This document shows positions 1 through 34,777 of a stretch of DNA of 34,777 nt, piece by piece. The stretch's first letter is position 1, and each line of letters starts with the position of its first letter. Under the pieces are notes generated by a model. It did not search any database. It saw only the letters and a program-made list of their open reading frames with translations, and was not told the DNA's origin. Origin of the DNA: an uncultured Flavobacteriales bacterium (lineage in GTDB: Bacteria > Bacteroidota > Bacteroidia > Flavobacteriales_G > Salibacteraceae). The stretch is from the NCBI GenBank assembly GCA_937899835.1, contig CALCCE010000048.1:1-34777 (forward strand). The letters run 5' to 3'. Both the position numbers and the translations under genes were made by a program.

Positions 1-3000
1 TTGTTCGGTGAGATTGGAGTTGGTACTGGCTTTGGCGTTCAGTTGGATTAGTGTAGTAAAGTGTTTATCCAAGGCCAATTTTATCTCTTCCGTATTTTCT
101 TCGATTCTTTCAGTGCGCCCTTCTATTTTTTCGGTCCGATCGTCAAGGCTCTTAGTAAGTGTTTCTATTCCTTTGGTGCGGTTATTAATATCGTCTACTG
201 ATTTTTTGAGGCCATCTTGTTCCTCACGCGTTGCTTTTTCCTTCGCTTTGATCATTTCAGCGAGGCGGTAGGGCAGGGCAAAGCCAGAGTCGCGCAAGAT
301 TGGCGCGATATCGAGATTGCGCCTTGATTTTCTACAATGAATATCATCTCTACTTTCATTGATTTCAAGCATGATGTCATTGGTGTAGAAGAAATGAGTC
401 GGGTTGGTTGTAGCAGGCTTAACGCATTGGAGACAGTTACAGGGTATTTCAATGTCGAACTCTAAGCCCTTGTAGGTGCTGTGAATGTCTTGCAATGCTT
501 TTACAATGCTCTGCTGTAGCTGCAAACGATCATCGCCAAAGGTGGTAACCACAATTTCTTTCCTACTTCGGTTTACCTGTACTTTGGCTTTAGCACTTGG
601 TGCAGTAAACACTACCCCAAAGGCCCACACATCCTCAAAATCGGATTCAACGTAACTGCATAACTCTGCTGCGAGTTGATTGACAATTCCTCGGGGCATC
701 AGGCGCGGATACTTGTACCGGATCGTCCACTGTTCGGCCGGGTTCCACTTTTCGTGGTTTTCCGGGATCTTGGTATTCATTAAAGAAGGGACGATGTAGG
801 CGTTTTCATTTTTCCGCTTATAAGCCAGTCGAAAGATCTGCAACAATTCCAGCAACTCGTTGTGGTAGTCTTCATATTCCGCTTCACTCCACAACGCTTC
901 AACATCCGATTGTTCCAGTTTCCCATTCTTTTCCCGAATGCTCTTACTGTCGATGATGCGGTACAGGGCGGTGGTGACCCATTCGGGGTTGAGAACAATG
1001 GTTCGGCTGATGGCGGGATAGTCACCGTACCACAATACAATGCCCAACTTGTGGAGGTACTTCAACAAGTCCTTTTGAGCTTGTCCATTGTCTAAGGTGT
1101 GTGTAGCGCATATTTTTCGGTATTCGCTAAATCGAATCAGGTTGTTCTTTTGGTAGAGTAAGGTTTCCAGTTCCTTTCTAATGGCCAATTGATGGCTCAA
1201 AATGGGCTTTCGAACGTGCGGTAATTCAACCAAGCAGTGTTCGATCGCTTTCTTAAGCTCTCTAAAGTTCTCAAGGTGTTCTGGTGTAGAGAAACTGAGG
1301 TCAACATTATACACTTGGTGGCGTACAATGGAGTAAAGGCTTCTATACTCTGCAATGTCAATATTTGCCGGTGTATCTCCGTGCTTCAGGTTTTGAAGCA
1401 ATAAGATGGGATTGTCATCCCTTTCGGTAAATATCTCAATGGTTTGTAGCCATTCTTCGTACTTGTTTCCCTGGTCGGCTCTGGAATCGGTCACCAGAAT
1501 GTAAAGTGCATCATCACTCAAAAAGAAACGGTGGGCTTGGTATAGGATGTCTTGACCTCCGAAGTCCCAGATATGACTAATAAAATTGTCCTTGGAAGTT
1601 GGGAATTTGTGGTCGTAAATGTCTACACCTCGGGTTCGATCTTCGTCGGAAGGTAAAGGTTTGTCTTCGTCTTCTAATTTGTATCGAAGTGAGGTTTTTC
1701 CCGTTTTTCCTTCACCTAAAAGCAGGACTTTGGCTTCGAACAGGGGTACTTCTTCTATGTCTTCTTTACTTAGTTCTTCGAAGTAACGTTTTATAGCCGC
1801 CTTACCCTGCTCAACAGTTTCAGGTGGTGGTGTTGTCAGTGGGTTATCGTATAAAGAAATACCTGAGGAAAATTCATTCGAGCCTATTTCAGCTTTAAAA
1901 TCAGTGATCCATGAGGGTAGTTTAGAAATTTTATTTGAATTGAGATATAAGATTCTTAAACCTGTTAATTCTCTGAGTGGTTCTAAATCAGAAATTTGAT
2001 TTGATTTAAGTTGTAATTGTGATAAATTCTTTAATTTTTTGAGTGGCCCTAACTTGGAGATGTTATTGGAATTTAGGGATATAGTTATTAAATCCTTTAA
2101 ATATTTTAGTGGTTCTAAATCCGAAATGCTATTTGAATCAAGGCCTATGAAATTTAAGCCTTTTAAATCTTTGAGTGGCCCTAACTCAGAAACATTATTT
2201 GATTTGAGGTTTATAGATTTTAAATTCTTTAAATGTTTTAGTGGATTTAAATCTGAAACTTGATTTGATCGGAGGTTTAAAGATTTTAATTCCTTTAAAT
2301 ATTTTAATGAATTTAAATCTGAAACATTATTTGATTGAAGGTCTATAGATTTTAATTTCTTTAAATGCTTTAATGGGTTTAAATTCGAAACTTGATTTAG
2401 TCGGAGGTCTAAGTCTGTTAATTCAGTTAAATCTTTAAGCGGCTCTATATTTGAAATTTGATTTTTGTCAAGATATAGATAAGTAAGGGTGTTCAAATTT
2501 TTGAGTGGCTCTAAATCCGAAATCCGATTTGATCGGAGTTCTAAATAGGTTAATCCATTTATTTCTTTGAGCGCTTTTATGTCCGAAATTTGATTATTGT
2601 GAAGATCTAAAAAGGTAAGAGCATTTAAATTTTTGAGTGGTTCTAACTCTGAAATTTGATTCGAGCTAAGATTTAATTCAGTTAATTTTGTTAAATACTT
2701 GAGTTGTTTTATGTCTGAGATTCTATTGTTACTTAGTCTTAGGTAATTTAGATTTTTGAGATTCCTTAGTGGACTTATTGCTGTAACTTTATTATGGTTA
2801 AGATTTAAAAATTTCAATGTGCCCAAAGTTCTTATTGGACCTAAGTTTGAAATTAGATTTGTGTTAAGGTCTAATGCTTCTAAATTTTCTAATTTTTTAC
2901 AAAAGGATATATTGGATGTTTTGTATCCAATTAACTTTAGTATTTCCAATTCCTGTAATTTATTGATATAAATAATATCAATTATTATGTTCTCTTTGTT

Positions 3001-3309
3001 TGTAATTGAATTTAATTTGAAGTTGTTGCTCTCTCCAATTATTAGGCATCTTAATCGATTGAGATTCTTTATATCCTTTGTTAAATACTTAATGTTGTTA
3101 TGTGAACCTGTATTTTGACTCGTGAATTCTTCCTCTTTCAAATAATCATACGATCCTCCCGATAGGTTAAGCGTTTCAAGCTGCGTACACTCAAACAACT
3201 CTGGCAAATCCCCAAGATTGGTAATACCACAGTTGCCCAAATCCAAAAAAGTCGATTGGGTTTCCAAACATTCTCGAATCAGCCGTTTGGCTTGCGATAA
3301 GTCGTGCAT
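1..3309 (-). CDS. Roco family protein (LRR-Roc-COR), C-terminus cut by window edge
   Basis: The frame is open without a stop from 3309 to base 1, giving 1103 residues and continuing outside the window. Order: a short N-terminal helix-plus-LRR-cap region, 15 leucine-rich repeats (residues 137-466), a Roc GTPase domain with P-loop GEGKTGKTSL (532-541) and a DFGGQ switch (582-586), a COR domain, the CNCLQC cysteine cluster (957-962) typical of the C-terminal region of bacterial Roco proteins, then a Lys/Glu-rich heptad-like tail likely to form a coiled coil. Roco proteins are dimeric GTPases of mostly unknown function in bacteria. The G4 guanine-specificity motif is degenerate (NLKHGD at 640-645 instead of NKxD). 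Start: the ATG at 3309 (MHDLSQAKRLI) fits the usual family N-terminus, but in-frame ATGs at 3378 and 3393 are also open. No functional link to the alginate genes is visible. Confidence 0.88.
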   Translation of the reverse strand, partial: MHDLSQAKRLIRECLETQSTFLDLGNCGITNLGDLPELFECTQLETLNLSGGSYDYLKEEEFTSQNTGSHNNIKYLTKDIKNLNRLRCLIIGESNNFKLNSITNKENIIIDIIYINKLQELEILKLIGYKTSNISFCKKLENLEALDLNTNLISNLGPIRTLGTLKFLNLNHNKVTAISPLRNLKNLNYLRLSNNRISDIKQLKYLTKLTELNLSSNQISELEPLKNLNALTFLDLHNNQISDIKALKEINGLTYLELRSNRISDLEPLKNLNTLTYLYLDKNQISNIEPLKDLTELTDLDLRLNQVSNLNPLKHLKKLKSIDLQSNNVSDLNSLKYLKELKSLNLRSNQVSDLNPLKHLKNLKSINLKSNNVSELGPLKDLKGLNFIGLDSNSISDLEPLKYLKDLITISLNSNNISKLGPLKKLKNLSQLQLKSNQISDLEPLRELTGLRILYLNSNKISKLPSWITDFKAEIGSNEFSSGISLYDNPLTTPPPETVEQGKAAIKRYFEELSKEDIEEVPLFEAKVLLLGEGKTGKTSLRYKLEDEDKPLPSDEDRTRGVDIYDHKFPTSKDNFISHIWDFGGQDILYQAHRFFLSDDALYILVTDSRADQGNKYEEWLQTIEIFTERDDNPILLLQNLKHGDTPANIDIAEYRSLYSIVRHQVYNVDLSFSTPEHLENFRELKKAIEHCLVELPHVRKPILSHQLAIRKELETLLYQKNNLIRFSEYRKICATHTLDNGQAQKDLLKYLHKLGIVLWYGDYPAISRTIVLNPEWVTTALYRIIDSKSIREKNGKLEQSDVEALWSEAEYEDYHNELLELLQIFRLAYKRKNENAYIVPSLMNTKIPENHEKWNPAEQWTIRYKYPRLMPRGIVNQLAAELCSYVESDFEDVWAFGVVFTAPSAKAKVQVNRSRKEIVVTTFGDDRLQLQQSIVKALQDIHSTYKGLEFDIEIPCNCLQCVKPATTNPTHFFYTNDIMLEINESRDDIHCRKSRRNLDIAPILRDSGFALPYRLAEMIKAKEKATREEQDGLKKSVDDINNRTKGIETLTKSLDDRTEKIEGRTERIEENTEEIKLALDKHFTTLIQLNAKASTNSNLTEQ
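1912..2901 (-). repeat. 15 x 66-bp tandem repeats encoding 22-residue LRRs
   Basis: This segment of the Roco gene encodes fifteen consecutive 22-residue leucine-rich repeats with no insertion or deletion, consensus LKxLxxLxxLxLxSNxISDLEP. Neighbouring units are also similar at DNA level; for example the stretch around 2180-2400 repeats the same AT-rich text every 66 bases. Base composition is clearly more AT-rich than the Roc/COR part of the same gene and than the rest of the window. The SNxISDLxP pattern resembles SDS22/internalin-type LRRs, which usually bind proteins. Confidence 0.85.
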
Positions 3310-3641
3310 ATTTTTTTCAATTGAAACTACGGGTGGCCAACGCGGATGGTCCAGACATCCGAGTGGGAGGAGCAACATGTCATGGTGGTACATCCGCTCC
3401 AAAGCATATTTACAATTGGAAATTTAATTGAATCCAGCGCCTTGCTCCAAATCCATTGGGCAAAAAATGGTGCTTCAACCATGGAAATCCCCTCAAGAGA
3501 TTAATAATATGGCATGTCGAGCTGTTTCGAGTAGGCTTTAATCGCCCAAGCCACTTCCAACTGCATCCATCATTTGACCACGGGTTCTCATCTTCACGTC
3601 CCGCTCAATCCCGAACTTTGCCCCCACAAAGCAACCTGATC
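3310..3641. other. Divergent intergenic region between Roco gene and queA
   Basis: About 330 bases lie between the chosen starts of the two divergent genes. Part of it could be coding if an upstream start is used on either side: in-frame ATG at 3378 or 3393 for the Roco gene, or an open queA frame back to 3456. The residues these would add look unlike either family. I see no convincing promoter, hairpin or RNA. Confidence 0.4.
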
Positions 3642-4883
3642 ATGTCCGCGGAACCTTCCGAAACCCACCCAGCCCATTTAGCCATCTCGGATTATACGTA
3701 TGACTTGCCGGATGAGCGCATTGCGCGCTATCCGCTGGTGGAGCGGGATACGAGCAAGCTGTTGGTGTACCGCGAGGGCAGGGTAGAGGAGCAGGTGTTT
3801 CATCAATTGCCGGATTTGTTGCAACCCAAAGATTGCCTGGTGTTCAACGATACCCGGGTGATCCACGCACGGCTGCACTTGCAGCGGCCCACCGGTGCGC
3901 ACATGGAGGTGTTGTGCCTGGAACCGGTGCAGCCGGTGGAAATTACTGAGGCTTTTGCGCAAACCGAGCGCACCGTGTGGCGCGCCTTGGTGCGCAACGG
4001 CAAGCGCTGGCAAGTGGGCACTGCGGTGACCAAGGAGATTGTTTTGGAAGGTAAAAACTACACCTTGCAAGCCACCCTGAAGGCCAAGGAGGCGGACAGC
4101 GCCCTGGTAGAATTTTTGTGGGACCAAGTCCAAACCTTTGCCGAGGTGCTGGACGATGTGGGCATTCTGCCTTTGCCGCCCTACCTCAACCGCGAAACCA
4201 AAGCCGAAGACGAGGAACGCTACCAAACCCTCTACGCCCAAGCCAAGGGCTCGGTGGCAGCGCCCACGGCAGGTTTGCATTTCACTCCGCGGGTGTTCGA
4301 CGATTTGCAAGCCCGGCAAGTGCAGCCGATCTTCGTCACCTTGCACGTGGGGGCAGGCACCTTTAAGCCGGTGAAGGCGGCCACCATGAAAGGGCATCAA
4401 ATGCACCGCGAACGCATTGCCATTACCCGAAAATCGATTGAAAAAATGCGTGCTGCGGCTGAAAGCCAACGCATTGTTGCGGTGGGCACCACTTCGCTGC
4501 GCACCATCGAAAGCCTCTATTGGTTTGGGGTGAAACTACATGCTGGTGCCGACTTGCCCGAACTGGAAGTAGGGCAGTGGGACCCTTACGAGTTGGCCGG
4601 GCAGGCGCTGCCTGCTGCCCAAGCGCTGGATGCGGTGTTGGCGTGGATGCAAAGCCGTGAATTGACTGAACTCACTGGCCAAACCCAGCTGCTCATTGCA
4701 CCGGGCTACACCATCCGCATGGCCCATGCGCTCATTACCAATTTTCACCAGCCCAACAGCACCTTGCTACTGCTGGTGGCGGCCTTTATCGGGCCCGATT
4801 GGCGCAAGGTATACGACCATGCGCTTGCCCATGATTTTCGCTTTTTGAGTTTTGGAGACAGCTCCATCCTGTTCAAAAGCTGA
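3642..4883 (+). CDS. queA: S-adenosylmethionine:tRNA ribosyltransferase-isomerase QueA
   Basis: This 413-residue enzyme of queuosine biosynthesis transfers and isomerises the ribosyl part of SAM onto preQ1 at tRNA position 34, giving epoxyqueuosine. Family landmarks include the N-terminal YDLPDERIARYPL...RDTSKLLV, the VFNDTRVIHARL segment, GSVAAPTAGLHFT with HVGAGTFKPV, and the C-terminal LITNFHQPNSTLLLLVAAFIG. The sequence is of the longer type seen in many Bacteroidota. The open frame runs upstream to 3456, but the extra 62 residues do not look like QueA and the conserved protein begins right after the ATG at 3642, so I use that start. It is convergent with the alginate operon and functionally separate from it. 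Confidence 0.95.
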   Translation: MSAEPSETHPAHLAISDYTYDLPDERIARYPLVERDTSKLLVYREGRVEEQVFHQLPDLLQPKDCLVFNDTRVIHARLHLQRPTGAHMEVLCLEPVQPVEITEAFAQTERTVWRALVRNGKRWQVGTAVTKEIVLEGKNYTLQATLKAKEADSALVEFLWDQVQTFAEVLDDVGILPLPPYLNRETKAEDEERYQTLYAQAKGSVAAPTAGLHFTPRVFDDLQARQVQPIFVTLHVGAGTFKPVKAATMKGHQMHRERIAITRKSIEKMRAAAESQRIVAVGTTSLRTIESLYWFGVKLHAGADLPELEVGQWDPYELAGQALPAAQALDAVLAWMQSRELTELTGQTQLLIAPGYTIRMAHALITNFHQPNSTLLLLVAAFIGPDWRKVYDHALAHDFRFLSFGDSSILFKS

Positions 4884-5030
4884 AACTGCCTCACCATTTT
4901 TTGGATTTCTCCGAAAGGGCACAGTTGCAAAAGGCAAACGACCGTATGTGGGGCCGAATGCAGGCAGCTTTTAGGCTACCATTGAATCTGCGGAAGTGCC
5001 CGTGCAAAAGCGCAGCGATGGAGGATCGAA

Positions 5031-5075
5031 ACAAAAAACGCGGAGGGTTTAAAGTGAATTTTAAACCGCTCCGCG
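5031..5075 (-). terminator. Rho-independent terminator of the alginate catabolic operon
   Basis: A long inverted repeat: left arm CGCGGAGGGTTTAAA (5039-5053), right arm TTTAAACC then CTCCGCG (5060-5067 and 5069-5075), with one bulged G at 5068 and a 6-base loop. Read on the minus strand the hairpin is followed by TTTTTTG (complement of the A-run 5033-5038), the classic intrinsic terminator layout, about 50 bases beyond the eda stop. The stem may also stop queA transcripts arriving from the other side, although no T-run follows on the plus strand. Confidence 0.8.
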
Positions 5076-5127
5076 CACGCTAATCCCGCAATGGAAATGC
5101 TGGGTATTTTTGGCAATCGAAATTGCT

Positions 5128-5799
5128 TTAAGCAGAAGTATTTAGGTCTTGGGCCAGTTGTATACTGAATTGCAACAGTTCGGTGATTTTCGAGTATTGA
5201 AAGTGCCCCTCGTCGTCTTTTACAAACAACCTGGAGCCCATGCCTACGCATTTGGCACCCGCCTCAAACCAAGCTTTCAGGTTTTCCTCCTCGGGCTTTA
5301 CGCCACCGGTAGGCATGATGTTGAACCAGGGGCAAGGCGCCTGTGCCGCTTTCACGAAGGCCGGCCCGAGCACATTCCCCGGAAAGGCTTTGATAATGGG
5401 CATGCCCATGAGGTGCGCCCGTTGCATCTCGGTGAGTGTTCCACAGCCACCGCTCCACAATATATCGTGCGCCCGACAAGTTTCTGACACGCCCTCGTCC
5501 AAAAAGGGCGAAACCAAAAAGTGAGCACCCATTTCGATAAAAAGTGCAGCTTGCTTTTCGTTGGCAATCGAGCCCACCCCAAGCGCCAACTCGGGGTAGT
5601 GTTGCTTCGAATAGTTGATGAGGGCATCAAACACCACCGGGGCATGGTTGCCGCGATTGGTAAATTCAATGACCCGAGCGCCACCTGCATAGCAAGCATC
5701 GATCAATTGCCGGGCCACCACAATGTCTGCTTCGTAAAAAAGAGGAATGACCCTCGTTTGAAGCATGAGGTTAACTACGTGTTCCTTTTTCATAGGCAT
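5128..5799 (-). CDS. eda: KDPG/KHG aldolase (2-dehydro-3-deoxy-6-phosphogluconate aldolase)
   Basis: Cytosolic class I aldolase that splits KDPG into pyruvate and glyceraldehyde-3-phosphate, the last step of alginate monomer breakdown. From MPMKKEHVV the protein has 223 residues, normal for the family. Visible landmarks are VIEFTNRG (catalytic Glu45 region), the GVGSI turn, and IIKAFPGNVLG with the expected Schiff-base Lys137, followed by PTGGV for phosphate binding. The open frame extends upstream to 5898, but that extension overlaps kdgK and is not aldolase-like. The chosen ATG overlaps the kdgK stop as TAATG, which suggests translational coupling; a second in-frame ATG lies at 5793. Last gene of the minus-strand operon. 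Confidence 0.93.
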   Translation of the reverse strand: MPMKKEHVVNLMLQTRVIPLFYEADIVVARQLIDACYAGGARVIEFTNRGNHAPVVFDALINYSKQHYPELALGVGSIANEKQAALFIEMGAHFLVSPFLDEGVSETCRAHDILWSGGCGTLTEMQRAHLMGMPIIKAFPGNVLGPAFVKAAQAPCPWFNIMPTGGVKPEEENLKAWFEAGAKCVGMGSRLFVKDDEGHFQYSKITELLQFSIQLAQDLNTSA

Positions 5800-6833
5800 T
5801 ATCGGGCTACGCGGCCAGAAGCATCTCCGGCCAGCAATTTCTCCACTTCTGCTACGGTAGCAAGGTTGGCATCGCCATAAATGGTGTGTTTCAAACAACT
5901 GGCCGCTACGGCAAAATTCAAGGCATACTGGGGATCTTCTTGTTGGATCAGCCCATAGATGAGGCCCCCCATGAAAGAGTCGCCACCACCTACCCGGTCC
6001 ACAATGTGGGTGATGTTGTAGGTAGGTGCGGTGTAGAATTGCTGCCCGTCGTACAAAATACCCGACCAGGTATTGTGCGAAGCACTAATGGAGCCCCGGA
6101 GGGTAATGATCACTTTTTTAGCTCTCGGAAAACGTTCCATCAATTGCTGGCAAACACTTTCATAAGCTTTGGAATCCATGCTTTCTCCCTGGTGAATGTC
6201 TACCCCCTGGGGGGCAATGCCGAAATGCTTTTCTGCGTCCTCCTCGTTGCCAAGAATCACATCGCACCCTTCCACCAAAGCTGGCATTACTTCGCTGGCC
6301 GGTTTGCCCCATTTCCACAGTTTGCTGCGGTAGTTCAAGTCGGTCGATACCGTAACGCCCATGCGGTTGGCGGTTTGAATGGCCTCCAGGCAAACGGCAG
6401 CCGCCGATGCCGAAATGGCCGGTGTAATGCCCGTCCAGTGAAACCACTGGGAGTCTTGAAAAACCTTTTCCCAATCTACCATGCCCGGTTCGATGGAAGA
6501 AAAAGCCGAATGGCTGCGGTCGTAAACCACTTTGCTGCCCCGGTTAACGGCCCCTATTTCGAGAAAATAAATCCCCAGGCGGTCGCCACCAAACAGGGTA
6601 TCGGAAGTGCCTACGTTGCGTTTGCGCAATTCCATTTGCGCACAACGGCCAATATCGTTGTCGGGCAGTCGGGTAACGAATTCCACGGGGAGGCCATAGT
6701 TGGCCAGGGAGACGGCTACGTTGGATTCACCGCCACCGTAGACCACGTCAAAATTGGTGGCCTGCGAAAACCGTTTCCAACCCGGAGGCGTAAGCCGAAG
6801 CATGATTTCTCCGAAAGTGACAATCTTTTTCAT
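5799..6833 (-). CDS. kdgK: 2-dehydro-3-deoxygluconokinase (PfkB family)
   Basis: Cytosolic sugar kinase that phosphorylates KDG with ATP to KDPG, feeding the adjacent aldolase. The 344-residue protein is a full-length PfkB/ribokinase: start MKKIVTFGEIMLRLTPP, substrate-binding GGGESNVAVSLA (33-44), and the C-terminal DRVGGGDSFMGGL signature with the catalytic base Asp285. This is the GGGD variant of the usual GAGD. It overlaps eda by one base at its stop and is separated from the upstream SDR by 93 bases, the largest gap in the operon. Substrate is assigned from similarity and context; the pathway neighbours make KDG by far the most likely. Confidence 0.92.
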   Translation of the reverse strand: MKKIVTFGEIMLRLTPPGWKRFSQATNFDVVYGGGESNVAVSLANYGLPVEFVTRLPDNDIGRCAQMELRKRNVGTSDTLFGGDRLGIYFLEIGAVNRGSKVVYDRSHSAFSSIEPGMVDWEKVFQDSQWFHWTGITPAISASAAAVCLEAIQTANRMGVTVSTDLNYRSKLWKWGKPASEVMPALVEGCDVILGNEEDAEKHFGIAPQGVDIHQGESMDSKAYESVCQQLMERFPRAKKVIITLRGSISASHNTWSGILYDGQQFYTAPTYNITHIVDRVGGGDSFMGGLIYGLIQQEDPQYALNFAVAASCLKHTIYGDANLATVAEVEKLLAGDASGRVAR

Positions 6834-6926
6834 TGAATTGAATGTTTTGGATGCATGTCCACACCGCTTCCGGAGTGGGGGAGAGGATCAAGGTGCGCTG
6901 GCTGAAGCAACGCAGGGCGGTTGCAT

Positions 6927-7694
6927 TTAAGAAAATGCAAGACCGCCGTTGATGTCGATGTTGTTGCCCGTCACAAACGAAGCTTGGTCCGACAACAGGT
7001 AAACCACCAAATCGGCTACTTCATCGGCTTCTCCTTCACGCCTCAGCGGAGTGGCGGCCGCCACTTTTTCGCGCACCGCATCTTTGGTAAAGGTGTCGTG
7101 AAACGTGGTGTTGATCATTCCCGGGGTGAGTGCATTGACCCGAATGCCTTTGGGACCGAGTTCTTTGGCCATGCTCCGGGTGTAGGTCATCACCGCCCCT
7201 TTGGCAGCGGCATACGCTCCGGCTCCCGGGCCACCACCATCACGAGCGGCTTGCGAAGAAAAGTTTACAATGGCACTGCCTTCTGGCATCATGGGCACAA
7301 TGGCTTGCGAAACCAGAAAAACCGAATTGAGGTTGAGGCGCACCACAAAGTTGAGAAAGTCTTCGTCCATTTCGGCCAGGGTTTTGCGCGCTACCAGGCC
7401 TCCTGCTACGTTCACCAGGTAGTGCACCGCATCGCCGAAAGCCTCTTTGGTTGCAGCGGCCAGGGCGTCAATGTCAGCCTTGCTGGTCATGTCTCCCTTT
7501 ACGGCAATGGCTTCTCCACCCGCTTCTTTGATGAGGGCGAGCGTGGTGGTGGCATCGTCGGGGTTGTTGAGGTGGTTCACAACTACTTTGGCCCCTTTGG
7601 AGGCAAGGTTGACCGAAATGGCGCGGCCAATATCCCGAGCACCACCGGTCACAACGGCTACTTTTCCTTGTAGGTTCATGGTTGATGTATTCAT
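6927..7694 (-). CDS. SDR-family oxidoreductase, probable DEH reductase
   Basis: A 255-residue short-chain dehydrogenase. The Rossmann nucleotide-binding motif is VTGGARDIGRA (15-25), followed by NVAGG (95-99), then catalytic Ser146/147, Tyr161 and Lys165 (YAAAK), and a C-terminal FVTGNNIDINGG. In alginate loci an SDR of this kind reduces 4-deoxy-L-erythro-5-hexoseulose uronate (DEH) to KDG with NAD(P)H. Its place between a uronate transporter, kdgF and kdgK supports that role, though the sequence alone cannot fix substrate or cofactor. The start could be 7694 or the internal ATG at 7679 (MNLQGKVAVV); only 16 bases separate it from the transporter gene. Confidence 0.87.
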   Translation of the reverse strand: MNTSTMNLQGKVAVVTGGARDIGRAISVNLASKGAKVVVNHLNNPDDATTTLALIKEAGGEAIAVKGDMTSKADIDALAAATKEAFGDAVHYLVNVAGGLVARKTLAEMDEDFLNFVVRLNLNSVFLVSQAIVPMMPEGSAIVNFSSQAARDGGGPGAGAYAAAKGAVMTYTRSMAKELGPKGIRVNALTPGMINTTFHDTFTKDAVREKVAAATPLRREGEADEVADLVVYLLSDQASFVTGNNIDINGGLAFS

Positions 7695-7710
7695 GGTTTT
7701 CGAATGTTTT

Positions 7711-8976
7711 TTATTGGTCTATAGGTTTAATTTCTTTTGCGAAAAAGCGAATGGATAGATAGCCGAGTGGTACAAACACAGCGATCATGATGAAAATGGG
7801 AGTGTAGGAATAGTGTTCGGTAATGACCGGTACCAGAAAGTTCATGAGGATCACCGAGAAGATGCCCACGGTGCCTCCCAGGCCGGCCAAAGAGCCCACT
7901 GATTTTCCACTCAAAAGGTCACTTGGAATCGTTTGAATGTTGGAGATGATGAATTGAAAGCCAAACAAGACTCCCGCTACAATGAGGACAAAACGTTCGG
8001 GAGTGTTGCCAAAGAGAATGGTGGCCACCAGCCCCAAAAACATGATGATGCAGCCGATCAAAATGGTGCGCTTGCGCGCTTGATCTACCGATCCACCTCG
8101 AATGATGATTTGTCCTGAAAAATAGCCTCCCGTAAGGCTGCCAACGGCAGCGCCTACGTAGGGTACCCAGGCAAAAAAGCCGATTTCTTTTACGTTAAAG
8201 CCATAAACATCCGCCAGGTAGATGGGCATCCAGCCCACAAAAAGCCACCAAATGGGCTCGATGAAAAACCGGGAGATCAACACTGCCCATGGGGCGCGGT
8301 GCGACAAAATATGCACCATGCTGAGGCCTTCTTGCGCGCTGCTTGCTTGTTGCTGTTGCATCCCCGATCGAATGAGTTCCCGCTCTTCGGGAGTGATCCA
8401 CGGGTGTTTATTGGGCAAGGCCTTGTTGAAAATAAGCCATGGAATGACCCACAGCAAACCCAGTGCGCCCAAGAGCACGAAAGTCATTTCCCAGCCAATG
8501 GCCACCCAGATCATCGCGATGAGGGGTGGGGCAATGATGGAACCCATGGCCGCTCCGGAGTTGAAGATGCCCTGGGCCAGCGCCCGTTCTTTGGACGGAA
8601 ACCACTCGGCATTGCTTTTTACAGCCCCCGGCCAGTTGCCCGCCTCGCCCAATCCGAGCAATACCCGAAACAAGCTGAAGGAAATCAGGCTGCGGGCCAG
8701 GCCGTGCAACGAAGTAGCGATACCCCAAACCGTGATGGAAATCACGAAGCCCAGTTTCGTGCCAATTTTATCAAACATTTTTCCCGTGAGGGATTGGCCA
8801 ATGGCATACGCCACCAAAAAGATGTTGAGAATGAGCGCATAGTCGTTTTTGTCCATGCCCAAATCTTCGGAAATGTCAGGCCACATGATGCCCAAAGCCG
8901 ACCGATCGATGTAGTTGATGATCGTAGCCAGGCAGATCAGCCCGATGATGTACCAGCGAAGTCCCTTGATTTTCAT
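7711..8976 (-). CDS. MFS transporter, hexuronate/unsaturated uronate type
   Basis: Inner-membrane major facilitator protein of 421 residues with about 12 hydrophobic segments. It is closest in appearance to the anion:cation symporter (ExuT-like) branch: TIINYIDRSALGIMWPDI in helix 1, GKMFDKIGTKLGF in the 2-3 loop, and FRVLLGLGEAGNWPGAVKSNAEWFP in helices 4-5. Such carriers take up uronates by proton symport. Here it would move unsaturated monouronate or DEH produced by the PL17 and PL6 lyases from periplasm to cytosol. Its ATG overlaps the kdgF stop by four bases (ATGA), so the two are probably translated together. The exact substrate is inferred from context. Confidence 0.9.
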   Translation of the reverse strand: MKIKGLRWYIIGLICLATIINYIDRSALGIMWPDISEDLGMDKNDYALILNIFLVAYAIGQSLTGKMFDKIGTKLGFVISITVWGIATSLHGLARSLISFSLFRVLLGLGEAGNWPGAVKSNAEWFPSKERALAQGIFNSGAAMGSIIAPPLIAMIWVAIGWEMTFVLLGALGLLWVIPWLIFNKALPNKHPWITPEERELIRSGMQQQQASSAQEGLSMVHILSHRAPWAVLISRFFIEPIWWLFVGWMPIYLADVYGFNVKEIGFFAWVPYVGAAVGSLTGGYFSGQIIIRGGSVDQARKRTILIGCIIMFLGLVATILFGNTPERFVLIVAGVLFGFQFIISNIQTIPSDLLSGKSVGSLAGLGGTVGIFSVILMNFLVPVITEHYSYTPIFIMIAVFVPLGYLSIRFFAKEIKPIDQ

Positions 8977-9332
8977 GGGTTGACGGATGACATGAAATCT
9001 TCCCGCAATGGGCTAAACACATCAATGAGCATCCCTTTTTCGGTGCAAACACAACCATGCATCACGTGAGGCGGAATGTAAAAAGAGTCGCCACCGCGCA
9101 AGGTGCGGGTTTCATCGCCAATGGTCATTTCAAAGGTGCCGTCTACCACATAGGTTACCTGCGCGTGGTGGTGCTCGTGCATTTGGCCCACCCCACCGGC
9201 GTCAAACCGCACTTTCACCATCATGATCGAGTCGTGGTAGCCCACGATCTGCCGGGTGATGTGCTCGTCGATTCGTTCCCAAGGAATATCACTTTCAAGT
9301 AGAAATGGTGCGCTTTGCTGTGGAGTACTCAT
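8973..9332 (-). CDS. kdgF: KdgF-type cupin, unsaturated uronate to DEH/DKI conversion
   Basis: Small single-domain cupin of 119 residues. KdgF enzymes speed linearisation of 4,5-unsaturated monouronates released by alginate or pectin lyases to the open keto form used downstream. The metal site fits: His52, His54 and Gln58 in the MHEHHHAQ segment, and His92 in IPPHVMHG after the GGDSFYIPP strand. No signal peptide is present, so it should be cytosolic, acting right after uptake by the transporter encoded next to it. It starts six bases after the PL17 stop and overlaps the transporter start by four. Confidence 0.88.
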   Translation of the reverse strand: MSTPQQSAPFLLESDIPWERIDEHITRQIVGYHDSIMMVKVRFDAGGVGQMHEHHHAQVTYVVDGTFEMTIGDETRTLRGGDSFYIPPHVMHGCVCTEKGMLIDVFSPLREDFMSSVNP

Positions 9333-9338
9333 GGTTGA

Positions 9339-11507
9339 TTAGTTGATTTCGATTGAAAAAAATGGTCTATTTTTCGTAGGTAGGGCACTGTTGCCCTGGT
9401 AAGCGGTCACGGTGTAGGCAGAACCATCCGTTAGTGCGATTCGAATGTTGAGGTGTGCCGCTGCATAATCGGGTTGAAATTGCACGTTGGCAATGGGGCT
9501 ATAGGCTTGCTCGGTGCGTTCTGTCACCGCATCGTAGTGGCCATGAGCGGCCATCACACTCACCCAGGTTTGGTTTTGAGCCTCAGACCGGTAGATCAAA
9601 GCATTTTCCCGACGGAGGTTCTGCAAGGGATCGTTGGCGCCAATAGCCGCTTGCGTCACCGCAAAAGCTTGGTCAGATTGAGTGTGCACCGTAAAAAATC
9701 GTTGTTGGTCCAGTAGGGTGAAGGCAGCAGTGAAACTCGGTTCGCCAGTGCCCAGGTGCCATAAATATTGGTAGCCCTGCGCTTCGCCCAGCGGTTGGAG
9801 CAGGGCAGTAGCTTGTGGCACTTCAGGGCTTAAATGGATGCGCTGCGTGTGGTAATGAAAAGGCAAATCATAGGTGTGCGTTTGTGCACTGCGTGCCTGA
9901 TAAATGTCGATCAGAAAAGTGTGTTGCTCTGCCTGCACCAAGGCCACCGTGCGTTGCAAGGCCACACCCGGGTAGGCCGTGGTATCGGCAGCAGCAACCG
10001 CCTGAATACCATCGGAAAAGTATTCGAAAACCTGCCAGGGATGAGCTGCATCGGCCACTTTGACCTTGCCGGCGTGTTGCGGCATTTGGTCCACCACCAA
10101 AGTGTTGTGGGCAATGGTTTTTTGCGCATACAACTTGTTTTCGGCCAAATACCGGCCGCCCTCCTTTTGTGGAACATTGAGAAAACGTGCCGCTCCGTAG
10201 TCGGAAAGCAGCTCCCGACCATCGTCGTACACCAGCAAGCCAAGTTGATCGAAATGGCCATGGCCCATGCCATGGGTGCCGTATTTGAACAATACTTCGA
10301 GTCCGGTAGGGGCATTTTTTTCACGCAACACCGCAATGCCGCCTTGTTGACCCTTGGGGCCATCTTGCAGCACCACCGACTGCCGCTGAAACGGTGCCGG
10401 CGTGGCATCCAGGCCCACTACTGCATCCGTTAGCATCAGGTTGCCGTTGGATTCCATCAAGGAGATGAGGGCTTGGTTTTTTCCACCGTTGGCAAACCAA
10501 ACCGGCAGCGCAATGCCCAGTTCCGGGGTTTGAATGGTTTTGGATTTGATGGCATCGTTGATCGGAAAGAAGGCCCCACCCGAGGTGCTCATCTGAACCG
10601 TTGTTTCAATGGCCTTTAAAATCACGCCATCCCTAAAGGCAAACACCTTGCGCTCGGGCTGATTTTTTTCCAGGGCTTGCGCCAACAAGACCAGGGGCAT
10701 TAATGCGTAGCGTTGATAATAGGGGCCCTCGGCATAGTAACCGTCTGGCGAAAACAGCGATTCGATTTGTTTGAAAAAGCCACAATTGCCCGAAGGATCG
10801 GTGCCGTACAAGGCCTGTTCTACCAGTTCTGCCTTTTGCAGTGCCAAGCCCGTCATGCCCACACCGGCCACTGCCCACATGCCGTGGTTGTGAATACTGT
10901 TGAAAGTTTTGGAGGTTTCATCGCGGATAAATACCACCATGGGCAGCAGCAAGCCTTCTTCAATTTGTTGCTTTTCTTCGGCCGTTAAATCCGCTGCAAT
11001 GGCATCGTATGCCTGAATAAAGTGCACCAGGGCCACCTCCTCGTTGAGCACTTGCCAAAAGAGCTTGCCGGGTGCCTGCTTTTTGGCTTGTGGGTGGAGT
11101 GGGAGCGTAGGGTAGAGTTGAGCATAAGCTAAAAGCAACTCTTTGCAATAGGTTTTCGCTGCTTCGTTGCCATCGAGCAAATACCACGTGGCAGTAGCCA
11201 GTGCGTCTTGGTAATTCGCTTTGTGCTTCTCGTGCGTGAAGCCTCCGCCGGGGTCTTTGGGCACTGGTACCACCGGCTTCTGCTGCATGGCGCTCTCTGC
11301 CTTGGTTTGGAGTTGGTGCAAAGCGCGGTCGATCACCGGAGTGCCTTCCATCGCCCGAATGGCTTGCACACCGGCTGCAGTGAGCAACAGCCGTGGCCCC
11401 TCCTCGCCGTTGGCAGTAGCAACCGGCTGGTCTTGCACAGGTTGGTTGCAGGCAAGCCCACCCAACAGGAACAGCCCCAAGAAAACTATATGGAAAAAAT
11501 GCTTCAC
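9339..11507 (-). CDS. PL17 oligoalginate lyase, lipoprotein (alginate lyase + heparinase II/III-like domains)
   Basis: A 722-residue exo-acting lyase that releases unsaturated monouronate from alginate oligomers. The signal peptide ends in LLGGLAC with lipidated Cys20. An alpha/alpha-toroid N-terminal domain is followed by a heparinase II/III-like beta-sandwich from about residue 380. Catalytic residues known from Alg17c (Asn201, His202, Tyr258) line up at a constant offset of six: Asn207-His208 in HNHGMW and Tyr264 in GPYYQRYALMPL; a further conserved His cluster is HGMGHGHFDQLG near 413. The residues after Cys20 (NQPVQ) lack an acidic/Lys surface-export signature, so a periplasm-facing location is likely, in line with its job on imported oligomers. 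It lies 20 bases after the PL6 gene. Confidence 0.92.
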   Translation of the reverse strand: MKHFFHIVFLGLFLLGGLACNQPVQDQPVATANGEEGPRLLLTAAGVQAIRAMEGTPVIDRALHQLQTKAESAMQQKPVVPVPKDPGGGFTHEKHKANYQDALATATWYLLDGNEAAKTYCKELLLAYAQLYPTLPLHPQAKKQAPGKLFWQVLNEEVALVHFIQAYDAIAADLTAEEKQQIEEGLLLPMVVFIRDETSKTFNSIHNHGMWAVAGVGMTGLALQKAELVEQALYGTDPSGNCGFFKQIESLFSPDGYYAEGPYYQRYALMPLVLLAQALEKNQPERKVFAFRDGVILKAIETTVQMSTSGGAFFPINDAIKSKTIQTPELGIALPVWFANGGKNQALISLMESNGNLMLTDAVVGLDATPAPFQRQSVVLQDGPKGQQGGIAVLREKNAPTGLEVLFKYGTHGMGHGHFDQLGLLVYDDGRELLSDYGAARFLNVPQKEGGRYLAENKLYAQKTIAHNTLVVDQMPQHAGKVKVADAAHPWQVFEYFSDGIQAVAAADTTAYPGVALQRTVALVQAEQHTFLIDIYQARSAQTHTYDLPFHYHTQRIHLSPEVPQATALLQPLGEAQGYQYLWHLGTGEPSFTAAFTLLDQQRFFTVHTQSDQAFAVTQAAIGANDPLQNLRRENALIYRSEAQNQTWVSVMAAHGHYDAVTERTEQAYSPIANVQFQPDYAAAHLNIRIALTDGSAYTVTAYQGNSALPTKNRPFFSIEIN

Positions 11508-11527
11508 GTTGATTGATCTTCTAGCAA

Positions 11528-13858
11528 TTACAGGCTCCAGGTTTCCAGCTGTGCGGTGTTCATGGTGCGTGCCTGTTGCGTAATGCTCGATCGGTTTACC
11601 CGATGCTCATAAAAGGTTTGAATGCGACCTGACTCGTGAAGGTTGCAGCTTTCAATCACCACATCGGCCCACGCAGGATCTTCAAAAAAGATGCTGCGGC
11701 CACTGGCGCCCGATTGCACAAATTCGCAACGTGCCACCCGGGCGTATTGCACGCCCAACATGCGTACTACACTGCCCAACTCCTTGTTGTTGACATTGTA
11801 GAAATGGCAGTCCGAAACCCAGGCAAAAGGACCGGTAGTGCTTTCATCATTGCCACCGCGATACACATCGATGGCCATGCCCATCACGTTGGCAAACACG
11901 CAATTGTTTACCCGAATGTGTTCCACGTTGTAGCGTCCTCGGTCTTCTTTTTCGGCCGAAAACACAATGCCATGTCCCGAAAAGCCCTTGAACCAGCAAT
12001 TGGTTACCGATACGCTATCGGCAAAGGTGCTTTTGGCGCCATGCACACCTGCAAACCGCGATTCGTTGAAATCTGAAAAGCGGCAGCCGTCAACGTGCAG
12101 TTGGTAATGGTTGAGCATGGGCGCTACCGAAGTAATTCCGTAGCTGGCATCTCCTGCTTTGGAGCGGCCCGAAAAGTGCAGGCCTTGAATGTGGAGTTGC
12201 GCTCCATCGTGAATCTCAATCAGGCCGTGTTTTTTGAGGTTGGCCCCAGGCGCTACCAATGGAAAACCGCCCTTTGCCAATAGAAAAAGGTCTTTCTTCA
12301 CTGCCAAAGGTTGTTTTAGCGCCAAGCGGCTTTCCGCTGCAATCCAAAGCGTATCTCCAGGATTCAAATCGTCTACCACGGCTTGAATGTTATCGCATTC
12401 GGCCGCCGTTAGCAGCCGCGAGGTAGGCAAAGCCGTACTCGGTTTTTCGGTCAACGCGGCTTGCCACCAATGGGGGCCGGTTGCTGTGGCTTGCACCGGA
12501 AGTTGAGGTGCCGGTTGCCCTTTGATGGCCGGCAAGCCTTCCTCCGTGGTGTAGAGTTCCATGGCCGTGATCGAAAAGCCCGGCATGGCCGCGCCTTGAT
12601 TGATGGAATTGTCTTGAAAGCGAATGCCAGAAACATCGTCCAGTACCGTGATCTTCCAATCGTCCCGATCGGTATAAATGTGGTTGTTAATAAAAGCCGT
12701 GTTTTGCGGAAAGGCAGTGCGCTCCCGGTCAGCACCGGTTCCAAACGCCACCTCATCGCAATGTATAAAGGTGTTTTGGCTGATCGTAGCGTCTTTCACC
12801 TGATGGTAGCGGTTGATGGGAGAATTGGGTACCCCATTCATCACCGGGAGAGCCGCATGAAAGCGGTGTCCGGTTAAGCCCCAGAAGTAATTGTTAGTGA
12901 TGGTGTGGCCTGCATTGATTACCCGAATACCTCCGGTGTACGGCAGGTTTTTACCCAGAAAATAGTTGTTGGACAATACATTTCGGTTGCCGTGTCGTAG
13001 GGTAAGCACCCCTTCACAAGCGTGAAACACATTGCCCGAAATCTCGTTTTCGGTGGCCTTGATCGAAACAATTTCTACCTCCCCGTTGCAGCGGTCGAAA
13101 TAGTTGTTGTTGACTTTGACGTGAGCCGGAGAGAGGCTGAAAGCGGAGGACCCCACCCGCATGGTTTCCCCGCCATTCGACCCCATTCGGGAACGTGGCC
13201 CAAAATAATTGTGATCAATCTTACTGTAGCTTTCCTGGCTTTCCGGATGATTTAAGCGCACCACCAGGGTAGTACCCAAATTTTGTTTGTTGCCTAAGTA
13301 ATTGTGATCAAAGCGGTTGTGGTTGCCGTGAATTTCCACCCAGTGGTCCATCTCCAAACGGTGGGGCAACGAAAAATCAGTGATGCTACAGTGGCTTACC
13401 CGACAGTAACTGGCTTTGGTTTGGCCGTCCTCAGATTCAAAGGAAATAACTGCTCCCTTGGGCGAATGGCCATTTTGAAACCATACTCCCTCAAAAACAC
13501 CGTGTTTTCCCGAGAGGTAAAGTTTGGATTGCCCCGAAAAAATCACCTCACCGGGCGTTTGGGCACGTACTACCACAGGTTGGTCGGCGGTGCCTTCGGC
13601 TGCAAAGTGGAGTACAACATCTTTCCAGGTTCCATTAGGAATCACAAGGGTGTCGCCCGCCTGGGCTTCGTTCAGTTGTTTTTGCAATTGATCGAAAGCA
13701 CCCGGAGAGGCATCGGCGGGAGACTTCGGGGCCGAGCACCCGAAACTGCTAACCAGCAAAATCGACAACCCCACTCCGAAGCAGAGGAGCTGAGGTGAAG
13801 TTTTCTTGCGGAGCCTGGTGAAAAGAAAAGGAACTATAGTGTGAATCATTTGGTGCAA
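11528..13858 (-). CDS. PL6 alginate lyase, two-domain beta-helix lipoprotein
   Basis: A 776-residue polysaccharide lyase of family 6 (chondroitinase B-like), with right-handed parallel beta-helix sequence (repeated N-x-h-x-x-N-x-F ladders). The catalytic pair is intact: Lys267 in SIKATEN and Arg288 in LRHGNRN. Their spacing of 21 equals that of chondroitinase B (K250/R271) and AlyGC (K220/R241), and Glu260/Glu262 match the AlyGC calcium ligands E213/E215 at the same offset of 47. A second beta-helix region fills residues about 480-776, as in the two-domain exolytic enzyme AlyGC, which prefers guluronate; a similar specificity is an inference. The N-terminus has a long basic stretch, then a hydrophobic segment and lipobox ending in Cys41 (SSFGC); the start may be 13858 or the ATG at 13849. 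Confidence 0.92.
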   Translation of the reverse strand: MHQMIHTIVPFLFTRLRKKTSPQLLCFGVGLSILLVSSFGCSAPKSPADASPGAFDQLQKQLNEAQAGDTLVIPNGTWKDVVLHFAAEGTADQPVVVRAQTPGEVIFSGQSKLYLSGKHGVFEGVWFQNGHSPKGAVISFESEDGQTKASYCRVSHCSITDFSLPHRLEMDHWVEIHGNHNRFDHNYLGNKQNLGTTLVVRLNHPESQESYSKIDHNYFGPRSRMGSNGGETMRVGSSAFSLSPAHVKVNNNYFDRCNGEVEIVSIKATENEISGNVFHACEGVLTLRHGNRNVLSNNYFLGKNLPYTGGIRVINAGHTITNNYFWGLTGHRFHAALPVMNGVPNSPINRYHQVKDATISQNTFIHCDEVAFGTGADRERTAFPQNTAFINNHIYTDRDDWKITVLDDVSGIRFQDNSINQGAAMPGFSITAMELYTTEEGLPAIKGQPAPQLPVQATATGPHWWQAALTEKPSTALPTSRLLTAAECDNIQAVVDDLNPGDTLWIAAESRLALKQPLAVKKDLFLLAKGGFPLVAPGANLKKHGLIEIHDGAQLHIQGLHFSGRSKAGDASYGITSVAPMLNHYQLHVDGCRFSDFNESRFAGVHGAKSTFADSVSVTNCWFKGFSGHGIVFSAEKEDRGRYNVEHIRVNNCVFANVMGMAIDVYRGGNDESTTGPFAWVSDCHFYNVNNKELGSVVRMLGVQYARVARCEFVQSGASGRSIFFEDPAWADVVIESCNLHESGRIQTFYEHRVNRSSITQQARTMNTAQLETWSL

Positions 13859-13869
13859 CTAAAGCGCGG

Positions 13870-14592
13870 TTAAGCGTTGTTCGGTAAGTTTTCTACGATG
13901 TCTTTCAGGTGTTCTTCCATGTGTTGGGCAGCGTTTTGCGCGTCTTTGGCAGTAATGGCATCCATGATCGAGCGGTGCTCTTTCAAAGTGGCCAGTGCCC
14001 GGCCTTCCCCACACACGTCCTTGGTGGCATAATTATGCAAAATGTCAGGGGTGATGATCATCATAAGCGATTGCAATACCCCATTTTTGCTGGCCTCTGC
14101 AATTTTGAGGTGGAAGAGCAGGTCTTCATCAATGCCCTGTTGCCCCGCTTGAATTTTCGCTTCGTAATTTTCCAAAGCGCTGCGCATTTCCTGCAAATCT
14201 TCTTCCGATCGGCGAACGGCTGCCAATCGTGCCGTCTGCGTTTCTAATAAGTAGCGGGTTTCTACCAAGGAGGCAAAATCTTCGCGGTGCAACCCCAATA
14301 CGTTGGTGATCAAACCATCCAAAGCCGTTACGCCCAATCCCGATACCTGGGTGCCACTTTGCGGCATGGTGCGTACGATGCCGTAAAATTCCAAGCGCTT
14401 GATGGCTTCGCGCACGTAGCCTCGGCTAACTCCTAATTGCTCTGCCAGCTTCCGTTCGGGGGGCAAACGCATGCCCGGTTTAATTTCACCTGCGCTAATC
14501 AGGCCCTTGATCTGAGCAATGATTAGGTCTACAGGCGATTCCACCGAGATCTGTTTGAAGTTTTTGAAATATGCTGAATCGCCGTCAGCCAT
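13870..14592 (-). CDS. FadR/GntR-family transcriptional regulator 1 (AusR-like)
   Basis: A 240-residue regulator: winged helix-turn-helix at about 18-85 (RLPPERKLAEQLGVSRGYVREAIKRLEFYG, positions 43-72) and a helical FCD ligand domain from about 100 (ETRYLLETQTARLAA, DLLFHLKIAEAS, EHRSIMDAI, which carry the usual metal-binding Asp/His). FCD regulators usually repress until a carboxylate metabolite binds. In Zobellia the GntR-type AusR controls the alginate operon; a similar role, with DEH or KDG as inducer, is inferred. It is the first gene of the minus-strand catabolic operon, and two palindromic operators lie 15-41 bases before its start, so autoregulation is likely. Its recognition helix (SRGYVREA) differs from that of the paralogue at 17879 (GRTHLRDA). 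Confidence 0.9.
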   Translation of the reverse strand: MADGDSAYFKNFKQISVESPVDLIIAQIKGLISAGEIKPGMRLPPERKLAEQLGVSRGYVREAIKRLEFYGIVRTMPQSGTQVSGLGVTALDGLITNVLGLHREDFASLVETRYLLETQTARLAAVRRSEEDLQEMRSALENYEAKIQAGQQGIDEDLLFHLKIAEASKNGVLQSLMMIITPDILHNYATKDVCGEGRALATLKEHRSIMDAITAKDAQNAAQHMEEHLKDIVENLPNNA

Positions 14593-14606
14593 GAATAAAT
14601 GTTGAA

Positions 14607-14633
14607 TTGGTTAACCAAAAATTGGTTGACCAA
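14607..14633. promoter_or_regulatory. Paired FadR-type operators upstream of the minus-strand operon
   Basis: Two 12-base sites stand in tandem: TTGGTTAACCAA (14607-14618), a perfect palindrome, and TTGGTTGACCAA (14622-14633), palindromic except for its two central bases. Centre spacing is 15 bases. Both fit the TGGTnnACCA pattern known for FadR-branch GntR regulators. They sit just ahead of the regulator's own ATG, and the outer site overlaps a predicted -7 promoter element. Confidence 0.78.
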
Positions 14634-14659
14634 AAATAGAATAAAATTTCAATCGCCAA
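14631..14659 (-). promoter_or_regulatory. Predicted Bacteroidota promoter of the alginate catabolic operon
   Basis: On the minus strand, TATTTTTG (complement of 14631-14638) matches the Bacteroidota -7 consensus TAnnTTTG exactly. A TTG (complement of 14657-14659) stands 18 bases upstream as a plausible -33 element. The TTG end of the -7 box is shared with operator TTGGTCAACCAA, so a bound repressor would cover the promoter. The match was found by eye; the start site is not known. Confidence 0.55.
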
Positions 14660-14991
14660 CTAAACTCCATTGTTTTTACTACAAGTTCCTCATTAACAGT
14701 TATTTGTGGTGGAAAGCTGCTTTTCTTAATGCTTCCCTTTCGTGATTTTATTTTTTAAAGTGTTGATAAACAGATTGTTATGTTTTTTATGTGTATGTAG
14801 TAGGTGCGATAAAGGGGATGGTGACAAACGCCTCGTGCGTAGCCGCTGTTATAAGGTCTCCATTGAGGTTGAAATCACTGAATGAATTGATTTATAAAGG
14901 TTTTTGATCCGTTTGCGCTCCAAGCTTCACTAAGCGTCATTTTTACATTTATCTGGGTAGATATTTGGATAGCGGAAATATTTGACTTAAA

Positions 14992-15021
14992 ATTGGTCGA
15001 CCAATAAACTGGTCAACCAGT
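14992..15021. promoter_or_regulatory. Paired FadR-type operators upstream of the plus-strand arm
   Basis: ATTGGTCGACCAAT (14992-15005) is a perfect 14-base palindrome and ACTGGTCAACCAGT (15008-15021) is palindromic apart from its two central bases; centres are 16 bases apart. Both contain TGGTnnACCA, as do the sites at 14607-14633. They lie 49-78 bases before the ATG at 15070. An imperfect -7-like AATATTTG precedes them at about 14977-14984, too weak to call alone. Confidence 0.75.
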
Positions 15022-15069
15022 TAAATCTGGTAGCCCGTTTGATGAATTGTCGACCAACAGCACACATTT

Positions 15070-17874
15070 ATGCGATACCTACGTTTACTCAATCTGTTCT
15101 TCCTCTGTTTTCTCTCCGTTTCGGCCTTCGAGTCGTCGGTTCAGGCGCAAACCACCGCTACTATTGGTACAGGATCTTCCTCGTCCAGCACGCGTGGGCC
15201 TTTCCAACGGTCAGATACCAATTCTTCTACCGTCTACTCCCGCTTCGTGCATGTGTATACCGCCAGTGAATTGGCCAGTGCAGGGATTCCAAGTGGAGCA
15301 TCCATTACTTCCCTCAACTGGGAGCTGGCCTCCTCCAATGTGATTGTGGGTAGTGGTAATGCCAATTTGAGGATCTACGTTAAAAACTCCAGCGCAACAC
15401 AGGCGGTTCCTGGTTCTTGGAGCACACTGATTGGAGGCGCTACGCTGGCCCTCGATACCAATTTCAACACTACCAACAACTTTCCGGGGGCTAACGGTTG
15501 GATGCCTTTTGCCTTAGACAACCCCTTTACGTATACGGGAGGTGCGCTGGAAATTTCCGTGGATTGGGACTGCTCTCAGGTGTCTACACCAGCCTTTTCG
15601 GGCGATGGAGCGATCAAATGGCGGTGGCAGTCGACTTCGCCAGATACTACAGTGGTGAAAAAAACTTCTAGCTCGAGCCCTTCCTCCAACATAAGCGATG
15701 AAAAAACGGAGCGTGCCAACATTCAAATCGTATACAATGCCGCGGCTTGTGATCCACCCACTGCTTTGTATGTAGACAGTACTACCAGCACCTCCACCAT
15801 TTTGGGATGGATCGGTGCTACCAATGCCACTTCTTATAACTGGAAGGTAGTCCCCGCTGGTGCTGGAGCCAGTGCTCCCGCCATCGATTCGGGCGCTACG
15901 GCCAACACCACACAATTGGTCACTGGGCTCACGCCTTTTACTACCTATGATTTTTACGTGACTTCCGACTGTGGCACCATTGGAACGAGTGGCACTACTG
16001 GTCCGTTTGCGTTTATGACCCTGCCGGTGGCCACTACTACCATAACCATTGGCACGGGTTCTTCCTCTTCCAGCACCCGCGGTCCGTTACAGCGCTCAGA
16101 TACCAATTCTTCCACCGTTTTTTCGCGCTTTGTGCAGGTTTACAAGCCCAGTGAGTTGGCCGCTGCCGGCCTTTCTGCGGGTGATTCTCTTACGGCCTTG
16201 AATTGGGAGCTTGCCTCCTCCAACATCATTGCAGGTGCAGGCAATGCCTCTATTAAAGTGTACATCAAAAACTCAACCGATTCTGTAGCGGTATCCAACA
16301 ACTGGTCTACCTTTATTACAGGTTCTGCCCTGGTGGTAGACAACCTTTACAACACCACCAACAACTTTCCGGGAGCTAATGGCTGGATGGATTTTGAATT
16401 CAATCAACCTTTTGCCTACACGGGTGGTGCACTGGAAATCGCAGTGGATTGGGATTGTTCCACGGTATCCACTCCTGCTTTCGATGGCGATGGCGCTTTG
16501 AAGTGGCGCTGGCAGTCTACCGCTCCCGACGATCTGGTGGTCAAACGCACCGGAAGCTCTTCAGCTCCTACCAGCATTAGCGATGTGAAAGATGAGCGGG
16601 CCAACATTCAGATGGTCTACTCGCTCAACACCTGTGCGGTGCCGGTAGACCTGGTCGTGAGTAACATTGATTCTACCTCGGCTGCCATGAGTTGGAGCCC
16701 GGTAGTAGCAGCCGCCACGTACGATTGGAAAATTGTTCCGGCTGGTGCCGGGCCTATGAGTCCAGCGGTAGATTCAGGAACCGTTACCGGTGATACCAAT
16801 GCCACTACCACTGCGCTAATGCCCGGAACCTCTTATGATTTTTACGTGATTGGGGATTGTGGACCGATTGGTTCCAGCACAGCCAGTCTTCCTGCTGGTT
16901 TCACCACATTGTGTGGAAACGTAGCCGCTACCGTAGTTAGCGCTTCGGTCACCAATGTTAGTTGCAACGGCGGCAGCGATGGTGCCATCGACATTTCCAT
17001 CACTTCGGGCATTGCTCCCTATGATTTTTCATGGAGCTCCACCGACACTACCGAAGACCTTAGCGGTATCATGGCTGGTAATTATGCCTTGACCATTACC
17101 GATGGCAACGGGTGTCCTTCTTTTGATAGTGTAACGGTTACTGAGCCAGTTGCCATTGCCCTTTCTGCTGCTACTATAACAGATGTTTCTTGCAATGGTG
17201 ACAGCGATGGCGCTATTGATATTTCTGTTGCTGGGGGAGTGGCGCCTTACGCCTTTGCATGGAGCAATGCCGAAACTACTGAAGATATTACCGGAGTAGC
17301 TTCGGGTAGCTATACGGTGACCATTACCGATGATAATGGCTGTACGATTGTGGACAATGCCCAGGTGAATGAACCGGCTGCATTGGCCATTTCGAGCACG
17401 ATAGTTTCGGACACCAACAATGCCAGTGTGGGGGCTGCCACCGTATCGGTAACGGGTGGAACTCCTCCTTACGCCTATACTTGGGATGGCAATACGGGCG
17501 ATGCCGATTCAACCGGTTTGCCGATGGGTACCTACAACGTAGTTGTGACCGATGCCAACGGTTGCACCGAAAGCACAGACGTAGACGTGGATAACGTGGT
17601 AGGCATTGCAGCCCTTCGTGGTTTGGAACAGTTTTCCGTTTCTCCGAATCCTACCCAAGGCATCACCAACGTTGATTTATTGCTCCAACAACCTGCCGAA
17701 GTTTCAGTGGCGGTGTATTCCATTACTGGCGAATTGGTGGCCACCTACCCAGCAGCGAAAGTGAAGCAATTTCGACAGTCAATTGATTTGTCGGTTTATG
17801 GAGAAGGTTTGTATTTTGTCCACGTGAAAATCAACGATCAAGCCCTCACACACAAGATTTTTCTTTTAAATTAA
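15070..17874 (+). CDS. T9SS-exported modular protein (duplicated beta module, FnIII, SprB repeats)
   Basis: A secreted protein of 934 residues. A signal peptide (to about residue 26, SSVQAQ) is followed by two copies of a roughly 290-residue block. Each block is a Ser/Thr-rich beta module (27-225 and 322-517) plus a fibronectin type III-like domain with PAGAG...DSG...YDFYV (226-318 and 518-614). Next come three SprB-type repeats (about 615-850; VSCNGGSDGAIDIS...YTVTITDDNGC, the third less conserved) and a type A T9SS sorting domain (852-934; SVSPNPTQG...GLYFVHVKI). It is therefore probably exported by the type IX system and anchored or released at the surface. No catalytic motif is recognised; an adhesive or glycan-binding role is an inference from SprB/FnIII modules and the location. 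It shares an operon with regulator 2, four bases downstream, behind the operator pair at 14992-15021. Confidence 0.85.
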   Translation: MRYLRLLNLFFLCFLSVSAFESSVQAQTTATIGTGSSSSSTRGPFQRSDTNSSTVYSRFVHVYTASELASAGIPSGASITSLNWELASSNVIVGSGNANLRIYVKNSSATQAVPGSWSTLIGGATLALDTNFNTTNNFPGANGWMPFALDNPFTYTGGALEISVDWDCSQVSTPAFSGDGAIKWRWQSTSPDTTVVKKTSSSSPSSNISDEKTERANIQIVYNAAACDPPTALYVDSTTSTSTILGWIGATNATSYNWKVVPAGAGASAPAIDSGATANTTQLVTGLTPFTTYDFYVTSDCGTIGTSGTTGPFAFMTLPVATTTITIGTGSSSSSTRGPLQRSDTNSSTVFSRFVQVYKPSELAAAGLSAGDSLTALNWELASSNIIAGAGNASIKVYIKNSTDSVAVSNNWSTFITGSALVVDNLYNTTNNFPGANGWMDFEFNQPFAYTGGALEIAVDWDCSTVSTPAFDGDGALKWRWQSTAPDDLVVKRTGSSSAPTSISDVKDERANIQMVYSLNTCAVPVDLVVSNIDSTSAAMSWSPVVAAATYDWKIVPAGAGPMSPAVDSGTVTGDTNATTTALMPGTSYDFYVIGDCGPIGSSTASLPAGFTTLCGNVAATVVSASVTNVSCNGGSDGAIDISITSGIAPYDFSWSSTDTTEDLSGIMAGNYALTITDGNGCPSFDSVTVTEPVAIALSAATITDVSCNGDSDGAIDISVAGGVAPYAFAWSNAETTEDITGVASGSYTVTITDDNGCTIVDNAQVNEPAALAISSTIVSDTNNASVGAATVSVTGGTPPYAYTWDGNTGDADSTGLPMGTYNVVVTDANGCTESTDVDVDNVVGIAALRGLEQFSVSPNPTQGITNVDLLLQQPAEVSVAVYSITGELVATYPAAKVKQFRQSIDLSVYGEGLYFVHVKINDQALTHKIFLLN
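15151..16911 (+). repeat. Internal duplication of an approximately 870-bp coding block
   Basis: Bases 15151-16023 and 16033-16911 encode two copies of the same unit. Shared landmarks are IGTGSSSSSTRGP, QRSDTNSSTV, NWELASSN, NTTNNFPGANGWM, YTGGALEI, VDWDCS and IKWRWQST/LKWRWQST. The protein copies are clearly more similar than typical domain homologues, while the DNA has drifted at many third positions, which points to an older duplication kept by selection. Confidence 0.85.
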
Positions 17875-17878
17875 TTCG

Positions 17879-18631
17879 ATGGAAGTTCTTAACAATTTCT
17901 CTCAAATCGTATTTGATACTCCGGTTGATCAAATCATCAAGCAAATTCGGGATTTGATTTCATCGGGTCAGTTGAAACCTGGAGACCGTTTACCTTCCGA
18001 AAGGCAGTTGTCCGAACGCCTCAACGTGGGCCGGACCCACCTGCGGGATGCCATTCGCAAACTGGAGTTTTACGGGATTTTGAAGACTGTTCCTCAAAGT
18101 GGAACGTATGTGGCAGGCTTGGGCATTCCTGCGTTGCAAGGTTTGATCACCGACATGCTGGCCTTGCAAGGCAACGATTTTAAATCGTTGGTCGAAACAC
18201 GGGTGATTCTGGAAATGAACACCGCCCGGTTGGCTGCCGAACATCGTACCGCTAAAGACCTGAAGGAAATGGAGCAGGCGCTCCACCAACATCGGTTGAA
18301 AGTGCAGAAAAACCAGGATGCAGTGGACGAGGATTTTCTTTTTCACCTCAAAATTGCCGATTCGAGCAAGAACTCGGTGTTGAAGTCGCTCATGCTCATC
18401 ATTGCACCCGACATCATGCAGTATTTTAAGAAGCATGATGTCTGTGGAGCAGGAAGGTCTGATGTGGCGGTGGATCAACACGAACAGTTGCTGCAACACA
18501 TTGTAGAAAAAAATCCAGACAAAGCGGTAGCATCTTTGTTGGCACACCTCGATGGAATTAGCGAATACGTAAAGCACCTCAAAGAAGACGTTTACCTAAG
18601 TGATCGCGGATTCTTATCCAACAGGCCCTAA
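17879..18631 (+). CDS. FadR/GntR-family transcriptional regulator 2
   Basis: A 250-residue paralogue of the regulator at 13870-14592. The winged helix (PVDQIIKQIRDLISS... then RLPSERQLSERLNVGRTHLRDAIRKLEFYG, about 38-66) is followed by an FCD domain (ETRVILEMNTARLAA, DEDFLFHLKIADSSKNSVLKSLMLIIAPDIMQY). The C-terminus carries a short extra tail. Similarity to regulator 1 runs over nearly the whole length (PQSGT.V.GLG..AL.GLIT..L.L...DF.SLVETR), so both should sense related ligands, but the recognition helix differs (GRTHLRDA versus SRGYVREA). It starts four bases after the T9SS protein and lies 269 bases ahead of susC. Whether it opposes, backs up or forms mixed dimers with regulator 1 cannot be read from the sequence. 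Confidence 0.9.
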   Translation: MEVLNNFSQIVFDTPVDQIIKQIRDLISSGQLKPGDRLPSERQLSERLNVGRTHLRDAIRKLEFYGILKTVPQSGTYVAGLGIPALQGLITDMLALQGNDFKSLVETRVILEMNTARLAAEHRTAKDLKEMEQALHQHRLKVQKNQDAVDEDFLFHLKIADSSKNSVLKSLMLIIAPDIMQYFKKHDVCGAGRSDVAVDQHEQLLQHIVEKNPDKAVASLLAHLDGISEYVKHLKEDVYLSDRGFLSNRP

Positions 18632-18900
18632 TTTCAAATGAGTGCACTACTTGGTCGATGGCTTGTTCATCAAGGGTTTGGATAGCCTTGTAGGCAACTA
18701 TGTTGTTCTCCAAAAGCATTGGTTCCTTCCATTTAAAATCACCTTAAAAAACCGCTTGTTTTTAGCGGGATTGGCGCTTAAAAAGCGTCATCCACAAGCG
18801 ATTTAAACGAAGCAGTTTGTTACTGCATACTTGGCGGATATTGTCTCAGCTGTTCCGTTTTTGACCAGTTAAGGCCGTTTTTTTCATTCTATAGTTTACC
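18632..18900. promoter_or_regulatory. susC leader region with two small hairpins
   Basis: A 269-base gap before susC. It has two adjacent stem-loops, CCGCT(18752-18756)/AGCGG(18764-18768) and CGCTT(18775-18779)/AAGCG(18783-18787). Half-operator-like strings TTGGTCGA (18651-18658) and TTGACCAGTT (18861-18870) share text with the FadR-type sites upstream, but neither has a good second half. The hairpins could end the regulator transcript or structure the susC leader; no clean T-run follows. Confidence 0.4.
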
Positions 18901-21900
18901 ATGATGAATCGAAAAGAGTTGATACAATCACGATTAGTTTCATGCTTTTATATGGCAGTACTGATGCTGCTCACCTGTCACGTTCAGGCGCAGGAGCCAA
19001 CACCTGCGCAAGCGAAGAATATCACCATTTCAGGGGTGGTGAAAGGAGATGACGGTGTCACGATTCCCGGAATCAATATTGTGGTACAGGGTACTTCTAT
19101 TGGTACTTCTACCGATATGGATGGTAAGTATTCCCTATCTGTCCCCCCAAACGCTACATTGGAGATATCAGGAATTGGTTTCAAAACCCAGTTGGTGGTG
19201 GTTGAAAACCGTACTAAAATCGACATCACCCTAAGCGAAGACGTTGAAACGCTTGAAGAGCACGTGGTGGTGGGTTACGGCACGGTAAAAAAATCGCATT
19301 TCACCGGAGCCGTTTCCAAAGTACAGGCTGAAAACCTGGATCAAATGCCCCACTCGCGGGTAGATGATGCTTTGGTAGGCCAAATGTCGGGGGTAACGGT
19401 ACAACAAACCAACCCTGCAGCGGGGGAAGCACCAGTGATGCGGGTACGTGGACAAGGGTCTATTTCTTTTGATTCCAATCCTTTGATTGTGTTGGACGGA
19501 ATTGTGGTCGGAAATGACGGTGATTTCCTTTCCAGTTTGGACATGAACGATGTGGAATCGATAGAAGTGTTAAAAGACGCTTCTTCTGGTGCCATTTACG
19601 GTTCACGCGGGGCCAATGGTATCATCATGATCACCACTAAGAAAGGGGTAGAAGGTCCCACCAAATTTTCTTATCACGGCTACCTGGGCTATAAGGATGT
19701 TCCTAAAAACGATTATTTATCGAGCCCCGACGAGTGGAGCAATTTTGTGCGGGAAAACAACGGTGGAGAGCTCACCGACCGTTTGAATTACATCAACCAA
19801 TTGGGGACTTACACGGATTGGGAAGATGTGATGTTTGATGGCGGCTTCATTACCAGCCATTCGCTATCGGCTAAGGGAGGTACAAAGAATACAAAATTTA
19901 CTACTTCGTTTGGCTATCAGCGCGATGAAGGCGTGTTGTTGACCGACAACTTTGAAAAGATCAACTTCCGGGTGAACATGAATACCAAGTTGCGCAACCG
20001 GGTAACCTTGGGCCTCAACCTCAACCCTTCCCACACGAACCAACGGCGTTTTCCGATCGGGGTGCACGATGCCATTCGACAAAACCCTTGGTTGCCCCTT
20101 TATTTGGATGAAACCAACATTCAATACGTCAACCGCTTTCGCGAGAACGGGCGGTGGGCTGATGCACAAATTGGGGACTATGCCATGGAGCGGATGTTCG
20201 ACGATTACGACCTGTTGTTGGGGCAACCCGATCCTAACCTTTCTGGTGTCGATATCTCTTCTACTTCCAATCAAAATGCTTTGGCTAAAGTGTTGGAGCG
20301 CGACCGCAGAAAACGGCAAACCAAGGTATATGCCAATACCTACCTCAAGTTTGACATCATGGATGGGCTGTATTTCAAGCAAACTTTCGGAGGGGATTTT
20401 CGCTACACCAGCAACACCCGTTGGGCGGGGGTAGAGGCCTCCCGAAACGGAATTGGCGACACCGAGTCTACCCTCAGCACGCAAATTCGCTGGCATACCG
20501 TGAATGAAAGTATCCTCAACTACAAGAAAAAATTTGGTGATCATAGCCTCAATGCGATTGGTGTTTTTGCCTACGAGTGGTGGTCGAGAGAGCAAACGGG
20601 TTTGGAGGCTGCTGGTTTTGATAATGATTTGATCCAAACCATACCGCAAGCCAACCTGGTGAACGGTTTCAGAGAAGAATACCGTGAAAATTTGATTTCC
20701 TATGTTGCCAGAGCCACTTACGACTACAAAGAGCGCTATTTGCTGTCGGCAAGCATTCGCCGGGATGGTAGTTCTAAATTTGGTTTGGATTCTAAATACG
20801 GGTGGTTTCCAGCGGTTTCTGGCGGTTGGATTGTCAACAAAGAAAACTTCTTTCCCGAAAACAACATTCTGACCCGATTAAAGGTACGGGCAAGTTATGG
20901 CGTTACGGGCAACAACTCGGGCATTAATGAGTACGAACATTACGGCTTGCTCGTGCCGGTAGGAACTGGTTTTGGCCAAAACGGATACAACCCGTTTAAC
21001 GTTGCTTCTCCCAACCTTGGGTGGGAGAGCCTTACCGAGTTCAATCCTGGTTTGGATATGGCGTTCTTGGGCGGACGCGTCAACCTGTTTTTCGACTACT
21101 ATGTAAGAAACAGTGTAGACCTCTTGTTGGATGTTCCCATTCCCTCGGTAGTAGGATTTGATGAGGCCCTTGAAAACCGCGGTAAAGTGCGCAATGAAGG
21201 GGTGGAGTTTGAATTGTCGACCAAAAACTACATTACCAAAGATTTCTCCTGGACGTCTACAGCCACTGCCACCCACAACAAGAATACCTTGGTGGATTTT
21301 GCCGGGGCTGACGGGTTAATCAGCATCGTTGATGACAAACGCCCGGCGGAATGGATCGCCAAAGAAGGACAGCCGATTTCTTCTTTTTATGGGTACGTTG
21401 TGGATAAGGAAATTCCACTGGAATACATCAACAATCCTTACTATCCCATCAATGCCCAATCGCAAGATATCTACGTGCGCGACTTGAATGGCGATGGGGT
21501 GATTGATCCCGATGACCGTACTATTTTGGGCGATCCCTATCCGGATTTGGTGTGGAGCGTCACCAACAATTTTAAGTACCGCAACTTTGATGCTTCTTTC
21601 ATGGTGCAAGGCTCTCACGGGGCTGAGGTGCGCAACATTTCTTCGCAATACATCAAAAACGAATTTTCCAGCAATCAGGACTACACCACTGAGTTTGCTG
21701 ATGCCAATCTGGTAACGGAGCGGATTTTTACCAACGACGATATTCAGGACGCTTCTTATGTAGCGCTTCGCAACATCAATGTAGGGTATTCCTTCTCTAA
21801 AAAAGCCATGCAAAAGGCTGGTATCCAGCGGTTGCGGCTTTACGTATCGGCTACCAACCTGATTTACGTTTGGTCAGACGATTATGAAGGCTACAATCCT

Positions 21901-22005
21901 GAAGGAATTGATCAAGGTTTGCGCAACCCGCTGACCTACGGTTATCAACGTGGACCCGCTCCCATCTACCGCGCTTACACATTTGGTTTGAACCTCGATT
22001 TTTAA
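18901..22005 (+). CDS. susC: SusC/RagA-family TonB-dependent outer-membrane transporter
   Basis: A 1034-residue TonB-linked beta-barrel that imports oligosaccharides with the SusD lipoprotein as lid; alginate oligomers are the expected cargo here. Order: signal peptide (to about residue 30, CHVQAQ), a carboxypeptidase-D regulatory-like domain (ISGVVKGDDG...GKYSLSVPPNATLEISGIGF, about 42-115), the EEHVVVGYGTVKK box, the plug with IVLDGIVV and SIEVLKDASSGAIYGSRGANGIIMITTKKG, then the barrel ending in YTFGLNLDF with a terminal Phe. Length is normal. The start may be 18901 or the next codon (ATGATG). susD follows after 10 bases. The operon probably includes the PKD protein and the three PL7 genes. 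Confidence 0.95.
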   Translation: MMNRKELIQSRLVSCFYMAVLMLLTCHVQAQEPTPAQAKNITISGVVKGDDGVTIPGINIVVQGTSIGTSTDMDGKYSLSVPPNATLEISGIGFKTQLVVVENRTKIDITLSEDVETLEEHVVVGYGTVKKSHFTGAVSKVQAENLDQMPHSRVDDALVGQMSGVTVQQTNPAAGEAPVMRVRGQGSISFDSNPLIVLDGIVVGNDGDFLSSLDMNDVESIEVLKDASSGAIYGSRGANGIIMITTKKGVEGPTKFSYHGYLGYKDVPKNDYLSSPDEWSNFVRENNGGELTDRLNYINQLGTYTDWEDVMFDGGFITSHSLSAKGGTKNTKFTTSFGYQRDEGVLLTDNFEKINFRVNMNTKLRNRVTLGLNLNPSHTNQRRFPIGVHDAIRQNPWLPLYLDETNIQYVNRFRENGRWADAQIGDYAMERMFDDYDLLLGQPDPNLSGVDISSTSNQNALAKVLERDRRKRQTKVYANTYLKFDIMDGLYFKQTFGGDFRYTSNTRWAGVEASRNGIGDTESTLSTQIRWHTVNESILNYKKKFGDHSLNAIGVFAYEWWSREQTGLEAAGFDNDLIQTIPQANLVNGFREEYRENLISYVARATYDYKERYLLSASIRRDGSSKFGLDSKYGWFPAVSGGWIVNKENFFPENNILTRLKVRASYGVTGNNSGINEYEHYGLLVPVGTGFGQNGYNPFNVASPNLGWESLTEFNPGLDMAFLGGRVNLFFDYYVRNSVDLLLDVPIPSVVGFDEALENRGKVRNEGVEFELSTKNYITKDFSWTSTATATHNKNTLVDFAGADGLISIVDDKRPAEWIAKEGQPISSFYGYVVDKEIPLEYINNPYYPINAQSQDIYVRDLNGDGVIDPDDRTILGDPYPDLVWSVTNNFKYRNFDASFMVQGSHGAEVRNISSQYIKNEFSSNQDYTTEFADANLVTERIFTNDDIQDASYVALRNINVGYSFSKKAMQKAGIQRLRLYVSATNLIYVWSDDYEGYNPEGIDQGLRNPLTYGYQRGPAPIYRAYTFGLNLDF

Positions 22006-22015
22006 TACGAACATC

Positions 22016-23377
22016 ATGAAGTACTCTATTTTTTTCCTGGCGTTTGTCATTGTATTGGGGGCTTGCAGCAAAGACCCCTTGAATCAGGAACCCATTTCAC
22101 AAATCAGTGAAACACAGTTCTACAACTCGACTGAAGAATTGGAATGGGCTACCATTGCTATCTATGATGGTTTGCAAGATGTGCCCTTGCGTGAGTTTGC
22201 CATCACAGAGATGCGTTCGGACAATGCTCGTTCCAACTCGGGAGAGGGCGATTGGGGGCAGTTCGATAGTTGGACGGTACGTCCGACCAACCAGCAGGTG
22301 GGCACCTATTGGACGGTGAACTACAATGTGATCTTTAGGGCCAACCGGGTGCTGGAAAACCTGGATGCCGTTGATGTGCCTTCCTTGAAACTGCAATTTG
22401 AAGGCGAAGCGAAATTTTGCCGGGCTTTGTCCCATTTCAATTTGGTGAGGGCTTATGGGGATATTCCTATTCTGGACCGGGAAATTGAACGAGACGAATC
22501 GGAATTCTTTGAACGCGACCCGGTTGCGGAAGTGATGGCGTTCATTACCCAAGACCTGGAAGAGGCAGCGATGCTGTTGCCTGCAAAAGGAGCCTTGGTA
22601 TTTGGTAGGGCTACTTCCGAAGCTGCCAATGCCTTGCTGGCAAAGGTGTACCTCAACACCGGTAACTACAGCGGAGCCGAATCCATTTTGGCGTCTTTGA
22701 TTGCCAATCCAAACTATGCGCTGGAAGAAAACTATCGGGATGTGTTTTACAGTGAGGGCAACGATGAAATCATTTTTGCCATTCCTTACATCAACGACGA
22801 TGGTAACGAAAGCCAGGATTTCTCTTTTGAGATGACGGCTGGTGGAGTTCGCAGTGGCTTGAATTACTTGACGGATGATTTTATCGCCAACCTCATTCCC
22901 AACGATGCGGAGCGTTTACCGGTGCTTCAAAACTCTGACAACCTGGAAGAGAACGGAAAATTCATGACCACCAGTTCAGATGTACGCTTGTGTGGCAACG
23001 ATTGGATTGTCTTGCGGTTGGCCGATGTTTATTTGCTCCACATAGAGGCCATTATGGCCGGCCAATTGGCGACCCAAAACCTGGATGCCATTGCTTCCTT
23101 CAACGCCATTCGTGGCCGGGTAGGATTAGATTCTGTAGCCATGGACGGTACCGGAGAAATTACCTTAGATATGCTGTTGAACGAAAGGCGGTACGAGTTG
23201 GCTTTTGAAAACCACCGGCTCTACGATTTGATCCGCACGGGACAGGCACAAACGGTGCTCACCAATTTTGGCAACAACGAAGGCTATCTTTTCTCCTCTA
23301 CCGATTTGCTTTTGCCTATCCCACAAGGTGAAATCAATGTAAGTGGCGGATTGTTAAGCCAAAACCCAGGGTATTGA
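22016..23377 (+). CDS. susD: SusD/RagB-family nutrient-binding outer-membrane lipoprotein
   Basis: A 453-residue surface lipoprotein that pairs with SusC and binds the glycan. The signal peptide ends at LGAC with lipidated Cys17, followed by SKDPLNQEP, whose Lys-Asp right after the Cys resembles Bacteroidota surface lipoprotein export signals. The N-terminal ISETQFYNSTEELEWATIAIYDGL, the middle GEAKFCRALSHFNLVRAYGDIPIL, and the C-terminal NERRYELAFENHRLYDLIRTGQA with LPIPQGEINVSGGLLSQNPGY are standard for the family. On the small side but complete. Specificity for alginate comes from context, not from the sequence. Confidence 0.95.
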   Translation: MKYSIFFLAFVIVLGACSKDPLNQEPISQISETQFYNSTEELEWATIAIYDGLQDVPLREFAITEMRSDNARSNSGEGDWGQFDSWTVRPTNQQVGTYWTVNYNVIFRANRVLENLDAVDVPSLKLQFEGEAKFCRALSHFNLVRAYGDIPILDREIERDESEFFERDPVAEVMAFITQDLEEAAMLLPAKGALVFGRATSEAANALLAKVYLNTGNYSGAESILASLIANPNYALEENYRDVFYSEGNDEIIFAIPYINDDGNESQDFSFEMTAGGVRSGLNYLTDDFIANLIPNDAERLPVLQNSDNLEENGKFMTTSSDVRLCGNDWIVLRLADVYLLHIEAIMAGQLATQNLDAIASFNAIRGRVGLDSVAMDGTGEITLDMLLNERRYELAFENHRLYDLIRTGQAQTVLTNFGNNEGYLFSSTDLLLPIPQGEINVSGGLLSQNPGY

Positions 23378-23425
23378 TCCTGTACTACACTATTTAAAAC
23401 TGCTCATCTGAATACCAATAGCATT

Positions 23426-25081
23426 ATGAATCAATTGACTGTTAAGTATCCTTATCGTTTGGTTGTTGGTCTAATCGCCCTATTAGTTACCGTATGGGGA
23501 TGTCGGAAAGATTTACCCGAAGCAGGGTCTATTGAGGACCTTACTCCGCCAAGTGCTGCTTTTGATTTCGATCAGTTTTCACCAGACAATTACCTGGAGG
23601 TGACTTTTTCGAATCAATCTACCAGCTCTACCGACTACTTATGGGAGTTTGGCGATGGTGCTACTTCTACCGAAGCCGAGCCGGTACACGTGTATACAGC
23701 CGATGGAACTTATACCGTGAAATTGACCGCCAGCGATAAATTGGGGGTCAATAGCGTGAGTGAACAAACCTTTACCCTTACAGAGCCAGCCGCTTTCATT
23801 CCTCCCATTCTCGAAGCCAGCTTCGAAGACGGCCAGCTCGACGGTGGTAGTGGTGACGGAAGGGATTCCTGGCGGAATTCTGACTTGGGAGGCGTGATAC
23901 AAATCACCAGCGATCCGGTGAAATCGGGCGATCAGGCAGCTAAACTTACCGGCGATCCCAGCGATAAGCGCATTGGTTTTCAGCAATTGACGGTAACTGA
24001 AAACACGGTGTACGATGTGTCTTTCTTTTATACCATGGAAGACGATCAGCCCGGTTCATTGACTGTATCGATCTTAAGTGGTCCGGTGACGAGCCATGCC
24101 GAGGCGTTGGCAGCTACCATTGGATCGGTGACGGTAAACGATCAATCGGACCCGAAAAATTTCACACGTGGTACGGTGTCGTTCTTTTCGGGCGCCAGCA
24201 CTGAGGTGGCCGTCTACTTTTTCAACGATGGTTCAGTAGAAACCCGCTTGGATGACTTCTCTATCGATATTGGCCAAGGTACCATTCCTCCAACAGCGGC
24301 TTTTACCCATGCGAAAGATCCTGGAAATTATTTGCAAGTAGACTTTACCAATACTTCCATCAATGCCACCAGCTACGACTGGGATTTTGGCGATGGCAAT
24401 ACGTCTACTGATGCTTCTCCAACCCATACTTACGCCATGGATGGTAGCTACACCGTTACCTTAACCGCCAGTAACCCGGCAGGAGAAATGGATGTAGCCA
24501 TGTCTACCATCAATGTGAGCCCACCCAGCAATGTGATGATCACCAATCCAAGTTTTGACAACGAGCCGGTGCGGGATGACAACCGTGTTGATTGGCGTAA
24601 TCAAGATCTCGAGGCAGATGCGAATGTGGTATTTGGAGCTTCTTCCTATGTGCTTCAAACATCGAGCACGGCCCGTACTGGCGATTATGCAGGCAAACTA
24701 CCTACCATGGAAAACTCGTCGAGTCCCCGCCGGTGGTTGTACCAAGCGGTGACGGTAGACCCGAATACCGACTACAAAATCAAAGGCTGGATTCGAAACA
24801 AAGATGGGGGTGTAGGTTCCACGGTGACGTTTGCCATTTACGATGCTCCTTTTTCTACTGCATCCACCATTGGCGATCCTACGGCCATTCTTGCTTCCGA
24901 AGATTACGATGCTTCTACCGGACATGATACGGATACATGGACAGAGGCCAGCATCACCTTCAATTCGGGATCAAGTACCGAAATTGTATTGTTTATTACC
25001 AATGACTATACGCTAAACGGAGATCCAAGTACCGAAGAGTCGGAAACCTTTTTAGACGATTTTTCCATTGAAGAATTGTAA
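23426..25081 (+). CDS. Surface glycan-binding lipoprotein with two PKD/CBM-like modules
   Basis: A 551-residue lipoprotein (lipobox VTVWGC, Cys26, followed by RKD as in SusD). It is built from a doubled unit: PKD domain 1 (about 40-118; YLWEFGDGATSTEAEPVHVY), a carbohydrate-binding-like beta-sandwich (about 122-286; SFEDGQLDGGSGDGRDSWRN), PKD domain 2 (about 287-367; YDWDFGDGNTSTDASPTHTY), and a second beta-sandwich (about 370-551; NPSFDNEPVRDDNRVDWRNQD). Both sandwiches end alike (LDDFSIDIGQ and LDDFSIEEL). This is the position and style of SusE/SusF-like surface glycan-binding proteins, and PKD-containing proteins of this type are usual beside susCD in alginate loci. It should hold alginate at the cell surface. 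No lyase motif is seen. Confidence 0.85.
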   Translation: MNQLTVKYPYRLVVGLIALLVTVWGCRKDLPEAGSIEDLTPPSAAFDFDQFSPDNYLEVTFSNQSTSSTDYLWEFGDGATSTEAEPVHVYTADGTYTVKLTASDKLGVNSVSEQTFTLTEPAAFIPPILEASFEDGQLDGGSGDGRDSWRNSDLGGVIQITSDPVKSGDQAAKLTGDPSDKRIGFQQLTVTENTVYDVSFFYTMEDDQPGSLTVSILSGPVTSHAEALAATIGSVTVNDQSDPKNFTRGTVSFFSGASTEVAVYFFNDGSVETRLDDFSIDIGQGTIPPTAAFTHAKDPGNYLQVDFTNTSINATSYDWDFGDGNTSTDASPTHTYAMDGSYTVTLTASNPAGEMDVAMSTINVSPPSNVMITNPSFDNEPVRDDNRVDWRNQDLEADANVVFGASSYVLQTSSTARTGDYAGKLPTMENSSSPRRWLYQAVTVDPNTDYKIKGWIRNKDGGVGSTVTFAIYDAPFSTASTIGDPTAILASEDYDASTGHDTDTWTEASITFNSGSSTEIVLFITNDYTLNGDPSTEESETFLDDFSIEEL

Positions 25082-25096
25082 GCAGCAAAGACAGCA

Positions 25097-26059
25097 ATGA
25101 TTGAAAGAAGAACCAAGTCGCTTCCTGCGATCCAACAGCTCCTGCATGCAGGAGCTGTTGTGGGATTTGCCCTGTTGTGGTGGATGGGGGCAGGATGCAA
25201 CAAGTTGCCCGAACGCCCTGAACCTCCTTGTGATGTGATGGAAGTGGAGCAACCCACTACAGGCGATGATGATAATGATGATCCTGCCGGATTGGCCAAC
25301 ATCGATTTTAGCAACTGGAAAGTAACCTTGCCTGTGCCCCGGCCCGATGGTAGGCCCTTAGAAGTACAACCACCTGAAATTCTAAGTTACGCTACCAACG
25401 AAACCTTGAAGCCCTTCATGTACGATGACCCTTCGGATGCCTCTGTGGTATTTTATACTTATCCGGGTGTCTCCACCGCCAATTCTTCTTACTCCCGCAC
25501 GGAGTTGCGGGAACAAATGGTGCCGGGCAGCAACAACACCAACTGGACTTTTGCCCGTGGTGGAAGGATGCGGGGAACCCTGTCGGTTCCGGAGATGTCT
25601 AAAAAGGCAAACGGCGAATTCCACCGCACCATCATCATGCAAATTCACGGGCGTTTGACCGATGCACAGCGTGATCTGATAGGGGAAGATGACAACAATG
25701 CTCCGCCGGTGCTTAAAATCTATTGGCAAGACAATCGGGTATACGTACGCACCAAAGAGTTGAAAGACCTAAATGCTACTTACGAAGCAATGCTTGAAAC
25801 CGATGCCTGGACCGACGATGATGGCCGATACTTTTCGCGAGAGGTGGGTACTGAACCCTTCACTTTAGAGGTAGTAGCCAGCGCTGGCAAATTGACGGTG
25901 ACCCTGGATGATACTGAAACGTTTGTGTACGATGACATACACATGCAGAAATGGGGTGTTTTTGAAAATTACTTCAAAGCAGGAAATTACCTGGTTACCC
26001 AGGACGCTGGTGCCTACAGCCGCGTGAAATACTATGATTTAACGGTGAGCCATGATTAG
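25097..26059 (+). CDS. PL7 alginate lyase 1, lipoprotein
   Basis: A 320-residue family 7 endo-alginate lyase with a jelly-roll fold. All three signature regions are present: RTELREQ (134-140), QIH (182-184) and YFKAGNY (292-298). These supply the active-site Arg, Gln, His and Tyr. QIH rather than QVH is associated with guluronate-containing substrates. The N-terminus carries a signal with lipobox GAGC (Cys34) and a proline-rich linker, so the enzyme is likely anchored to the outer membrane; whether it faces outward is uncertain. It starts 15 bases after the PKD protein and overlaps PL7-2 by eight bases. A perfect 28-base palindrome lies within codons 13-22. Confidence 0.94.
   Translation: MIERRTKSLPAIQQLLHAGAVVGFALLWWMGAGCNKLPERPEPPCDVMEVEQPTTGDDDNDDPAGLANIDFSNWKVTLPVPRPDGRPLEVQPPEILSYATNETLKPFMYDDPSDASVVFYTYPGVSTANSSYSRTELREQMVPGSNNTNWTFARGGRMRGTLSVPEMSKKANGEFHRTIIMQIHGRLTDAQRDLIGEDDNNAPPVLKIYWQDNRVYVRTKELKDLNATYEAMLETDAWTDDDGRYFSREVGTEPFTLEVVASAGKLTVTLDDTETFVYDDIHMQKWGVFENYFKAGNYLVTQDAGAYSRVKYYDLTVSHD
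25133..25160. repeat. Perfect 28-bp palindrome in the 5' coding region of PL7-1
   Basis: Left arm CAACAGCTCCTGCA (25133-25146) is followed immediately by its exact reverse complement (25147-25160), with no spacer. It begins 37 bases after the start codon and encodes the QQLLHAGAVV part of the signal peptide. In RNA it could form a stem of up to about 12 base pairs with a minimal loop. No T-run follows, so it is not a standard terminator. Confidence 0.95.
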
Positions 26060-26861
26060 AACGATTGCATGCCTGTTGGCTTTTGCGGGTGTGTTGATGA
26101 CTGCCCAAGGGCAGGACATCGACCTGAGCCATTGGAAAATTACCATTCCGGAGGGCAAACCTTCCGAAGTGGAGCCTCCCGAGATTTTAGATTTTGAAAA
26201 CAACCCTACACTGCAGCCTTTTTTCTACCGCGACTCTACTGACAGTGCCTTGGTTTTTTATGCTTTTCCCGCCAACACAACTCGAAATACCAAGTATTCC
26301 CGTTCTGAGTTGCGGGAGCAGATGGAACCCGGAAGCAACAAGGTGAATTGGACCTTTGCGCAAGGTGGACGAATGCGGGGCACGTTGGCTGTGCCAGAAG
26401 TGACGCAAAACAATGTAGGTGACTACCACCGGGTCATCATCATGCAAATTCATGGAAGGCTCACCAATGAACAACGGGACCAAATTGGCGAAGACGATAA
26501 CAATGCTCCGCCTATCCTTAAAATTTATTGGGACGAAGGCAGAATTCGGGTAAAAACCAAAGTATTGAAGGACCCCAATGCTTCTGATGAGGAAATTTTG
26601 CACGAAAAAGCTTGGGGAGACGATAAGGGGAAAAATTTTAAAGAAATCGTGGGTACGGACAAGTTTACCTTGGAAGTGGTGGTGAGCAAAGGACGCATGA
26701 CAGTGACCTTGAACGACAACGAAACCTTTGTTTACGAGGGCATCGATATGGAGCGATGGGGTGTTTTTGAAAATTATTTCAAGGCTGGAAACTACTTTCA
26801 GTCCCGAGACGAGGGCTCTTTTGCCATCGTAAAGTATTATGAATTAGAGGTTAGTCATTGA
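26052..26861 (+). CDS. PL7 alginate lyase 2, secreted/periplasmic
   Basis: A 269-residue PL7 lyase consisting of a signal peptide (LLAFAGVLMTAQGQ, likely cleaved around residue 20) and the catalytic domain only. Signature residues are intact: RSELREQ (84-90), QIH (132-134), YFKAGNY (242-248). It closely resembles PL7-1 (shared stretches such as NWTFA.GGRMRGTL, IIMQIHGRLT, GEDDNNAPP.LKIYW, RWGVFENYFKAGNY) but has no lipobox, so it is soluble in the periplasm or released. Its ATG lies inside the end of PL7-1 (ATGATTAG overlap), a sign of coupled translation and tandem duplication. Confidence 0.94.
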   Translation: MIRTIACLLAFAGVLMTAQGQDIDLSHWKITIPEGKPSEVEPPEILDFENNPTLQPFFYRDSTDSALVFYAFPANTTRNTKYSRSELREQMEPGSNKVNWTFAQGGRMRGTLAVPEVTQNNVGDYHRVIIMQIHGRLTNEQRDQIGEDDNNAPPILKIYWDEGRIRVKTKVLKDPNASDEEILHEKAWGDDKGKNFKEIVGTDKFTLEVVVSKGRMTVTLNDNETFVYEGIDMERWGVFENYFKAGNYFQSRDEGSFAIVKYYELEVSH

Positions 26862-26862
26862 A

Positions 26863-27678
26863 ATGAAAAGCTTTTTTCTTGGCGCATGTTCGTTGTTGCT
26901 GTTCGGGTTTTCGGCAGCTGCTCAAGAATCGCCCATCAACCTTTGGAACTGGAAACTGGAGCTGCCGAGTGGCTACAAAGCCTCCGATTGGAAGTTGTCT
27001 AATTATCAGAAAGACCGCTTTGCCAAACCCTTTTTTCACCTGGACACCCTGGACAGTGCCATCGTGATGGAGGCTTACCCTTCGGAAGGAACCTCCAAAT
27101 CCAAATACACCCGCAACACCCTGCGCGAACAGATGCAAGCGGGCAGCAACGATGTGAATTGGACCATGAAAGAGGGGGCAGTATTGGAGGCCGACTTTCA
27201 GGTTACCCAAATGTCGAAAGGAGAAAATGGCAAATACCACCGCACCATTCTCTTTCAAATTGACGGACGCACCACTGAAAAGCAAACCGAAAAATTGGGA
27301 TTAAAGAAGCCCAAGAGCATGCCAATGGTAAAAATCTACTGGCAAAACGAACGTTTGCGGGTCACCCGGAAAGTATTGAAAGACGAATCGATGGTAGGCG
27401 ATGACCTATTGCTGAAAAGCTCTTGGAAAGAAACAGAAAGCACCATATACGCCAAAGAGAAGGTTGGGTTTGAAAAAGTGCACATTCGCATCGAAGTCAA
27501 AAAGGGAAAAATTACCATTCAGGTGAATGAGGAAAAGCCGATTGTGTTCCGCGACCTTAGTGTGAGCCAATGGTATTTCGAAAACTACTTTACCGTGGGC
27601 AACTATTTACAGTCCAAAGAAGCTGGTTGCCACTCCACGGTCAAATTCTATTCGCTCGTAGTTTCCCACGGGAAATAG
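26863..27678 (+). CDS. PL7-like paralogue 3 with altered catalytic residues
   Basis: A 271-residue tandem paralogue of PL7-2 with signal peptide (LLLFGFSAAAQ). It aligns without gaps to PL7-2 at all signature positions, yet these are changed: RSELREQ has become RNTLREQ (Glu86 to Thr), QIH has become QID (His134 to Asp), and YFKAGNY has become YFTVGNY (Lys244 to Thr, Ala245 to Val). Arg84, Gln132 and Tyr248 remain. His134 is the expected catalytic His of family 7, so this protein is probably not an ordinary alginate lyase. It may bind oligomers, act on another uronan, or use Asp instead. The reading frame is intact and the fold-defining residues kept, which argues against simple decay. It begins one base after the PL7-2 stop. 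Confidence 0.88.
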   Translation: MKSFFLGACSLLLFGFSAAAQESPINLWNWKLELPSGYKASDWKLSNYQKDRFAKPFFHLDTLDSAIVMEAYPSEGTSKSKYTRNTLREQMQAGSNDVNWTMKEGAVLEADFQVTQMSKGENGKYHRTILFQIDGRTTEKQTEKLGLKKPKSMPMVKIYWQNERLRVTRKVLKDESMVGDDLLLKSSWKETESTIYAKEKVGFEKVHIRIEVKKGKITIQVNEEKPIVFRDLSVSQWYFENYFTVGNYLQSKEAGCHSTVKFYSLVVSHGK

Positions 27679-27966
27679 TGTCTTCCTTAGGCAAATGAAT
27701 CTTGTTTTTGCGATTAATGGATTGACAGTTTGCAGCTGATCACCAAAGGGTGATTTCAGCTTGTTTATCAAATAGCAGGCATCAAGTCTTGATCGACAGC
27801 ATCTTTTGAGGCGTTCAGGCCGATGCTCATCAACCACGAGGCGTTCGATGCGTTGGGAAGAATGCAGGATGGCTTCTAAACCCAAGCGCCAATTGATTTC
27901 TAATGGGTAAATGTCCTTTTGGGGAGTGCTGAGATAGGCTGAGCATAGGATGTTAGTTGTGTTCTT
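27679..27966. other. Intergenic region after the PL7 cluster, with hairpin
   Basis: About 290 bases with no convincing gene. An inverted repeat AGCTGATCACC (27734-27744) / GGTGA-tt-TCAGCT (27749-27761) could form an 11-pair stem with a two-base bulge, 55 bases after the PL7-3 stop. It is followed by TTGTTTATC, so it may end the susCD-lyase transcript, though the T-run is weak. The string GAGGCGTTC occurs twice around 27808-27847. Confidence 0.4.
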
Positions 27967-30210
27967 TTGCGGGTGGTAGCGAAATCAAACCTTCCTTTTT
28001 TTATTACATTGAAGGGCCTTTCTGAACACTGGCGTTTCACCTTTGCTCCATTGTTGCCTTCGCTCGTAATTCATCGCTTCGCCTGTTTTTCCTTGCTTTT
28101 TGGGGGATCGAACCATCTTATTCCCAGTTCTTTCTTCATCTGGTTACGGCTTTTTTGTGTCGTTCTCTTCTTAGGGCAAGGTGTATTCACGGCAGTAGGT
28201 GCAGCCAATAAAACCCTGGATAGCCTGGAGCAAGTTCTACCTGAAACAGAGGGGCTGGCGCGCCTAAAGGTTTACAACCAATTGGTGCAACGCATCCTCA
28301 ATTCAGATCCGCAAAAAGCGTTGGAATATGCTCAGGAATCCCATTTGTTGGCCCTTGAGCTAAAGAATGAGAAATGGATTGCCGGAACACTGTTGAACAG
28401 TGCATCGATCTATGATGTTCTGGGCCGGCAAACGGAGGCCTTGGTATCCCTTCAACGCGTTAAAGCAATTTTTGAACGCAACAACGATAGCCTTAGCCTA
28501 AGCATTTGTTTGGGGAACATTGCCAACGTTTATTCCAGCCTTTCCGACCGCCAGAGTGCCATCAAGTATGCCCGCAAAGCCTACGAGATCAGTCAAGACA
28601 TTCGCGATTCGGTTGGGATTGCTGTGTACGCCCAAAGTCTGGCAGCAGCTTATAGTGCTACCGGGGTGCCAGACAGTGCTATCTTGTATTATTCAGAGGC
28701 ATTGGAACAAATGCTGACTTTGGACATGCGCCTGGAACGAGGTGTTACCCTCGGAAACCTCGGGGGGCTTTTTTTAGAATATGAGTTGATGCCAGAGGCG
28801 ATAGAGTGTTTTCAAGAGGCCTTGCAGATTGGAAAGGAGAAAAACCATGTGTTGGGAATGGCCAACGCTTGTCGTTACCTGGGCCGTGCTTATTTCAAGC
28901 TCGACCAATTGGATTCCGCTCACCACTACTACCGGCAAAGTTTGGCGGTATTGGAGCAGAATGACATCCTGCCCGGGCAAGGAATCGCACATCTGGGTTT
29001 GGCAAACGTGTTTTTAGCACAAAAGCAGCCCGGTGAAGCATTGAAGTTTATGCGCAAAGCCCTGCTCTTGATTGAACAGGGCGCCAACGTGGAAAACCTG
29101 GCCAAGGCCTATGATTTTTTAGGAGATGTCTTTTTAGACTTGGGAAACTCAGATAGTGCTCAGGTCTACTGGGAAAAGGCCATTCACCTGTGCCAGCGCC
29201 ACCAATTGATCAAGGTGGAATGCAATGTGGTGGAGAAACTGGCCACCTATTATCAAGAGCAAGGCCAAACAGCTGAAGCGGCCGGGTATGCAGCACGGCA
29301 CGAGGTGTTGATCGATTCCATTTATAGGGAAACAAGTTATGCCGCCCTGGAAAAGATTCGGGCCGATTACCATGCCAAGCAGACCCAATACCTGCAGCAG
29401 CGCATCAAACTGGAGAAGCAGCGCGTGGAGTTGCAACAGGCGCGCACCGAAGGGCAGCGGTGGTTGCTCTTGACCTTGGTATTAGGGTTGGGGTTGTTGC
29501 TGGCCTTGTTGCTCGGCATGCGCTACCGCAGCCAAACCCAATGGCGCGGACGCTTGTTGGAAGAACGCGAAAAAGGCATTCGTTCCTTGATGGAGGCGGA
29601 AAACAAGGTGCGGGAAGAAGTATCGAGAGACTTGCACGATGGCTTGGGCCAGTTGTTGACATCCGTGCGCATGCAGCTCTACGGTTGGAAAAGCAATACC
29701 GGTCTGGAAAATGGAGTAGTGTCTGCCAAAGAAATGGCAAAGGTGGATCAGTTGATCGGCGAAGCGTTGGGCCAGGTGCGCGATGCCGCCCACCTCATGA
29801 TGCCCCGAATGCTGGAGGAAGCAGGCCTTGCCGCTGCTTTGAATGAATTGCTAAAGTACAGCATTGACCCCCGGCAATTGACTTGGGAGTTGGATGCCAT
29901 CCACACCGAAAAGCGCTTGGACCGCTATTTGGAATTTAACCTGTACCGGGTGTGTCAGGAGTTGGTAAGCAATACCCTGAAACACGCCCAGGCCAGTCAT
30001 TTTTCGGTTCAGTTGGTGTATTTTCCTAAACAGGTGCAATTGGCCTTGGAGGACAACGGCAAAGGGTTCGACTATGCCAGTGCCATCGGCAAAGGTGCCG
30101 GCTTAAACAATGTAAAAAACCGGGTTGAATTGCTGGGAGGCGTGCTGGTGGTGGAGCCCACCCTTCCACAAGGTCAGATAACGAAAATCAGAATCCCTTT
30201 GAATGGATGA
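27967..30210 (+). CDS. TPR-containing sensor histidine kinase (HisKA_3/HATPase_c)
   Basis: A 747-residue frame. A hydrophobic segment near 57-75 is followed by a long tetratricopeptide region (about 80-440), a coiled coil (about 450-495), one membrane helix (WLLLTLVLGLGLLLALLLG, about 499-517), a HisKA_3 phospho-acceptor domain with His557 in SRDLHDGLGQ, and a HATPase_c domain with N box ELVSNTLKHA, G1 DNGKGFD and G2 GAGLNNVKNR. This is the NarX/DegS type of kinase with a periplasmic TPR sensor, common in Bacteroidota. Its partner overlaps by four bases. The start is uncertain: the frame opens at a TTG (27967) and has no ATG until deep in the TPR region. A TTG at 28093, just before the signal-like segment, is a reasonable alternative. 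The signal sensed is unknown. Confidence 0.88.
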   Translation: MRVVAKSNLPFFITLKGLSEHWRFTFAPLLPSLVIHRFACFSLLFGGSNHLIPSSFFIWLRLFCVVLFLGQGVFTAVGAANKTLDSLEQVLPETEGLARLKVYNQLVQRILNSDPQKALEYAQESHLLALELKNEKWIAGTLLNSASIYDVLGRQTEALVSLQRVKAIFERNNDSLSLSICLGNIANVYSSLSDRQSAIKYARKAYEISQDIRDSVGIAVYAQSLAAAYSATGVPDSAILYYSEALEQMLTLDMRLERGVTLGNLGGLFLEYELMPEAIECFQEALQIGKEKNHVLGMANACRYLGRAYFKLDQLDSAHHYYRQSLAVLEQNDILPGQGIAHLGLANVFLAQKQPGEALKFMRKALLLIEQGANVENLAKAYDFLGDVFLDLGNSDSAQVYWEKAIHLCQRHQLIKVECNVVEKLATYYQEQGQTAEAAGYAARHEVLIDSIYRETSYAALEKIRADYHAKQTQYLQQRIKLEKQRVELQQARTEGQRWLLLTLVLGLGLLLALLLGMRYRSQTQWRGRLLEEREKGIRSLMEAENKVREEVSRDLHDGLGQLLTSVRMQLYGWKSNTGLENGVVSAKEMAKVDQLIGEALGQVRDAAHLMMPRMLEEAGLAAALNELLKYSIDPRQLTWELDAIHTEKRLDRYLEFNLYRVCQELVSNTLKHAQASHFSVQLVYFPKQVQLALEDNGKGFDYASAIGKGAGLNNVKNRVELLGGVLVVEPTLPQGQITKIRIPLNG

Positions 30211-30857
30211 GTGTGGTTAGAATTTTAGTGGTGGACGACATGCCGCTGATTAGCGAGGGCCTCAGTTTGATGTTGGCGAAAGAAAACAACCTGAGTATCG
30301 TTGGCAAAGCTTCCAATGGAGCCGAATGCATGCAGTTTTTGCAGCAGCAAGCAGTAGACCTGGTGTTGCTCGATCACCAGATGCCTGGTCAATCCGGTTT
30401 GGAAATTATGCACCAGATCCGGGAAAACAACAAGCAACTGAAAGTGGTGATGCTCACCTTTTTGATTGATGAGCAACTGGTGAAAAACTACCTGGAGGCG
30501 GGGGCCAACGGTTGTTTGCTCAAACACGACAGCCCGGCAGAATTCGTCTACGGCATTCAACAGGTTGTAGCCGGGCGGCAATTTCTTTCTTCTACGGTGA
30601 GTAAAGTATTGTCTAAACAACTGGTGGGAGATTCGGGCGTAAAACCGGTTCCTTCCGAAAACCTTGGGGAACTCACCAAAGCCGAACGGGAAGTGTTGAG
30701 CTGGATTGGTCGTGGGCTCTCGGTGGAAGAAATTGGCCAGATTCGGAAAACGACCACCAGCACCGTAAGCCGACAAAAACAAAACATCATGGACAAGCTC
30801 GACATCCACAAAGAGATAAAACTGATGCGGTTTGCCATTGAGCAAGGGCTTGTCTAA
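30207..30857 (+). CDS. LuxR/NarL-family response regulator
   Basis: A 216-residue two-domain regulator. The receiver domain carries the acidic pair Asp10-Asp11, phospho-acceptor Asp56 (LVLLDHQMPG), Thr in VVMLTF and Lys in CLLKHDS. The C-terminal HTH is LuxR-like (ELTKAEREVLSWIGRGLSVEEIGQI...TTTSTVSRQKQNIMDKLDI), with a slightly unusual recognition segment. Its ATG overlaps the kinase stop (ATGA), so the pair forms one unit. It may act on the alginate genes or on the large secreted protein that follows; no target site can be named from the sequence. Confidence 0.92.
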   Translation: MSVVRILVVDDMPLISEGLSLMLAKENNLSIVGKASNGAECMQFLQQQAVDLVLLDHQMPGQSGLEIMHQIRENNKQLKVVMLTFLIDEQLVKNYLEAGANGCLLKHDSPAEFVYGIQQVVAGRQFLSSTVSKVLSKQLVGDSGVKPVPSENLGELTKAEREVLSWIGRGLSVEEIGQIRKTTTSTVSRQKQNIMDKLDIHKEIKLMRFAIEQGLV

Positions 30858-31156
30858 TAGCGCTTTGCCCGATTTTATACAGAAATTTATGTAGGCGCAT
30901 ACCTGATTTTATTGTTGTCGGAGGGAGAAGATTGCGAGTTATTTGTAAGCATCTGATCAGAAGAATTCAACCGCAATCTAACCTTCTTCACTATACAATC
31001 ATGCCTCGATACACGCCTTCTTTTCGGTTTTTTCTGACCGTTATCGGAAGCGGCTTCTATCCTTGAAGCCAGCTTTCTTTCCTAATCCATCAACTTATTA
31101 TTGCCCACTTTAAGGGGTATTTCTTTCGTTCGAAATACGCATCCAATTCAACCATC
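30858..31156. other. Intergenic region after the two-component pair
   Basis: About 300 bases without a convincing gene. A short stem-loop GGCTTC (31052-31057)/GAAGCC (31065-31070) followed by AGCTTTCTTTCC may be a weak terminator. A 21-codon frame starts at 31001 but runs through this hairpin and is not called. The promoter of the following large gene should lie here; no clear -33/-7 pair was recognised. Confidence 0.35.
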
Positions 31157-34100
31157 ATGAAACATTACTGGAAGGTACTTTTGGCAAGTACCACGCTTTT
31201 ATCATGCCTTTTTTCCTGCACTTCGGAACCTGCTCCTGCACCCTCCGAAATGGCACAATTGAAAGATTCAATCCACATCTCTAAAGATCCGGCGGGATTT
31301 CAGCAGCTTTTTGAGATCAAAAAAAACAAGGCAGGAATAATTCCACGGATTTCGCCTATGAAATGGGCCAATGACGATGCCCAACTGGAAGCAGATTATC
31401 TGGCCACCTACTCCACCAAACAGCTGAATACAGCTAAAAACCAAAATACGGCGAATTCCATTGGTCCCTTTGGCATTTCGGGAAGAACAAGAGCGGTGTT
31501 GGCAGACAAAGCCAGCCCAAAACACTTCCTCGCCGGAGGTGTGTCCGGTGGCCTGTGGACCTCTACCGATGCCGGTGATTCCTGGTCCCCGGTAGACGAT
31601 CAGGCGGCATCGCTGGCAGTAACCTGCCTTGCGCAAGACCCTTTCAATACCAGCGAAATTATTTATGGAACCGGAGAATTTGCCTCAGCTACAAATCCCC
31701 TGAATACGGGGGTGGGGCTAATGAAGTCGGTGGATGGAGGGCAAACTTTCAGTTCCATCACCTCAACTGACAATAACTCTGATTTTAGCTCCTGTTTTAC
31801 GGTCGCCTATTCCAATAGTTTGGCCACCGCTGGAAGAATATATGCTGGCACCACCAAGGGCTTGTTGGTTTCCGACAACGAAGGAGCTACCTGGACGAAA
31901 TATTTGGCCGGTGAGCGTGTATTTGATGTGATTTCTTTTACCAATGGCGCAGTGTTGATCGCTACCGAGGACGATATTTACTACTCGCCGGATGAAACAC
32001 TCAGCTCGCTACAGGCCATGAACAATTCCATCAATACCGGCCGTATTGAGATTGCCAATTGCCTGGCACAGGAAAACTTGGTGTATGCGGTGTTGACAAC
32101 AAGTAGCATTCAAGCGGTTTTGAAAAGTACAGACTTTGGGCAAACCTGGAATGCGGTGGTCAATCCTGGAGGGCTTACCTATGGCCGTTATACACTGGCC
32201 ATAGCGGTGCACCCTACCGATCCCGATCAGGTTATTTTAGGGGGAGTGAAAATGAAATACAGCGCTGATGGAGGACAAACCTGGAACCTTATTTCTGACT
32301 CGCACGATGATTATCATGCCTATGATCTCATTCCCAATACCACCCGATTTTTAATTGGCAATGATGGTGGCGTTTATGAATACGATTGGAATTCGGTGCT
32401 CAGCACCAACAAGAACTTGAACAACGGCTACAATACCGTCCAATTCTATTTTGGAGATTATTTTCCCAGCGGTCAGGCGGCCATTGGAGGAACTCAGGAC
32501 AACGGAACCTGGTACATGAATGGCACCGGCAATCCTTCTGAAAAGATCAATATTGGAGACGGCATGCAGTGTTATGTGAGTAAAACCACCAGCGATTTTG
32601 GTTTTACTTCCCGTCAATTTGGGACAGTAACTCGGAAAACCAATCTAACGACAGAATTTTTTAATTCGGATTGTGTGACCAGCACCACCATGACGGATTG
32701 TTTTACCGCCAAACTTGCCGACAATCCAAATTATGGTACTGCCGGCGAAATATCATCTTTTCAAACGTATTTCAGGGTTCGGGAATCGAATGAGGATCAA
32801 CTTTTCATGACCACAGCCTATGGCATTTGGTTGTTTGAGTGGACCGGGGTTTTGCCGGGCTACCAGGCACATAAAATCACCAATACCATCTACACGATTA
32901 ACACTTTGGAAATAGAGGACTCCTCGAATCCAAGTTTGTACTATGGCGGATTTAACAAACTGGGTAGAATTGATAATGCCTTGACGGCAACAGGAACTGA
33001 TGGAGTAGACCTTACCGTAAACAGGCCATCTGAGTTGTTGAACTCTTTCTTAAATGACATCGATATTCATCCGAGTGATCCTTCAAAAATTTATGTGTGT
33101 TTTGCCAGCAATGGCGAGTACAGCAAAATATATGAAGTATCCAACGCCACGACCACCGATCCTATCGCTTCGCCTGAGTTGTGGAATGACATTAGTGGTA
33201 ATTTTCCGGATGACCTGCCCGTCAATTGCCTTGCCTTGCATCCGGATGCGCCCGAAACGGTCCTATACATTGGGACGGACTATGGGCTGTATTTTACGGA
33301 AGATGGAGGCGATCACTGGCTCAAAGAGGAGTCCATTCCCAATGTGCCCATTTTTGACCTTGAACTTCGGGAAAGTGATTTGAACCTTTTTGTTTTTACC
33401 CACGGTCGAGGCGCTTTTACCATGCATTTAAGCAGTGCTGGTGCTGGGTTTGTGGCAGGAAATATTCGTACCGAAACGGGTGGTAACGTGGCCCAGGTAG
33501 AGGTAACTGCGGACAACCAAACCGTAACCACCGGGTTGGATGGTAACTATAGCATTGGAGGCCTCAGCTTTGGCCAGAGCATTGACATTACTCCCGCCAA
33601 AGACATCAATGACCTCAACGGGGTCACGATACTCGACCTGCAAGCCTTGCACGTGCACATTCTCAATACGCAACCTTTTACTTCGCCTTACCATTTTGTT
33701 GCGGCTGATCTCAACAACAGTGGCACGGTAACCACCGTGGATAAATTGCTGCTAAAAAAACGACTGTTGCTCATTGACGATGCATTTGAATTTGTGCCCT
33801 CCTGGAAATTTGTTCCGGCGAATTTTCAATTTCCCAACACCACGAACCCCATCGCCAACGGATACCCGGAGGTGTTGAGCTTAAACTTTTCTCAATCGTA
33901 TCAAAACCAGGATTTTATTGGTGTGAAAATGGGAGACTTCAACGGGAATGTCGATCCTTCCATGCGAAAAGCCACCGGCGAAAAGGTGGTATTGAAGCTG
34001 GAAGATCAACGCCTTCAGGCAGGTGAGGTATTGGAAATTCCTGTCAGGGTAGAAGCCTTTCAACGAAAATCGGGTTACCAGCTCAGCCTCAAAATAGATG

Positions 34101-34654
34101 CGGAATACCTGGAACTTATTTCGATTGAAACTCCTGCTTTAACCAGTGAATTGGAGCAAGCCGCAGTAGTGCTGAACAACGATGGCAGGAGCATTGGATT
34201 TACGGCCAGTTTGGAAGGTGCTTCTCTGGAAAACAACGCCACCCTGGTCACCTTGCAAGTGAGGGTAAAACAATCGGCACCCACCTTACGGGATAAAATT
34301 TACCTGAGTCAAAAAGTAGATGAAAATGCAGTTTTTGATACACAACAACGCTTGGGACGGTTTGAGTTGGAGCTGGAAGGTACTTTGGCAAGTGTAGTGC
34401 AGGCCCCCTTTCCCAACCCTTTTCAAACCCAATTTCAGTTGGTGATCGCAACGCCTACCGCAGGACAGGTATCGTTAGAGCTGTTTGACCTGAATGGAAA
34501 AAGGGTCTTGCAACAACAATTTTTGACCAACGAAGGAAAAAATAGTTTGACGGTCAACCAATTGCAAGGTATTCCAGCTGGGACCTACTTCTACGCCTTG
34601 AAAAACCAGGCAGGAGAAACGGTGAAAGAAGGCAAGCTGGTGAAAGACCGGTAA
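31157..34654 (+). CDS. Large secreted propeller protein with dockerin-like, cohesin-like and T9SS domains
   Basis: A 1165-residue exported protein. The N-terminal signal ends in LFSC (Cys22), a possible lipobox. Residues about 95-760 contain repeated BNR/sortilin-like beta-propeller blades (GGLWTSTDAGDSWSPV, GLMKSVDGGQTFSS, GLLVSDNEGATWTK, MKYSADGGQTWNLI, GLYFTEDGGDHWLK). Then come a carboxypeptidase-regulatory-like beta domain (about 768-812), a dockerin-like pair of calcium-loop repeats (about 813-878; DINDLNGVTILD and DLNNSGTVTTVD), a cohesin-like Ig module (about 938-1075; LEIPVRVEAFQRKSGYQLSLKID), and a type A T9SS sorting domain (about 1082-1165; PFPNPFQTQF...GTYFYALKN). Function unknown; the propeller may bind glycan or protein. 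It stands alone behind the two-component pair and ends in a strong terminator. Both a lipobox-like Cys and a T9SS domain in one chain is odd. Confidence 0.83.
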   Translation: MKHYWKVLLASTTLLSCLFSCTSEPAPAPSEMAQLKDSIHISKDPAGFQQLFEIKKNKAGIIPRISPMKWANDDAQLEADYLATYSTKQLNTAKNQNTANSIGPFGISGRTRAVLADKASPKHFLAGGVSGGLWTSTDAGDSWSPVDDQAASLAVTCLAQDPFNTSEIIYGTGEFASATNPLNTGVGLMKSVDGGQTFSSITSTDNNSDFSSCFTVAYSNSLATAGRIYAGTTKGLLVSDNEGATWTKYLAGERVFDVISFTNGAVLIATEDDIYYSPDETLSSLQAMNNSINTGRIEIANCLAQENLVYAVLTTSSIQAVLKSTDFGQTWNAVVNPGGLTYGRYTLAIAVHPTDPDQVILGGVKMKYSADGGQTWNLISDSHDDYHAYDLIPNTTRFLIGNDGGVYEYDWNSVLSTNKNLNNGYNTVQFYFGDYFPSGQAAIGGTQDNGTWYMNGTGNPSEKINIGDGMQCYVSKTTSDFGFTSRQFGTVTRKTNLTTEFFNSDCVTSTTMTDCFTAKLADNPNYGTAGEISSFQTYFRVRESNEDQLFMTTAYGIWLFEWTGVLPGYQAHKITNTIYTINTLEIEDSSNPSLYYGGFNKLGRIDNALTATGTDGVDLTVNRPSELLNSFLNDIDIHPSDPSKIYVCFASNGEYSKIYEVSNATTTDPIASPELWNDISGNFPDDLPVNCLALHPDAPETVLYIGTDYGLYFTEDGGDHWLKEESIPNVPIFDLELRESDLNLFVFTHGRGAFTMHLSSAGAGFVAGNIRTETGGNVAQVEVTADNQTVTTGLDGNYSIGGLSFGQSIDITPAKDINDLNGVTILDLQALHVHILNTQPFTSPYHFVAADLNNSGTVTTVDKLLLKKRLLLIDDAFEFVPSWKFVPANFQFPNTTNPIANGYPEVLSLNFSQSYQNQDFIGVKMGDFNGNVDPSMRKATGEKVVLKLEDQRLQAGEVLEIPVRVEAFQRKSGYQLSLKIDAEYLELISIETPALTSELEQAAVVLNNDGRSIGFTASLEGASLENNATLVTLQVRVKQSAPTLRDKIYLSQKVDENAVFDTQQRLGRFELELEGTLASVVQAPFPNPFQTQFQLVIATPTAGQVSLELFDLNGKRVLQQQFLTNEGKNSLTVNQLQGIPAGTYFYALKNQAGETVKEGKLVKDR

Positions 34655-34675
34655 TTTGTTTTCTCAACATTAACG

Positions 34676-34720
34676 AAGGGTGCACCCGCGACTTTAGCCG
34701 TTGCAAGTGCACCCTTTTTT
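34676..34720 (+). terminator. Rho-independent terminator
   Basis: A ten-base perfect stem, AAGGGTGCAC (34676-34685) with GTGCACCCTT (34707-34716), loop of 21 bases, and a run of six T (34715-34720). It lies 21 bases after the stop of the large propeller gene and should end its transcript. Confidence 0.85.
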
Positions 34721-34777
34721 ACGTTCGTTTCCTTGAAAGTAGAGCAATGTATCAGCGAAAAAACTGCTGTCTGTTCC

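Follow-up and report, generated by a model that had tools for sequence, protein, structure and literature searches.

In the literature consulted, alginate utilization loci of Bacteroidota are described with one regulator of the GntR type. In Zobellia galactanivorans, this is AusR, a GntR-family protein encoded inside the alginate locus, which is reported to bind single, double, or triple operators (PMC7874173) and to be released from DNA by alginate breakdown products (PMC7874173, PMC8286568). In Escherichia coli, ExuR and UxuR are described as paralogous GntR autorepressors that cross-regulate each other, with heterodimers reported (PMC9369180). This is the nearest studied pair to the one described here. 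It belongs to a different phylum and serves the hexuronate pathway rather than alginate. The exuR and uxuR genes are not known to flank a common control region as a pair. Among titles and opening abstract lines, with few subscription papers covered, none dealt with a pair of AusR-like regulators in a single alginate locus. Whereas one regulator is reported for the AusR locus, the locus analyzed here has two, REG1 and REG2.

The window, a stretch of 34,777 nt, is one whole contig (C48) of a 6.9-Mb assembly comprising 307 contigs. Its alginate locus consists of two arms that diverge from a 477-bp region (14593-15069). The genes are given below in the order in which each arm is read from that region.

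13870 to 14592, minus strand: REG1, an AusR-like regulator of the GntR/FCD type at the head of the minus arm, assigned from domain matches and conserved FCD metal ligands
11528 to 13858, minus strand: PL6-type lyase (Chondroitinas_B), separated from REG1 by 11 nt
9339 to 11507, minus strand: PL17-type oligoalginate lyase (Alginate_lyase plus Hepar_II_III_C)
8973 to 9332, minus strand: KdgF-like cupin
7711 to 8976, minus strand: MFS transporter
6927 to 7694, minus strand: SDR, probable DEH reductase, function from gene context
5799 to 6833, minus strand: KDG kinase-like PfkB kinase
5128 to 5898, minus strand: KDPG aldolase, ORF as listed, with the true start probably about 35 codons further in
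15070 to 17874, plus strand: T9SS-exported surface protein with SprB repeats, fn3, and a T9SS type A tail, at the head of the plus arm
17879 to 18631, plus strand: REG2, an AusR-like regulator of the GntR/FCD type, starting 4 nt past the T9SS gene
18632 to 18900: gap between REG2 and susC, 269 bp, with small hairpins
18901 to 22005, plus strand: SusC
22016 to 23377, plus strand: SusD
23426 to 25081, plus strand: PKD-domain surface protein
25097 to 26059, plus strand: PL7-type alginate lyase (Alginate_lyase2), copy a
26052 to 26861, plus strand: PL7-type alginate lyase, copy b
26863 to 27678, plus strand: PL7-type alginate lyase, copy c

REG1 had been placed at the head of an intracellular catabolic arm. 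It does lead the arm, which starts with two lyases (PL6-like and PL17-like) before kdgF and is therefore not purely intracellular. The surface protein between the two regulators matched SprB repeats, one fn3 domain, and the T9SS signal Por_Secre_tail in Pfam; by eye, it contains two similar N-terminal units, with fn3 and SprB repeats. Since REG2 starts 4 nt past the stop codon of the T9SS gene, the two genes probably share one transcript, as judged from their spacing. A T9SS protein with SprB repeats likewise precedes the regulator-susC pair of another locus (L108, genome G477). Elsewhere in the window, the three PL7-type lyases are directly followed by a TPR histidine kinase (HisKA_3) and a LuxR-type response regulator (27967-30857), a possible further control layer, and a ROCO-type (Roc-COR) protein that contains leucine-rich repeats runs off the contig end on the minus strand (1-3402). 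No Rfam family matched anywhere in the window.

Both regulator ORFs are intact. Each encodes an N-terminal GntR winged helix (Pfam, 65.6 bits for REG1 and 68.1 bits for REG2; cut-off, 27) and a C-terminal FCD domain (89.7 and 84.5 bits; cut-off, 24.3), which places both proteins in the FadR/FCD subfamily of the GntR superfamily. They are 51% identical to each other and are the sole FCD proteins found in the 6.9-Mb genome. Thus, what the preliminary description saw in this alginate locus, two paralogous FadR-type regulators with a T9SS protein between them, is borne out, positions included. In addition, REG1 and REG2 group in trees with regulators of other alginate loci; Maribacter L029, a stand-in for the Zobellia AusR, shares 42% identity with REG1 across the aligned length. 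All NCBIfam matches shown were far below cut-off and gave neither protein a curated name. For example, REG1 and REG2 scored 82.3 and 73 bits with the UxuR model (curated cut-off, 442) and 56.9 and 68.9 bits with the ExuR model (curated cut-off, 396), so that neither qualifies as an ExuR or UxuR equivalog.

The recognition helix strings SRGYVREA (REG1) and GRTHLRDA (REG2) were present as first described. However, the accompanying view that the helices differ while the ligand domains are similar was the wrong way round: 44 of 74 positions are identical in the winged-helix part (59%), against 62 of 128 in the FCD part (48%). The ratio of the two identities, 1.23, is typical of the family (1.18; standard deviation, 0.12). 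With 52% of FCD positions differing, the effectors of REG1 and REG2 could differ. An AlphaFold model of REG1 as a single chain had a mean pLDDT of 68, which did not suffice for comparing pockets. Seven FCD residues were invariant in 90/90 relatives as well as in REG1 and REG2: D157, H161, H206, and H228, which we take to be the Asp/His metal ligands, and R113, E117, and C194. Of the 74 conserved positions (the same in at least 90% of relatives, with 90 relatives counted and 17 distant rows dropped), 6 are altered in REG1 and 8 in REG2, compared with up to 9 and a median of 1 among the relatives. On these sequence grounds, neither regulator looks dead, and both appear to be on the diverged side.

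The following operator sites were predicted in the window.

14607 to 14618: predicted operator O1a, TTGGTTAACCAA, 10/10 match
14622 to 14633: predicted operator O1b, TTGGTTGACCAA, 10/10 match, 15 bp from O1a
14993 to 15004: predicted operator O2a, TTGGTCGACCAA, 10/10 match
15009 to 15020: predicted operator O2b, CTGGTCAACCAG, 8/10 match, with core TGGTNNACCA as in the others, 16 bp from O2a
15046 to 15057: degenerate operator-like site, ATTGTCGACCAA, 8/10 match, doubtful

The region 14593-15069 contains three exact TTGGTNNACCAA palindromes, which form two tandem pairs when CTGGTCAACCAG is counted as the fourth. The pairs lie at opposite ends of the 477 bp, O1 adjoining the start of REG1 and O2 upstream of the T9SS gene. 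Palindromic operators in tandem at both divergent genes are as expected of an AusR-type system, a comparison made at the level of arrangement. O2b ends in CTGGT/ACCAG, unlike O1; as O1 and O2 differ in detail, their affinities for REG1 and REG2 may also differ. Genome-wide, TTGGTNNACCAA occurred 38 times in 6.9 Mb (control, 16), and 3 of the 38 were in the 477-bp region, where about 0.003 would be expected at the genome rate. Outside the window there were 35 exact sites, and the surroundings of 19 were read: 16 were inside ORFs of more than 150 amino acids and 3 were not. Among the YR-centred sites of this set, only one, belonging to the latter 3, was close upstream of an ORF, 29 bp before a MutS_V protein. 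The tandem motif TGGTNNACCA-N(2-12)-TGGTNNACCA matched twice in the genome, both times in 14593-15069 (reversed control, 1).

When the whole window was scanned for palindromes at 9/10 or better, none was found in the gap between REG2 and susC (18632-18900). A half-site-like TTTGACCAG near 18860 is no palindrome and was rejected as a hidden operator before susC. The fold of this gap was not more stable than that of shuffled sequences (z = -1.17). The -7 promoter element of Bacteroidota is TAnnTTTG; a scan of the control region did not find it.

It had been proposed that the different helices recognize separate DNA targets. The operator was therefore surveyed by helix class in 107 related regulators plus REG1 and REG2, as palindromes at 9/10 or better within about 400 bp upstream. 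An operator was found for 42/50 regulators of the REG1-like class S..E, 22/29 of the REG2-like class G..D, 14/16 of class S..D, 4/5 of class G..E, and 8/9 with a helix pattern that was not matched, compared with 1.9% for single-base shuffles; these counts include distant outgroup rows and REG1 and REG2 themselves, and, since the sequences are kin, they cannot be treated as independent. The operator assigned to REG2 is on the far side of the T9SS gene, outside the stretch scanned. The consensus half-site was TTGGT in every helix class. In longer loci (regulators with at least 1.5 kb downstream, L022-L029 and L092-L171, distant ones excluded), 70/74 had an operator, with neighboring sites 15 bp (36), 16 bp (7), or 14 bp (4) apart. 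As a common operator precedes every class, the change from SRGYVREA to GRTHLRDA is within the range that leaves the half-site unchanged, and the survey rejects different operators for different helices. Separate targets are also at odds with the window, where both operator pairs are in one divergent region and no site at 9/10 or better precedes susC. On sequence grounds, REG1 and REG2 seem to share a single switch rather than to be two separate ones.

The next same-strand gene after the regulator was SusC for 46/74 related regulators with enough downstream DNA. Thus, the position of REG2 directly before susC, noted in the preliminary description, is the usual order, and REG1 is the extra copy, although in the window the T9SS gene separates the operator from REG2. 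The REG1 order, regulator-PL6-PL17-KdgF-MFS, was also found in L124 (G558) and L137 (G690). The window joins two such regulator-led operons back to back.

Some regulator-susC gaps elsewhere contain short ORFs 47 to 87 nt after the regulator stop (L093, L094, L100, L120, L122, L126, L134, and L142). These end in serine-stop or NSY-stop (MKNSS, MSSKKINSS, MSSSNFNSS, MKLKHPVNSS, MNPNRNTS, and others) and were found in 8/20 long gaps, compared with a mean of 1.3 in Markov shuffles, 0/300 of which reached 8; the pattern was found after looking, and some of its loci are close kin. By eye, hairpins seem to come after some of them. They are possibly leader peptides controlling susC, and none was seen in the window.

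Even sampling of the phylum (395 genomes) gave 17 genomes with a match, and two copies were found in the window's genome only. Eight genomes found via named records had one regulator each. A different result was obtained in 398 Saprospiraceae-type genomes (the family of one matching MAG, Saprospiraceae by its record): 116 had a match, 31 had two or more, and 19 had two close copies (both with E <= 1e-100); only part of the places matched in the 398 genomes were taken on to locus analysis. Both copies were on one contig within 40 kb in at least 7 of the 19 (G610, G638, G659, G660, G694, G749, and G766), a lower bound because contigs were short. Thus, the view that known operons carry one regulator holds for most genomes searched but not for Saprospiraceae-type loci.

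The copies of six genomes (G478, G610, G694, G708, G749, and G766) formed two groups, A and B, in the 109-row tree and again in the 48-row tree, which is what a single old duplication retained to the present would predict, to judge by the sequences. Most A and B copies have the same upstream operator, the exception being the A copy of G708 (L141), which has no site; six A and six B sequences showed fixed differences in only three alignment columns, one of which is within the FCD domain. Because six other genomes kept the old pair, keeping two regulators is probably useful, at least sometimes. Recent duplicate pairs were recognized by tree in G638, G660, G757, and G448. In G659, as in the window, one copy precedes PKD-SusC-SusD and the other precedes PL17-MFS-KdgK-KdgA. 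Going by sequence comparison, then, AusR-like regulator pairs with a seemingly unchanged operator recur in Saprospiraceae-type bacteria. The MAG loci of G749, G694, G766, G610, G659, G660, and G638 resemble the window in having two AusR-like regulators per alginate locus and the same operator; their pairs come from duplications other than REG1/REG2, and none showed the head-to-head layout with a T9SS gene. A more distant regulator group in Saprospiraceae-type genomes (L131, L133, L136, L144, L150, and L152) clusters with Flavobacteriaceae-type copies and may serve another uronate; three members (L133, L136, and L152) are located after SusC-SusD and before an SDR.

The regulators were found in 1/42 sampled genomes of the host order, the window's own. 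Among sampled members of the host family, FCD proteins and PL7-type lyases were each found in 1/35 genomes, again the window's own only. As neither was found in sampled kin, an origin of the locus outside the host lineage is suggested. Trees were built from 109 rows, from 103 rows (six long rows dropped), and from 48 rows hand-chosen to represent clades. In the last, careful tree, REG2 grouped with L028 (99/86), REG1 joined these two (97/78), and all three were inside Saprospiraceae-type regulator sets (95/87, 98/84, and 97/93). By these sequence trees, REG1 and REG2 appear nested among Saprospiraceae-type regulators, on long branches (1.31 for REG1, the longest, and 0.9 for REG2). L028 (573-1313), REG2's nearest tree relative, comes from a MAG named Candidatus Azobacteroides and sits beside housekeeping genes near the end of the stretch analyzed; in that stretch, no alginate gene was recognized and no palindromic operator was found.

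A phylogeny had been suggested for deciding between duplication and separate acquisition. A fresh tandem duplication is unsupported, given 51% identity and the grouping of REG2 with L028; an old duplication and separate arrival are both compatible with the AU tests. A sister group of REG1 and REG2 was not rejected (p = 0.298; p = 0.971 with the larger tree, a quick one whose free search missed a better topology), nor was a placement of REG1 outside the set REG2, L028, L114, L115, L120, and L122 (p = 0.084). The probable origin of the pair is a meeting of two regulator-led operons, or of two diverged copies of a single regulator, in a locus that probably reached the host lineage from Saprospiraceae-like bacteria.

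Based on the computed genes, domains, operators, conservation, and trees, the best explanation, which we consider somewhat more probable than all others together, is that REG1 and REG2 are AusR-type autorepressors with a shared operator code that cross-control the two divergent arms. REG1 would lead a REG1-PL6-PL17-kdgF-MFS-SDR-kdgK-kdgA operon, and the T9SS gene, REG2, susCD, the PKD gene, and the three PL7 genes would be cotranscribed as a second, divergent operon. The single, double, or triple operators of AusR match the tandem O1 and O2, and REG1 and REG2 are therefore taken to be autorepressors acting on both. Without alginate, dimers of REG1, of REG2, or of both mixed would bind O1 and O2 and keep both arms, together with the regulators' own genes, repressed. 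An alginate-derived 2-keto-3-deoxy sugar acid would then bind the metal-containing FCD pocket as effector and free the regulators from DNA. REG2 and susC would be governed from O2, upstream of the T9SS gene, via a long transcript and not by a susC operator.

The preliminary description favored split control, in which REG1 acts on the catabolic arm and REG2 on the uptake arm via different sites or metabolites. Part of it stands: there are two paralogues, each leading one arm, with a similar layout in G659, and ligand domains just 48% identical, as well as an old A/B pair kept by six genomes, would suit regulators with distinct tasks. As a whole, the reading is mostly unsupported, and separate DNA targets have no support, because the same operator is found upstream of all helix classes and of the long-kept paralogues A and B, and because no operator at 9/10 or better is present in 18632-18900. 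Moreover, A and B differ by just three fixed columns, one in FCD, and the S/G helix residue, which also differs between them, does so in a roughly reversed relation to the arms. We consider split control improbable. Ranked just above it, though still unlikely, is simple redundancy, in which an operon merger left two interchangeable repressors, one of them being lost or having no particular role. The operon types of the two arms do occur separately elsewhere, and the recent duplicates of G638, G660, G757, and G448 make second copies look easy to gain; on the other hand, both ORFs are intact, with metal ligands and most conserved positions kept, and a separate tandem operator is present for each arm. 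REG1 has a longer branch than any other of the 48 close relatives in the careful tree, which might suggest that it serves another sugar acid or pathway and is in the alginate locus by chance. This is very improbable, since REG1 is 11 nt before PL6, heads a lyase-catabolic operon, and has tandem family operators right upstream, with no other tandem operator in the genome.

Lineages that keep two regulators with an unchanged operator offer a natural test of the use of a second same-code repressor, and the conserved tandem operator predicts alginate regulons in uncultured Saprospiraceae-type MAGs. A speculative extension, which we regard as quite doubtful, is that the pair acts as a ratio device through mixed dimers or mixed occupancy of REG1 and REG2 on the tandem operators. 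If this is true, the ratio of REG2, from the surface and uptake operon, to REG1, from the catabolic operon, would report the balance between uptake and catabolism and would set the repression strength of both arms. On this view, the alginate loci of Saprospiraceae-like bacteria would have retained or re-acquired such pairs more than once.

Follow-up and report, generated by a model that had tools for sequence, protein, structure and literature searches.

Three PL7 proteins provide the closest known points of comparison for the protein described here. FlAlyA from Flavobacterium sp. UMI-01 (PDB 5y33, 8jt4; PL7 subfamily 6), whose structure entry is titled polymannuronate-specific, carries the motifs RSELR, QIH and YFKAGNY. 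AlyA2 from Zobellia galactanivorans, also of subfamily 6, is described in sections of its published study as a periplasmic PL7 encoded in the operon zgal_2624-2612 (PMC8073546). The same sections report subfamily 6 paralogues and make no mention of a loss of catalytic residues (PMC8073546). The third protein is A1-II' from Sphingomonas sp. A1 (PDB 2cws; 2zaa is the H191N/Y284F variant), in which the conserved centre comprises R146, E148, R150, Q189, H191, K280 and Y284 (PMC8286568).

In PL7 enzymes, numbered as in A1-II', neutralisation of the uronate carboxylate is attributed to Gln189 and Arg146, the role of general base to His191 and that of general acid to Tyr284 (PMC6327446). PL7 proteins mutated at this His are regarded as inactive, their residual activity being minor, and the structure of PyAly H125A was solved with a bound mannuronate oligomer (PMC9345997). 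The general base in alginate lyases is either Tyr or His according to a review (PMC8618178), and in the PL5 enzyme A1-III a single Tyr serves as both base and acid (PMC8286568). Our search of the open literature, which was incomplete in coverage, returned no description of a PL7 with a QID motif or of a PL7 pseudo-lyase; the one occurrence of QID proved to belong to an accession number.

Locus, predicted fold and active centre of PL7c

We analysed a 34,777-nucleotide stretch of DNA (the window) from an uncultured Flavobacteriales bacterium of the Salibacteraceae. It contains a complete alginate-utilisation locus arranged in two divergent halves:

5799..6833, minus strand: PfkB-family kinase, presumably a 2-keto-3-deoxygluconate kinase
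6927..7694, minus strand: SDR reductase, presumably a DEH reductase
7711..8976, minus strand: MFS transporter
8973..9332, minus strand: KdgF-type cupin (Cupin_2; putative role assigned from position)
9339..11507, minus strand: PL17-type oligoalginate lyase (Hepar_II_III_C and Alginate_lyase)
11528..13858, minus strand: PL6-type alginate lyase of the Chondroitinase B family (PF14592, 380.8 bits)
13870..14592, minus strand: GntR/FCD regulator
17879..18631, plus strand: GntR/FCD regulator (Pfam GntR, FCD)
18901..22005, plus strand: SusC/RagA TonB-dependent receptor (TIGR04056, 772.6 bits)
22016..23377, plus strand: SusD-like protein (Pfam SusD_RagB, SusD-like_3)
23426..25081, plus strand: PKD-domain protein (Pfam PKD)
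25097..26059, plus strand: PL7a (copy 1), canonical (RTELR/QIH/YFKAGNY), with a lipoprotein-type signal (MGAGC)
26052..26861, plus strand: PL7b (copy 2), canonical (RSELR/QIH/YFKAGNY), signal peptide without a lipobox
26863..27678, plus strand: PL7c (copy 3), PL7-fold protein of 271 amino acids without the His, signal peptide without a lipobox (open reading frame, PF08787, AF2 model)

This gene content resembles that of zgal_2624-2612, which comprises a TonB-dependent receptor, SusD-like, PKD, PL7, PL6 and PL17 proteins, an SDR and KdgK, as described in sections of the AlyA2 study (PMC8073546). The PL7 genes overlap or lie one base apart, and PL7c is the last of the operon-like row SusC-SusD-PKD-PL7a-PL7b-PL7c. 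The genome contains no PL7 other than these three, and the gene at 11528..13858 is its only PL6 match. The two GntR/FCD regulators are alike by pairwise alignment and stand on either side of the gap between the locus halves. This gap contains an 11-pair inverted repeat (14994-15019) and a gene for a 934-amino-acid protein with SprB repeats, an fn3 domain and a type IX secretion tail (15070-17874). Elsewhere in the window, 31157-34654 encodes a 1165-amino-acid protein that combines sortilin/BNR repeats with a type IX secretion tail and also matches dockerin type I.

The frame of PL7c is unbroken from its ATG start, and its product matches Pfam Alginate_lyase2 (PF08787) across the entire profile (positions 1-225 of 225; 2.1e-29, 103.4 bits against a cut-off of 29.7), compared with 192 bits for copy 2; NCBIfam has no model that matches PL7a, PL7b or PL7c. 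An AlphaFold (AF2) model built from an alignment of 46 sequences (pLDDT 89.6, pTM 0.86) predicts the beta-jelly-roll fold of PL7, and its top structure matches are all PL7. FlAlyA ranks first (Z 35, 35.5 to 8jt4; rmsd 1.4-1.8 Å over 248-249 residues), followed by A1-II' (Z 25). FlAlyA is also nearest by sequence (3.1e-45; next PL7 1e-7) and is the closest solved structure. The two proteins share fold, length, the Arg/Arg/Gln/Tyr of the centre and the protein family of alginate loci, whereas their overall identity is 34%. The initial annotation had described an intact frame with a signal peptide and a PL7 fold around an altered catalytic centre, in agreement with the reading frame, the PF08787 match and the AF2 model. 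PL7c combines the loss of a catalytic residue with a frame and fold kept by selection, as in pseudoenzymes.

Read by eye, the N terminus of PL7c (...GFSAAAQESPIN) contains no lipobox Cys, the mark of a surface glycan-binding PUL lipoprotein. PL7c is probably located in the periplasm and not a surface binding lipoprotein, because its signal peptide lacks a lipobox, unlike PL7a, PL6 and PL17, all of which have lipoprotein-type signals as read from their sequences. Residues 34-53 form a clade-specific stretch that is nearly invariant among the orthologues introduced below. The substitutions in the active centre fall in three motifs:

27112..27126, plus strand: RNTLR (R84-R88), Glu replaced by Thr86, both Arg kept
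27256..27264, plus strand: QID (Q132-D134), catalytic His replaced by Asp134, Gln kept
27586..27606, plus strand: YFTVGNY (Y242-Y248), Lys replaced by Thr244, catalytic Tyr248 kept

The codons concerned are unambiguous (T86 ACC, D134 GAC, T244 ACC). As first noted from the sequence, copies 2 and 3 align residue for residue in these motifs, which start at the same residue numbers in both: RSELRE and RNTLRE at 84, QIHG and QIDG at 132, YFKAGNY and YFTVGNY at 242. The register to A1-II', with which PL7c shares the jelly roll, was fixed by alignment with the chain of the Y284F mutant in the PDB and places R84, T86, R88, Q132, D134, T244 and Y248 at the positions of R146, E148, R150, Q189, H191, K280 and Y284. 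H191, E148 and K280 of A1-II' are accordingly replaced in PL7c, and the laboratory mutant H191N is its nearest mimic. In terms of the roles known from A1-II', PL7c has thus retained acid and carboxylate clamp but is missing the base, together with the Lys next to it and the Glu. The earlier assignment of the catalytic His to the QIH motif agrees with the literature, which makes this His the base (PMC6327446, PMC9345997). The active site proposed to be altered is indeed so at Glu, His and Lys; it is not erased, since PL7c retains the catalytic Tyr as well as the Gln and both Arg.

We compared 59 distinct Bacteroidota PL7 sequences, including relatives of M-specific FlAlyA, at positions 84, 86, 132, 134, 244 and 248. 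The canonical residues R, E, Q, H, K and Y occur in 49 of them, PL7c and its four orthologues show R, T, Q, D, T and Y, and K, D, Q, G, T and N are found in the remaining five, which form a separate clade. None of the catalytic PL7 motifs is intact in PL7c and its orthologues (5/5 in each case): RxE(L)R has Thr86 for Glu, QxH reads Q(I/V)D, and YxKxGxYxQ reads YFT(V/A)GNYLQ, with the Lys gone and the Tyr and Gln kept. Arg84, Arg88, Gln132, Tyr248 and Gln250 are present in PL7c and invariant in all five proteins. Replacements in PL7c are not significantly enriched at active-site columns (3/8 against 7/36 of the other invariant columns; Fisher p 0.35), and thus the protein has diverged as a whole and not just in its centre.

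Orthologues, selection and origin

Patterns derived from PL7c, run against 84,980 genomes, identified four relatives, 63-68% identical to it, all in Schleiferiaceae or Cryomorphaceae assemblies. Each carries R(N/C)TLRE, Q(I/V)DG and YFT(V/A)GNYLQ next to a canonical PL7a and PL7b. Conservation of T86, D134 and T244 as a clade, for which the initial annotation had proposed a homologue search, is thereby found in all five genomes known. As far as the contigs reach, all four other genomes maintain the order SusC-SusD-PKD-PL7a-PL7b-PL7c. Three of the four relatives' loci run directly on into PL6-PL17-MFS-SDR-kinase, with the PL6 gene directly 3' of PL7c on the same strand (L004-L006); in the window, the PL6 half is a separate divergent operon (5799-14592).

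We detected no further clade member in the 42 genomes that make up the order to which the window's genome belongs, in sets of 395-396 genomes each from its class, its phylum and the relatives' order, or in 88 genomes of the relatives' family. Acquisition of the locus by horizontal transfer from outside the window's order is suggested because the order otherwise lacks the copy-3 PL7 group (0 matches in its other 41 genomes), the four relatives belonging to another family. Contamination of the contig is unlikely: the QueA-type gene located at 3456-4883 has a match in a genome from the same family as the window's (76% over 247 residues), and contamination of the genome is listed as 0.51%. Plasmid records gave no match.

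Among pairs of PL7c orthologues, pS is 0.77-0.99 and pN is 0.10-0.28; these are quoted in place of dN/dS, since saturation of dS prevents its calculation for most pairs. SusD and PKD from this locus have similar pN values. Selection on PL7c is thus purifying and not neutral, pN being far below pS, in line with the initial reading of a pseudo-lyase or a new activity. PL7c represents a fixed clade and neither decay nor error, because four orthologues have identical replacements under purifying selection.

The origin of PL7c is less clear-cut. The three genes had been described as adjacent and clearly duplicated, which applies to their adjacency and to copies 1 and 2 (60% identity), but less so to copy 3, which is about 36% identical to either and groups with copy 2 at weak support (73/75). 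The alternative groupings of PL7c with PL7a and of PL7a with PL7b were not rejected (AU p 0.20 and 0.30, respectively). The stem of the copy-3 clade has full support and a length of 2.9 substitutions per site, and when more distant PL7 sequences are included in the tree the clade shifts beside other long branches. An origin as a third tandem duplicate, derived from copy 2, is weakly favoured and a reasonable guess. Its best match, FlAlyA, would place PL7c in PL7 subfamily 6, whereas the trees, in which a very long stem leads to the clade, differ on its position.

Possible functions of PL7c

Based on the sequence, we consider PL7c most likely to be a re-purposed periplasmic PL7 that would bind oligoalginate without cleaving it efficiently (probability about 0.5), since the clamp is kept but the His base, the Lys and the Glu are gone. 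PL7c would probably be exported to the periplasm alongside the canonical lyase PL7b. There, Arg84, Gln132, Arg88, Gln250 and Tyr248 may clamp the uronate of alginate, and with neither the His that serves as C5 base nor the adjacent Lys and Glu, efficient cleavage would not be expected. PL7c could then have an accessory role, holding oligoalginate or handing it over to PL7b, PL6 and PL17. The charge of PL7c is about 0 to +11 and that of PL7a and PL7b -5 to -20 in all five loci; a basic charge would suit the holding of a polyanion, which is only suggestive because some canonical PL7 proteins elsewhere are equally basic. The parallel loss of the Lys in a second His-less clade, described below, also speaks for this reading.

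If PL7c does not cut alginate, annotation pipelines score as a lyase what is in fact a conserved, non-cleaving PL7 of alginate loci, and the protein would illustrate one way in which oligoalginate may be staged between enzymes in a periplasm. Should it prove to cut, it would demonstrate that natural PL7 enzymes can dispense with the His and would offer a natural test of a mechanism based on Tyr alone. PL7c is small and predicted to be well folded, and its matched canonical sibling, copy 2, is encoded by the adjoining gene.

The retained Tyr and carboxylate clamp and the fixed D134 would also fit a working centre with altered chemistry. The main alternative, which we hold more tentatively, is that PL7c would be an active lyase in which Tyr248 acts as both base and acid, a dual role proposed for other mannuronate-cleaving alginate lyases, while D134, T86 and T244 would tune the enzyme to one form of the substrate, such as M-rich, acetylated or unsaturated oligomers. 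The five invariant residues, among them Tyr248, the fixation of D134 without drift and the polymannuronate specificity in the title of the FlAlyA entry are consistent with such an enzyme. Precedents are the review naming Tyr or His as base (PMC8618178), the dual role of one Tyr in PL5 A1-III (PMC8286568) and the minor activity retained by His mutants (PMC9345997). However, the presence of His in 49/49 canonical sequences, including relatives of M-specific FlAlyA, indicates that PL7 normally needs it; in addition, the neighbouring Lys is lost as well, and an Asp next to the carboxylate clamp should repel the uronate. We regard it as unlikely that Asp134 itself substitutes for the universal His, as a base or as a carboxylate-neutralising metal ligand, in an active polyuronate lyase, which would amount to a new PL7 chemistry or specificity in alginate loci. 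Action on another polyuronate, as had been proposed, is less likely because each genome found to carry PL7c has it within an alginate locus, and the regulatory role also raised initially is conjectural.

We likewise doubt that PL7c is a weak or ordinary alginate lyase with the role of copies 1 and 2 at lowered activity. Locus and fold are the same and most cleft residues are kept, but three centre residues that are invariant in 49/49 canonical sequences have been replaced together and fixed, on a very long stem and beside two canonical copies. Opposite charges of PL7c and PL7b in every locus, the strict pairing of their genes and the strong conservation of residues 34-53 might alternatively point to a non-catalytic partner that binds and modulates another component of the locus, such as the acidic PL7b, instead of binding a sugar; such a partner would have no need to keep the ligand-clamp residues, and we consider this improbable. 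The loss of signature residues, and nothing else, speaks for gene decay or an error of assembly; both are ruled out by the four orthologues with the same substitutions, the frame being intact in five separate assemblies and pN far below pS.

A second His-less PL7 clade

Five Flavobacteriales genomes (L017, L069, L070, L071 and L073) encode near-identical PL7 proteins with NKTDLKE, QIGG and YFTVGCN. These form a branch separate from PL7c in the trees, with an active site lost independently. Both clades belong to PL7, have lost the His and have Thr for Lys at the same site; by contrast with PL7c, the Q-I-G proteins have Gly for the His, Lys for both Arg and Asn for the Tyr. Their genes lie amid unrelated genes, outside an alginate locus, in the three genomes with surroundings listed (L077, L078 and L080).

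The replacement of Lys by Thr is shared by the two His-less clades and absent from all 49 canonical sequences. Of 44 invariant columns of the canonical sequences, six are changed in both clades; given 10 and 14 changes, chance would account for 3.2 (hypergeometric p 0.04). This shared pattern fits a functional link between the Lys and the His-dependent reaction.
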